From Candidatus Wolframiiraptor gerlachensis (GTDB taxonomy: Archaea > Thermoproteota > Nitrososphaeria_A > Caldarchaeales > Wolframiiraptoraceae), in the NCBI GenBank assembly GCA_021323375.2, contig JAJPCT020000003.1, forward strand, positions 1-46,995: a stretch of 46,995 bases of DNA. The letters run 5' to 3'. Of the stretch, positions 1-46,995 are shown piece after piece. The notes under the pieces were generated by a model. That model saw only the letters and a list, made by a program, of their open reading frames with translations. It was not told where the DNA came from and did no database searches. A program made the translations under genes and the position numbers. Numbering within the stretch: position 1 is the stretch's first letter; every line of letters begins with the position of its first letter.

Positions 1-30
1 AAAAAATATTTTTGGGAAGGATGTAATGGC

Positions 31-180
31 TTACGAAATGAGAACGCTATACGGATGTATTTTTCCACTAGCGATGTGCAGGGATACTTCAACGGTTAAT
101 CCCGCAATGCTTACTCCTCCTTGTGGTGGTCCAACAGTAATGATTATCTCAATATCTTGACTGGGAGCAGTTCCGCCTGC
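31..180 (-). pseudogene. C-terminal remnant of a second pilin gene
   Basis: Read on the minus strand, these 49 codons plus stop resemble the end of the pilin encoded at 574-1062: LTVEVSLHIASGKIHPYSVL here against ITVEVTLHSASGKIYPASVL there. Upstream on the same strand (about 181-300) pilin-like reading continues only in other frames with stops, so no intact start or class III signal peptide can be found. It is probably a decayed tandem duplicate. The left edge of the window does not cut it, because its stop codon lies at 31-33. The family assignment rests only on the resemblance to the neighbouring intact pilin. Confidence 0.6.
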
Positions 181-573
181 CCTCTATGTACTTGACAGTT
201 AATAACACTACTAATGCCAAGATATAGCATAATCAGTTCTACGGGCATTATTACCAGGTCCAATTATGCATGCAGGGACATCATTTATCAGCGCCTTAAG
301 GGCAAGTGGCTCCTCAGCACCTATGAGAACCCACTCTACGACAGGGAGCTGAAGGCTACAGAAAAGCTCGAGGTCGAGGCGGTGAAATGGAGCGGGTATG
401 ACAGAAGCTCCGAAGAGAGGAGAAGGCCGGAGCCCCAGATACTGCGGCCGTCAAATCCAGCCAGCTGATGCTTGACAGCTTCCCCCGATCCCCTCCCCGG
501 CCCTGAAGGGGCGAGGCTTTCGGCTGTAAAAGAACCGCAGGAAAAAGAGGGGAAGGGTTTGGGAGGGCCCGCT
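181..573. other. Gene-poor stretch with degraded coding remnants
   Basis: No intact gene is supported here. Minus-strand frames carry pieces that could be the body of the broken pilin whose tail lies at 31-180. A plus-strand open frame (214-468) has a piece, KGKWLLSTYENPLYDRE, faintly like the C-terminal part of D12-type DNA adenine methylases, but it lacks every catalytic motif and cannot be told from chance. Confidence 0.35.
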
Positions 574-1062
574 TCACGGCAGCAGCACTGAGGCCGGGTA
601 GATCTTGCCGGACGCGCTGTGGAGCGTGACCTCCACGGTTATCCCTGGGCTCGGCGCCCCCACTGTCAGCTGGAACTGGGCGACCTCGCCGGGATTGCAG
701 GTCACCTGCAGGTTTCCTATGGCTTCGGATGCAATCGTGCACGTCCCGCCCACCACGTCGAGCGCATTGACAGCGAAACCCGCGGGCGGGTTAGCTATCG
801 GCTGGCCGTTGATGTAGATGTTGTCGATTGTCGCCGACGCGGTTCCGGTGTTCTTGGCCGTTATGAAGATGTTGTACTGGTTCGGCGCGCCAGCTACGGG
901 AACTGCGTAGATATTCGTTACCTCGAATTTTTCGTACTTCGTGAATATTCCAACCAGCCCTGTCGCCCAGAATGCTACGGCGATGGCGATGACGATGGCG
1001 ATGGCGACAAGGATTACCGTTGCGACAACAGGGCTTATACCAGACCTATTCCTCAACATCAA
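574..1062 (-). CDS. Archaeal type IV pilin
   Basis: This is a 162-residue pilin subunit. It starts with a short positive leader, MMLRNRSG, followed by ISPVVATVILVAIAIVIAIA, the classic class III (prepilin peptidase) signal and hydrophobic assembly helix; cleavage is expected just before ISP, after the Gly. The rest is a beta-rich extracellular domain, with two Cys in the second half that may form a disulfide. It is the last gene of a minus-strand series with the TadC/FlaJ-like protein and two Roadblock proteins, so it is probably a substrate of that machine. A degraded copy of its C-terminus lies at 31-180. Pilin against archaellin cannot be decided from sequence, but no archaellum accessory genes are visible, so pilin is preferred. 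Confidence 0.9.
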   Translation of the reverse strand: MMLRNRSGISPVVATVILVAIAIVIAIAVAFWATGLVGIFTKYEKFEVTNIYAVPVAGAPNQYNIFITAKNTGTASATIDNIYINGQPIANPPAGFAVNALDVVGGTCTIASEAIGNLQVTCNPGEVAQFQLTVGAPSPGITVEVTLHSASGKIYPASVLLP

Positions 1063-1137
1063 CAGATATAAAGGTAATACCTTGATAAAAGAGTTTCTCC
1101 CCCATCATCAGAATGTCTAAAAAGTCTGGTAATCTCC

Positions 1138-2904
1138 TTAGCCGTATTGTGTTGGCAGGGTTATGAGCTGGACGCTCATGGTCCCGGCTATCCAGACGGC
1201 CAGAAGCGTTATCACGGACATTATTATCGCGTGCTTGAACCCTCCCGCCAGGGTCCCGTCGGCGATCTTCCCGGCCACGAGGCCGCTTATAACAGCCACA
1301 AGCACAACAGGTGGAAGGAACATGTGGACGAACTCTGATATCGAGATATAGATCCTCGCGATCTGGAGCAGCCCCTTCATGAAGACGACGAGGATAACCA
1401 CGACCGCGACGAGCATGACGGCCGTCATGTATGGTATGAGCATGAGGGGCCTCAGAGTAGCCCTCTTCTGCCTCTCCATCTCCTCCAAATCCTCCATGAA
1501 TGTGGTCAGCGTATCAAGGGTCTCAGGAGCGCCTCCGCCAACATCAATCGAGTCTATCAGGATAAACATGCCGGCCCTCGCAAGCCATCCATGAACCCTC
1601 CTCTCAAAATCCCTGTAAATAGCTCTGAGGGAGTTCCCCCAGCCAATCTGCCTACTCATGAGCTTGAGATGCTTCGTGAACCCGCCATAATCCCTATCCG
1701 AGAGAGTCCTGATACACTTCTCGGGGCTCATCCCAGTCTTCCGGGTCTCGGTCAAGTCCCTTAGAAAACGCGTCAAGCCCTGGAGAACGGACATGTTCTC
1801 CTTGCCATACTTCTCCCAGGCAACAGCGCCCGGCAGAAACAGGACTATAAAGCCGAGGCAGAGGCCGATAGTCGCCTCATAGCCCATATCAAGGCCCATA
1901 AGCCTCCTAAGCTGGACAATCAGATCTGACGTCAGGCTAAAGGGCGGAATATACCTGAGCGGCTCAGCATAGAACGGCACCACGAAGAGGACCATGAATA
2001 TCATCCCTGCCGGCATCCCGGCGAGAAAAGCCTTGAAAGGCCTCTTATCCGTGAACGGATACTTCGGCTGAGAGATGTCGGCGAGATAGATGAACATCCC
2101 AGCCATAAGGGGCATGATGAGATAGGCGAAGATCACGAACTGCTCGGCCGGAAACGTGAAATACTCGCTCGGAAGAGCCCTAGAGACTATATAGATGATA
2201 TAGAGGACAAGGGAGATCATCATGACGGTCGCCGCATAGGACTCCATAAGCATGCCAAGCCTCTCGCCAACAATCCTCATGTTCGCAGTCCTACTCTGAA
2301 AGATCACCTCAGTCTTCCTGATCAGGAAGTGGACCACATCACCACCGCTCCTCAGCGTCGAGACATAGCCCATCAGCAGATCCCTATACTCCTTAGACGG
2401 AATGTTCCTCGCCATGTCCTCTATAGCGGAGACCGGGTCCTCGCCGGTCGCCTCAACCCTCAGCTCCGCAACCCTCGCAATCTTGGCCAAATTCGGCATA
2501 AGCTCGCTCTTAGAAAGCCTCTTCAAGCTCGTGTAGGGCGGGACGCCGCCAGTCGCCATGACAGCGAGATAAGTCGCCGCATAAGGAACCTCGCTCTCAA
2601 AAACCGAGGCAATCGAGGAGGCCTGAACATAGGGATAGAAGACCCCCATCAACAAGACCAGCAGCGGCACAGCCATAACAATAAGCGAGAACAGGCTCCG
2701 AGTAACCAGATACAGGATAAAGGCCAGGGGCACGCAAGCCAGGGCAGCTATGACCGTGATCCCGGCGACAGTCGCCGCATAAGCCTCCGGATGAACCCTC
2801 ATCACGGCGGCCTCAAGCTTCGAGGAGATCCCCGGGAAGATCCTGAGAAGAAGGGATCCCAGACCTCTAAAACTAGCATAGAAGAAGCCATACATGTTAT
2901 CCAT
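1138..2904 (-). CDS. TadC/FlaJ-like type IV pilus membrane platform protein
   Basis: This 588-residue polytopic membrane protein has two copies of the type II secretion F (T2SSF) fold. The first half has a soluble helical part (about 105-215) between membrane-helix groups. The second half repeats this arrangement, with the soluble part at about 375-490. The doubled form is usual for archaeal FlaJ/TadC-like platform proteins. In this family the platform sits in the cytoplasmic membrane and converts turning of the hexameric ATPase into pilus assembly. The matching ATPase starts divergently at 4086. The gene follows the Roadblock gene at 2937-3305 by 32 bases and precedes the pilin by 75 bases, so co-transcription is likely. 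The substrate specificity is unknown. Confidence 0.88.
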   Translation of the reverse strand: MDNMYGFFYASFRGLGSLLLRIFPGISSKLEAAVMRVHPEAYAATVAGITVIAALACVPLAFILYLVTRSLFSLIVMAVPLLVLLMGVFYPYVQASSIASVFESEVPYAATYLAVMATGGVPPYTSLKRLSKSELMPNLAKIARVAELRVEATGEDPVSAIEDMARNIPSKEYRDLLMGYVSTLRSGGDVVHFLIRKTEVIFQSRTANMRIVGERLGMLMESYAATVMMISLVLYIIYIVSRALPSEYFTFPAEQFVIFAYLIMPLMAGMFIYLADISQPKYPFTDKRPFKAFLAGMPAGMIFMVLFVVPFYAEPLRYIPPFSLTSDLIVQLRRLMGLDMGYEATIGLCLGFIVLFLPGAVAWEKYGKENMSVLQGLTRFLRDLTETRKTGMSPEKCIRTLSDRDYGGFTKHLKLMSRQIGWGNSLRAIYRDFERRVHGWLARAGMFILIDSIDVGGGAPETLDTLTTFMEDLEEMERQKRATLRPLMLIPYMTAVMLVAVVVILVVFMKGLLQIARIYISISEFVHMFLPPVVLVAVISGLVAGKIADGTLAGGFKHAIIMSVITLLAVWIAGTMSVQLITLPTQYG

Positions 2905-2936
2905 GAAGCCCAGGTCTCAAGCCACCCCCAGCAAGC

Positions 2937-3305
2937 CTATTCCGAGAGATAGGCCTCGAGAAGGAGCTCCACGTAGCCGAGATTCGGGTTTTGCCTCGTC
3001 AAGCAGACCATATAGTATCCCTTATACTGCCTGATTAGGATGAATCTCCCATTATCAAGCTGTATATTGAACCTCTTATAACCCTTGGCGCCCATGAGCT
3101 CTATCACGGCGGATATGGCGCCGCAGACAGCCGCAGCAGCCGCGGCAATATACTCCGAGTTGAAGTTCGGGTTATCGCTCTCATGAGCTATTGGCATACC
3201 ATCCTCGGAAACAGCCTCAACAGCGTCAATCCAGCCCCGGCTGTTCATCTTGATCGCGCGGACAAGCCCGGCCAGCAGCCTCTCCTCAGCGCTCGTGATC
3301 ATCAC
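2937..3305 (-). CDS. Soluble Roadblock/LC7 domain protein (copy 1)
   Basis: A 122-residue protein made of a single Roadblock/LC7 domain. Members usually dimerise and bind small Ras-like GTPases, as MglB does with MglA. The features seen are RGWIDAVEAVSEDGMPIA (central strand and turn), a long Ala-rich helix (EYIAAAAAAVCGAI) and a C-terminal NPNLGYVELLLEAYLSE. It is close to the protein at 7891-8247, which has RGWVDAIIIVSQDGAPLA and NPNLGF..LVFEAYLS at the same positions, so the two are paralogues. It overlaps the upstream membrane-anchored Roadblock gene by four bases, which suggests tight translational coupling and perhaps a heterodimer. Confidence 0.85.
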   Translation of the reverse strand: MMITSAEERLLAGLVRAIKMNSRGWIDAVEAVSEDGMPIAHESDNPNFNSEYIAAAAAAVCGAISAVIELMGAKGYKRFNIQLDNGRFILIRQYKGYYMVCLTRQNPNLGYVELLLEAYLSE

Positions 3306-3976
3306 TTAAACCTCCCCAAGCTCTCCGACAAATATGCCCTTAGGAGATCCCTAACCTCCTCAACGCCGAACTCGGATCCACCGCCAACCGTGAGCGCATA
3401 CACCTCGGACTCGCCAATCCTCCCAACGAGGAAGAGCATTACCCTCTCTTCGCCCTCTGAGACCATGTAGCTGAACCCGGGGTTAAGCCTCCGGACAAGG
3501 GAGATGAAGTCGGCGACGGAGGCTGCAACCCTATCATCCTCACCAACATTATACGAGTCAATCGGTATCCCAGATTGATTGAGAAGTATCACAGACTTCA
3601 AGCCCAACATGGATGCAACCTCCTCTAGCGAGGCAAACCCAAACTCCTCACCCGCCTCAGCGGGCTTAATCTCGAGGCTCTCAAGCGGCCTCGGCGGAGG
3701 CGGCGCGGGCTTAACCTCGGCCTTGGCAGCAGGCTTAGTAGCTACACTAGGCCTAGGCGCAGCGGGCTTGGAAACAGCCGGCCTAGAAGATGTTGGTGGA
3801 GGGGCTGGAGGAGCCGCTACACTAGGAGCTACAGGCCGCGGAGGGCCTACCATCTTACGAGCCGCAGACCTGACAAGAAGAAGTGAGGCAACGGAGAGCG
3901 CGATCGAGACAACGGCTAAAATTACTATTAGGAGGATGAGGAATGATAACTCGCTAATGAAGGGTAAGCCATCCAT
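3302..3976 (-). CDS. Membrane-anchored Roadblock-like protein with Pro/Ala linker (copy 1)
   Basis: A 224-residue protein with one N-terminal membrane helix (about 10-36, SFLILLIVILAVVSIALSV), a Pro/Ala/Lys-rich flexible linker (about 42-95) and a C-terminal Roadblock-like domain (about 110-224). The linker would hold the domain away from the cytoplasmic face. The domain keeps the SVILLNQSGIPIDSYN strand-turn pattern of Roadblock proteins. It resembles the protein at 8254-8784 in layout and sequence (shared ..EDDRVAASVADF / ..EHGARAAASFAEL). It is first in a minus-strand operon with the soluble Roadblock, TadC/FlaJ and the pilin, which suggests that it recruits a GTPase module to the pilus base. 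Confidence 0.8.
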   Translation of the reverse strand: MDGLPFISELSFLILLIVILAVVSIALSVASLLLVRSAARKMVGPPRPVAPSVAAPPAPPPTSSRPAVSKPAAPRPSVATKPAAKAEVKPAPPPPRPLESLEIKPAEAGEEFGFASLEEVASMLGLKSVILLNQSGIPIDSYNVGEDDRVAASVADFISLVRRLNPGFSYMVSEGEERVMLFLVGRIGESEVYALTVGGGSEFGVEEVRDLLRAYLSESLGRFK

Positions 3977-4008
3977 CTCCAGCTAGTAAATAAACGGTAT
4001 TAAGCCGC

Positions 4009-4081
4009 TTATAATCCTTCTCTCACCGGCCTCCCGCCGGATCGAAACATATATCTCCTCTGCACGAGGATATAGGTGGCG
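4009..4081. promoter_or_regulatory. Divergent promoter region and SD for the pilus ATPase gene
   Basis: The 109-base gap between the divergent genes contains a TATA-like ttataa (4009-4014) about 33 bases before the minus-strand start at 3976, and acatatat (about 4047-4054) about 35 bases before the ATPase start. The sequence aggtgg lies 7 bases before the ATG at 4086 and matches the archaeal anti-SD. Assigned by eye. Confidence 0.45.
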
Positions 4082-4085
4082 AGGA

Positions 4086-7000
4086 ATGGGCTTGGCGAAG
4101 AAGGGGAAGTCCGAGGAGCCGCCGAACCCCTGGAAGGGCATAGAGGTGAAGCCCATCCCAGAGGACTATGAGGTGCTGGATCGGTATGCTATCAGGGAGG
4201 GGCTGGCTGAGGTTGTGATCGCAACACCCCCTGGCGAGACCCCCGAGCCAACATACTTCGCAGTAGAGGTTCAGCTCACGCCACAGGAGGCCCTAGCGCT
4301 GGAAAAGCTGAAGGATATACTCTCGAAGGAGCTGGAGCCGCCTAAGCCCGGCGAGGAGGAGGATGCTAAGAGAATCCTCCTAGAGACGGCCGACAAGCTC
4401 CTGAAAAAATATGAGCGGGCCCTTGGGAGATTTGACGAGGAGTCGAGGCAGAAGCTATTCTACTATCTCGAGAGGGATATGACAGGATTCGGCCCCCTCA
4501 ACATAATAATGGAGGATTATAGGATCGAGGACGTCTCATGCGATGGCGTAAACATCCCGATATATGTCTGGCACAGGGACTATGAGAGCATCCCAACAAA
4601 CATAATGTTCACGGATCGAGATGCTCTCGACGACTACATAATCCAGCTAGCCCACAAATCCGAGAAACACATATCATCAGCATTCCCGATACTCGACGCG
4701 ATGATCTATGGCAAGCATAGGCTCGCCGCGACATTCAGGGAGGAGATCTCGCCACGCGGAAGCACATTCACTATAAGAAAATTCAGGGAGAAGCCTTTCA
4801 GCATAACAGAGCTGCTACAGTCTGGACTCCTCAGCCCGGAGATGGCCGCATATTTCTGGCTATTGATAGAGCATAAGGCGAACATACTCGTGGCTGGCGC
4901 GACTGGGAGCGGAAAGACTACGATCCTAAACGCGCTGATGTGCTTCGTAAAGCCTAGAATGAAGATCGTAACATGCGAGGAGACAGCCGAGCTAAACATA
5001 CCAACAGAAAACTGGGTAAGATTCGTGACACGAGAAAGCTATGGGCTCGGAGCACAGAAAATAGGGGAAATCACCTTATATGATCTGGTCAAGACAAGCC
5101 TCAGATACAGGCCAGACTACCTCATAGTCGGAGAGGTAAGAGGAGAGGAGGCATTCGTCCTATTCCAGGCCATAGCTAGCGTTTCTTGGGACACGCCGAT
5201 ATTGATAAGAGATGTTCAAGGTGGGGGGCCGAGACTCGTCAGAATTGGGGAATTCGTGGACCAATTTTATGAACCATCAGAGGAAAGGGTGCCGAAATTT
5301 ATTAATGGATTCGAGGTGATGACTCTTAGCAAGAGTGGGGAGGTTTGTTGGAAACCAATCCGCTATGTCCTAAGACACAGGACAAACAAGATCTACAAGA
5401 TAAGGTATGTTGGTGGAGAGGTTAGGGCCACAGGGTCACATAGCGTCTTCGTGCTGGATGAGGACTCGCTAACGATAAGAATGAAAAGAGTCAGCGAGCT
5501 AAAGCGTGGGGACATTCTCGTAAGCTTCCTAAAGAGACGCGAGGAGGATTCTTCGAACCCGAGGTTGGATCTAATAGAAATCTTAGGAGATCGACGTAAG
5601 GATTTCGTTGACGGCCTCCCACCGAACATTAAAGCTCTAGTAGGCAGAAACCCCGTGAGCCTGGCAACATACCTAGAGATTGAGAGATCCCGCGATACTA
5701 GGGAGAATCTGAGGATAAGGCGATGGCATACCGGGAACTGGGTTCCAGCAGTCCTAGAGGTTGACGAGGACTTGGCATTTGTTATGGGCGTTTACCTGGC
5801 TGATGGTTGCGTAAAGGAGCATAAGGGTAAGAGCCTTTGCTTCAGCTTAGGACCAAGGAGAAGAGATGTCGAGGAGAAGGTAATCAAGATATTTTGGGAG
5901 AAATTCAAGCTTAAGCCGATAATAGACGATAAGGGTAGCTATCATATAGTAACCTTTAACTCGACTATACTCGCGGAGCTCTTCAAGAAGCTTATGGGAG
6001 GAAAGTTGGAAGAGAAGCATGTGCCGAGCTTTCTATGGCGCGCGCCTAAGAGGATAATTAAGGCATTCCTGAGCGGGTATGCGGCGGGTTCGCGTAGAAA
6101 GGTGAGGAATAGAAAGGATGGGTGCTATGTCATTAAGAAAGCTATGCTCGCGTGCGAGATCTCTTGGCTCGCGCGGATGACAGGCTTGAACTCTTATATC
6201 ATTAGGGAGGGTCACGGGCATTATGGCTCATATAATGTCTTAGGGCTTAAGGATGAGGTAAAGCCGCCGAGCGCGAATCTAGTGCCCCTTAAGCCGATCA
6301 TCAGCCTATACAAGAGTTTAAATCCATCCAACATGCCTTGGAATTTCACACACGTATTTAATGGCAAAAGGAGGTTCATTAGCAGAGAGAAAGCCCGGGT
6401 AGTCTTAAACTGGATTCTGCAAAAAAGAAGACGCGAGCCAGAGGATAAGGATCATGAAATCTTGGCAAGGCTGAATCTGCTACTCCAGAGCGATATAGCT
6501 TTGGCTCCGGTGCTTGAAGTGATTGAGGAAAGCTATGATGGATACGTTTATGACATTTCTGTTCCTGAGACCGAGGCATTTTATGGCGGATCAACACCGG
6601 TCCTCCTTCACAACACGGGTCACGGCGGCCTCTCAACTATTCATGCTGAGAATATAGAGTCTGTGATGAAGAGACTTGTAAGTCCTCCGATGAATATTCC
6701 GCCTAGCCATATTCCGCTCTTGGATGCTGTGGCGCTTGTTGATAGGGTTCGCCTGCCTAGGCCGATTGATGGGAGGACCTATGCTAGGAGGATTAGGTAT
6801 GTGTGGGAGGTTGTTGATTATGGGAAGTACGTGACGATCGCTGAGTGGAATCCAGCGACTGATCAGTTCGTGACGAATTTCACAGACAGCATCGTTTTGG
6901 ATAAGATAGCCGTTAAAACCGCAAAGACAAAAGAGGAGATATTAGCTGAGATTGATAGGAGGGCAAGAATACTCAAAAACATGTTGGAAAGGGGTATGCT

Positions 7001-7364
7001 CGAGATAAGCGATGTAGCTAAGGAGGTGTATGCATACTATTCTAATCCTGAGCAGGTGCTGAGGAAATATGGGATAGCCGTGGAGGAGATCCAGGTCCCG
7101 GTGGGATCTTCTAGGGGGGGTGCCGGTAGCTTTGGGGCCGAGTCCTATAGGGCGGCGAGGGCTTTGGCGGAGGAGGATGGCGAGGCTGCGATCGCCGAGA
7201 AAGTGCTCAGCCTCCTCAGGCAGCATGGTGGAGTATATCCGCTGTGGAGGATCTTTGTCGAGACCCCGGCCCCGAAGATCATGGTCTTCAAGGCTCTGAA
7301 GAGGCTGAGGGAGAGCGGGAAAATAGAGATGTCGAGATCAATGGTGGTTCTGAGGGGAGGCTAA
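4086..7364 (+). CDS. FlaI/TadA/PilT-type secretion ATPase precursor, interrupted by an intein
   Basis: A 1092-residue precursor; removing the intein (residues 365-843) leaves a 613-residue ATPase. Exteins show the N-terminal domain with YLERDMTGFGPLN (about 127-139), Walker A GATGSGKT (271-278), an Asp-box TCEETAELN, a Walker B-like LIVGEVRGEEAFVLFQA (just before the intein) and the His-box TGHGGLSTIHAEN right after it. The family forms hexamers on the cytoplasmic side of the membrane and drives pilus assembly or secretion with the TadC/FlaJ platform, here encoded at 1138-2904. The C-terminal tail (about 1025-1092) looks like a small winged helix and extends beyond the usual core. An aggtgg ribosome site supports the ATG at 4086. 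The gene runs convergently into the GTPase gene at 7388. Confidence 0.93.
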   Translation: MGLAKKGKSEEPPNPWKGIEVKPIPEDYEVLDRYAIREGLAEVVIATPPGETPEPTYFAVEVQLTPQEALALEKLKDILSKELEPPKPGEEEDAKRILLETADKLLKKYERALGRFDEESRQKLFYYLERDMTGFGPLNIIMEDYRIEDVSCDGVNIPIYVWHRDYESIPTNIMFTDRDALDDYIIQLAHKSEKHISSAFPILDAMIYGKHRLAATFREEISPRGSTFTIRKFREKPFSITELLQSGLLSPEMAAYFWLLIEHKANILVAGATGSGKTTILNALMCFVKPRMKIVTCEETAELNIPTENWVRFVTRESYGLGAQKIGEITLYDLVKTSLRYRPDYLIVGEVRGEEAFVLFQAIASVSWDTPILIRDVQGGGPRLVRIGEFVDQFYEPSEERVPKFINGFEVMTLSKSGEVCWKPIRYVLRHRTNKIYKIRYVGGEVRATGSHSVFVLDEDSLTIRMKRVSELKRGDILVSFLKRREEDSSNPRLDLIEILGDRRKDFVDGLPPNIKALVGRNPVSLATYLEIERSRDTRENLRIRRWHTGNWVPAVLEVDEDLAFVMGVYLADGCVKEHKGKSLCFSLGPRRRDVEEKVIKIFWEKFKLKPIIDDKGSYHIVTFNSTILAELFKKLMGGKLEEKHVPSFLWRAPKRIIKAFLSGYAAGSRRKVRNRKDGCYVIKKAMLACEISWLARMTGLNSYIIREGHGHYGSYNVLGLKDEVKPPSANLVPLKPIISLYKSLNPSNMPWNFTHVFNGKRRFISREKARVVLNWILQKRRREPEDKDHEILARLNLLLQSDIALAPVLEVIEESYDGYVYDISVPETEAFYGGSTPVLLHNTGHGGLSTIHAENIESVMKRLVSPPMNIPPSHIPLLDAVALVDRVRLPRPIDGRTYARRIRYVWEVVDYGKYVTIAEWNPATDQFVTNFTDSIVLDKIAVKTAKTKEEILAEIDRRARILKNMLERGMLEISDVAKEVYAYYSNPEQVLRKYGIAVEEIQVPVGSSRGGAGSFGAESYRAARALAEEDGEAAIAEKVLSLLRQHGGVYPLWRIFVETPAPKIMVFKALKRLRESGKIEMSRSMVVLRGG
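5178..6614 (+). mobile_element. 479-residue intein with degenerate LAGLIDADG endonuclease, inserted in the His-box of the pilus ATPase
   Basis: Excision joins ..LFQAIA to TGHGGLSTIH.., which restores the conserved family sequence exactly, so the borders are Ser365 and Asn843 with Thr844 as the +1 residue. Splicing motifs seen: block A SVSWDTPILIRD (Ser in place of the usual Cys), block B TGSH (449-452), block F-like YDGYVYDISVPETEAFYGG, and block G VLLHN followed by Thr. An endonuclease domain sits between them: the first LAGLIDADG helix is LAFVMGVYLADGC (563-575, acidic residue kept). The second, FLSGYAAGSR (661-670), has lost the expected Asp, so cleavage is probably weak or absent. Splicing itself looks intact. 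Confidence 0.93.
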
Positions 7365-7387
7365 GGCTGAGAGCCCGCAGCCCTCCC

Positions 7388-7894
7388 CTACTCGATCATT
7401 TCCAGCAAGGTCTTCAACAGATTGACCGCGCTCTCCCTGTTGAGGGCGATAGTCGGTATTATCGGGATCTCCGGGGGAGCCTTAAGGGAGTATCGCATTA
7501 CCTTCTCGGGGATCATGTTCCCCCCGTCAGCCTTATTCGCGGCGATAACATGGGGCACGCCGGGAAAATTCCTCCTAAAGTAGTCGTATACGAATGCGGC
7601 GTCCAGAAGGCTTCTTGGATCTTGAGAATCGACCATGAGTATGTATCCATCCATCCCCTTGGCCAGAACCCGCCACATGAAGAAGAACCTCCGCTGTCCA
7701 GGAGTCCCAAAGATCCTAACACGCTGGCCATCAATCTCTAGGATCCCGAAGTCTAGAGCCACGGTCGTGGTCTGCTTGACTGTCTCTACGAGAAGCCTCC
7801 TATCAGACTCCAGTATCTTCCCGCATAGCGTCTTTATGAGGGTGGTCTTCCCCGCGTTGAAGGGCCCTGTAACAACGATCTTGTAGGTCTTCAT
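7388..7894 (-). CDS. Small Ras-like GTPase (MglA-like, COG2229-type)
   Basis: A 168-residue single-domain GTPase. Motifs: P-loop GPFNAGKT (10-17), switch I Thr in QTTTVALDF (41-49), G3 region FGTPGQRRF (62-70) in which the usual Asp of DxxG is Gly, and G4 NKAD (120-123). The GTPGQ variant is typical of the MglA/COG2229 type GTPases that work with Roadblock regulators. It overlaps the upstream Roadblock gene (7891-8247) by four bases and ends the operon membrane-Roadblock, Roadblock, GTPase. It runs convergently to the pilus ATPase gene. Proposed role (inference): a nucleotide-controlled switch for placing or activating the pilus machine, with the Roadblock proteins as regulators. Confidence 0.88.
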   Translation of the reverse strand: MKTYKIVVTGPFNAGKTTLIKTLCGKILESDRRLLVETVKQTTTVALDFGILEIDGQRVRIFGTPGQRRFFFMWRVLAKGMDGYILMVDSQDPRSLLDAAFVYDYFRRNFPGVPHVIAANKADGGNMIPEKVMRYSLKAPPEIPIIPTIALNRESAVNLLKTLLEMIE

Positions 7895-8247
7895 CTCGAG
7901 AGATATGCCTCGAATACTAGGTTTATGAAGCCGAGGTTTGGGTTGGGCTTAGTCACAGCGACGACATAATAGTCCCTATACCTTCTGATGAGGAGATGGC
8001 GCTTCTCCCCGAGCTTCACGTCCACGGCATCAAATCCCCTCGAGTTGATGAGCTCGAGAACGGCGTCCGTCGCCCCAGCTATCGATGATGTGGCGGCCGC
8101 GACATATTCCGGGTCGATATCAATATTAGCGCTATATGCTAGTGGCGCGCCATCTTGTGAAACTATGATTATCGCGTCCACCCATCCCCTACAACTAATC
8201 ATGATGTCCTCGATCAGGGAATTGAGCTCCGAGCGGATAGACTCCAC
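7891..8247 (-). CDS. Soluble Roadblock/LC7 domain protein (copy 2)
   Basis: A 118-residue single Roadblock/LC7 domain. The motif RGWVDAIIIVSQDGAPLA, the helix EYVAAATSSIAGATDAVLEL and the tail NPNLGFINLVFEAYLSR align with the copy at 2937-3305. It is translationally coupled: its start lies 7 bases after the membrane-anchored Roadblock gene and its end overlaps the GTPase by four bases. By analogy with MglB and eukaryotic Roadblock proteins it would bind the co-encoded GTPase as a dimer, either as activating protein or as scaffold. Which of the two soluble copies partners this GTPase cannot be read from the sequence. Confidence 0.87.
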   Translation of the reverse strand: MESIRSELNSLIEDIMISCRGWVDAIIIVSQDGAPLAYSANIDIDPEYVAAATSSIAGATDAVLELINSRGFDAVDVKLGEKRHLLIRRYRDYYVVAVTKPNPNLGFINLVFEAYLSR

Positions 8248-8253
8248 GTCACC

Positions 8254-8784
8254 TCACCTCCTCCTGCCAATAATGCTCTCAACATATTCTTGTAGTATTT
8301 CTCGGGCATATTTCGTATCCGTCACCAGCTTAGGGCCGCCTATCACGAGGCTGTAGAGGGTCACATCGCCCACCCTCTTCAACTCCATTATAAAGCTTAT
8401 AATGCTGTTCCCGAATATAAGGACTCTCGTTGGAAATCCCAGGCTTTTTAGAACGTTTACTAGCTCCGCAAAGGAGGCGGCTGCCCTAGCCCCATGCTCC
8501 TCGGCTATGTTGTAGGTTTCAACGACGAGTCCCTGATCATCGAAGATCATAAGAGCCTCGGCTCTAAGGAGTACTGCTACCTCAGCCAAAGTATTAACGC
8601 GTCTGGCAGGCAACTCTCTAACCTCCAGTACCTCTACGAGGTTTTCTTGACTGGGCTCCATCAGTAGCGCTTCAGATCCTAGCCCGGCCATTTTTTTAGA
8701 ACCTTTAATGGTTAGGATTAGAGCCGCGATCGCTACTGCTAATGATATAATAGCAAGGGCTATCACAAGCAGGTAAGAATCCAT
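8254..8784 (-). CDS. Membrane-anchored Roadblock-like protein (copy 2)
   Basis: Taken from the ATG at 8784 this is a 176-residue protein: MDSYLLVIALAIISLAVAIA gives a membrane helix at the very N-terminus, followed by a short linker and a Roadblock-like domain (about 55-176) with EALMIFDDQGLVVETYN. It matches the protein at 3302-3976 but lacks the long Pro/Ala linker. A longer frame reaches an ATG at 8844, but the 20 extra residues are polar and would bury the membrane helix, so the internal start is preferred; aggag lies directly against it, which is closer than usual. First gene of the operon with the soluble Roadblock and GTPase. Confidence 0.75.
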   Translation of the reverse strand: MDSYLLVIALAIISLAVAIAALILTIKGSKKMAGLGSEALLMEPSQENLVEVLEVRELPARRVNTLAEVAVLLRAEALMIFDDQGLVVETYNIAEEHGARAAASFAELVNVLKSLGFPTRVLIFGNSIISFIMELKRVGDVTLYSLVIGGPKLVTDTKYAREILQEYVESIIGRRR

Positions 8785-8886
8785 CTCCTGACCAAACTTA
8801 GTGTGACAGCTCGCCCAGATATATTCACTTCTTGGGGATCTCATAAGAAGAAAGCTTAATAGCCTTGTCCATTTCTTAACTGTAGA

Positions 8887-9666
8887 ATGACTTATAGGGT
8901 CCAGTTCTTCATAGCTGATGATGAACTTTCGAAGAAAATGTTAAAAGTGATAGATCAAGTGACAAAACTTCTGACAGAGAGGTTCGGCCCTAGAATGACA
9001 TCGTCTTCGAAGGATTTCATAGCCTACGTCCTCACAAATAATACCGTGTCACTTAGCCTCGAGCAGGGGGCGAGCGATACCATTCAGCTGGATATATACT
9101 TCGTGTTGGAGACATATCGGGAGGAGCTTAAGGCAAGGTTTAAAGTGGCGGACTTTCCAGCGGCCATACTAGATGACCGTACTTATATTGCAGAAAAGGC
9201 GCTCGAAATAGCCTCCAAGCTATATAGCCTGCTAAAGACATCTCGTGGAATCAATGATGACGAGCTATTAGCTGGGCTTAAGAAGCTCAGCATCCAAGAA
9301 CCTGTAGCGGAGAGCAAGATAGTTGCTGAAAGATCTTTAAGATCTGCTCTCTCGATCCTGCAAAAAGGAGTGGAGCCGGCAATTAGAGTCGCTAGTAAGG
9401 TTGCCTCGGGTATAATTAGAACAGCTCAGCTATCCACGTCCTCCCCTTTAGGGGGAACGGAAGTAGAAGTTGCTGTAAGTGCTCGACCCAAGTCGGAGCC
9501 AGCTCCTAAAGGCTCGCCAACAGATGGGATCCTCTTCGAGCGTAACGTGATAAGGGCAGGCATATCAGAGTGCTTAGCCAAGCTTGAGAGGCTTCGGGAG
9601 GAGGGCAAAATTGACGAAAATGCTTACAGGAAGATGAAAGCTGTTTACGATGCTTTCTTAAGTTAA
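8887..9666 (+). CDS. Protein of unrecognised domain family with C-terminal helical hairpin
   Basis: A 259-residue soluble protein that I do not recognise. Its N-terminal half (1-130) shares a pattern with the N-terminus of the protein at 11779-12609: MTYRVQFFIADDELSKK against MPYMLSFFIAEDELSDK, later ILDDRTYIAEKALEIASKLYSLL against KLGEAV..GPEAVEITSKIYSLL. A low-complexity linker (about 185-220) leads to a short C-terminal hairpin, ECLAKLERLREEGKIDENAY, like SHOCT-type oligomerisation motifs. A Roadblock gene follows at 9734; in the paralogue the Roadblock domain is fused, so the two products here probably interact. A TATA-like gcttaata at 8853 lies about 30 bases before the ATG, which fits leaderless transcription. 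Confidence 0.75.
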   Translation: MTYRVQFFIADDELSKKMLKVIDQVTKLLTERFGPRMTSSSKDFIAYVLTNNTVSLSLEQGASDTIQLDIYFVLETYREELKARFKVADFPAAILDDRTYIAEKALEIASKLYSLLKTSRGINDDELLAGLKKLSIQEPVAESKIVAERSLRSALSILQKGVEPAIRVASKVASGIIRTAQLSTSSPLGGTEVEVAVSARPKSEPAPKGSPTDGILFERNVIRAGISECLAKLERLREEGKIDENAYRKMKAVYDAFLS

Positions 9667-9733
9667 TCCATATTCTTGGGAAACATATATATCCAGCTTT
9701 ATCTATTAATACCTCTCTGGCAGGAGTAGGTGG

Positions 9734-10117
9734 GTGATTGAAGTAATGGCATCTAGGTTCGAGTTAATGCGTGAGGTACTGACCCAGCTCTCTCATGGAA
9801 ATCCAGACATATTGGGGTCGGCTATAGTCAGCGAGGATGGGCTTGTCATAGCAAGTGCCCTACCCGAGGGATACGATGATCAGAGGGTCTCAGCGGTTAC
9901 TGCGGCCCTCAGTAGCATAGCTAATCGCGCGGCTCGGCAGATAGCCCTCGGAGAGGTACAGAGAATGATGATATTCGCCGAGAAGGGCGGCGCCATCCTA
10001 TGCTCCGGCAAAAAGGCCTCGCTCGTGGTCCTTACGAAGCCCAACGCCAAGATAGGCCTCGTGCTAATGGATGTGATGGAGGCGGTTGACAAGCTCAAGG
10101 ATGTGTTGGGCTTCTAG
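9734..10117 (+). CDS. Soluble Roadblock/LC7 (MglB-like) protein
   Basis: A Roadblock/LC7 domain protein of 127 residues from GTG 9734, or 123 from ATG 9746. Both starts have support: aggag seven bases before the GTG, and ggtgat seven bases before the ATG. The domain reads LGSAIVSEDGLVIASALPEG, then a helix VSAVTAALSSIANRAARQIA, MMIFAEKGGAILC and LTKPNAKIGLVLMDVMEAV. This is nearer to classic MglB-type Roadblock proteins and to the C-terminal domain of 11779-12609 than to the copies at 2937 and 7891. It lies 67 bases after the unrecognised-domain gene and converges on the radical SAM gene, overlapping it by four bases. Confidence 0.87.
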   Translation: MIEVMASRFELMREVLTQLSHGNPDILGSAIVSEDGLVIASALPEGYDDQRVSAVTAALSSIANRAARQIALGEVQRMMIFAEKGGAILCSGKKASLVVLTKPNAKIGLVLMDVMEAVDKLKDVLGF

Positions 10118-11577
10118 CCTTTCCCGGCAGCTATCACGGCCTCGGCCCTACTCTCTCTTACAAGCTTTCCTCTCAGGCATCCTGGATCAGGGGCCAAGTA
10201 ATCCCCATAGTAGGCGTATGCCCTAGCCCTACATCCTCCGCAAACATATCTGTACTCGCAGCTTCCACATGGCTCCTTTAGGAGATCCTTGTCCTTGAGA
10301 TCGTTTATCACCTTGCTGTTCTCCCATATATCCCTCAGCCTCTCACTTCTCAGGCTTCCAACTGGGATTGGTAGGAAGACGCATGGCGTGACCGTGCCAT
10401 CGGGCTGTATTGCCATGTATATTCTGCCCGCACCACATCCACCTACAAACTCCGCAACTGCCCTCAACGTGGAGCTGTGGGGCATCGTGAAATGTGTTGG
10501 AAGGACATCCTCACCACTACTCATCTGCCAAGATACGCGGGCCAGCTGCGGGGCCGTTGAGACTACCTGTATTCTGGACCTAGTCGCCTCACGATAGATA
10601 TTCCTAAGCACATCCTCCCTCTCCTCCGGGGTTAAGTCCAACTCAACCGCTTCTTTTCCCCTACCTGTTGGGATGAAGTTAAAGAACACGACCCTATTCA
10701 CCCCAAGCTCCTCGCCCAGCCTAACCATATCCTCGATCCCATTCTTGTTGAGCTTGGTGACCGTGGCGGCGATCCCAACCGAGACCCTGCCCCCACCATA
10801 CTTGACTACATTCCTGATCCCTTTAACAGCCAGCTCCCAGGCGCCCTTAATCCCCCTAAACATATCATGCTCCTCGGGCTTCGTGGAGTCGAGGCTGACT
10901 TCAACATATCTCAACCCGGCCTCTATCGCGCGCCTAGTGAACTCCTCATCCGCAAACCTTATTCCATTGGTCGCGACAGCCATGTAGATTCCCCTTCTCG
11001 CACCCTCCTCAACCACGCGGAGGAAATCTGGATGAATCGTAGGCTCACCGCCGCTGAGGGCCACGAGCGGTATCCCCATCTCATCCACCTGCCTAATCAC
11101 CTCAAGCCTCTCCTCAGAAGTAAGCTCGCCCGGCCCGGGAATAGGCCCCGCATTCTGATAACAATGAATACACTTGAGATTACATGCATTGGTGAAGTTC
11201 CATACTACGAGGAATGGCGCCGCCAGCTTCTGCGGCACAGTCACGCCATAGCTCAGCAGGCTTCTAAGAACAAGCTCAATCCCCCTCCTAATCGCGGGAT
11301 CACTTATTCCCTGCTCGAACTCCTCACGCCTTATATGCATAAACTTCAACGCCGCCCCGAAAAGCAGCTTACAGAGATAATAGTCCAGCATGCAGCTGAA
11401 GCTAATATTCCCCTCATCCTTATCCCTCCGCGCAAGCATGCTCAAAACATGCTCAAGCCTCGTTCTCGCGCCGCTGGGATCGGGCTCCAGAAACCTCCTA
11501 AGGATAGCTCTCGAGATCCTACTCCCAAAAATCGTCCTAGCAACCTTGATACTATCAGCTTCGAGCGACAAGCCCAC
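10114..11577 (-). CDS. Radical SAM/SPASM domain protein
   Basis: A 487-residue enzyme with an N-terminal helical extension (1-140), a radical SAM core starting with NACNLKCIHC (the CxxxCxxC that binds the SAM-bound 4Fe4S cluster), GGEPTIHPDF, and a C-terminal SPASM region rich in Cys (CGGCRA near 455-460, then C near 478) for extra Fe-S clusters. Such enzymes modify peptides or tetrapyrroles (PqqE, AhbC/AhbD, anSME types); the substrate here is unknown. It begins at GTG 11577, about 35 bases after an AT-rich TATA-like box. It is divergent from the fused Roadblock gene and converges on the Roadblock gene at 9734, so it sits inside the Roadblock region, which may hint at a post-translational modification role. 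Confidence 0.85.
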   Translation of the reverse strand: MGLSLEADSIKVARTIFGSRISRAILRRFLEPDPSGARTRLEHVLSMLARRDKDEGNISFSCMLDYYLCKLLFGAALKFMHIRREEFEQGISDPAIRRGIELVLRSLLSYGVTVPQKLAAPFLVVWNFTNACNLKCIHCYQNAGPIPGPGELTSEERLEVIRQVDEMGIPLVALSGGEPTIHPDFLRVVEEGARRGIYMAVATNGIRFADEEFTRRAIEAGLRYVEVSLDSTKPEEHDMFRGIKGAWELAVKGIRNVVKYGGGRVSVGIAATVTKLNKNGIEDMVRLGEELGVNRVVFFNFIPTGRGKEAVELDLTPEEREDVLRNIYREATRSRIQVVSTAPQLARVSWQMSSGEDVLPTHFTMPHSSTLRAVAEFVGGCGAGRIYMAIQPDGTVTPCVFLPIPVGSLRSERLRDIWENSKVINDLKDKDLLKEPCGSCEYRYVCGGCRARAYAYYGDYLAPDPGCLRGKLVRESRAEAVIAAGKG

Positions 11578-11741
11578 TTGCCGGGAGTTAGGAGATTATT
11601 ACTAGGGAATAAATTTTCACCTACCCATTAGAGGATGATTCCTGAATAGGTGAAAGCCCGATCATCGAGGGCTATGAGCTTCGCTATCCGAGGTGAACCA
11701 ATTGAGTAGAATTCATAATACTTAGGGCTGAAAAAGCCTAA

Positions 11742-11760
11742 ATAGGATAAACAATCCTAT
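11742..11760. repeat. Perfect 7-bp inverted repeat before the fused Roadblock gene
   Basis: ataggat, five bases, atcctat. It lies 18 bases before the ATG at 11779 and next to a TATA-like cctaaata (11737-11744), so it may be an operator or a 5' hairpin. A second, imperfect hairpin (ttaggg.../...gcctaa) lies just upstream at about 11722-11741. Function unproven. Confidence 0.5.
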
Positions 11761-11778
11761 AGCTTGGGCCAGTACGAC

Positions 11779-12609
11779 ATGCCCTATATGTTATCATTTT
11801 TCATAGCTGAGGATGAGCTCTCGGATAAGATAGCCTCAATATTAAATGATCTTATCGGAAAGGTGAAGGGCTCCGCCAAGATAAGGTACTCAGAGTCCCT
11901 TGGGATGTCGATGACAAGTGTTAGGATAGGCCTGAAATCGGCCCTCGGAAGAGAGGATACTCTAGAGCTCAGGATACATTCGATGTTGGGGAAATATGTT
12001 GATTCCTTAAAGCTTAGGTATGGGTTGCCGGGGATCCCGGCGGTAAAGCTGGGCGAAGCTGTTCGCTGGGGACCGGAAGCGGTTGAGATAACCTCGAAAA
12101 TATATTCGCTATTGGCGGGGGGGGGAGGCGCATCAACGGCTGAGCAATTATTCTACAGCATCGCGAACTACATGCAAGGGCCGCGCGAGATTAGAGAAAT
12201 GCCGGAGGAGCAGGCTGCCCTAGGAGCCGATATAACGCTACAGATGAATAAAATCCAAGAAATCGTGGAATCTCTCAGAAGGGATAACCCGGATATAGCT
12301 GGCTGTGTTATCTTGAATGAGAAAGGGGGGGTTATAGCGCACAGCATCCCGCCCGAGATTGATGAAGAGAGGGTTTCTATGGTGTTTGCCACCCTTCGAA
12401 GCGCGGCCGAGAAGACGGCCCAGCATATGGCGCTTGAGAAGATGAGGCAGTTTGTGATCTTCGCGGAGGGGGGAGGAGCCCTCCTCCAGAGGCATGGCGA
12501 CCTCTTCCTGCTCGTATTCATGAAGCCCGACGCGAAGCTTGGAGCGGTGCTCATGGAGCTTGGATACGCTATTGAGAGGCTCGAGCAGGTCACCAAGGCA
12601 AAGTCCTAG
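11779..12609 (+). CDS. Fusion of unrecognised N-terminal domain with C-terminal Roadblock/LC7 domain
   Basis: From the ATG at 11779 this is a 276-residue protein. Residues 1-120 match the N-terminal domain of the protein at 8887-9666, and residues about 160-270 form a Roadblock domain (AGCVILNEKGGVIAHSIPPE, FVIFAEGGGALLQRHGD, MKPDAKLGAVLMELGYAIE) like the separate gene at 9734-10117. The ATG at 11779 is chosen over TTG 11764 because it aligns exactly with the start of the paralogue. No clear ribosome site is seen, so the message may be leaderless or nearly so. The gene precedes the radical SAM gene at 12616 by six bases, so the two probably form an operon. Confidence 0.82.
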   Translation: MPYMLSFFIAEDELSDKIASILNDLIGKVKGSAKIRYSESLGMSMTSVRIGLKSALGREDTLELRIHSMLGKYVDSLKLRYGLPGIPAVKLGEAVRWGPEAVEITSKIYSLLAGGGGASTAEQLFYSIANYMQGPREIREMPEEQAALGADITLQMNKIQEIVESLRRDNPDIAGCVILNEKGGVIAHSIPPEIDEERVSMVFATLRSAAEKTAQHMALEKMRQFVIFAEGGGALLQRHGDLFLLVFMKPDAKLGAVLMELGYAIERLEQVTKAKS

Positions 12610-12615
12610 CACGAT

Positions 12616-13623
12616 ATGATGGTGAAGGCGTCGCTTTACAAGAAAACCGGGGAAGATGCCGTATGCCTAGTATGTGAGAGGACCTGCAGGATAAGCCCCA
12701 ACCTCTACGGCGTGTGCGGAAATTATCGAAACGTTGGTGGAGAGCTTTTTCACGCCGGATACGGGATCCTAAGCGCCATCGAGAGCAGGCCGATTGAGAT
12801 CAAGCCCTTCTTCCATTACTGGCCAAATAGCACGGCCCTAACATTCTCCGGCTATGGATGCAACTTCTACTGCCCATGGTGCCAGAACAGCCACATAAGC
12901 TTCTCAAAGCCGCCGATAGGGGCAAAGCCGACCCCTCCCGAAACCCTCGTAGAAATGGCCCTGAGAAATCGGGATGAGGGGCTCTGCGCGAGCTTCAACG
13001 AGCCCGCAACACTCTTCGACTATCTCCTAGACGTTTTCGAGCTCGGCTCAAAGAGGGGGCTCTACGGCACCCTGGTGACAAATGGATACTTCACTGAACG
13101 CGCCATAGAGATGCTCATAGGGGCAGGCGCAGACGGATTCAGCATAGACATCAAGGGATGCCCATCCGCCAGAGGCGCCCTAACAACAATAGACCACCTC
13201 AAAGTCTTCAGAAACGCCCGGAAAATCCTAGACCTAGGAGGACATGTGGAGATGGTATACCTTGTAGTAACAGGATACAACGACTCAAGAGAATGCGCTG
13301 AATGGATCCTCGAAAAACACCTAGAATACTTGGGCCCGGAAACGCCAATACACATAAACAGATACTACCCGGCAAACTACTGGAAAGAGCCCCCAACACC
13401 CCTCAGCAAACTCCTAGAATTCAGAGAAATAGCCCTGAAAATGGGAATAGAATACGTCTACATCGGAAACGTGGGTTACCCCGATCTCGAGGACACAAAA
13501 TGCCCAAAATGCGGAAAGACCCTGATAAGACGGCGCAGTTATAGGGTTACATATTATAAACTTGATGGAGAAAGTTGCCCAAGATGTGGGTATGGAATAA
13601 AACTTCGGGGAGAGATTTCGTAA
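12616..13623 (+). CDS. AmmeMemoRadiSam-type radical SAM enzyme (PflA-like, AmrS-like)
   Basis: A 335-residue radical SAM protein of the pyruvate-formate-lyase-activase-like group. Motifs: an N-terminal Cys pair region (CLVCERTC), the cluster motif CNFYCPWC at about 79-86 followed by QN, and a C-terminal zinc-ribbon-like segment with CPKCGKTL and CPRCGYG. This whole layout is that of the AmrS proteins of the AmmeMemoRadiSam system, whose substrate is not established; the usual partners (Memo and AMMECR1) are not in this window. It follows the Roadblock fusion gene by six bases and has two consecutive ATG codons at its start. Alternative: another activase-like radical SAM enzyme. Confidence 0.82.
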   Translation: MMVKASLYKKTGEDAVCLVCERTCRISPNLYGVCGNYRNVGGELFHAGYGILSAIESRPIEIKPFFHYWPNSTALTFSGYGCNFYCPWCQNSHISFSKPPIGAKPTPPETLVEMALRNRDEGLCASFNEPATLFDYLLDVFELGSKRGLYGTLVTNGYFTERAIEMLIGAGADGFSIDIKGCPSARGALTTIDHLKVFRNARKILDLGGHVEMVYLVVTGYNDSRECAEWILEKHLEYLGPETPIHINRYYPANYWKEPPTPLSKLLEFREIALKMGIEYVYIGNVGYPDLEDTKCPKCGKTLIRRRSYRVTYYKLDGESCPRCGYGIKLRGEIS

Positions 13624-13813
13624 GTGGGCGAAATTTATCACAGCGAATATAATAGGTCTTATTCTTATTCTTATACGTGTTTCTACTATTTCAGCGGTCA
13701 TTAATTTCTCTCATTATGTAACTTTTATTATCTTGCTCCGGAACTTATTTATATAAGTATTCCTGATTCATCACCTCTTCCGTTGCAATAGCTCCTTCTG
13801 GAACAGGAGATTG

Positions 13814-14864
13814 TTATGCTTTTAGTACCTGTGTTTCTCTCAGCCCAAATAGAGGCAAAGTACGACAGTTTTTCTCTCTCCTGGATCGATTAAAAATTAT
13901 AATATACTCGCATTCACTATCAAATTGTGGTAGATTTTGAGGGGTTATTAAAACATTAATGGAGGTGATGGTGACTGTTTCATTGGCTCCTTTTGGAAGC
14001 TGGACGTCTACAAAAACAAAAAAGTAACTGTTCTCGCTTACCTTCTTAGGAGCAACTATCTTCACATCAAGAGGTACTGAAATTATTGATCCGCGGTTTA
14101 ATACGAATATTACTGCTGTCTTGTCGGGCACCTCTACTATCTGGGGGTTTCCTTCAGGTATCTGGACGAGTTTACCGTTCTCATATAATGCGACGCTATA
14201 GTTTCCCGGGAATATTCCAAATGCTACGGTTACGTTCTCGTTACTGGCTGTTGCCTTATGAGTAAACTTTTCGGGTGATACCTTTCCATTCCCGAGGGGC
14301 GTAACATAGACCTCATACAGCTTTCCTCTCTTCATGTTAATTATGCTGACGGTCAATGTGTATGGGAATACTATGTCAACCAGCCCACCTTCCTTTAAGT
14401 AAACCTTATTTGAGGAGAATATCCTACCCTCTCCGTTACGGCGAGAAATTGCACGATGCCTGTAAATCCATTGACACAGGCTTGGACATTGAGAGTGCCA
14501 TTTCCACCCGGGGTAAACTTAGAAGTTCTCCATTCAAACATGGTTCCGCTGCAGGTATGGATTTCTGCCTGACCACATCTATAGCCCAGATCCTAACAAT
14601 CCTAACACTTACAGGCCCATCATTCGATAGCATCAGCGTTAGCTCTTTCGTTAATACATCTTGCGATACTCCAACTGTTAGTGACTCAGACATCCTATCG
14701 GTATCAAAGATCCTCCGTGAATTTGACTCATTTAGAAAAAGTGCGTAGGAATTCTGCATTAGTATAACTAGCGGCACTATTATCATGAAGAATATCGCTA
14801 GAACTATTGCTCCTCCAGCAACCGCCGAGATACCTCTCCTCCGACCAACATTTCTCCTATACAT
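13814..14864 (-). pseudogene. Pilin-like exported protein gene broken by two frameshifts
   Basis: Three consecutive minus-strand frames read as one protein of about 350 residues if two single bases are restored. The first frame (from 14864) has RRRGISAVAGGAIVLAIFFM, a class III signal-like N-terminus, and runs to ..IVRIWAIDVVRQK. The second gives HTCSGTMFEWRTSKFTPGGN and VQACVNGFTGIVQFLAVTER. The third gives GRIFSSNKVYLKEGGLVDIV and on to the stop at 13814. The frame changes fall in short runs, gaaatc near 14560 and gaggg near 14430. It overlaps the next pilin-like gene by 8 bases. Either a young pseudogene or an assembly error in homopolymers. As it stands only a 142-residue N-terminal piece and an unanchored C-terminal piece are encoded. 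Confidence 0.8.
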
Positions 14865-15336
14865 TTTGCCTCACCACGATCATCCATTGAGCATTCTCCA
14901 ACGGGTTATTTGGATTGTATATTGTTAAGGCAATAGCGCGTATCTCGATGACATAGGGCTTCTCGCCGTCAAGCTGACACTTTGATCCCATTTCTAGAGG
15001 ATAAGCGGTATTCATGGACGCGCTAACTCTAGCTATCTCTTGATAACTTATTGGCGGTGGAGAAGCAGATCGCGGGTAAATCGTGCATGAAAGTATTACA
15101 AGATCCACTTTCCCCGGATTTGACACCCAGACAATCCCCCTCTCCCAATCGATAAACTCCACCACAAGCATGCTTCTTTGCTGGGCTATCGCCTTATTCG
15201 TCTCCGCCACAATACCCACTGCTGAAACTCCAGCCCACCCACTAATAACCCCCCAAAGGAACAATCCTAAAAATACGGTCACCGCTGTCATGATAGCCGC
15301 TGAAACAACATAGCTAACGCCCTCTCCCTTTTTCAT
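14857..15336 (-). CDS. Pilin-like / archaellin-like membrane-anchored protein
   Basis: A 159-residue protein with a short charged start (MKKGEG) and one hydrophobic segment, VSYVVSAAIMTAVTVFLGLF, near the N-terminus, resembling the class III signal and assembly helix of minor pilins and archaellin-related proteins. The remaining part is beta-rich with two Cys (about 83 and 118). It is upstream of, and overlaps, the broken pilin-like gene at 13814-14864; the two look like minor pilins of one operon. No exact family is recognised. It may be exported or assembled by the pilus ATPase and platform encoded at the left of the window, though this is inference. Confidence 0.72.
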   Translation of the reverse strand: MKKGEGVSYVVSAAIMTAVTVFLGLFLWGVISGWAGVSAVGIVAETNKAIAQQRSMLVVEFIDWERGIVWVSNPGKVDLVILSCTIYPRSASPPPISYQEIARVSASMNTAYPLEMGSKCQLDGEKPYVIEIRAIALTIYNPNNPLENAQWMIVVRQNV

Positions 15337-15472
15337 TCGCTTAAAAGGGAATCTAGCCGGTAATTAAGCCTTCAGGATCATAATACTCGACATATGGATC
15401 TTAGCTAGAGTATATCGCGACTTAGCTCCATAGGTTTATTTGCTGGCTAGGGTGGTTTCAGGTTGATCGCCG

Positions 15473-17053
15473 ATGCCCGAGGTGAAGTTTGAGCAGATCT
15501 CGCCGGCAGACTTCTTCTACAGGAACAGGGATATCGCCGGATTCAGCAGTCCAGCCAGATCCCTATACATGAGCATCAGAGAAATTGTAGAAAATTCGTT
15601 GGATGCGGCTGAGGTTGGGAGGATTCCTCCGAATATTATCGTGGAGCTCTCTTGTGAGGGGAATTCTGATGAGGGCGTGGATATCTATAGGCTGAGGGTT
15701 GAGGATAATGGGATTGGCGTCGCGCCCGAGCATATTCCACGGGCTTTCGCCACGGTCTTCTATGGCAGCAAATATGGGTATAAGCAGAGTAGGGGGACCT
15801 TCGGGCTCGGCGGGACAATGGCCCTGCTCTATGGCCAGATAACGACGAATAGGCCGGCTACTGTGATCTCGAGCACTGGTGGGAAGGAGATCCACAAGTT
15901 CGTTCTCATGATAGATATTGTGAAGAATGAGCCAAAGGTCCTCGAGCATGAGGTGATAAGGAACGAGAAGAAATGGCGTGGGACGATAGTCGAGTTCTAT
16001 CTCGAGGCGGATTATTCGACAAGCAAGGCAAAGATAATACAGTATTTCACTCACACGGCTATGGCAAACCCATACGCGACGATAATGTTCATCGATCCGA
16101 AGGGTAGGCTATACTACTACCCGAGAGTAACGACCGAGGTTCCGGAGCCGCCTAAGGAGGCCCTCCCACACCCAGTTGGTGTTGATGTCGAGACTATGTC
16201 AAGGCTTCTCGCCACCTCCAAGGATAGAACTATGCTGAGCTTTCTCATGAACAACTTTCAAAGGGTTGGTGAAAAGACGGCGAGGGAGGTGTTGCAGCTC
16301 GCAGGGATCCCGGAGGATAGGAGCCCGCGCAAGCTGAGCCATGACGAGGTTACAAGGCTTGTGGATGCGATTAAACGGTATGGCAAGTTTAGGGCTCCGG
16401 ATCCATCGAGCCTCAGCCCTATCGGTAGGAAGCTCCTTGAGGTCGGTATACGCAATATGTTGAACCCGGAGTTCCTGTATGTCGTACAGCGGCCGCCCTC
16501 ATCCTACTCCGGATACCCGTTTGTCGTTGAGGTTGGGCTGGCATACGGGGGAGGGGTGCCGGTCTCGGATACGGTCCAGCTTTACAGGTTCGCGAACAAG
16601 ATCCCGCTCCTCTATGATGAGAGGGCCGACGTTTCTTGGAAGGTTGTGAGTGAGCGGATAGACTGGTCCACCTATAAAGTTAGGTTCCCCGCGCCAATCG
16701 CCGTCGTGACTCATATATGCTCGCCCAAGATACCTTACAAGACTGTTGGAAAAGAGGCGATCGCTGATAGGCCTGAGATCGAGAGGGAGCTTGTCGCGGC
16801 GTTGAGGGAGGCTGCTAGGGAGCTAAGGCTTTATCTCAGCAAGGTGGAGAAGCGCGAGATCGCGAGAAAGAAGCTGGACATATACGCCAGATACCTGCCG
16901 CTAATCGCGAAATATTCTGCGGAGCTCGCCGACAGAGAGAAGCCACCCAAAATAGACAAGCTCCTCAAATCGCTCGGGATAGATGAGAAGATGGTTGAGG
17001 AGGCCAAGAGGAAGGCGATGGAGAGGCTTCAGGAGCTCTACGCAACAGGATAG
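15473..17053 (+). CDS. top6B: DNA topoisomerase VI subunit B
   Basis: A 526-residue ATPase subunit of the type IIB topoisomerase. GHKL motifs are clear: the N-box EIVENSLDAA (38-47, Asn41 for Mg-ATP), DNGIGV (78-83) and GTFGLGG (108-114). Further on come the helix-two-turn-helix region and the transducer domain with the conserved QLYRFANKIPLLYD (about 370-385). Subunit B binds and hydrolyses ATP and gates the DNA while subunit A (Spo11-like, not in this window) cuts. Length agrees with the family. It starts at ATG 15473 after a ggttgatc sequence. Top6A is often adjacent in archaea; here argG follows instead. Confidence 0.97.
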   Translation: MPEVKFEQISPADFFYRNRDIAGFSSPARSLYMSIREIVENSLDAAEVGRIPPNIIVELSCEGNSDEGVDIYRLRVEDNGIGVAPEHIPRAFATVFYGSKYGYKQSRGTFGLGGTMALLYGQITTNRPATVISSTGGKEIHKFVLMIDIVKNEPKVLEHEVIRNEKKWRGTIVEFYLEADYSTSKAKIIQYFTHTAMANPYATIMFIDPKGRLYYYPRVTTEVPEPPKEALPHPVGVDVETMSRLLATSKDRTMLSFLMNNFQRVGEKTAREVLQLAGIPEDRSPRKLSHDEVTRLVDAIKRYGKFRAPDPSSLSPIGRKLLEVGIRNMLNPEFLYVVQRPPSSYSGYPFVVEVGLAYGGGVPVSDTVQLYRFANKIPLLYDERADVSWKVVSERIDWSTYKVRFPAPIAVVTHICSPKIPYKTVGKEAIADRPEIERELVAALREAARELRLYLSKVEKREIARKKLDIYARYLPLIAKYSAELADREKPPKIDKLLKSLGIDEKMVEEAKRKAMERLQELYATG

Positions 17054-17150
17054 AATCGCCTCGGGCCGGCCTCGTTTCCAGGCATCGCGGAATCATCTTA
17101 ATAAGCGGCTCGAGGAAGCTTACGTTATCACTCGATGTGGGGTGTCTTAG

Positions 17151-18353
17151 GTGAGGGTGGCTCTTGCTTATAGTGGCGGGCTGGATACAACTGTTCTCTG
17201 CCGATGGCTCAAGGAGAATTATGGGGCGGAGGTGATAACTGTTACAGTTGATGTGGGCCAGCCGACTGATTTTAAGGTGATTGAGGAGAGGGCTTACGCG
17301 GCCGGCGCCTCGAAGCACTATCACGTGGATGCGAGGGACAGGTTTGTCGAGGAGTTCGTGGCACGCGACATATTGTTTAACGGGCTTTATGAGGGTGAGT
17401 ACCCGCTCTCGACGGCGCTCAGCAGGTATCCGATCGCGGAGGAGGTCGCGAAGATAGCCATCAGGGAGGGATGCGATGCCGTGGCCCATGGCTGCACGGG
17501 TAAGGGGAATGATCAGCTTCGGATGGATGCCTCGCTCTCATACTTCCTCCCTGAGGACGTGAAGATACTGGCGCCGGTCAGGGAGCAGAACTGGAGCAGG
17601 GACTGGGAGATTGATTACGCCCTCAAACGCGGCCTGCCGATAGAGGTTAAGGAGAGCAGGTTCAGCATAGATGAGAATATTTGGGGTAGGTCTGTTGAGG
17701 GCGCGGAGCTTGAGGATCCATGGACCGGGCCGCCATGGGAGGCCTTCAAGTGGGTTAGGCCTCCGAGTGAGTGGCCGGATAAGTCCGACGAGATCGTGAT
17801 AAGGTTCGAGTCAGGGCTACCCGTGGCCTTGGATGGTAAGAGGATGAGCTTGAGGGAGATAATCGGCGAGCTTAACGTGAGGCTCGGGAGATATGGCTAT
17901 GGCCTGATAGACCATATCGAGGATAGGGTGATAGGATTGAAGAGCAGGGAGGTTTATGAGGCACCAGCAGCCCTCGCCATAATCAAGTGTCATCAAGATC
18001 TCGAGAAGATGGTTCTACCCGCTAGATGCCTGAGATTTAAGGCCCTTGTCGATAGGGAGTGGACTGATCTGGTTTATGCCGGCTTATGGTATCACCCGCT
18101 CCGCGAGGCATTAGACGAGTTCGTTGATGAGCTGGAGAGGAATGTAAGCGGCGAGGTTAAGTTGACCCTCGAGAAGGGGTCTGCGAGGATCTCTGGGAGG
18201 CGGGCTGATAAAAGCCTCTACGTGAAGGGCCTCATAACATACTCGGCTGAGAGCATCTTCGACCAGCGATATAGCGAGGGTTTCTCAAGAATCTGGAGCC
18301 TCGAGGTAAAGCTCCAGAAGTTCATGCGAGGTGCTGGGCGCGGGGGGAGATAG
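17151..18353 (+). CDS. argG: Argininosuccinate synthase
   Basis: A 400-residue enzyme that joins citrulline and aspartate with ATP to form argininosuccinate, the penultimate step to arginine. The N-terminal PP-loop AYSGGLDTTV (5-14) marks the ATP pyrophosphatase fold; AHGCTGKGNDQLR and IDENIWGRSVEG are family signatures. The start is GTG at 17151, with a TATA-like cttaata near 17095. It is followed, on the opposite strand, by lysK and lysJ, which serve lysine and arginine through the LysW carrier, so an arginine link for that cluster is supported. Argininosuccinate lyase is not in the window. Confidence 0.97.
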   Translation: MRVALAYSGGLDTTVLCRWLKENYGAEVITVTVDVGQPTDFKVIEERAYAAGASKHYHVDARDRFVEEFVARDILFNGLYEGEYPLSTALSRYPIAEEVAKIAIREGCDAVAHGCTGKGNDQLRMDASLSYFLPEDVKILAPVREQNWSRDWEIDYALKRGLPIEVKESRFSIDENIWGRSVEGAELEDPWTGPPWEAFKWVRPPSEWPDKSDEIVIRFESGLPVALDGKRMSLREIIGELNVRLGRYGYGLIDHIEDRVIGLKSREVYEAPAALAIIKCHQDLEKMVLPARCLRFKALVDREWTDLVYAGLWYHPLREALDEFVDELERNVSGEVKLTLEKGSARISGRRADKSLYVKGLITYSAESIFDQRYSEGFSRIWSLEVKLQKFMRGAGRGGR

Positions 18354-18363
18354 GTTCCCTGTT

Positions 18364-19431
18364 TTAAGCTTCTCTAATGCCGGCAAGCTCGCGGAGTGTG
18401 GCGGACAACATCTCCGCCGCCTTAATTATTTCTCGAACCGGTATCGCCTCATAGCTTGTGTGGGCGAGCCTAGAGTCTCCAGGGCCGAATGCGGCTATGC
18501 TGCTGGTTAGCTTCACGAGGATATTCATGTCGCTTGTCCCGGTCTTTTTGACGATCCTCGGCTTCAAGCCAGCCCTAATACATCCGCGGATAAGTGCTCT
18601 AACCACCGGCGCATTCAAGCTAGTCTCAACGGGCTGCGTGACATCTATTATCCGGAGTTCTACCCCATGCTTCTCCGCGAGCTCACGTAGATCCCTTAAG
18701 AGCCGTTCATGTGTATAGGTGCTTGGAAATCTCAGGTTTAGGTGTGCCCTCGCCTCTTCCGGGAGTTTGCTTGGCCAGTCGCCGGAGGATAGCATGGTGA
18801 TCGCTGAAGTGACCTGTTCATAGCCTATCCCCCTAAATCTTGACCTGAACTCGTTTAGGAAGTCAAGCATCTTATCGAGGGCTGATTCGCCGATGTATGG
18901 TGCGGAGCTATGTCCTCCTCTCGCCGATGAGCGGGCCTCCACGGTTATGCTACCCCTATACGCGATAGCTATCCCGAGGCCGGTTGGCTCGCCGACAAGT
19001 ACATGATTTGCCCTGAGCCCAGCCTTGACGAGGTGCCTAGCCCCAGCGCCGTCGAGCTCCTCCCTGACAAGGCCCGCGACCACGACCCTTAGATCCCTGA
19101 CATGCCTCATCGCCATGCTCGCGCCAAGTATGTAGGATAAGAATGGCCCCTTAGCATCCACGGCACCCCTCCCCCTGACGAGCTCGCCATCGTATGAGAC
19201 ATTAAGCCTGCCTGGAATCGTGTCGAGGTGGCCGGCCAAGATCACAGTCTCACCGCTGCCATATGATGCGAGGAAGTTCCCGACGCCATCAACTCTGCAA
19301 TCCTCGAAGCCTAGGCCGCCGCAAATATCCCTCAGGATTCCATGAAGCTTGTATTCGCTGCCCGGTGGAGTATATGCCTCGAGAAGCCTGACAAGCATCA
19401 TCGCGACCTCATCCTTATCAAGGCTCTTCAC
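18364..19431 (-). CDS. lysK: [LysW]-lysine/ornithine hydrolase
   Basis: A 355-residue M20-family zinc amidohydrolase. In the LysW pathway it releases lysine (or ornithine) from the C-terminal Glu of the carrier LysW. Metal-site motifs: ILAGHLDTIPG, GRGAVDAKGPFL, REELDGAG and, near the end, KTGTSDMN. The start is GTG 19431, with ggaggcgat six bases upstream. It comes 20 bases after lysJ on the same strand, and lysJ and the ligase lie upstream in the same direction. The M20 family also contains ArgE and DapE, but the neighbours decide for LysK. Confidence 0.93.
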   Translation of the reverse strand: MKSLDKDEVAMMLVRLLEAYTPPGSEYKLHGILRDICGGLGFEDCRVDGVGNFLASYGSGETVILAGHLDTIPGRLNVSYDGELVRGRGAVDAKGPFLSYILGASMAMRHVRDLRVVVAGLVREELDGAGARHLVKAGLRANHVLVGEPTGLGIAIAYRGSITVEARSSARGGHSSAPYIGESALDKMLDFLNEFRSRFRGIGYEQVTSAITMLSSGDWPSKLPEEARAHLNLRFPSTYTHERLLRDLRELAEKHGVELRIIDVTQPVETSLNAPVVRALIRGCIRAGLKPRIVKKTGTSDMNILVKLTSSIAAFGPGDSRLAHTSYEAIPVREIIKAAEMLSATLRELAGIREA

Positions 19432-19451
19432 GTGCTTATCGCCTCCATAAA

Positions 19452-20621
19452 CTACGTGGTCTTCCTCGAGGCCAATGTTTTCAGGGACTCGTTGAGCTTC
19501 TTCCCAAGCTCCTCTATGTCTTGTCTAGTGATCATATAGGGTGGTAGGAGTCTGAGTACCGTTAATCCCGCTCTGAGGGCGAGGACGCCCCTTGACTGAA
19601 GCTCTTGAATACATGGCGTTGGACTCCACCTGAGCTCGAGGCCCCTCATTAGCCCGAGACCCCTCACGCCCCTAACGCTCTCAGGGTTCTCGGATGCAAC
19701 CCTCTCCAGCATCCTGCCCATGAGCTCGCCAGCCTCAGCCGCCTTCTCGACAACATGGTCTTCGAGCAGTGCCTTTATCCCGCCCTTAAGAGCTGCTAGG
19801 GCCAGGGGGTTTCCGCCATAAGTTGATCCATGCGCACCAGCCTCGATCTTCGCGCCAATCTCCTCCCTCGCGGCGACCATGCTCACGGGGAATCCACCGC
19901 CCATGCTCTTCCCTGCCACGAGGATGTCAGGCTCGATGCCAGCCCGCTGATATGCCCAGAGAACCCCAGTCCTGCCGAAGCCCGACTGAATCTCATCAAC
20001 GATCATAAATGCTCCAGTCCTATCACATCTCTCTCTTATCACCTTGAGAAATTCCGGCTTTGCGGCTGAGAGCCCGCCCTCGCCCTGAACAGGCTCAACG
20101 ATCACGGCCGCCACCCTATCATCCACAGCGCGCTCAACCGCCCCGACATCGTTATAAGGCAGGAACTCAACCTCCCATGGAAATGGGTCATAGTCCTTCC
20201 TGTAGCTCGGGTTCCAAGTCATGGCGAGAGCGCCCATAGTCCTGCCATGAAAAGCATTGATGAATGAGATGAACTTCTTCCTCCCCGTAATCCTCCTAGC
20301 AAGCTTGAGGGATAGCTCGACAGCTTCGCTACCGGAGTTCAACAGATAAAAATATGTGAGATGCTTTGGGAGAATCATCTCGAGAAGCTTGGTAACCTCA
20401 TCCTTAACCTCGGAGTCGAAGACCGGTGATAGGACCATTATCCTCTCGAGCTGATTCCTTATCTCCTCTACTACTATTGGATTCCTGTGCCCGAGGAAGG
20501 CAACACCATGGCTCGTGTGGCAGTCGAGATACCTCCTACCATCAACATCCCAAAGATACTGCCCTTCACCTCTCACGATCCTAAGATTCCTCGGAGCATA
20601 GAAGCCCATGAGCTTAAGCAC
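19452..20621 (-). CDS. lysJ: [LysW]-aminoadipate semialdehyde/glutamate semialdehyde transaminase
   Basis: A class III PLP aminotransferase that turns the LysW-bound semialdehyde into LysW-bound lysine or ornithine. Motifs: SGSEAVELSLKLAR, FHGRTMGALAMTWN, FMIVDEIQSGFGRTG and the Schiff-base lysine in DILVAGKSMGGGFP. The open frame reaches GTG 20630, but the strong ribosome site gggaggtg (20635-20628) overlaps that codon and lies six bases before the in-frame GTG at 20621. I therefore take 20621, giving 389 residues. Likely co-transcribed with the ligase upstream (55 bases to its stop at 20686) and with lysK. Confidence 0.93.
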   Translation of the reverse strand: MLKLMGFYAPRNLRIVRGEGQYLWDVDGRRYLDCHTSHGVAFLGHRNPIVVEEIRNQLERIMVLSPVFDSEVKDEVTKLLEMILPKHLTYFYLLNSGSEAVELSLKLARRITGRKKFISFINAFHGRTMGALAMTWNPSYRKDYDPFPWEVEFLPYNDVGAVERAVDDRVAAVIVEPVQGEGGLSAAKPEFLKVIRERCDRTGAFMIVDEIQSGFGRTGVLWAYQRAGIEPDILVAGKSMGGGFPVSMVAAREEIGAKIEAGAHGSTYGGNPLALAALKGGIKALLEDHVVEKAAEAGELMGRMLERVASENPESVRGVRGLGLMRGLELRWSPTPCIQELQSRGVLALRAGLTVLRLLPPYMITRQDIEELGKKLNESLKTLASRKTT

Positions 20622-20685
20622 TTCGCACACCTCCCTTGAGGCGGCTCAACACCTGCTTATTATCTTATTACAATTTACCACAACA

Positions 20686-21528
20686 TCATCTCCTAAGTCT
20701 CTCGACAGTCTTCTCGACGATTATCCGGGATATGTCTAGGCCCGTGACGGCGGCCACGTTCTTGTATTGTGGTATCCCGTTGACCTCGAGCACCATGGAT
20801 CTCTCCCCCTCTTCCACGAGGTCTACGCCGAGGACTCCTCCGCCCATTATGTCGCCAGCTTTTCTCACGAGTTCCACCTGCTCCTCGGATAGCTCGGCCT
20901 TGACAGCGCGGCCACCGAGCGCGGTATTAGTCTTCCAGCGATCGCTCACTCTATAGATCGCGGCGGGAACATCGCCCCAGATATAGCAAGCCCTAATATC
21001 CCTACCAGGCTTATTTACGAACCTCTGTAGATAATGGACCTTGAAGTGGGGGCTCTGCATATGCTCTCTAAACTCAATGACCTCCTCGAGGCTCTCCCTA
21101 TCCAGCGCCCTCGCAATCATCCTGCCCCAGCTCCCGTATATCGGCTTGACCACGACGGGGTATCCAAGCTTCTCCGCCGCCTCAATGCATGCCTCCCTGC
21201 TAAAGGCTATCACGGTCTCCGGGACGGGCAAGCCGCCCCTCACGAGCCTAGCCGTCGTGAGAAGCTTATCCTCGCATGCATAAATCACATCGGACGAGTT
21301 GATGACCGGGATCCCCCAACTCTCCAAGACGATCGTTGAGGCTAAGGCGCGGTAAAAGCTGACACATCTCTGGAAAGCAGCATCAAGGTTGAGACCCCTC
21401 GGCCCATCAAGCCAGAAAGCCCTCCTAGTAACCTGCAGCGGCACAGCCTCGTGTCCAAGTTCTCTTATGGCCCTCACGATGTCCTTCTCCTCCCACCTAA
21501 TCACGTCATAGACTACCCCTATCCTCAA
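20686..21528 (-). CDS. LysX/ArgX-type ATP-grasp ligase for LysW (copy 1)
   Basis: A 280-residue ATP-grasp enzyme of the RimK/LysX type. It links the alpha-amino group of 2-aminoadipate or glutamate to the C-terminal Glu of LysW. Motifs: MRIGVVYDVIRWEEKDI at the start, the ATP-grasp PVVVKPIYGSWGRM, and a C-terminal LGVDLVEEG..VLEVNGIPQYK with the metal-binding Glu/Asn. It lies upstream of lysJ and lysK. A paralogue is encoded at 43689-44531, so one probably acts on aminoadipate (LysX) and the other on glutamate (ArgX); neither has the NHTMEFKN-like stretch I recall for Thermus LysX, so I do not assign them. Confidence 0.88.
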   Translation of the reverse strand: MRIGVVYDVIRWEEKDIVRAIRELGHEAVPLQVTRRAFWLDGPRGLNLDAAFQRCVSFYRALASTIVLESWGIPVINSSDVIYACEDKLLTTARLVRGGLPVPETVIAFSREACIEAAEKLGYPVVVKPIYGSWGRMIARALDRESLEEVIEFREHMQSPHFKVHYLQRFVNKPGRDIRACYIWGDVPAAIYRVSDRWKTNTALGGRAVKAELSEEQVELVRKAGDIMGGGVLGVDLVEEGERSMVLEVNGIPQYKNVAAVTGLDISRIIVEKTVERLRR

Positions 21529-21654
21529 CGCGGATCGCTCCCCTTCCCAGTCTTCCCACTCTTCGCTGAACCAACTATTATGAATAACCTCCCCCGAGAA
21601 TCGAACTTACACGTATGGAAATCGTGAAGGGCATGTGGCCTGCGGCCCCAACAC

Positions 21655-21670
21655 TTAAGCTTTTAAGCTT
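21655..21670 (+). promoter_or_regulatory. Tandem ttaagctt repeat, TATA-like
   Basis: Two directly adjacent copies of ttaagctt, about 45-60 bases before the TTG at 21715. The AT-rich core could serve as the TATA box of the two-gene unit starting there. Assigned by eye. Confidence 0.35.
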
Positions 21671-21714
21671 TAATTCTCTGCTATTTCCTCAAGAGATTAG
21701 CGGGGGCCGGCTGA

Positions 21715-22074
21715 TTGTTCTCCCAAAGGTTTCTCAGGATATGGTTTGCGGGCGAGCTTGATGAAAGGGCTGTTGAGCATCTGAGGAGGAAGCTTGCCGG
21801 GGTCTTGGCCCGCCGAGAGCGAAGAATACTCCTCAGATTCTACTTGGATGAGGGCTCCCACGAATCCTACTATGATGCATTGCGAAACATTCTTTTAAGC
21901 AATGTCTCGCTAAGTATAGTGGTTGAGGAGAGGCCAGCCTCCGAGCTTGAGAGGGATCTCGAGAATCTTGAGAAGGCCTCCGGTGAGGGGATTTTGCTCG
22001 TGCTTGGTAGGGGTGCTCCTAAGCCCTCACGGAGCGTCGGCCTAGTGGTTGAGGAGGTGGGGGAAGATGCCTGA
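21715..22074 (+). CDS. Small conserved-looking protein of unknown function
   Basis: A 119-residue protein that I do not recognise. It starts at TTG 21715 and alternates charged helices (ELDERAVEHLRRKLAGVLAR) with short hydrophobic strands (RILLRFYLDE, VSLSIVVEE, GILLVLGRG), which suggests a small alpha/beta fold. Its end overlaps the radical SAM gene by eight bases, so translational coupling and a shared role are likely. No membrane segment or Cys motif is present. The codon use looks like that of its neighbours. That it is a real gene rests mainly on the overlap and on this strand-helix pattern. Confidence 0.6.
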   Translation: MFSQRFLRIWFAGELDERAVEHLRRKLAGVLARRERRILLRFYLDEGSHESYYDALRNILLSNVSLSIVVEERPASELERDLENLEKASGEGILLVLGRGAPKPSRSVGLVVEEVGEDA

Positions 22075-23623
22075 GAATAAGCTCGACATTATCTTGACGA
22101 CGGATCGGAGCATGATGACGACACATCATGGAAAGGAGTTTCTGGGCTTTATGGCGACCGGGCCCGCCATCGGGATGCCTGAGAGGCTCTGGATGTGGAT
22201 AGCATGCCCCAAGATGAGGACGGACTCCGCGGGGAGGCCATGGCAGGCCCCATATGCGCTTAGGAAGCTTGAAGCCCTTCTCCAAGACAAGGGGTATAAT
22301 GCGGCGGTAATAGATCCGGATCACGTAAACAGGTATCTCGCGGACGCCAGGATACTCATGCTCAGCCATCACGACTACTTCGCATTATGCCCACCAAGCA
22401 GCGAATGGTGGGTGGTCACGAAGAAGGAGCCCGTGAATTCCAAGAGCTTCCGGAGCTTCATGGATGGCCTGAACCTCGCCGAGGCGAAGAGGCGGGGCCT
22501 CAAGATAATTGTTGGAGGGCCGGCGGCGTGGCAGTGGCTCTATAAGCCGGACCTGATCAAGAGATGGGGCATAGACACGATAGTCGATGGTGAAGGCGAG
22601 CGAGTGGTCATAGACTTGGTCGAGAAGGTATATGCAGGAGAGCCGCTGCCCAGATATGTGTTCGTCGGTCCAAGTGATGTCCCCTCAATAGAAGAGATTC
22701 CACCGATAAAGCGGCCGAGCATCAACGGGCTCGTAGAGATCATGCGCGGGTGCCCAAGGGGGTGCAAGTTTTGCTCCGTAACACTTAGGCCCCTCCGTCA
22801 CATCCCCCTCGATAGAATCGAGAAGGAGATGCTCGTGAACGTGGAGGGCGGCGTGGAGTCGGGGATACTCCACTCAGAGGATGTCCTCCTCTATGGCGCG
22901 ATGGGTCTTAAGCTGAATCCAGACGCGCTGATAAAGCTCCACCAGCTGGCGAGAAAATACTGGAAGTCCATCGCGTGGAGCCATGCAAGCCTAGCAGCAG
23001 TAAAGAACGCTGAAGAGGAATATCATCTCATATCCAAGATAATGGAGATCGTTAGGAGCGGAGGGCAGGATTATCTGGGGGTTGAGGTGGGCATCGAGAC
23101 AGGGTCCGTGAGACTCGTGAGGAAGATTATGCCCGCGAAGTCGGCCCCTTACCCGCCTGAAATGTGGCCCGAGATAGTCGAGGATGCCTTCGCGATAATG
23201 CATGAGAACAACATAGTCCCCGCGGCGACACTGATACTTGGTCTACCGGAGGAGACACCGGATGATGTGATGAAGACCGCCGAGCTTATTGATAGGCTCA
23301 GGCCATATAGATCCCTTATAGTGCCCATGTTCTTCGTCCCGATGGGCATCCTGAAGAACAAGGACTGGTTCACTGATGTCAAAGTGACGGACGAGCACAT
23401 AGAGGTGATGAGGAGATGTCTATGGCACAGCATACATTGGGCTGAGAAGATCTTAAACGAATTCTACCTCAAGAATCCAAAATACTTTCCATTAAGATGG
23501 ATGCTACAGCTGTTCCTGAAGTATGCCACATACAAGGGCAGATTGATTGAGAGAAAGCTTGGATTGACGCCGCTGGGCCGCCGTGAAAAGCATGGGCAAG
23601 AGATGCTTACAGTAGTCCAATAG
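22067..23623 (+). CDS. B12-binding-domain-type radical SAM protein
   Basis: A 518-residue enzyme taken from ATG 22067 because gaggtgg lies six bases before it; a longer reading from TTG 22049 would include the ribosome site. The N-terminal part resembles a cobalamin-binding Rossmann region (YNAAVIDPDHVNRYL, ..VDGEGERVVIDLVEKV), and the radical SAM core carries MRGCPRGCKFCSVT with CxxxCxxC. The GVEVGIETGSVRL and ILGLPEETPDDV motifs are typical of this branch. Members catalyse methylations or ring changes on diverse substrates; the substrate here is unknown. It is translationally coupled to the small gene upstream. Confidence 0.85.
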   Translation: MPENKLDIILTTDRSMMTTHHGKEFLGFMATGPAIGMPERLWMWIACPKMRTDSAGRPWQAPYALRKLEALLQDKGYNAAVIDPDHVNRYLADARILMLSHHDYFALCPPSSEWWVVTKKEPVNSKSFRSFMDGLNLAEAKRRGLKIIVGGPAAWQWLYKPDLIKRWGIDTIVDGEGERVVIDLVEKVYAGEPLPRYVFVGPSDVPSIEEIPPIKRPSINGLVEIMRGCPRGCKFCSVTLRPLRHIPLDRIEKEMLVNVEGGVESGILHSEDVLLYGAMGLKLNPDALIKLHQLARKYWKSIAWSHASLAAVKNAEEEYHLISKIMEIVRSGGQDYLGVEVGIETGSVRLVRKIMPAKSAPYPPEMWPEIVEDAFAIMHENNIVPAATLILGLPEETPDDVMKTAELIDRLRPYRSLIVPMFFVPMGILKNKDWFTDVKVTDEHIEVMRRCLWHSIHWAEKILNEFYLKNPKYFPLRWMLQLFLKYATYKGRLIERKLGLTPLGRREKHGQEMLTVVQ

Positions 23624-23640
23624 CTCCTTCGATGAATGTC

Positions 23641-24582
23641 TCATATTATTGATGCGAATGTCACTGCTTGGAAGAGTAGCTGCGATGTGAAGAAGATTAT
23701 GAGCGCGGCTAGGGCCGCGGTCGCGCCGTCAAGCCGCCTGCCATATGCTATGAGGCCTGTGAGAAGAGGTATTGTCAAGATTTGCGATACTGTTGATAGC
23801 GTGCCGGTTATCATGTGGTATTGCGCGGTCTTCTCAATAGGGATTATGTTTAGGTTGAAGAGCTTATTCGCGGTTAGCACCGCGGGGTAAAGCATAAGTG
23901 GCAGCTGGGCCACCGCTAAAGCTCCCACAAACTTTAGCTCATCCCAGGCTGATTGCCATGCTACGCCCCTAATCCTCGCTGCAAGGCTCTCCTCGCCCCT
24001 CCTAAACAGCGCGCCCGAGAATATTATTGATAAAATCGTTGAGGAGATGTAGAGTAGTCCAATGTTCAGCAGATACTGGCTGGCTATTCTAAATACGTTA
24101 GGTTCAACGCTATAGAAGTGGAGTATGAGTGGTGCCTGCCTCGTGTAGATGAGGAGGGCAATGGAGAGGATCGCGCTGAGGGCTGGCAGGATCATGAAAA
24201 CCGTCTTCTGTTCGTAGAGCGGCGTGTAGAGCCATAGCGGGAAAAAGAGGCTCTTAAATATCGAGATCACCCCGCTCCGCTGATTCGGCTCCATTAGATC
24301 GGCCGCGGTGATAGTCCCCTTCTCCTTTAAGGCCTTATACACCTTCAAGCCCTCCTCGGTCAACATGTAGTTCTTGTCACTGTCCTGGGTCACGAACCTC
24401 CTAAGTTGTCTCAAGTTATAATAGAGTGATCCTGTGCTGATCTTGAGGGAGTCCCTGAGGGCGGTTGCGCTGATCTTCCCAGCATCACCTATGGCCAAGA
24501 TGATCCTTCTTCTTGTCTTGTATCTGAGAAGCCAGACAAGCTCGTCTTCACTAGGCTCTCTAAGGACTGCGACCAGCATCAA
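23641..24582 (-). CDS. Winged-helix protein with C-terminal membrane domain (Yip1-like)
   Basis: A 313-residue protein with an N-terminal ArsR-like winged helix (10-85; KTRRRIILAIGDAGKISATA followed by LYYNLRQLRRFV) and a C-terminal membrane part of about five hydrophobic segments (120-313). This layout, a DNA-binding domain tied to a polytopic membrane domain, is known in archaea and suggests a membrane-bound transcription regulator that senses an envelope signal. The membrane part looks Yip1-like by its helix spacing only. It is transcribed convergently with the radical SAM gene. The target genes are unknown. Confidence 0.75.
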   Translation of the reverse strand: MMLVAVLREPSEDELVWLLRYKTRRRIILAIGDAGKISATALRDSLKISTGSLYYNLRQLRRFVTQDSDKNYMLTEEGLKVYKALKEKGTITAADLMEPNQRSGVISIFKSLFFPLWLYTPLYEQKTVFMILPALSAILSIALLIYTRQAPLILHFYSVEPNVFRIASQYLLNIGLLYISSTILSIIFSGALFRRGEESLAARIRGVAWQSAWDELKFVGALAVAQLPLMLYPAVLTANKLFNLNIIPIEKTAQYHMITGTLSTVSQILTIPLLTGLIAYGRRLDGATAALAALIIFFTSQLLFQAVTFASII

Positions 24583-24812
24583 TCCTCCCTCTTTACTCCC
24601 GAGAATGGAAGATAAAAAGGATAAGGGAAGGGGAAGATAAAAGCCCTGCGTTCTGCTTCTTCAGCCGGGATGGGCACCATGTCGAGGAAAACATCTACCT
24701 CATAAACTCGTTAGACAGGATCTGTGTGGCAAGAGTAAAAGTGGAGATGCGTTATTCTAGAGACCGCAAAGAGGGGATATAAAGCCCTAACCCATTTACG
24801 TGGATAGATCAG

Positions 24813-24820
24813 CTTAAATA
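24813..24820 (+). promoter_or_regulatory. TATA-like box cttaaata
   Basis: Centred about 25 bases before the TTG at 24842 and 46 bases before the ATG at 24863. It is compatible with a leaderless TTG start or a short leader for the AbrB-like gene. The rest of the 280-base gap (24583-24862) shows no gene. Confidence 0.45.
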
Positions 24821-24862
24821 AGAATAAATCCGAGATAAGGCTTGGAGCTGAATCGGAATAAT

Positions 24863-25438
24863 ATGAGCTGGACTGAGGACGCGGTATCATTTCGCGCGGC
24901 GATCAGGCGTAGTGGGAGCGGTCTCATGATAACCATCCCCGTTGAACTGAGCCAGAGATTTCTCCTCAAGGAGGGGCAGGAGCTCCTGATCTACGGGCTC
25001 TCGAGAAGCGGCCCGGACCTTGAGGGCGCTCTCCAAGTATACTTGGGCTATTTCGTCGTTCATGAGAAGGCTCCAGCCCTAATAATGAGGATTGACGTTG
25101 GTGATAAGTCATTGAGGCGATTACAGGAGGTTGTTGATGAGGTTTGTAGAAAGCATTTCCCATCTAGGACGGGCTTGAGGATGCTGAGCGAGTCTCAGGT
25201 CGAGATAGAGCTCGTCTTCGGCGCCATAACGCCGACAGCGATCCGGAGATTGAGGGAGATGAGTGAGGTGGAGGCCGCGGCCTCCGAGTTCGAGTTCACC
25301 CTCTCATCCGCCGGATTCAAGGTTCTTGAGAAAAGGATTGAGGAGAAGATAGTCGAGTGGAGGGTCATAGATCCCGCGAAGCTCTCGAAGGCGCCATACA
25401 AGGTTTTAGAGGCAATTAGGTGGCGATGGGAGCTATAG
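24863..25438 (+). CDS. AbrB/SpoVT-like (PhoU-type) DNA-binding domain protein
   Basis: A 191-residue protein from ATG 24863 (198 from TTG 24842; the promoter spacing favours the TTG, the protein pattern does not decide). Residues about 9-45, FRAAIRRSGSGLMITIPVEL and then LLKEGQELLIYG, form the swapped-hairpin AbrB-type domain seen in archaeal regulators. The remaining 140 residues are an unrecognised alpha/beta domain ending in VEWRVIDPAKLSKAPYKVLE. It directly precedes endonuclease Q and overlaps an upstream possible start of that gene, so co-transcription with a DNA-repair nuclease is likely. Function: probable DNA-binding regulator (inference). Confidence 0.72.
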   Translation: MSWTEDAVSFRAAIRRSGSGLMITIPVELSQRFLLKEGQELLIYGLSRSGPDLEGALQVYLGYFVVHEKAPALIMRIDVGDKSLRRLQEVVDEVCRKHFPSRTGLRMLSESQVEIELVFGAITPTAIRRLREMSEVEAAASEFEFTLSSAGFKVLEKRIEEKIVEWRVIDPAKLSKAPYKVLEAIRWRWEL

Positions 25439-25458
25439 GATCGGGAGATGAAGCTGGA

Positions 25459-26751
25459 TTGAGACTCTATGCCGACCTACATCTGCATAGCAGGTATTCT
25501 GGAGGAACATCTCAGCGGATGAATGTGCCGGAGCTCGTGGCTTTTGCGAGGTTCAAGGGGTTAAATATCCTCGGCACCGGCGATGCCCTCCACCCAGCAT
25601 GGCTAAAAGAGCTTAAGAGAGATCTAGAGCCCGATCCAGGCGGCCTCTATAGGCCCAAGACCGGCCAAGACATTTACTTCATACCTCAGGTTGAGGTCGC
25701 CACGATCCATCAGTATGAGGGCAAGTCTAGGAGGATCCATCATGTGATTCTCATGCCAAGCCTCGAAGTCGCTGAGCAGCTCTCAGAGATGCTCGGGCGA
25801 TTCGGCGACGTATCATCTGATGGGAGGCCAGTCTTGAGCATGCATCCAGCGGAGCTTGTCGAGATCACCATGAGCCTCGACTCGAGGAATATCATCTTCC
25901 CAGCGCACGTGTGGACTCCATGGTGGTCAATATTCGGCGCGAGGAGCGGTGTTGACAGGATTGAGGAGTGCTATGAGGATCAGGTGAAGCATGTCCACGC
26001 GATTGAGACTGGGCTGAGTAGTGATCCGCCGATGAATTGGAGGGTTAGCTGGCTCCACCGCTACACGATCCTCAGCTTCTCCGATTCTCACAGCCCATAT
26101 CCATATAGGCTTGGGAGGGAGGCGGTTGTCTTCGAGCTGGATACGCTTACATACAGGAGCATTTACGAGGCGATCGTCGAGAAGGCTGGGAAGAATAGGG
26201 TTGAGCTCACAATCGAGGTCCCACCAGCCTACGGGAAATATCACTGGTCAGGTCATAGGAAATGCGGCATCGGCCCGCTTCCACCGGAGGAGGCTAGGAG
26301 AATGGGCTACAAGTGCCCTGTCTGCGGGAAAACCCTGACAAAAGGTGTTGATGATAGGGTTGAGGAGCTCGCCGATAGGCCACAAGGATATAGGCCCGAG
26401 AACGCCCAAGAATTCGTCTATCTGCTGCCTCTACAGGAGCTGATAGCGATTGCGATAGGGCTTGAGCCTGAGTCAGAAGCGGTCCTAAACTCTAGGAAGG
26501 TCTGGAGCATCTATGAACAGCTCGTAAACGCCTTTGGAAGCGAGTTTACAGTCCTGCTTGAAGCAAGCTTGGATGAGGTTGCGAGGATCTCGGGCGCCGA
26601 GGTCGCTAGGATAATCGCAAGAGTTAGAGAGGGCAGGATAAAGCTGATACCCGGCTACGACGGCGTCTACGGCAAAATAGTTCTGGAGGAGGAGCGGGAT
26701 GCCTGGGAGATAGGCGCTAAGCGCTTCACAAGGCTCGAGGACTATCTCTAA
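25459..26751 (+). CDS. Endonuclease Q (EndoQ), PHP-fold nuclease for deaminated DNA
   Basis: A 430-residue PHP-family nuclease that, in Thermococcales, nicks 5' to hypoxanthine, uracil, xanthine and abasic sites. Seen: metal-binding ADLHLHSRYSGGT at the start, NILGTGDALHPAW, FPAHVWTPWWSI, SFSDSHSPYPYRLGREA, and a zinc-binding segment with RKCG and CPVCGKTLTKGVDDRVEELAD, in the same order as Pyrococcus EndoQ. The C-terminus has a helix-hairpin-like EVARISGAEVARIIARVREG. Start chosen at TTG 25459 because ggagatga lies seven bases upstream and PHP proteins begin close to the DLHxHS motif; earlier in-frame starts are GTG 25420 and ATG 25426. A degraded scrap of its 3' end lies at 33217-33339. Confidence 0.9.
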   Translation: MRLYADLHLHSRYSGGTSQRMNVPELVAFARFKGLNILGTGDALHPAWLKELKRDLEPDPGGLYRPKTGQDIYFIPQVEVATIHQYEGKSRRIHHVILMPSLEVAEQLSEMLGRFGDVSSDGRPVLSMHPAELVEITMSLDSRNIIFPAHVWTPWWSIFGARSGVDRIEECYEDQVKHVHAIETGLSSDPPMNWRVSWLHRYTILSFSDSHSPYPYRLGREAVVFELDTLTYRSIYEAIVEKAGKNRVELTIEVPPAYGKYHWSGHRKCGIGPLPPEEARRMGYKCPVCGKTLTKGVDDRVEELADRPQGYRPENAQEFVYLLPLQELIAIAIGLEPESEAVLNSRKVWSIYEQLVNAFGSEFTVLLEASLDEVARISGAEVARIIARVREGRIKLIPGYDGVYGKIVLEEERDAWEIGAKRFTRLEDYL

Positions 26752-26831
26752 AGATAGGGCTCGAGGATGAAGCTTATAAGCTGCTGGCACACCTCATGAG
26801 ATCAAACTCTGGAGGGGCCGAGGTATGGTAG

Positions 26832-28451
26832 GTGGTCGACAAATCTACTTCTAGGGATCTTCCACGCGAGGTCGAGATTCTTGACGCGACTCTAAGAGAG
26901 GGTCAGCAGTGTAGAGGCGTCAACTTCACTCTAGATGCTAGGATCAGGATTGCTAGGAAGCTGGATGAACTCGGGGTCCACTTCATCGAGGCTGGATGGC
27001 CTGCCGCTAGCCCAAAGGATAGGGAGGTCTTCAGGAAGCTCTCTGAGATCGGGTTAAGGAATGCTAGAGTTGCGGCCTTCACCATGACGAGAAGGAAAGA
27101 TGTGCCAGCGGACAAGGATCCCAGCCTAAACGAGATACTCGAATGCGGCGTCGACGTCGCGGTCATCGTCGGTAAGAGCTGGAGCCTTCACGTAAGAGAG
27201 GTTCTTAAGACAACGCTGGAGGACAACCTCGATATAGTTTCCGACAGCATCCAGTATCTCAGGGATCATGGCCTAGAGGTGATATTTGATGCCGAGCACT
27301 TCTTCGACGGCTATAAGGAGGATCCCGAATATGCGTTAAGTGTTCTTAGGGCGGCTGAGGAGGCTGGCGCGAGGACACTGGTTCTAGCGGACACAAATGG
27401 TGGATGCCTCCCGCATGAAGTCGCGGAAATAGTAGCCGAAGTGAGAGAAAGGGTTAGAAGACCCATTGGTATCCACGCGCACAATGACTCGGGCAATGCG
27501 GTGGCTAACACGATCATGGCCGTCATATCAGGAGCAACACACGTCCAGACAACCGTGAACGGCATCGGGGAGAGGACGGGGAACGCGGACCTATGCCAAG
27601 TCATACCAAACCTCGAGCTAAAGCTCAGGATCAGAACGGTGAAATCGGGACTCGAGGGCCTTAAGAAGCTCACAAGCCTCTCAAACATGGTCTATGAGCT
27701 CTCAGGGCTTCCAAGAAACAGATATCAGCCATATGTCGGCGAATACGCCTTCGCGCATAAGGCTGGAATACACATAGACGCGATAATGAAGAATAGGAGG
27801 GCGTATGAGCATATAGATCCGGAGCTTGTTGGAAATAGAAGGCTTCTAACAGTCTCGGATCTCAGCGGCAAATCAGCCCTTATAGCCAGCTTAAGCGAGC
27901 TCCTCGGAATAGAGCTGGATAAGAGATCAGAAGAGCTATCAACGATCCTCGAAGAGGTTAAACAGCTTGGGCTAAGGGAGGTTAGCCTAGATGATGCCAC
28001 CGGGACGATCTCCCTAATCTTCCTAAAGTACTTCGGGAGATATGCGCCAAAGTTTGAGATCCTTGAATGGGTCTCGCTTGCGGGGGGAGGAAGGGATGGG
28101 CCGAAGGCTTATGGTCTCGTCAAGGTAAAGGTCGGCGACAAGATCATGGTTGAGGGTGGCGAGGGAGTCGGCCCAGTCCACGCAATAGACGTGGCCCTCA
28201 GAAAGGCCCTAGAGCAGGAATATCCGGAGCTTAGGAAGGTTAAATTAGTAGATTACCGGGTAATCTTGCCGGAGGCCGAGAGAGATACAGCATCCCTCGT
28301 AAGAGTCTTCATAAAATTCACGAATGGTTTCGAGACTTGGACCACCACGGCCACCTCAACGAACATCATCGAAGCCAGCTTTGACGCCCTAATACAGGGA
28401 CTAGACTATTACCTCCAGATGAAGGACCTGAAACTTGGAAAAGTTAAGTAA
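26832..28451 (+). CDS. cimA: (R)-citramalate synthase-type enzyme
   Basis: A 539-residue member of the 2-isopropylmalate/homocitrate/citramalate synthase family, of the long CimA type. It condenses acetyl-CoA with pyruvate to citramalate, the first step of the threonine-independent route to isoleucine. Motifs: EILDATLREGQQ with the metal Asp, the TIM barrel with HAHNDSGNAVANT (metal His residues), VNGIGERTGNADL, and a C-terminal regulatory LeuA-dimer-like domain (about 395-520). Start GTG 26832. A LysW-pathway organism also needs homocitrate synthase; this length and C-terminal pattern fit the citramalate type better, but the substrate is not certain. Confidence 0.85.
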   Translation: MVDKSTSRDLPREVEILDATLREGQQCRGVNFTLDARIRIARKLDELGVHFIEAGWPAASPKDREVFRKLSEIGLRNARVAAFTMTRRKDVPADKDPSLNEILECGVDVAVIVGKSWSLHVREVLKTTLEDNLDIVSDSIQYLRDHGLEVIFDAEHFFDGYKEDPEYALSVLRAAEEAGARTLVLADTNGGCLPHEVAEIVAEVRERVRRPIGIHAHNDSGNAVANTIMAVISGATHVQTTVNGIGERTGNADLCQVIPNLELKLRIRTVKSGLEGLKKLTSLSNMVYELSGLPRNRYQPYVGEYAFAHKAGIHIDAIMKNRRAYEHIDPELVGNRRLLTVSDLSGKSALIASLSELLGIELDKRSEELSTILEEVKQLGLREVSLDDATGTISLIFLKYFGRYAPKFEILEWVSLAGGGRDGPKAYGLVKVKVGDKIMVEGGEGVGPVHAIDVALRKALEQEYPELRKVKLVDYRVILPEAERDTASLVRVFIKFTNGFETWTTTATSTNIIEASFDALIQGLDYYLQMKDLKLGKVK

Positions 28452-28482
28452 AACCCTTATTCCATCGAGGCGCGGATAAGAC

Positions 28483-28842
28483 ATGTCTAGAGAGTCTCAT
28501 AACTATAAGATAATCCACTACACGGAGATCCCGGCATCAGAGGTGAGGGAGGCTGGTGCATCAGGTGCCAAGATACGGTGGCTGATATCCAGGGACGACG
28601 GCGCGCCGAACTTCTCCATGAGATTGTTCGAGATAGAGCCGGGTGGAAGAACACCACTGCACAGCCACCCATGGGAACACGAGATCTTCATCTTGGAGGG
28701 AACATGCAGGGCTATCATTGGGGAGAGCGAGCACTTAATCGGCCCGGGATACGCGATATACGTTCCACCAGGTATAAAGCATAGTTTCATTAATGCGGGT
28801 GAAGAATTGCTTAGGATTCTCTGCCTAATACCTCATAAATAG
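28483..28842 (+). CDS. Cupin domain protein
   Basis: A 119-residue single-domain cupin. The two cupin boxes are visible: LHSHPWEHEIFILEG (about 58-72, with His-x-His and Glu as metal ligands) and YVPPGIKHSFINAG (about 91-104, with the fourth His). A small metal-binding beta barrel is expected; substrates vary too widely to name one. It follows the citramalate synthase by 31 bases in the same direction and may be co-transcribed. It is convergent with the decayed methionine synthase, with only ten bases between the ends. Confidence 0.85.
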   Translation: MSRESHNYKIIHYTEIPASEVREAGASGAKIRWLISRDDGAPNFSMRLFEIEPGGRTPLHSHPWEHEIFILEGTCRAIIGESEHLIGPGYAIYVPPGIKHSFINAGEELLRILCLIPHK

Positions 28843-28852
28843 ATGAGCCGTG

Positions 28853-29800
28853 TTATTCAGCAACCTCGCTCAAGAAGATCGAGGAGGCCTCTTTCATATT
28901 CCTCAAAATATCTTTAACTATGTCCAGAGGTGTTCCTCTAAATCCGCAATCAGGGTGAAGGTATGCGACGTTTTCAATGCCCACCTTATCGGAAATGATA
29001 CTTAATCTTCTTAGGGGCTCTCTCGACAGGCTCAACCTCGGTATTTGAGATGAATCCTGCTCCCAGCTTTTTCCATGCTCCTCAAAAACCTCCCGAGAGC
29101 ATCTGAAGATTCCTTTCCTCCCTCCTGCCGCTGAAGGCTAGGCTTAAAACATCCATCTGAAGCTTTAATAGCATATCATATATAAGTCATATATAAGTTT
29201 GGGATATCGCTTAAAGAACCGCATACATGTAGAATTACCTCTTTCTCGGACTTTATGCCCCCGAAGAATTCGTCAAGAATACGGCCAGCGATTCCGGGTG
29301 GAAGAAATCTGCCAGGAGCCCCGGCTCATCCACCTGGATATAGCATCCTATCTTCACAGCCTTCTCGATCAAAGGATTAAGGACGTATGCTAGGTCAAGG
29401 TAAAGCCTCTCATCAAGAATGCTACTATAGGGGCCGAGGCCCCCCATACCATATGTAAAGCCCAAGGTAATAGGTCCCGTTACAGTAACTTTAACCTCCA
29501 CACCCCTCACCCCGAGACTCTCCAAGTACTCAAGCACTTTCCTGCAATCGCTTATCTTTGGGAAATTATCCAAATCTTCTACAGGCTTTATTTTGCCTAT
29601 TATCGCGGGCCTCCCAAATCGCCTCCCAAGGCCCGGAATCTGCTCAAAATAGTCTATAATGTTTCCTCGCTGCTCCCCATCTGTTACAACCTGTATACCA
29701 TACTTGAGTTGAAGATCAACAGCCATTTTATAGCGCCATCAAGACCTAGTTCAGCTATTCTGCTGGGAAAGCTGCCTATCACAGTCCTCTTCGGAGGCAT
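28853..29800 (-). pseudogene. Methionine synthase (MetE-like, core type) pseudogene with many frameshifts
   Basis: Pieces in all three minus-strand frames line up in order as one archaeal cobalamin-independent methionine synthase: start at 29800 with PKRTVIGSFPSRIAELGL; LQLKYGIQVVTDGEQRGN (from 29726); the zinc motif VILHVCGSL (near 29230); MDVLSLAFSGRREERNLQML (near 29150); GFISNTEVEPVERAPKKI (near 29057); and the last zinc Cys in AYLHPDCGFRGTP (near 28960). At least five frame changes are needed, as well as repair of a stop. Total length, about 315 codons, equals the intact family, so decay is by small indels, not deletion. The residues are still well conserved, which suggests recent loss. 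Between a cupin gene and tRNA-Arg. Confidence 0.9.
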
Positions 29801-29896
29801 GTTGCACCCAAAGCAGTTTTATGCCCCGATAAAAAACAGTTCTCCAAGCCTCAATGCTCAAAATCGACTTACATATTTGAGATTGAGTTGATGTAT

Positions 29897-29970
29897 GGGC
29901 CCGCCGGGATTTGAACCCGGGACCTCCGGCTCCGAAGGCCGACGCCCTATCCAAGCTAGGCCACGGGCCC
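29897..29970 (-). tRNA. tRNA-Arg (anticodon TCG)
   Basis: The 74-base minus-strand sequence folds as a full cloverleaf: acceptor gggcccg paired with cgggccc at the ends, a D-arm gcct/gggc, an anticodon stem tcggc/gccgg enclosing loop cttcgga (anticodon tcg, reading CGA), and a T-arm with ggttcaaatcc. The stem has one G-T pair. No intron is present, and no CCA is encoded. A run of A on the plus strand (29971-29976) means six T just upstream of the gene. Confidence 0.95.
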
Positions 29971-30079
29971 AAAAAAGCAGTGAGACGCTCCTCTATTGAC
30001 TTTTTCTTGAGCCTAGGAGTAAGTCTTGACAATTTCTTGGGTATAACTTCAAGAGAATTTGAGAATGTAGTTTTATTTT

Positions 30080-30847
30080 ATGCCTGATTCATCTTTTCCT
30101 TCTGAGCTAATGAGTAGGGCATTTAGAAAGTCCAATAACATGGCGATTAGCCTCTCGACGGATGCTGGGTCGGTTATAGTCGATGTTCTTAAGGTTCTTA
30201 AGCTAAAGTATGATTATAAGGCTCTATCCAAGATTACGGGATTCCCGATCTCGACGCTCACTCGATATATTACTGGGAAAACGGCTCCTAGGGGATCTAA
30301 GGCTGAGAGGCTCCTAAGAAACACCCTGAACAATATTAATCTCCCTGCTTTTATCGCGGAGTATTCTGGTTTCGATGGCGGACGCCTAGACTTGGCGAAG
30401 ATCATGTTAAACCCGAATCTCGTGAAAATTATTGGAGCATATGTTCTTGAAGAGTTCGCTGGTATGAAGATAACATCGATAATGCCATTGGATATTCTGA
30501 GTCTCCCCCTGGCCAGCTATCTCTCGATAACAACCTCGAGGCCTCTTCACCTAGTATCTCCTCTCCCCATCTCATCTCCAGATCATTTAATGCCCTTAAT
30601 TTTCTCGGATGATGGCGGCGATGCTAGGGCCTACTGGCTCCTCCTTAGGAAGAACTGTAATAGGGAGAGCATCCTGTTCCTGAGTAGTAGGACTCCTGAG
30701 CCATGCTTCTTCAACAAGCTTGTCGAGAGGCTTATGGATGAGAAGATGGAGATAGGCGGGCTTTTCATGGTTGCTGCGAGAGAGGAGTTGTTGGGGGAGC
30801 TTAGGGTCCCGCCCGGGGTTAAGAGATCCTACCTGCTAGTGATATAA
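30080..30847 (+). CDS. HTH protein with C-terminal domain like a degenerate phosphoribosyltransferase
   Basis: A 255-residue protein with a helix-turn-helix at about 34-75 (LKYDYKALSKITGFPISTLT followed by RYITGKTAPRGSKAERL) and a C-terminal alpha/beta domain (about 100-255). The order of strands (KITSIMPLDILSLPLASYLS, then RPLHLVSP) recalls the type I phosphoribosyltransferase fold used as effector domain in archaeal GfcR-like regulators, but I see no PRPP loop, so it would bind rather than react, if it is that fold at all. The start at ATG 30080 lies directly behind an AT-rich box; ATG 30110 and 30140 are alternatives. Likely a transcription regulator. It converges with transcription factor S. 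Confidence 0.65.
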   Translation: MPDSSFPSELMSRAFRKSNNMAISLSTDAGSVIVDVLKVLKLKYDYKALSKITGFPISTLTRYITGKTAPRGSKAERLLRNTLNNINLPAFIAEYSGFDGGRLDLAKIMLNPNLVKIIGAYVLEEFAGMKITSIMPLDILSLPLASYLSITTSRPLHLVSPLPISSPDHLMPLIFSDDGGDARAYWLLLRKNCNRESILFLSSRTPEPCFFNKLVERLMDEKMEIGGLFMVAAREELLGELRVPPGVKRSYLLVI

Positions 30848-30851
30848 GCCT

Positions 30852-31196
30852 CTAGGCGTATTCTCTCCAAGTATGGCCGCATTTCCTGCATCGGAAGAAT
30901 TGGGTCATCGGCTCATCCGCGGACCTAGTCTGGATAGACCAGTAGTAGGCTTCTCTCGCCCCGCAGTTGGGGCAGACCACCTCACTCGTGACCGGTAGAA
31001 CCTTCTCCTCCTCTTCCTTCTCAAGCACCATCACGGCGGCGCCAGTCTTCTTCCTCACCTTCGTATAGACTATTCCTCCTTGGATCGATTTCTCGTACCC
31101 GCATTTCGGGCAGACCCAAGCGGGCTTACTCGTCCTCCTCAGGACCATTATCTTGCCGCATTTTGGGCAGAGCTCCACGCCCTCTGCACCTCCCAT
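30852..31196 (-). CDS. tfs: Transcription factor S (TFS, RNA cleavage factor)
   Basis: A 114-residue archaeal TFIIS-like protein with two zinc ribbons: N-terminal ELCPKCGKIM...WVCPKCGYE and C-terminal VVCPNCGAREAYYWSIQTRS, then FRCRKCGHTW. Between the C-terminal Cys pairs lies SADEPMTQ, with the acidic Asp-Glu that reaches into the RNA polymerase active site to trigger cleavage of backtracked RNA. I take ATG 31196 (MGGAEGVELCPKC), which puts the first ribbon close to the N-terminus as in the family; an 18-residue longer frame begins at 31250 inside rpoL. Last gene of the operon dph2-csl4-rpoL-tfs. Confidence 0.92.
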   Translation of the reverse strand: MGGAEGVELCPKCGKIMVLRRTSKPAWVCPKCGYEKSIQGGIVYTKVRKKTGAAVMVLEKEEEEKVLPVTSEVVCPNCGAREAYYWSIQTRSADEPMTQFFRCRKCGHTWREYA

Positions 31197-31236
31197 GCGG
31201 TCGAGTTCTCCTCTAATTAAGTTTCCCTCCACCTCC

Positions 31237-31512
31237 CTAGAGCCTCTCAAACTCCCTTCTAAGCTCGGCTGAGATCTCTTTTAGCTCTTGGATCGCCTTT
31301 TTAACGGCGTCGACCGCCTTCAGCTTTCCCGCACCGGTCTTAACCCTGAGAATTATTTTCTTGGTCAGCGGGTGTTCCATCACTGCGCCGGAATACTCCA
31401 CCCCATCAATTTTTTGCAAGATCTCGCTTAGGGAGTCGAGCACGCCTATATCCTCCTCAAGCACCTCAAGCTCCAAGTAATCATCCCTATACGTGAGGAT
31501 TCTGAGTTTCAG
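31237..31512 (-). CDS. rpoL: RNA polymerase subunit L (Rpb11-like), probable CTG start
   Basis: A 91-residue subunit that pairs with subunit D in polymerase assembly. The core EHPLTKKIILRVKTGAGKL and the C-terminal helix are typical. No ATG, GTG or TTG allows the full first strand: the first usable TTG (31476) would drop it. In frame upstream, a CTG at 31512 begins LKLRILTYRDDYLELEVLEE, which matches the family N-terminus, and gaggtgat lies six bases before it. The CTG overlaps the csl4 stop as CTGA, the same arrangement as the common ATGA coupling. I therefore annotate a non-AUG start. Confidence 0.85.
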   Translation of the reverse strand: MKLRILTYRDDYLELEVLEEDIGVLDSLSEILQKIDGVEYSGAVMEHPLTKKIILRVKTGAGKLKAVDAVKKAIQELKEISAELRREFERL

Positions 31513-32099
31513 CTCGGCATCACCTCTAACACCGAGGCTATTCGCTCCATATTCCCATAGAATGGGACGATTTTACGTTTATGTCTCTCCCCGCACTTGG
31601 GGCAGACTAGCCCTATTTTCGCCTTGTTCAAAATGCTCGAGCACTTGTCGCATATGCCGAGAACGACTCCGAGGTTCGGCTTCCAGATCGAGACACCTAT
31701 TATCCCCATGAACTGGGTTATCACTTGGGCTATGATTATGTCTCCAACCCCAACCACGTCCTTCATATCCTCCTTCATCCCTTTTCTCGGGATGATCACA
31801 GCGGTTTTCGGGTGTTTGAGGGCGCGGCCGCCGGCGGACAATATCGTCACGATGGCTATCTTGTCTTGGATGCTCCTCACTTGGGCTATAACCTGGTCGC
31901 CGACCTTGATTGATTGAGCAGGCTTAATGGGCTTTACATTAACAATCCGCTTGGACTTATCATAGGAGGCGACGCCTAGCACCTTTGCGACAACTCTCCC
32001 CCGGCTGTCTAAACTGGTATTATCGCCAGGGCTAAACTCCTCTTGGATGCAAAGGGGCTCCCCGGGGGTCACTACTTCGCCATCTTTAACGAAGACCAT
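31509..32099 (-). CDS. csl4: Exosome RNA-binding subunit Csl4
   Basis: A 196-residue cap subunit of the archaeal exosome, which degrades and tails RNA. It has an N-terminal domain (GEVVTPGEPLCIQEEFSPGD), a central S1 RNA-binding fold (about 70-150, with VGDIIIAQVITQFMGIIGVS) and a C-terminal zinc ribbon (CDKCSS..CPKCGERHKRK). It overlaps the dph2 stop by 14 bases and the proposed CTG start of rpoL, so the group is tightly coupled. This gene neighbourhood is common in the TACK archaea. Confidence 0.94.
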   Translation of the reverse strand: MVFVKDGEVVTPGEPLCIQEEFSPGDNTSLDSRGRVVAKVLGVASYDKSKRIVNVKPIKPAQSIKVGDQVIAQVRSIQDKIAIVTILSAGGRALKHPKTAVIIPRKGMKEDMKDVVGVGDIIIAQVITQFMGIIGVSIWKPNLGVVLGICDKCSSILNKAKIGLVCPKCGERHKRKIVPFYGNMERIASVLEVMPS

Positions 32100-33123
32100 G
32101 ATACTCCACCTCCATCATGAGATATCTCGGGCTCCTGACCACCTCCCCCCACCTAACTCTCCCAAGCATTATGAGGGCTTCTGCGGGGAGTAGGAGCGGC
32201 AGCTTGATGCGCTCCTGATCCTCTATTGAGAGCCTTGGACACGCAGTATTGATGAAGGCCTCGAGCCCGCTATCTCTCAGCATTTCAATATCTACATCAT
32301 CCATTATAAGTATCTCCGCCCTCTTATCAGCCCCATCCAAGAGCTTCTTAAGCTTCATGGCGCATTGCATCCTAAGCTGCCCCGGCTTGACGCTCACGAT
32401 AATTCCCATCCTCCTAGCCTTTCGAGCCCTCTCAATATACCCGTATCTCGATCTCAAAAGTCTCTCTACCTCGGCGTTTAGACCGTCCAAGACTCCCAGC
32501 TCCGGGTCTAGGTAGTAGACGGGTTTCTCGGTCTGGAGGCCGAGGCCAAGGCCGTGAAACCTGCTACCGATGATGAGGTAACTTTCGACCTTGCTCGAGA
32601 GCTGTAGGAGGGGCCGGTAGGCGCAGCCTAGGACCTGGCCTTCGTATTTGAGGGGACGGGTGGGGGGCCCCGTGAGCGTGATCACGCCATGTCTTTCTAG
32701 GAGTAGCTTGACTTGGTCGAGGTGGTCGAGCCATTGGATCGTCGCGCCCAGCCCGATCCTCTCATACCCCTCTAGCGCGCTTATGCCCCTCTCAAGGGTC
32801 CTTAGAAGCGGCTCGGGATCACCCCTCCTACACTCAAGATATAGCGTTGGCATGGGGTCCTCGTCCAAGAATCTAGCATGGCCCAAGTGTATTATTCCAT
32901 CGGCGCCCACCGCCCGAGCATGTGCTACTGCTAGGTCGCATCCGCCCCAGCATCCACCTCCGTGAAGCAAAGCTTCTTCAAGGCTTGATGAAAGCTCTTC
33001 AATGAGCTTGCTGGCGATATTGCGAAGCCCGGGCGGAGCCTGTACGAGAACCCTTTTGACGCGGTTCTCCCTTATCCAGTCCCTGGCCAGCTCCAACTCC
33101 ACTTTATAGCCGCTAATCAGCAT
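32086..33123 (-). CDS. dph2: Diphthamide biosynthesis enzyme Dph2
   Basis: A 345-residue non-canonical radical SAM enzyme that transfers the 3-amino-3-carboxypropyl group of SAM to the conserved His of elongation factor 2. The three cluster Cys of the family are placed one per domain: GGGCWGGCDLA (near 60), EGQVLGCAYRP (near 165) and NTACPRLS (near 295). RVLVQAPPGLR marks the first domain. The start is ATG 33121-33123 (MLISGYKVELELARDW). First gene of an operon with csl4, rpoL and tfs. Confidence 0.94.
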   Translation of the reverse strand: MLISGYKVELELARDWIRENRVKRVLVQAPPGLRNIASKLIEELSSSLEEALLHGGGCWGGCDLAVAHARAVGADGIIHLGHARFLDEDPMPTLYLECRRGDPEPLLRTLERGISALEGYERIGLGATIQWLDHLDQVKLLLERHGVITLTGPPTRPLKYEGQVLGCAYRPLLQLSSKVESYLIIGSRFHGLGLGLQTEKPVYYLDPELGVLDGLNAEVERLLRSRYGYIERARKARRMGIIVSVKPGQLRMQCAMKLKKLLDGADKRAEILIMDDVDIEMLRDSGLEAFINTACPRLSIEDQERIKLPLLLPAEALIMLGRVRWGEVVRSPRYLMMEVEYHGLR

Positions 33124-33216
33124 TCATATACATCTTGGAGCCAACTACCTAACATACATATCTACTGGGATTGAAGGCGGAGCCATGGTGAAGGCGGTAG
33201 AATGAAGGCGAGCTGA

Positions 33217-33339
33217 GAGAGGGGTGGGATAAAACTGATACCGAGCTACAACGGAGTCTATGGCAGAATAACTCTAGAGGAAGAGCGGGGCACCGGGGAG
33301 ATAGGCGCTAAACGCCTCATAAGGCTCGAGGACTACCGG
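33217..33339 (+). pseudogene. Degraded copy of the 3' end of the endonuclease Q gene
   Basis: In one open frame this reads ERGGIKLIPSYNGVYGRITL, then EEERGTGEIGAKRLIRLEDY, against REGRIKLIPGYDGVYGKIVL and EEERDAWEIGAKRFTRLEDY at the C-terminus of EndoQ (about 26625-26748). No start, no upstream PHP domain and no matching stop are present, so it is a gene scrap from duplication or from a lost second EndoQ. Weak similarity may extend left to about 33178. The surrounding gap 33124-33456 shows no other gene. Confidence 0.85.
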
Positions 33340-33456
33340 AAATACTCTTCTTTGGACTTCTATTTACACCTTACATCCTTAAGAGGATAAAAATAGAGGT
33401 GTGGAGGTGGGCTGGCCGACGAGCCATCGTAGCTAGGGGTTGGCGGGATTCAATAT

Positions 33457-34402
33457 CTAGCCACCACGGAGGATCCTCCGTGGCGGGAATGCTGATTGTG
33501 CCACCAACCCCTCATAGCTTTTACTGCCGCCGGCCAGCATGTGTTGTCTCTGCTGCCACGCCTTCTTCAAGATCTTCAGTATTTTCAGTTGCAACCTATA
33601 AATCTTCTTCTTAGGCGACAGGCCCTCTAGGTCTTTTAGAAGCTCTGCGCCAGCTCCATATCTTTTCTTTTTATTGATAAATATTTGTTGCGAGCCTTGA
33701 AAGATGTGCACGTAGTCTATGATTATAGCTTTTGCTCCTGCATGGTATTAGGCCCAGCAGGCCATATAGTCTGCTAAGCTTTCGGTTCAACGGCAACCTC
33801 ACCACAAGTATCGCGACCTCAACGCTATCCTTAACACTCATCATATCACATGCCCGTCTGTATATCGCCGTGTAATCCTCATCCTTCATAACCTCCTCGA
33901 TTATTTTACGTCCATAATGTTCTTGTATAGAGCAGATCTCTTTACCATATTTTTTGAAGGGGGTCTGTGGGTAAGTGTTTGCCATTGTCGTATGAGCTTC
34001 TTCCATCCCGCATATCTCTCATACATGTTAATGAGCTGTAGTAGCCTCAACTCCCTGAGCGTTAGCGGCCTGAAATGGTTTCTTGGAATAGTGCTCAAAA
34101 GCTTTGCATCAGCCTCATCAGACTTCTCAACCCCATTCTCCTCCCTCAACCTCTTAAGCAACCTAAGGTTCTTCAATGAAAATATCTTGACGTTCCTCTC
34201 AATCAGCTCCATCAACTCCCCCATAGATTTGCGGGAACAACGCGTCAATGTATATCTCGCCGGCATCCTCCAGCTCGGTTAATCTTTTCACCCTGAATAC
34301 CTTGTCCCCGTCGAAGACTACATGCGTATTATGCTTCCCCCGCTTCTTCCTGTCGGCTGGAATCGCTACATCAACATAGTAAACCCTAGCCATCCACATC
34401 AC
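33457..34402 (-). pseudogene. IS110-like (DEDD) transposase remnant with three frameshifts
   Basis: Four overlapping minus-strand frames read as one protein: VYYVDVAIPADRKKRGKHNT (RuvC-like start), IDALFPQIYG, then GELMELIERNVKIFSLKNLR with EKSDEADAKLLS, which matches the IS110 KTDxxDAxxLA pattern. Next comes PFKKYGKEICSIQEHYGRKI with a Transposase_20-like region ..SRLYGLLGLIPCRSKSYNHR, and last a Lys-rich tail. Frame breaks lie at a G run near 34225, at C/A runs near 33960 and at an A run near 33685. IS110 elements lack clear terminal inverted repeats, and none were found. The family is inferred from short motifs only. Confidence 0.5.
33464..33483. repeat. 20-bp perfect palindrome
   Basis: ccacggagga followed at once by its exact reverse complement tcctccgtgg. 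With no spacer it is better suited to bind a dimeric protein or to be a resolution or recombination site than to be a hairpin terminator. It overlaps the 3' end of the broken IS110-like gene, so it may mark an element boundary. Confidence 0.8.
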
Positions 34403-34411
34403 CTCCCTCCA

Positions 34412-34762
34412 TCAACATCCCATGATGTCGAGGACATCCTGCTCACCCCACCAGCTAACAGCTTGATCGAGCACCTCGTATATCTCATGCTTCAGCCTCT
34501 CCATCAACATATTACCAAGAAACTTGGCGTAAAACTGGCAGAACTCAAGGACATTATTCCTGATCTTCGCGTAATCAGCCAACTTGACCCTAAAATCTAT
34601 CTCCGGGTTGGCTAAGAGGTCAAGGAAAGAGTCAATGCAGTCGAGCATATACTTGAATTCTTGGGCGGCGCCCGGGCCGAGCTCCGCGAACGCATCAGAA
34701 TATCTCTGCTCTATATCCCTCGCCGCCATCCGTGTAGAAACAGATCCTCTACTGAAAAACAT
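34412..34762 (-). CDS. Helical protein of unknown function beside the IS110-like remnant
   Basis: A roughly 116-residue protein, mostly alpha-helical by pattern (RDIEQRYSDAFAELGPGAAQ, EFKYMLDCIDSFLDLLANPE, DYAKIRNNVLEFCQFYAKFL). I do not recognise it. Start ATG 34762 is taken because a TATA-like cctttaaag lies about 22 bases upstream; ATG 34729 (MAARDIEQRY) is an alternative. It ends ten bases before the transposase-like frame in the same direction, so it may be an accessory gene of that element or simply a neighbour. It is divergent from the YgjP-like protease gene. Confidence 0.6.
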   Translation of the reverse strand: MFFSRGSVSTRMAARDIEQRYSDAFAELGPGAAQEFKYMLDCIDSFLDLLANPEIDFRVKLADYAKIRNNVLEFCQFYAKFLGNMLMERLKHEIYEVLDQAVSWWGEQDVLDIMGC

Positions 34763-34779
34763 TTGGCCTTGTGGAGAGG

Positions 34780-34788
34780 CTTTAAAGG
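34780..34788 (-). promoter_or_regulatory. TATA-like box in the divergent gap 34763-34864
   Basis: On the minus strand cctttaaag; nearly self-complementary, so it may also serve the plus strand. It lies about 22 bases before ATG 34762. Confidence 0.4.
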
Positions 34789-34864
34789 CCGCCCTTTGTA
34801 TCATGCTGGGAGAGCCGGGGGTGGAGTGTCTTATTCGGGTGGCGGGCGCGGGTGCCGTGGAAGT

Positions 34865-35413
34865 ATGAGCGGCATCAGGTATAGGATAATTCGGAGGCGG
34901 GTGAAGTATCCTCGGCTTGAGATCTGGGGTAATGAGATCTGGATTATCGTGCCGGGTAATGTGGATCCATGGAGGGTGGTGAGGCAGAATAGGGAGTGGC
35001 TTATTAGGCAGATAGAGATCGCGAGGAGGGCGGCTGAGCTCTCAGGGAAAATCGAGCTCGTGCCGAGAACTAGGAGGAAGTTCAGATCTTTGATTGAGAG
35101 GGTTGTGCAAGAGTATGCTGAGGAGCTGGGGGTCGAGGTGAACAGGATATTCGTGAGGAGAGTTAAGTCCGCGTGGGGGAGCTGTAGCGGGAGAGGAAAC
35201 ATCACGATAAATGCTGCGGCTCAGTGGCTTCCCGAGAGGCTGGTGAGATACATCGCCTATCATGAGGTCTGCCATCTCAGGAGATGGAGGCACGATAGGG
35301 AGTTTGAAAGGCTCGTGAGGGAGAAGTTTCCCGACCACGAGGATCTGGATCTCCAGCTCCAAGCATACTGGATCAAGCTGAGAGAGCAGGATAAGGCGTG
35401 CAGCAAATCCTAG
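34865..35413 (+). CDS. YgjP-like (SprT/WLM-related) metal-dependent hydrolase
   Basis: A 182-residue protein with the zinc-protease motif HEVCHLRRWRHDREF, i.e. HExxH plus a third His six residues on, which is the YgjP/DUF45 arrangement. Upstream lies the family signature RVKSAWGSCSGRGNITINAA. The N-terminal half (RYRIIRRRVKYPRLEIWGNE) is the usual small beta domain. Such proteins are widespread in bacteria and archaea and often lie near restriction or repair genes; their substrate is not established. Start ATG 34865 is preferred over earlier in-frame codons because the family starts near this point. The following gap, 35414-35610, shows no gene. Confidence 0.88.
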   Translation: MSGIRYRIIRRRVKYPRLEIWGNEIWIIVPGNVDPWRVVRQNREWLIRQIEIARRAAELSGKIELVPRTRRKFRSLIERVVQEYAEELGVEVNRIFVRRVKSAWGSCSGRGNITINAAAQWLPERLVRYIAYHEVCHLRRWRHDREFERLVREKFPDHEDLDLQLQAYWIKLREQDKACSKS

Positions 35414-35610
35414 AGCTCCTTGACCCGTTTTCTCCCATGTCTAGTATTCTTCATGTTTCTTGCTTGAATTAGGTTGCGGTTCATCTTCATTCTTGATTTG
35501 CCGACAGGGTAGCCCATCCCCACTACATCCCAATCACGCGGAAGATAACCTTTCCGCCCTCCTCGGTGATATAGCTATATTCCGGCCTCGGACTAGAAGC
35601 TCTCGACGCG

Positions 35611-36429
35611 ATGCATAAGCTCGGCTTCCCAATATGGTATGGGTATGGCTTGGAGATCAGCCGGATAGTCGAAGAGGCTCGTGAGACGGGTTTTGACTAT
35701 ATCGAGGTTAGCATTGATCATCCGTGGCCGCGGGGCGGCGAGCCGAGCCTAGCTGGTGTTGTCAGGGTGATTAGGGGCTCCGGCCTATCCATCGGCTTCC
35801 ATGCTCCTTGGAGAGATCTCAGGCTCTCCTCCCCGTTTGAGGAGGTTCGGGAGGCCTCGATCAGGGTCTTCGAGAGGATAGCATCAGATCTCTCGGCCCA
35901 TGAATGTGATTATCTCGTCGCCCATCTCTCAACGGATCAGGCAGTTGATAGGATTAATGAGATCCGGGATGAGGTTGTAAAAGCGGCGGTAAAGTCTGTT
36001 GAAACGCTGACCGGGATATGTAGAGACCTCGGCCTCATACTCCTAGTGGAGAATGTCCGCGAGGACTTGGAGATGTTTGAGAGGGTCGCGTCGAGGGCTG
36101 ATGGGGTCTGCCTCGACATCGGCCACGTGATAATCTCCACGCACAAGAGGCATGGGAGGGAAAGCGTTGACGCGGAGCTCGAGAGATGGATGAGATCGCT
36201 GAAGGATAGGATCATGGCGATACATTACAGCGGCGTCAGGTTTGATGGAAAATACGCGCGTGATCACCAACTGACCAATAGCTCAGACAAGTATCTGCGT
36301 CTTCTAAAGAATCATCTCGGAGAACTAAGGCCACGCTATATCCTCTTCGAGGTCTTTGAGGGCTTGAACGAGGAGCATGCATGGCCGAGACAGCTCGCAG
36401 ACGCCCTCCACTTCCTCAGAAGCCCATAG
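35611..36429 (+). CDS. Sugar isomerase/AP-endonuclease-2-fold TIM barrel protein
   Basis: A 272-residue protein of the xylose-isomerase-like TIM barrel group that includes endonuclease IV. Metal-site patterns: FDYIEVSIDHPWP, SIGFHAPWRDLRL, YLVAHLSTDQAV, LLVENVREDLEMF, VCLDIGHVIISTHK, IMAIHYSGVRF and YILFEVFEG, giving the His/Glu/Asp ligands in the usual order. It could be a sugar or hydroxypyruvate isomerase or an AP endonuclease; sequence alone does not decide. A repair role is suggested, weakly, by endonuclease V downstream (46 bases). Confidence 0.8.
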   Translation: MHKLGFPIWYGYGLEISRIVEEARETGFDYIEVSIDHPWPRGGEPSLAGVVRVIRGSGLSIGFHAPWRDLRLSSPFEEVREASIRVFERIASDLSAHECDYLVAHLSTDQAVDRINEIRDEVVKAAVKSVETLTGICRDLGLILLVENVREDLEMFERVASRADGVCLDIGHVIISTHKRHGRESVDAELERWMRSLKDRIMAIHYSGVRFDGKYARDHQLTNSSDKYLRLLKNHLGELRPRYILFEVFEGLNEEHAWPRQLADALHFLRSP

Positions 36430-36475
36430 AAGGTTTCAATCATTTAAATCTCCTGCAAGAGTGATTACCCCCCAG

Positions 36476-37126
36476 ATGTCGAGCAGAAGCGAGGTCCTTG
36501 AAGAGTTTTTCATATCGCTTCAGGAGGCCATGTGGAGAATTCTTTCGAGAAGCTGGGAGAGTGTTGAGCTCAGGGATCTTAGGAGGATTGCGGCGGCTGA
36601 TGTCGCGTATAGAGGTGATCTGGCGCTAGCGGTCGCGATATGCTGGGATCTGGAGAGGGGGGAGCCTGTGGAGGAGAAGTGGCTGGCATGTGAGGCCCTA
36701 TATCCCTATGTCCCAGGTCTCCTCTTCCTCAGAGAGGCGCCGCCGATGCTGAGGGCAGTCAAGCTGCTGGAACATGAGTGGAGTCTCCTCCTCGTTAATG
36801 GGCATGGACTTCTTCATCCGCGGAGAATGGGTCTCGCGGTGATCTTGGGCCTCGTCCTCGGCAAGCCGGCACTAGGTGTCGCCAAGTCGCTACTAGTCGG
36901 TGTTGAGGGCCCTGGGGAAGATTGGGGGCCGGTCGAGGTCTCGGGCGAGATCCTAGGCTACTGGTTCAAGACTAGAAGTGGTGGAAAGTTTTACGTGAGC
37001 CCGGGCTATCTGCTGACCGTGGATCAGGTCCCCGAGCTGGTCAGAATCCTCGGATCAAGGTATCCTGAGCCGCTTGCTTATGCTGATAAGCTCTCGAAAA
37101 GGCTTGCTAGGAGCCTGTCTCCGTGA
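36476..37126 (+). CDS. nfi: Endonuclease V with a substituted catalytic Asp
   Basis: A 216-residue enzyme of the EndoV family, which cuts next to hypoxanthine in DNA or inosine in RNA. Family motifs: IAAADVAYRGD (Asp42), YPYVPGLLFLREAPPML (Glu87) and LLVNGHGLLHPRRMGLA (His110, His114). Asn108 stands where the third catalytic Asp (Asp110 of Thermotoga EndoV) is expected. Start ATG 36476, with a TATA-like catttaaat about 30 bases upstream; this implies a leaderless message and excludes the longer frame from 36377. Its 3' end overlaps the cdvB 3' end by 20 bases (convergent). Confidence 0.9.
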   Translation: MSSRSEVLEEFFISLQEAMWRILSRSWESVELRDLRRIAAADVAYRGDLALAVAICWDLERGEPVEEKWLACEALYPYVPGLLFLREAPPMLRAVKLLEHEWSLLLVNGHGLLHPRRMGLAVILGLVLGKPALGVAKSLLVGVEGPGEDWGPVEVSGEILGYWFKTRSGGKFYVSPGYLLTVDQVPELVRILGSRYPEPLAYADKLSKRLARSLSP

Positions 37127-37673
37127 TCCTGCTATGCTCCCCTCTTTTTTGCGCCGCGATCGCACTCGCCTCCTCCAAGATCTTCCGGGCCTCATCGCTC
37201 AGCTTGGTCTCAGCGATCGTGGACCCGTGGAAGGTCCCGACCTCAACCGAGAGATCCTCCATCATGTTCACGAGCCTGTCAAGCTCATCGGATGCGGTTG
37301 GCGCGATGCCGCGAATCTCTTGGCTCGCCGCTGCCAACACGTCCTTCAGCGGAAGGACGACCCTGCCAGCATCCTGCAGATCCTTGACAGCCTCGATCCT
37401 GTATAGCACGCCTTCGAGGAGCAGGTTTGCATGGACAAGCCTTCTAAGGGCCTTCCTCAGCTCGGCGAGCTCCTCCGCATATATCGCCGCCCTCTCGCGA
37501 TCCCTCTCCATGTGGGCCCTGACAACCTGCTCGAAGAGCTCCCTCTCCCTCGCCTCGATATCCCTAACCCTTCTCGATAACCTGGCCCTGATGATGCTGA
37601 CGGAGTCAATTATCTCGTTTGGTTTAATCTCCCTCTTCTCGGCCTTCCTCCGCCTCCAGAATGCCAGCCGCAT
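37107..37673 (-). CDS. cdvB: CdvB-like ESCRT-III (Snf7 family) protein
   Basis: A 188-residue coiled-coil protein. The segment ERELFEQVVRAHMERDRERA, then AIYAEELAELRKALRRLVHA (about 43-82), followed by YRIEAVKDLQDAGRVVLPLK, is the ESCRT-III core pattern of archaeal CdvB proteins, which polymerise on membranes in cell division and vesicle formation. The N-terminus is basic (RLAFWRRRKAEKREIKPNE), suited to membrane contact. CdvA and the Vps4-like CdvC are not adjacent. I see no C-terminal winged helix or CdvC-binding MIM2 motif, so it may be one of several paralogues (CdvB1/B2-like). Confidence 0.85.
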   Translation of the reverse strand: MRLAFWRRRKAEKREIKPNEIIDSVSIIRARLSRRVRDIEARERELFEQVVRAHMERDRERAAIYAEELAELRKALRRLVHANLLLEGVLYRIEAVKDLQDAGRVVLPLKDVLAAASQEIRGIAPTASDELDRLVNMMEDLSVEVGTFHGSTIAETKLSDEARKILEEASAIAAQKRGEHSRITETGS

Positions 37674-37817
37674 CCCTTCAACCCACGCCCAAGCCGCCTA
37701 GAAATAACTTCCCAGCCCAGGCTCAACAGGATATGACCTCTACTATCTCTTCGAGAATACTTGCGGAACATCGGCTACGCCAGTTTTTAAGGTGGCTGGG
37801 GGAAGATCGGATGGGCC

Positions 37818-38339
37818 TTGCTTGAGAAGCTGGCTCAGATACTGTTATTCATCCTCCCAGCATACTGTGCGAATGGAGCCCCGGTTGTCGGCGTGAGGCT
37901 GATAGGTCGCTCAACGCCGCTGGATCGAGGTGCCAGAGTCTGGGATGGGCGGAGGATATTAGGGGATGGGAAGACCCTCGAAGGTCTATTGATGGGCGTG
38001 GCGATGGGCACGATAGCCGGGCTTATAATCCATTCTTTCATCCCGGGTATCTATAGGAGTTCGCTCGAGCCCTTCATGCTGAGTGTAGGCGCCATGGCCG
38101 GGGATATATTCGGGTCATTTGTCAAGCGGAGGCTTGGGCTTGAGAGAGGGCGCCCAGCGCCAGGTCTCGACCAGCTCGGCTTCCTCGCCTTCGCCCTCCT
38201 CTTCTCCATATTTACCTTCGGCCCGCCAAGGTGGCTCGATGCCCTGACACTAATTCTACTTGTGGCGGTGACGGCGATTTTGCATATCGGAACAAACTAC
38301 TTGGCATACTTGCTGAAATTGAAAGCAGAACCCTATTGA
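37818..38339 (+). CDS. carS: CDP-archaeol synthase
   Basis: A 173-residue polytopic membrane enzyme that activates unsaturated archaetidic precursor (DGGGP) with CTP to CDP-archaeol in ether-lipid synthesis. Signatures: LPAYCANGAPVV, then RILGDGKTLEGLLMGVAMGT, then VGAMAGDIFGSFVKRRLGLE and APGLDQLGFL. About four to five membrane helices. Start TTG 37818; the ATG at 37811 is out of frame and closes at once. Convergent with the zinc-ribbon membrane protein, overlapping its end by seven bases. Confidence 0.95.
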   Translation: MLEKLAQILLFILPAYCANGAPVVGVRLIGRSTPLDRGARVWDGRRILGDGKTLEGLLMGVAMGTIAGLIIHSFIPGIYRSSLEPFMLSVGAMAGDIFGSFVKRRLGLERGRPAPGLDQLGFLAFALLFSIFTFGPPRWLDALTLILLVAVTAILHIGTNYLAYLLKLKAEPY

Positions 38340-38563
38340 CTAGGCCCCCCTCCCAAGAATAGCAACATGAAGAAGATTACGAATATCACGGCATACATGA
38401 TCAGCATAATGTTCCTCATCCGCCTTTGCCTCGCCTCAATCCTCGCCTGAACCTGCATACACTTCTCCGAACATATCTCCTTGTCCGGTGGGATTGCTCT
38501 GCCACAAATCCGACAATGCCTATGATCCACGATCCTAGCCTTCTTCTCCTTCTTCTCGCTCAA
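38333..38563 (-). CDS. Small zinc-ribbon membrane protein (DUF2116 type)
   Basis: A 76-residue protein with an N-terminal zinc-binding segment, HRHCRICGRAIPPDKEICSE followed by KC, and a single C-terminal membrane helix, MLIMYAVIFVIFFMLLFLGG. This short layout is known in archaea as DUF2116; its role is not established. The zinc ribbon would face the cytoplasm if the basic stretch (RIEARQRRMRN) before the helix follows the positive-inside rule. Confidence 0.82.
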   Translation of the reverse strand: MSEKKEKKARIVDHRHCRICGRAIPPDKEICSEKCMQVQARIEARQRRMRNIMLIMYAVIFVIFFMLLFLGGGPSQ

Positions 38564-38645
38564 CGGTGGATCCCTCTCAGGGCAGTATTTAAACCGCTAT
38601 CGAGCAAGTCTAGCCTTAAATGCCGCCGGATGAAATGTTTGAAGG

Positions 38646-39866
38646 TTGAGCAGGGAAAGTTTCGAAAACCTAGTCGCTCTCACAATTCCCGTCGCGGCTC
38701 TCCACCTCCTGCTCAACCTCAGCGGCTGGCTATGGTATACTCTCCTAGGCAAGTATCTCATAGTGGATCTCAGCTTCTCCGGGAACGAGCTCGGTCTCGT
38801 GATGATGCTCTATAATCTGTCGTTCGCGGTCTCAGCCCTCCCGGCTGGGATCCTATCCGATGTAATCATGTCTAGGAGGGTGCTGCTCATGGGCGCTGTG
38901 GCATGCGCTATCGGGATACTGCTCATGGCCTTCTCAAGGGATGTGGTTATGATGTCTGCCGCCTGCCTGATAATAGGCTTTGGAGACGCCTTCACGCTGA
39001 CCGCTATAACCGTGCACACAGTCAAGAGCGGCGGTATTAGGCACCTAGCAACGCTCTATGGATTCGTGCTATGGGCTGGAACCTTGGGCGAGCTCCTAGG
39101 ATCATTCATGAGCGGCTATGTGAAGGAGTACTTGGGAAGCCAGACCCTTTTCATCTTAAGCTCGATAATGTCGCTGGCCCCACTGCCCATGCTCCCGCTG
39201 ATAAGGGAGAGGCCTCAAGAGAGGCGCGCCGCGGGATCCATATCGCTAGCCTCCCTCGCCGAGCCCATCAAGCTCCTAGGTTTCCACGATATCCTCAGAC
39301 TGTTGACACTAGGTCTAATCTTCCACACAGTGGGCTATTGCATGTTCTTTCCATTCATCTCTGTTCACGCGAGCTTTGCTGGCCTAGCTGATAGAGAGAT
39401 TGGGATGATAAACTCGGCAATATTGCTCTCAACATTCCTGATAACACTGCCGTGTGGAATCCTAGCGGATAGGATTGGGAGCAGGCCCATGCTGCTGGCC
39501 CACGTCCTTCTATCATCGTTTTCATGGATGCTGTACGGATTGAGCGGCGACCTCACATCAGTCTTCTTGGCGGCGGCCTTCCTAGGAGCTGTCAACGCTA
39601 TGGATTATCCTGCTAGGCGGCGCCTGCTCATAGAAGCCTCTGGGGAGGAGGCTGTTGGGATGCTGATAGGTGCTCTCGACTTCTTCATAAGTCTCGCCTC
39701 GATACCGGGGCCGATGATCGGCGGCATCCTCTACGAGCTGACTGGCATCAGCAGCGTCTTCCTGATAGCATCCCTGATAAACCTGGCCAGCATACCATTC
39801 CTCCTGAGAATCCGTGTTCATGAAATCTCGATGGAGGAGTTTCGGCGGGAAGCCTCCCGGCAATAA
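38646..39866 (+). CDS. Major facilitator superfamily transporter
   Basis: A 406-residue protein with about twelve hydrophobic segments in two sets of six. The MFS loop 2-3 motif appears as AGILSDVIMSRRVLLMG (about 60-76) and again in the second half as CGILADRIGSRPMLL. The substrate cannot be told; the length and lack of large loops fit a drug or small-metabolite transporter. Start TTG 38646 (LSRESFENLV), after an AT-rich region. Convergent with the PUA gene, seven bases apart. Confidence 0.88.
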   Translation: MSRESFENLVALTIPVAALHLLLNLSGWLWYTLLGKYLIVDLSFSGNELGLVMMLYNLSFAVSALPAGILSDVIMSRRVLLMGAVACAIGILLMAFSRDVVMMSAACLIIGFGDAFTLTAITVHTVKSGGIRHLATLYGFVLWAGTLGELLGSFMSGYVKEYLGSQTLFILSSIMSLAPLPMLPLIRERPQERRAAGSISLASLAEPIKLLGFHDILRLLTLGLIFHTVGYCMFFPFISVHASFAGLADREIGMINSAILLSTFLITLPCGILADRIGSRPMLLAHVLLSSFSWMLYGLSGDLTSVFLAAAFLGAVNAMDYPARRRLLIEASGEEAVGMLIGALDFFISLASIPGPMIGGILYELTGISSVFLIASLINLASIPFLLRIRVHEISMEEFRREASRQ

Positions 39867-39873
39867 AGATGCT

Positions 39874-40383
39874 CTAAACCGATTTTATCAGGTGCTTGGA
39901 GTCCATGACAAGCCTCCAGATCTTGTCATCCACGTGATGAATGTTCTCGGCTATCTTGCCTCTTTCCATGGCGCAGCACTCCTCAAGGCTCTTAAGAGCC
40001 CGCGAGATGGCTATCGGCCTCAGGTTCTTCTCATCCCTGACTACGAGCAGGTCGCCCTCGACAAATGATCCTTGAAAACTTCTCACGCCTGGCCTCATGA
40101 CATCGGCACCCTTCGCTATATGGGGGACAGCGCCCATATCGACCACCAGCGCTGGAAGTCTCTCGAGAAGCCCCCGATTATACTCCTCGTGAAGCGTTGG
40201 GAAGATTATCTCCCCAACCTCCGCCAAGACATAGGTCCCAACCACGTATATTTTGAAATTCTCGCCAGCGATCTGGAGCACATTCTTAATCTTCTCGCCA
40301 GCGATCCCCGAGGCCCAGCCAAGCTTCCTAATCCTCTCCAAGAGCCTAGCCGAGTCCCGCTTACTGAGATACCCAACCCTCAT
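39874..40383 (-). CDS. PUA-domain RNA-binding protein (MCT-1/Tma20-like)
   Basis: A 169-residue protein with an N-terminal alpha/beta domain (about 1-80) and a C-terminal PUA domain: LPALVVDMGAVPHIAKGADV followed by MRPGVRSFQGSFVEGDLLVV. The same order occurs in the archaeal relatives of eukaryotic MCT-1/Tma20, which act in translation initiation or ribosome recycling. RNA modification enzymes with a PUA domain would carry a catalytic domain, absent here. Overlaps the nucleotidase gene by four bases (ATGA). Confidence 0.85.
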   Translation of the reverse strand: MRVGYLSKRDSARLLERIRKLGWASGIAGEKIKNVLQIAGENFKIYVVGTYVLAEVGEIIFPTLHEEYNRGLLERLPALVVDMGAVPHIAKGADVMRPGVRSFQGSFVEGDLLVVRDEKNLRPIAISRALKSLEECCAMERGKIAENIHHVDDKIWRLVMDSKHLIKSV

Positions 40384-40952
40384 CTCGCCAGCATCCCCTT
40401 AATTACCTGATAAGCCTCATCTAGGCTCCTTATCCTCCTAACAAACTCGCTCTCACAGGATATATTCCTATTCCAGGGACGGTCATAGAGGAGGAGAATC
40501 CTTGTTCTCAGCATACAACCATCCACGAGGAGGGGCGAGTCATCTATGAAGACGTCGTAGTCGAGTCTCGCCTTCATACCGCTGCTCCTGATCCAGACTA
40601 TGTCATCAAACGATATTCCATGGGCCTCGAGCCATAAGAGCGTATATTTCTCGACATCCCGCGGCCGGGCCGTCACGATATCCACCCTTCCTAGAGTCCT
40701 GAGCCTCGCGACCTTCTCGGATAGATTAGGCTCAGTCGGTGGCAGATCCCTCCACATCCTCCAAGCCATCCTCATAAGCTCCATAAACTCCTCACTAGTA
40801 ATCCCGAGCCCTCTCCAGAAATTCCATTCAATCACATCCTCGTAATCCAGCCTCTGGCCTGACTTCTTGCTCCAAAGCCTGATCCAGAGCCTTATTGTAT
40901 CGGCCAAGACACCGTCAACATCCAGCGAGATCCGGAGCAAGACCCTCGACAT
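40380..40952 (-). CDS. HAD-superfamily 5'-nucleotidase-like phosphatase
   Basis: A 190-residue HAD phosphatase. Motif I is ISLDVDGVLADT (DxDG), motif II VDIVTARPRD, and the acidic motif IV DYDVFIDDSPLL. The cap region (WNFWRGLGITSEEFMELMRM) resembles that of 5'(3')-deoxyribonucleotidase-like and related archaeal phosphatases. The substrate is not fixed by sequence. Translationally coupled to the PUA gene downstream. Confidence 0.82.
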   Translation of the reverse strand: MSRVLLRISLDVDGVLADTIRLWIRLWSKKSGQRLDYEDVIEWNFWRGLGITSEEFMELMRMAWRMWRDLPPTEPNLSEKVARLRTLGRVDIVTARPRDVEKYTLLWLEAHGISFDDIVWIRSSGMKARLDYDVFIDDSPLLVDGCMLRTRILLLYDRPWNRNISCESEFVRRIRSLDEAYQVIKGMLAR

Positions 40953-41071
40953 GCGGGGGCAGCACCCTCATCATAAAAATCTAAAGTGATGATGGGGACG
41001 CCGGTCTCCCCGTCGTGTAAGTTAATAAGGTGGCTCTCGTTGCTTGGCAGGCTGGAGGGGCGAGCCCCAGC

Positions 41072-41383
41072 ATGCCGACAAACGTCCGGATAAAATTGAC
41101 AAGCACGGATCTCGAGAAGATCGAGAGGGTATGCTCTGAGATAAAGGAGATAGCGTTGAGGACTGGGACAAAGATAAGCGGCCCCATACCGCTTCCTAGG
41201 AGGAGGCTCGTCCTACCCGTCCGGAAGTCCCCATGCGGTGAGGGATCAAAGACTTGGAGAAAACATGAGCTCAGGATACATAGAAGGCTGATAGGCCTTG
41301 AGATAACGGATCAAAGAGTCATGAGGGAGATAATGAGGATCCAGATACCCGAGGATGTAAGCATAGAGATGCAGATACGTTAA
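41072..41383 (+). CDS. rps10: 30S ribosomal protein S10
   Basis: A 103-residue S10 protein: NVRIKLTSTDLEKIERVCSE, then TKISGPIPLPRRRLVLPVRK (the elongated loop with Pro-rich centre), SKTWRKHELRIHRRL and a C-terminal IQIPEDVSIEMQI. Start ATG 41072 gives MPTNVRIKL as in other archaeal S10 proteins; a longer frame to 41030 is not supported. In many archaea S10 follows EF-1 alpha, but here it stands alone, next to the lysW operon end. The gap 41384-41525 shows no certain gene. Confidence 0.95.
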   Translation: MPTNVRIKLTSTDLEKIERVCSEIKEIALRTGTKISGPIPLPRRRLVLPVRKSPCGEGSKTWRKHELRIHRRLIGLEITDQRVMREIMRIQIPEDVSIEMQIR

Positions 41384-41525
41384 GGTCGAGCACATGAATC
41401 TGGATCTACATGATGTTCTAGGACTTTTACGAGAAAACAGGAGGCATTATCCTATCTCGGTGCTGTGGCCGGATAAGCATGAAGAAATAAATTTGCTGTT
41501 GGTGAAGGTTTGCCGAGGCTGAGGA

Positions 41526-41702
41526 TTACTCTCCCCAATCCTCGGAGATCTCCTCTGCCTGCCTAAGCCTCATCTCACCATTCTCATCTATCTCGAGCTC
41601 GAGCTGAGATCCGCATTCATCATGCTCGAAGAATTCTCCTGGTAAGGCGTCGTCGGGGACCTCCACGTCTCCTCCGCAGATAGGACACTTAAGGACGGGC
41701 AT
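41526..41702 (-). CDS. lysW: LysW, amino-group carrier protein
   Basis: A 58-residue acidic protein that carries the growing aminoadipate/lysine (or glutamate/ornithine) chain on its C-terminal Glu. It has the zinc-binding start MPVLKCPICGGDVEVPDDAL, the second zinc half EFFEHDECGSQLELEI (His-x2-Cys in place of Cys-x2-Cys), and the required C-terminal EDWGE, which ends exactly at the stop codon. Last gene of the operon lysX-lysY-lysZ-lysW. Confidence 0.97.
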   Translation of the reverse strand: MPVLKCPICGGDVEVPDDALPGEFFEHDECGSQLELEIDENGEMRLRQAEEISEDWGE

Positions 41703-41763
41703 TCTCCCAACACCCTGACAGCTCCTAGGCTGAGTGAGCAGAATATTAAGTTATTCCCGCAGC

Positions 41764-42564
41764 TTAACCCCTGATTCTCGTCCCGATCTCGCGCTCCAAG
41801 GCTTCCAGCGGGTCATTGGTTAGCCCAGTCGAGATTATCGCCTCTCCCACGCCGGATCTTACGGCCTCGCAGCACATCATGATCTTCCTATTCATGCCTG
41901 TGCCGATCTTTGGCTGCAGCTTTTCAGCCTCATCCACACTGATCGAACCTAGGACGTCGCCATCAACAATTACTCCCTCAACATCCGTCAATATGAGCAG
42001 TCTCTCGGCCTTGATCCCCATCGAGATCCTTGCCGCCGCTTGATCCGCATCAACATTCAACAGCTCATATTCTGTTCCAAGGGCTATTGGTGCGACGACG
42101 AGGACCTCGAAGCTGTTGAGGAGTTTCTCCGCGACATTGGCATTCACCTCGATTATCCTCCCCGTGTATCCTCCTGGGATCGCTCTCGCCCTTCCCCGCT
42201 CATCCACTATCACGATCTTCTTCTTCCTCTCGGCTTTCAGGAAGCCGCCGTCGGCGCCAGATATCCCGACAGCGCTCGCGCCATAGCGCTGGAGCCTCGA
42301 GACTATCTCCTTATTCAGCTTCCCGGCCATAACCATGACGAAGACCTCGAGCTCAGCCTCATCCGTATACCTGCTCCTAATCCCCTGCGGCGAGACGACG
42401 AACTTGGGCTCGATGCCCATCCTCCTTTCATATTCTGAGACTAGGTCTCCGCCACCATGCACGAAGATTATTCTCATGCCCTCCGAGACCCTCTTGGCTA
42501 TGCTCTTGGCGATGTTGTCGAGGTTCTGCGCGAGAGCCCTCCCGCCAGCCTTAACCACGATCAT
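41764..42564 (-). CDS. lysZ: [LysW]-aminoadipate/glutamate kinase
   Basis: A 266-residue amino-acid kinase of the ArgB type. It phosphorylates the side-chain carboxylate of the LysW-bound substrate. Motifs: MIVVKAGGRAL (phosphate-binding Lys and Gly), IIFVHGGGDLVSEYERRMGI, AVGISGADGGFLKAE, LILTDVEGVIVDGDVLG and GTGMNRKIMMCCEAVRSGV. The linkage to lysW, lysY and lysX excludes plain acetylglutamate kinase. Thirteen bases follow the lysY stop. Confidence 0.95.
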   Translation of the reverse strand: MIVVKAGGRALAQNLDNIAKSIAKRVSEGMRIIFVHGGGDLVSEYERRMGIEPKFVVSPQGIRSRYTDEAELEVFVMVMAGKLNKEIVSRLQRYGASAVGISGADGGFLKAERKKKIVIVDERGRARAIPGGYTGRIIEVNANVAEKLLNSFEVLVVAPIALGTEYELLNVDADQAAARISMGIKAERLLILTDVEGVIVDGDVLGSISVDEAEKLQPKIGTGMNRKIMMCCEAVRSGVGEAIISTGLTNDPLEALEREIGTRIRG

Positions 42565-42577
42565 GCTCCAGCACCAA

Positions 42578-43630
42578 TTAAGCCGGCTTAAGAGGCGGGA
42601 TCATCAACGCCTCCCTCTCATCAAAGCCCATCATTATGTTGAATGCTTGGACTGCTTGGCCAGCCGCGCCCTTCATCAGGTTGTCTATCGCGGCCATGAA
42701 CGCCGCTCTACCCACCCTCCCATCATAAGCGAACCCGACATCAGCGAAGTTGCTCCCGATAACATACTTTGGATCGGGGTAGCCGACAGGCGGCCCCCTA
42801 ATTATCCTGATAAACGGCTCCTTGCCATAGCATGAGGCATATGCCTTGACGATCCTAACCTCGTCGACGCCGCTGTTGAGCCATGTATGGGATGTGGCGA
42901 GGGCGCCCCTGATCGAGCTAACAGCATGTGGGACGAATGCTATCCTCAGCTCCCTGCCAGCGATTTTCGAGAGCTCCTGCTCTACCTCGGCCACATGCCT
43001 ATGGCCTGAGGCCTCATAGGGCCTGATAACATTCTCCCTCTCCGGGTGATGTGTCCCGGGGGTCGGGTTTCTGCCGGCCTCGCTACTCCCAACCTTCATG
43101 TCAACCGCTATATGGTCGAGGTCTATCAGCCTCTCCTTGATCGCTGGTATGAGGGAGAGGATTGCAGCGGTCGAGTTGCATCCAGGTGAGGCGACAAGCC
43201 TCGCCCTAGCTATCTCCTCCCTATGAAGCTCCGGCATCCCATAGACAGCCTTCTCGAGAAGATCCGGCTGAGGATGCTCAAATCCATACCACCTCATATA
43301 GTCCTCCGGGCTCTTCAGCCTATAATCCGGCCCGAGATCCACTACCCTGAGCCCAGACTCAAGGAGCTTCGGCACATAGTTCACCGAGACCCCCGCCGGC
43401 AGGCTCAGAAAGACCACATCAGCTTCCATTATCTTGTCGAGATTCACCTCTATGAACCTCATGTTACCATAGAATCCCCTGAGATGCGGGTGGACGTGGG
43501 TGATGGGTTTCCCAGCATACTCCCTTGATGTCGCAGCAATCACCTCAACCTCCTTATGGAGCGCGAGGATCCTGAGAAGCTCGCCGCCTGTATAGCCGCT
43601 CGCGCCTATAATCGAGACCCTAACCACCAT
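42578..43630 (-). CDS. lysY: [LysW]-aminoadipate/glutamate 6-phosphate reductase
   Basis: A 350-residue NADP-dependent reductase of the ArgC type. It reduces the LysW-bound acyl phosphate to the semialdehyde. Seen: Rossmann start VSIIGASGYTGGELLRILAL, catalytic Cys in LVASPGCNSTAAILSL, KVGSSEAGRNPTPGTHHPER, and YVIGSNFADVGFAYD at the end. Neighbours lysX (58 bases upstream) and lysZ fix the pathway. Confidence 0.95.
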   Translation of the reverse strand: MVVRVSIIGASGYTGGELLRILALHKEVEVIAATSREYAGKPITHVHPHLRGFYGNMRFIEVNLDKIMEADVVFLSLPAGVSVNYVPKLLESGLRVVDLGPDYRLKSPEDYMRWYGFEHPQPDLLEKAVYGMPELHREEIARARLVASPGCNSTAAILSLIPAIKERLIDLDHIAVDMKVGSSEAGRNPTPGTHHPERENVIRPYEASGHRHVAEVEQELSKIAGRELRIAFVPHAVSSIRGALATSHTWLNSGVDEVRIVKAYASCYGKEPFIRIIRGPPVGYPDPKYVIGSNFADVGFAYDGRVGRAAFMAAIDNLMKGAAGQAVQAFNIMMGFDEREALMIPPLKPA

Positions 43631-43688
43631 GGCGAGAACACCCTAGCTGGAGGACATCTGCTCGACATCTGCTCACTTATTAAAGGAT

Positions 43689-44531
43689 TCACCTCCTGAG
43701 AATCCCCTTAACATGCTCAACAATCTTTCTCGGAACATTTATCTTCGTGGCCTCCATGAATCCCTTAAACTCGGGGACACCGTTAACCTCGTTGACGAGG
43801 TATCTTCCATCCTCCTTGAAGACGTCTACGGCGATGAACTCGCCGCCGATCACTGATGAGACTTTCAGCGCAAGTTCCCGAAGCTCTTCATCCAGCTCTG
43901 CAACCTCCACGACGCCTCCCCTAGCCACGTTGCTCCTCCAATCTCCATTAGCCGCGGATCTCCAGATCGCTCCCAAAACCTCCTCACCCAAGACGAGGAC
44001 TCTAAGATCCCTGCCACCATCAATATACCGCTGGATTAGATGGGTTTTCAAAGCTTGGCTCTGATAAAGCTCCCTATGCTCGATGACGCTCTTAAATGAT
44101 TGCGAGTCTCTCACAAGCGTGACCAGCCTGCCCCAGCTCCCGATCGGCGGCTTATCGATCACTGGGAACTTGACCATCTTCTCAGCCCTCTCAGCGGCCT
44201 CACCATTAAGCGCGATCATAGTCTCGGGGAAGGGTATCCCGGCCTTCCAAAACCTGCTGAGAGTCAGGATCTTGTCGCCGGCGATGATTATGGCCTCCGC
44301 GGAGTTTATCGTCCTAGCTCCAGAGGATTCTCGTATTGCGGCGCAATAGGCGGCTCGCTGCATCGAGACAGCCCTAATCAAGGCGATCTCAGCCGGCCTC
44401 TCCCCCCAAGCAAGAGGCGTATACTTAGCATTTGTAAGCTTGAATCTCAATCCAGATCTCCCCAACTCTTCCAGTAAAAGCTTCTCCTCGAGCCGCGGGA
44501 CATCAACTATGAGCTCGACGTCAGCCATCAT
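43689..44531 (-). CDS. LysX/ArgX-type ATP-grasp ligase for LysW (copy 2)
   Basis: A 280-residue ATP-grasp ligase heading the lysX-lysY-lysZ-lysW operon; it attaches aminoadipate or glutamate to LysW. Seen: VELIVDVPRLEEKLLLEELG, the ATP-grasp PVIDKPPIGSWGRLV, GGRDLRVLVLGEEV and a C-terminal VNEVNGVPEFKGFMEATKIN. I take the ATG at 44531 since ggag lies eight bases upstream and the length then equals its paralogue; the frame opens at TTG 44564, but that codon falls in the TATA box. It is clearly diverged from copy 1 at 20686. Confidence 0.9.
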   Translation of the reverse strand: MMADVELIVDVPRLEEKLLLEELGRSGLRFKLTNAKYTPLAWGERPAEIALIRAVSMQRAAYCAAIRESSGARTINSAEAIIIAGDKILTLSRFWKAGIPFPETMIALNGEAAERAEKMVKFPVIDKPPIGSWGRLVTLVRDSQSFKSVIEHRELYQSQALKTHLIQRYIDGGRDLRVLVLGEEVLGAIWRSAANGDWRSNVARGGVVEVAELDEELRELALKVSSVIGGEFIAVDVFKEDGRYLVNEVNGVPEFKGFMEATKINVPRKIVEHVKGILRR

Positions 44532-44564
44532 CCCAAAGACTCCAAAACGTCCACCTACTATCAA

Positions 44565-44574
44565 TTATAAAACC
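44565..44574 (-). promoter_or_regulatory. TATA-like box of the lysXYZW operon
   Basis: On the minus strand gttttataat, centred about 39 bases before ATG 44531, giving a leader of some 14 bases. A common operon promoter is likely since the downstream gaps are only 13-61 bases. Confidence 0.5.
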
Positions 44575-44703
44575 TTTCTCATAGGCGGCCAAAAACAAAA
44601 GAATCTTTAGTAAAACAGTGGCTATGCTTAAGATTTTTCATGAGTTTTCCGGCGAAAATAGCTATAACCAGCCAAATCTTACTTGAGGTGGAGTGACTAA
44701 GGG

Positions 44704-44988
44704 TTGCCGGTGAAGAGGAAGAACCGGGGGAGGAAGAAGGGTGATAAGGGCTCCGAGGGGATGGTTCAATGCGATAACTGCGGCGCTCTAGTGCCGAGGA
44801 GCAAGATAACCCGGGTTACTCGCAGGGTCTCGCCCGTGAGCGGGGACCTAGCCAGAGAGCTCAAGAAGCAGGGAGCCTACATCGCCGAGAGCGTGGTCAC
44901 GAAGAACTTTTGCATCTCCTGCGCGATACACTACGGCATACTGAAGGTTAGGGCTAGAGAGGAGAGGAAGAAGCCGGTCACAATCTAA
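44704..44988 (+). CDS. rps26e: 30S ribosomal protein S26e
   Basis: A 94-residue S26e protein: a basic start (PVKRKNRGRKKGDKG) and the zinc-binding VQCDNCGALVPRSKITRVTR with the second Cys pair in KNFCISCAIHYGILKVRARE. S26e is found in eukaryotes and the TACK archaea but is missing from euryarchaea, so it bears on the taxonomy. Start TTG 44704 with a good upstream gaggtggagtga sequence. Divergent from the lysXYZW operon. Confidence 0.95.
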   Translation: MPVKRKNRGRKKGDKGSEGMVQCDNCGALVPRSKITRVTRRVSPVSGDLARELKKQGAYIAESVVTKNFCISCAIHYGILKVRAREERKKPVTI

Positions 44989-45040
44989 AACGGCCTAAGA
45001 GGAAGCTTATCTACCGGAAGATCGAGATAGACCTCAGGGC

Positions 45041-46297
45041 ATGGAAAGCAAGTTTTACGTTCTTGTCGCCATAGCCCTCTCACTCTCCATCTTATCATTA
45101 GTCGGCGCTGTATTGTTTTATCAGCTCACGATCTATCAGTCCGAGATGGGTCGGCAAATCTCCGCTATCGAGGCGAAGATCACGGGCCTCGAGGAGGAGC
45201 TGGCCAGGATTCGGGCGGATCTAAGGATGCTGAGGGCGAATCTATCCCAGCAGGTTCAGCAAGTCGTAATAATCCAACAGAATATCACGTCGCCAGAGGT
45301 AGTCTATGAGAAGGTGAAGGAATCCGTGGTAATGATCAAGGCAAGGGTGGTGATCGAGACAGTGTTTGGGCGGAGATACGCATCCAGCCAAGGCTCCGGC
45401 TTCGTCTACGACGCGGCGGGCTACATAGTCACAAACTATCATGTTGTGGAGGATGCGATCGAGGTTGAGGTCTTCTTCCCCGATAAGAGCGTCTATGAGG
45501 CAGTGATAATCGGGTCGGACCCATATGCTGATCTCGCTGTCTTGAAGATAGATCCCGTCGAGAAGGTGCTTTATCCGCTTGAGCTGGCGAACTCATCCCT
45601 CCTCCGTGTTGGCCAGCCCGTGATAGCTATTGGAAATCCCTATGGCTTTGAGGCGACCTTGACAACGGGTGTCGTGAGCCAGCTCGGGAGATGCATCGTC
45701 TCGCCGGGCATGAGATTCGTCCCCAACGTGATACAGTTCGATGCCGCGGTGAATCCCGGGAGCAGCGGCGGCCCACTTCTAGACTACTCGGGCAGGGTGA
45801 TAGGCGTCACGACGGCGATATATGCCCAGACTGGCGAGTTCTCAGGCATAGGATTCGCTATCCCATCAAACATAGTAGTGAGGGTTGTTGAATCGCTGAT
45901 AAAGACTGGGAAGTATCAGCATCCATGGATGGGGATAGATGGTGTTGACGTGAACATGGAGATTGCTAGGCTGATGGGTCTGCCAGAGGCGCGGGGATTT
46001 CTCATAACAGGCGTTGCGAAGAATAGCCCTGCGGAGAGGGCTGGGCTGAGACCCGGCACAAGCACTGCCACGATCTCCGAAGGGAGTGTATGCGGCTTCA
46101 CAATATACTCCAACGAGAGGATATACGTCGGCGGAGACGTGATCCTAGCCGTTGATGGGATCAAGATCTTCGGGATCGCGGACCTACTAGCATATCTTGA
46201 AGAGCATAAGAAGCCGGGAGACCAGATAACCTTGACAATTTACAGGAATGGCCAGCTTGTGAACACCTCCCTAACTCTTGGAGCCTTCCCACCATAA
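45041..46297 (+). CDS. HtrA/Deg-type serine protease with PDZ domain
   Basis: A 418-residue protease anchored by an N-terminal membrane helix (about 5-29) with a short coiled coil after it (35-80, EAKITGLEEELARIRADLRM). The trypsin-like domain shows the catalytic triad in family motifs: His134 in VTNYHVVEDA, Asp164 in DPYADLAVLK and Ser242 in NPGSSGGPLL. A PDZ domain follows (about 300-410, GFLITGVAKNSPAERAGLRP). It is expected to face the outside of the membrane and to handle misfolded exported proteins, perhaps pilins (inference). Starts 52 bases after rps26e. Confidence 0.92.
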   Translation: MESKFYVLVAIALSLSILSLVGAVLFYQLTIYQSEMGRQISAIEAKITGLEEELARIRADLRMLRANLSQQVQQVVIIQQNITSPEVVYEKVKESVVMIKARVVIETVFGRRYASSQGSGFVYDAAGYIVTNYHVVEDAIEVEVFFPDKSVYEAVIIGSDPYADLAVLKIDPVEKVLYPLELANSSLLRVGQPVIAIGNPYGFEATLTTGVVSQLGRCIVSPGMRFVPNVIQFDAAVNPGSSGGPLLDYSGRVIGVTTAIYAQTGEFSGIGFAIPSNIVVRVVESLIKTGKYQHPWMGIDGVDVNMEIARLMGLPEARGFLITGVAKNSPAERAGLRPGTSTATISEGSVCGFTIYSNERIYVGGDVILAVDGIKIFGIADLLAYLEEHKKPGDQITLTIYRNGQLVNTSLTLGAFPP

Positions 46298-46305
46298 GCT
46301 ACTCG

Positions 46306-46995
46306 CTACTCAAAGTAAACTATCTCAACATCTAGGTCCTCGAGGATCGCACCGGCAGACCTTATTCCATAGTACCTGCATGAGAAGACTGTTAGCAGCC
46401 TATTGTTGAAGAGATAGCCGTAGCCCTTGTCCTGCGGCTCATGCCCCCGGACCATCAGCTCGATGCCATTACGCGCCATGAATCTCTCAAATGCGAGTCT
46501 CCCGAAGAGCATGGCCCCACCCCCCCTCCAGCTTGGAGCAAACTCATCAATATCCTCGCATGGATCATTCCAGAGGAGCTGGAGGGCTCTAGGATCCTCC
46601 GGGTCCAGCTCGCCTTTCGGCAGATCCCTTATCTCATAGACGCTGTCCATGTTATCCGGCACGCCACCGTGAACGCATAGCACCTTGCCGCCTATGAGGG
46701 CGGCATACGGCATCTGGGAGAATAGCCTCGCGAACTCCTGATAGAAATCGGGACCATAGGCGGCGGCCACGACGCTGAAAAAACCATACCATCTATTCAT
46801 CATACGCGACTCATGATTTCCCCTCAACATGATAAGCCCCCTACCCCAGCTAAGCTTATGCTCCAAGAGTGTTATGATGTTCTCGAGCTGCCTCGGCCCA
46901 CGATCAACATAATCTCCCAGAAAGATTAAACTGAGGTTATTCCTCTCAGCATACCTTATCGCGCTCAGACTGGTATCTAGATCACCATGAGTATC
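46306..46995 (-). CDS. PPP-family serine/threonine phosphatase, 5' end cut by window edge
   Basis: The minus-strand frame is open up to the last base of the window, so the N-terminus is missing. The 230 visible codons include all core motifs of the PPP family: DTHGDLDT (GDxHG) at the right edge, FLGDYVDRGPRQ (GDxxDRG), MLRGNHESRMMN (GNHE), then CVHGGV and RGHEPQDKGYGY. These bind the two metals of protein phosphatases such as PP1 and PP2A or of their archaeal relatives. Archaeal members dephosphorylate Ser/Thr in proteins; the substrate is unknown. Convergent with the HtrA gene, nine bases apart. Confidence 0.92.
   Translation of the reverse strand, partial: DTHGDLDTSLSAIRYAERNNLSLIFLGDYVDRGPRQLENIITLLEHKLSWGRGLIMLRGNHESRMMNRWYGFFSVVAAAYGPDFYQEFARLFSQMPYAALIGGKVLCVHGGVPDNMDSVYEIRDLPKGELDPEDPRALQLLWNDPCEDIDEFAPSWRGGGAMLFGRLAFERFMARNGIELMVRGHEPQDKGYGYLFNNRLLTVFSCRYYGIRSAGAILEDLDVEIVYFE

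What the first reader, a model, noticed from the sequence alone, without database searches (positions are those of the whole stretch)
574..12609. Six Roadblock/LC7 domains and an MglA-like GTPase interleaved with a type IV pilus locus
Within 12 kb there are six Roadblock domains (2937, 3302, 7891, 8254, 9734 and the C-terminus of 11779), one Ras-like GTPase with the Asp-less GTPGQ motif, the pilus ATPase, its platform protein and a pilin. In bacteria MglA/MglB (GTPase plus Roadblock) sets the active pole of type IV pili. The tight coupling (4-base overlaps) suggests an archaeal counterpart, with Roadblock domains tethered to the membrane at the pilus base. This would be a GTP-controlled pilus switch and, as a whole, may be undescribed.
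Basis: partly seen in the sequence, partly recalled or inferred. Interest (0 to 1): 0.85.

Follow-up and report, generated by a model that had tools for sequence, protein, structure and literature searches.

The report
Archaeal pilus locus with MglA-like switch
A hot-spring archaeon carries, woven into the genes for its surface pili, a small GTP-binding protein of the kind that steers bacterial pili plus six Roadblock partner domains, two of them anchored in the membrane; the set is conserved across the family, and one related genus has lost the GTPase but kept the membrane-anchored partners with the pilus.

Summary
Observation confirmed. The window is a Caldarchaeales (Aigarchaeota) genome, nearest relative Candidatus Wolframiiraptor allenii. 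Within 574-12609 lie a T4P pilin, platform (T2SSF) and ATPase (interrupted by a 479-aa intein), one MglA-type GTPase (GTPGQ), and six Roadblock domains: four above the Pfam cut-off, and two N-terminally membrane-anchored ones confirmed through an AlphaFold2 model of 8254 (Foldseek top hit MglB). The neighbourhood is conserved: all 14 GTPase-bearing genomes of this family have it beside T4P genes. Two further lineages link such a GTPase and Roadblocks to T4P: two genomes of another Thermoproteota family, and Actinobacteria (21 of 25 loci). The deeper unit is a trio, TM-Roadblock > Roadblock > GTPase, which in Calditenuaceae lies away from T4P genes. One genus kept the TM-Roadblock/Roadblock pair between ATPase and platform while losing the GTPase genome-wide. 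Best reading: a membrane-tethered Roadblock scaffold, with an MglA-type GTPase as a separable switch, acting on the pilus motor. Switching, polarity and contacts are untested. Roadblock genes at archaeal T4P loci were already reported (Makarova 2016); the archaeal MglA-type GTPase, the membrane-anchored trio and the natural GTPase loss appear undescribed in the papers searched. New variant of a known kind.

The parts
574..1062 (-). archaeal type IV pilin (MMLRNRSGISPVVATVILVAIAIVIAIAVAFW...)
   Evidence: NCBIfam TIGR02537 archaellin/type IV pilin N-terminal 29.6 bits, above cut-off 20; orthologues beside T2SSF in the family
1138..2904 (-). pilus platform protein (T2SSF/PilC/UpsF-like)
   Evidence: Pfam PF00482 84 bits; NCBIfam UpsF/BasF/ArlJ below cut-off; dN/dS 0.05-0.07
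2937..3305 (-). Roadblock protein A (pair A, soluble), carries SEDG; no GTPase gene attached
   Evidence: PF03259 35.1 bits; belongs to the GTPase-uncoupled Roadblock clade, 98/96 support
3302..3976 (-). membrane-anchored Roadblock A: TM about 12-30, Pro/Ala linker, C-terminal Roadblock domain; overlaps 2937 by 4 nt
   Evidence: PF03259 14.6 bits, sub-threshold; same family as 8254, whose model is Roadblock; charge N-side -2, C-side +3
4086..7364 (+). pilus assembly ATPase (T2SSE/FlaI-BasE-like), with an in-frame intein
   Evidence: PF00437 99.3 bits and Intein_splicing 55 bits; NCBIfam FlaI 335 bits, below cut-off
5178..6614 (+). 479-residue intein inserted at QAIA|TGHGG of the ATPase
   Evidence: comparison with the intein-free orthologue L026; starts SVSWDT, ends HN, next residue T
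7388..7894 (-). MglA-type small GTPase (GPFNAGKTT, TTTVALDFG, FGTPGQ, ANKAD)
   Evidence: Pfam small-GTPase families; nearest PDB matches 8oun and T. thermophilus MglA 3t12, E 2.6e-14 for the latter; dN/dS 0.04-0.06
7891..8247 (-). Roadblock protein B (pair B), carries SQDG; overlaps the GTPase by 4 nt
   Evidence: PF03259 27.1 bits; GTPase-coupled group
8254..8844 (-). membrane-anchored Roadblock B: TM about 25-43, then Roadblock domain
   Evidence: AF2 model, mean pLDDT 82.5; Foldseek top hit M. xanthus MglB, E 2.5e-5, prob 1.00
8887..9666 (+). N-domain protein of unknown family; follows the ATPase and precedes a Roadblock gene in relatives
   Evidence: no Pfam family above cut-off; homologous to the N-terminus of 11764; found after the ATPase in genera g4 and g5
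9734..10117 (+). Roadblock protein C (SEDG)
   Evidence: PF03259 47.7 bits; conserved after ATPase and N-domain genes
11764..12609 (+). fusion of the N-domain with a Roadblock domain (natural fusion of the 8887 and 9734 types)
   Evidence: PF03259 34.6 bits at residues 166-251; AF2 mean pLDDT 85.6; Foldseek TMt 0.88 to archaeal Roadblock3 9jue

Best explanation
The locus encodes one type IV pilus with a built-in membrane-tethered Roadblock and MglA-type GTPase control module. Shown: the parts, their order, the orientation pattern of the anchor, conservation, and purifying selection. Inferred: each anchored Roadblock (8254, 3302) pairs with the soluble Roadblock encoded directly after it (7891, 2937) into a dimer held at the cytoplasmic face of the membrane. 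The B pair binds the GTPase translated from the overlapping gene and acts as its GAP or GEF platform, so that the GTPase is held or released at the pilus base and changes the activity or placement of the ATPase/platform motor. The A pair is a duplicate that lost its GTPase partner and acts as a direct scaffold or brake between ATPase and platform. Roadblock C and the N-domain proteins, transcribed with the ATPase, are further adaptors. Whether the output is extension or retraction, pilus number, or placement is unknown.
For: All 14 family genomes with the GTPase have it within a few kb of pilin, platform or ATPase genes. The common order is pilin < T2SSF < GTPase < Roadblock < TM-Roadblock | ATPase > N-domain > Roadblock C; it survives a reordering in Benthortus (L030) and a pair duplication in the window's genus, while radical-SAM and topoisomerase VI neighbours are absent from the fetched g5 and g3 loci. 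Strong A2-type Roadblock hits occur in exactly the 18 family genomes with the platform orthologue and in none of the 4 without it. Other lineages link the same kinds of gene to T4P: G279 and G215 (L171, L172) and Actinobacteria (21 of 25 well-flanked bacterial loci have Roadblock and T2SSE within 6 kb; one locus confirmed by Pfam). The GTPase tree needs at least 2 (most parsimoniously 3) changes of the T4P-linked label. GTPGQ and TTV are invariant in A1; Asp-Gly is nearly invariant in A2. The C-terminal side of the TM segment is the more positive in all 26 TM-Roadblocks. Low dN/dS.
Against: No interaction, GTPase activity or pilus phenotype has been tested. Calditenuaceae have the trio away from T4P genes (8 of 8 loci examined). 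Families f3 and f4 have T4P without A2-type Roadblock or this GTPase, so the module is not needed for a pilus. Genus g3 has Roadblock pairs without the GTPase. The anchored/soluble pairing is inferred from gene order only.
Confidence: 0.6

Rival explanations
1. The Roadblock pair is a structural or assembly adaptor of the pilus motor (between ATPase and platform), and the GTPase is an optional passenger or regulator; GTP switching is not the core function.
For: Pair kept between ATPase and platform in genus g3 (L129-L131) with no MglA-type GTPase in the genome. GTPase-free Roadblocks form one clade (98/96) with a charge reversal at position 16 (E to R/K) and fixed acidic residues at 7, 42 and 113, as if the partner changed. 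Pair A lies directly upstream of the platform gene in the window.
Against: In genera g2, g4, g5 and the G002/G006 group the pair is always joined to the GTPase, overlapping its start codon; the coupled state is the wider one. In Calditenuaceae the trio occurs away from the pilus genes.
Confidence: 0.25
2. The trio is an independent membrane signalling cassette of Thermoproteota that sits in the pilus locus by descent only, with no pilus function.
For: Trio or related sets unlinked to T4P in Calditenuaceae and in families f29 and f52; Group 4 archaeal mglA genes had no conserved neighbours (PMC4316618).
Against: Retained with T4P through rearrangements while other neighbours drift; absent together with T4P in 4 near-complete genomes; linkage seen in other lineages including bacteria.
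Confidence: 0.12
3. MglA-like polarity system in the strict sense: the GTPase marks one cell pole and directs pilus placement.
For: Family resemblance to MglA/MglB, which activates T4P at the leading pole of M. xanthus (PMC9481161, PMC7668184).
Against: No localisation data; no RomR/RomX- or SgmX-like gene was identified in the cluster (not searched systematically); the membrane anchor on the Roadblock is unlike MglB.
Confidence: 0.15

Closest known systems
MglA/MglB(/MglC) polarity module of Myxococcus xanthus (also Thermus, Bdellovibrio)
   Same: small GTPase lacking the G3 Asp plus Roadblock partner; linked in function to type IV pili; two kinds of Roadblock protein
   Different: here a GTPGQ/Thr G2 type instead of Group 1 TVPGQ/Arg; soluble and membrane-anchored Roadblocks; genes inside the pilus locus of an archaeon; Roadblock pair persists without the GTPase in one genus
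Archaeal Group 4 MglA (Wuichet and Sogaard-Andersen, PMC4316618)
   Same: archaeal, MglB-coupled, GTPGQ
   Different: Group 4 was reported almost only from methanogens plus one korarchaeon, with no conserved neighbours; here Caldarchaeales, with conserved T4P neighbours and a TM-Roadblock
Roadblock arCOG02603 genes in archaeal T4P loci (Makarova et al. 2016, PMC4858521)
   Same: Roadblock genes beside archaeal T4P genes
   Different: the text found mentions no Ras-like GTPase, membrane-anchored Roadblock or trio
Actinobacterial conservon CvnA-D (PMC13343842)
   Same: Roadblock plus MglA-family GTPase operon
   Different: conservons have a histidine kinase and CvnC; here T4P proteins and an anchored Roadblock
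Ragulator/LAMTOR with Rag GTPases (own knowledge)
   Same: Roadblock dimers tethered to a membrane as a platform for small GTPases
   Different: eukaryotic lipid-anchored LAMTOR1; here a TM helix fused to the Roadblock itself

Membership tests
MglA family, Groups 2-5 | G3 motif GTPGQ in place of DxxGQ | tested here: met
   FGTPGQ, invariant in the 20 sequences of A1; one further family copy (G002, not in A1) has GSPGQ
MglA family, Groups 2-5 | Thr in G2 instead of the Group 1 Arg | tested here: met
   TTV invariant in A1; criterion from PMC4316618
MglA family, Groups 2-5 | coupled to an mglB (Roadblock) gene | tested here: met
   4-nt overlap 7891/7894; the same start-codon overlap in the other family loci with both genes intact
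MglA Group 1 (M. xanthus type) | TVPGQ and intrinsic Arg in G2 | tested here: not met
   GTPGQ and Thr
MglA Group 4 (archaeal) | phylogenetic placement with methanogen Group 4 | not tested
   no named Group 4 reference in the tree
MglB | Roadblock/LC7 fold | tested here: met
   Pfam for 2937, 7891, 9734 and 11764; structure for 8254
MglB | conserved Asp-Gly of MglBs coupled to Groups 2-5 | tested here: met
   SEDG/SQDG in 2937, 7891 and 9734; absent from the TM-Roadblocks and from 11764
MglB | GAP/GEF activity towards its MglA | not testable with these tools
   biochemical
Archaeal type IV pilus locus | pilin with class III signal, T2SSE ATPase and T2SSF platform together | tested here: met
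Archaellum | arlH and other arl accessory genes in the cluster | tested here: inconclusive
   none among the annotated genes of 574-17053, but not searched with arl models; T2SSF scores UpsF 98 over ArlJ 56 bits, ATPase scores FlaI 335 bits, all below cut-off
GTP-controlled pilus switch | pilus output depends on GTPase nucleotide state | not testable with these tools
   needs genetics; genus g3 shows that a Roadblock pair exists at a T4P locus without this GTPase

The most novel reading that the evidence does not exclude
Thermoproteota have a general membrane-anchored Roadblock platform, a prokaryotic minimal analogue of Ragulator: TM-Roadblock plus Roadblock plus MglA-type GTPase. It was recruited to type IV pili in more than one lineage, and in one genus it now drives or brakes the pilus motor without any such GTPase.
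Probability: 0.2. Interest if true: 0.75.

Novelty: new variant of a known kind. Interest (0 to 1): 0.55.

Why it matters
How archaea regulate type IV pili is largely open, and the role of Roadblock genes at archaeal T4P loci has stayed a one-line remark since 2016. This locus gives a concrete and testable module: a tethered Roadblock pair, an MglA-type GTPase as a separable part, and a natural loss of the GTPase in one genus that separates the two roles. The same linkage in Actinobacteria suggests that joining MglA-type GTPases to pili is recurrent. It also offers a simple prokaryotic model of membrane-tethered Roadblock platforms, which in eukaryotes carry Rag GTPases.

Tried and rejected
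Profile-profile comparison of the TM-Roadblock and Roadblock families was too weak to decide (E 0.0007, prob 26; E 0.013, prob 3); the AF2 model and Foldseek decided it. Pfam on 8254 gave only a sub-threshold encapsulin hit, rejected. The N-domain of 8887/11764: no PDB sequence relative worth following, and Foldseek of the whole 11764 chain lists only the Roadblock half among its best 50; a thioredoxin-like topology (b-a-b-b-b-a-b-b-a, Pro at 'IPAVKIG') is my inference, unproven. A GTPase hidden in genus g3 was sought with a profile at E up to 10; only fragments, mostly in larger ORFs. The idea that the duplicated pair (2937/3302) is recent within the window's species was rejected: it forms one clade with genus g3. 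Laying the whole genome for scripts was not available. Complex prediction (GTPase with Roadblock) cannot be run with single-chain folding. Supplementary tables of PMC4858521 could not be read, so a small GTPase in their neighbourhood tables is not excluded. Names of the families called f24, f29 and f52 and of genus g3 were not established.
Full report
WHAT IS THERE. The window is contig C3 of an archaeal draft genome of 1.28 Mb in 27 contigs, 89% complete. The nearest named genomes are Candidatus Wolframiiraptor allenii (GTPase 96% identical) and W. sinensis (86%), order Caldarchaeales (order from PMC9246946). On the minus strand: pilin 574-1062, platform 1138-2904, Roadblock 2937-3305, membrane-anchored Roadblock 3302-3976; further right GTPase 7388-7894, Roadblock 7891-8247, membrane-anchored Roadblock 8254-8844. 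On the plus strand: ATPase 4086-7364, N-domain protein 8887-9666, Roadblock 9734-10117, N-domain/Roadblock fusion 11764-12609.

SIX ROADBLOCKS. Four pass the Pfam cut-off and are the only four such hits in the genome. The two anchored ones needed structure. A family alignment of 26 sequences (A3) gave a model of 8254 with 121 residues at pLDDT 90 or more, a TM helix and the a-b-b-a-b-b-b-a order. Foldseek returns MglB from M. xanthus first (E 2.5e-5, prob 1.00), then other Roadblock-type structures from Thermus, Streptomyces and Asgard archaea and Roadblock-like domains of Rag-family complexes. 3302 belongs to the same family. In all 26 members the stretch after the TM segment is more positive than the stretch before it, which by the positive-inside rule puts the Roadblock domain in the cytoplasm.

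THE GTPASE. The motifs are GPFNAGKTT, TTTVALDFG, FGTPGQ and NKAD; GTPGQ and TTV are invariant in 20 homologues. By the published criteria of PMC4316618 this is the MglA family outside Group 1: GTPGQ, Thr instead of Arg in G2, coupled to a Roadblock gene, and the Roadblock partner has the Asp-Gly pair. The nearest PDB relatives include Thermus MglA (3t12, E 2.6e-14). That paper places archaeal MglA (Group 4) almost only in methanogens plus one korarchaeon and found no conserved neighbours. I did not test placement within Group 4.

CONSERVATION. Among 40 relatives plus the window genome, the GTPase is in 14 genomes of the window's family (f1) and 9 of Calditenuaceae (f2), and in none of families f3 and f4. 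In all 14 it lies within a few kb of pilin, platform or ATPase genes. The common order is pilin < platform < GTPase < Roadblock < TM-Roadblock | ATPase > N-domain > Roadblock C. It persists through a reordering in Candidatus Benthortus (L030) and through a duplication of the TM-Roadblock/Roadblock pair in the window's genus. Neighbouring radical-SAM and topoisomerase VI genes stay only in some genera, so the module is kept beyond background synteny. A2-type Roadblock hits over 150 bits occur in the 18 family genomes that have the platform orthologue and in none of the four that lack it (G011, G015, G019, G021). dN/dS against the two nearest relatives is 0.04-0.06 for the GTPase and 0.05-0.09 for the soluble Roadblocks, like the platform (0.05-0.07) and topoisomerase VI (0.03).

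THE TRIO AND ITS HISTORY. In Calditenuaceae the trio TM-Roadblock > Roadblock > GTPase sits with no T4P gene nearby (8 loci examined), while their T4P locus lies elsewhere without Roadblocks. Related sets occur in families f29 and f52. In two f29 genomes (G279, G215) the MglA-type GTPase (GAPGQ), a small TM protein overlapping a Roadblock gene, a second Ras-like GTPase with DLGGE and a Roadblock C homologue surround platform, ATPase and pilin genes. Among bacteria, nearly all of them Actinobacteria, GTPases 38-43% identical to the window's lie beside a Roadblock gene and T2SSE ATPases in 21 of 25 loci with enough flank; Pfam confirms PilB, PilT, PilC and pilin genes with Roadblock and GTPase in one of them (L073). 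The label 'T4P-linked' needs three changes on the GTPase tree, two of them forced by well-supported branches.

A NATURAL EXPERIMENT. Genus g3 (G009, G012, G017; 95-98% complete) keeps the TM-Roadblock/Roadblock pair between ATPase and platform but has no MglA-type GTPase, by sequence or by profile. On the Roadblock tree the proteins without a GTPase gene attached, those of g3 and the 2937 type of the window's genus, form one clade (98/96): a single uncoupling. They differ from coupled ones at fixed positions: position 16 changes from acidic to basic, positions 7 and 42 become Glu in all nine, and position 113 changes from mostly Asn to Glu or Asp. I read this as a change of partner; that is inference.

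MECHANISM. Most likely the anchored and soluble Roadblocks of each pair form a dimer at the membrane. The B pair is the platform or GAP for the GTPase, and the A pair is a GTPase-free derivative acting directly at ATPase and platform. Shown: genes, fold, orientation pattern, conservation, selection. Inferred: dimer, GAP activity, motor contact. Unknown: what the pilus does in response, and whether poles are involved.

PRIOR ART. Makarova et al. [quoted passage not shown] In bacteria MglA/MglB and T4P are well known (PMC9481161, PMC7668184). Searches for archaeal Roadblock, GTPase and pili together gave nothing further, and the Wolframiiraptor paper does not mention pili. Subscription journals are not in the library.

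VERDICT. Real, conserved and of moderate interest: a new variant of the MglA/Roadblock-T4P association, with a membrane-anchored Roadblock and a natural GTPase loss that make the division of labour testable.

Noticed in passing
window 5178-6614 (+): 479-aa intein (LAGLIDADG-like region) in the pilus ATPase at QAIA|TGHGG; the orthologous ORFs of G001 (1095 aa) and G020 (1085 aa) have a similar length, G003 is intein-free.
   Followed up: partly
L073 and L070-L116 (Actinobacteria, many Coriobacteriia): Bacterial type IV pilus loci (PilB, PilT, PilC, pilin, PilD) with a Roadblock gene and an MglA-type GTPase between the ATPase genes; not found described in the papers searched.
   Followed up: partly
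L171:5773-6297 and L172:5494-6018: A second Ras-like GTPase with DLGGE next to Roadblock C in a Thermoproteota pilus locus, so two different small GTPases at one pilus.
   Followed up: no
L148:8410-8934 (G000:C4:30520-30846): A seventh, solitary Roadblock-like protein of 174 aa (90 bits with profile A2), with relatives in several genomes of the genus and in g5.
   Followed up: no
window 8887-9666 and 11764-12180 (+): N-domain without known family, probably thioredoxin-like by topology, once free beside a Roadblock gene and once fused to a Roadblock domain.
   Followed up: partly
window 13814-15336 (-): Three further small membrane or pilin-like ORFs; longer versions lie beside the pilus locus in other genera (HMM p14857 and p14436).
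   Followed up: no
window 10114-11577 (-): Radical SAM/SPASM protein with a NirJ/AhbD-like match below cut-offs, lodged between Roadblock C and the fusion gene; also in genera g1 and g4.
   Followed up: no
G000:C23:40434-40922: A second T2SSE-type ATPase (99 bits) elsewhere in the genome; its context was not examined.
   Followed up: no
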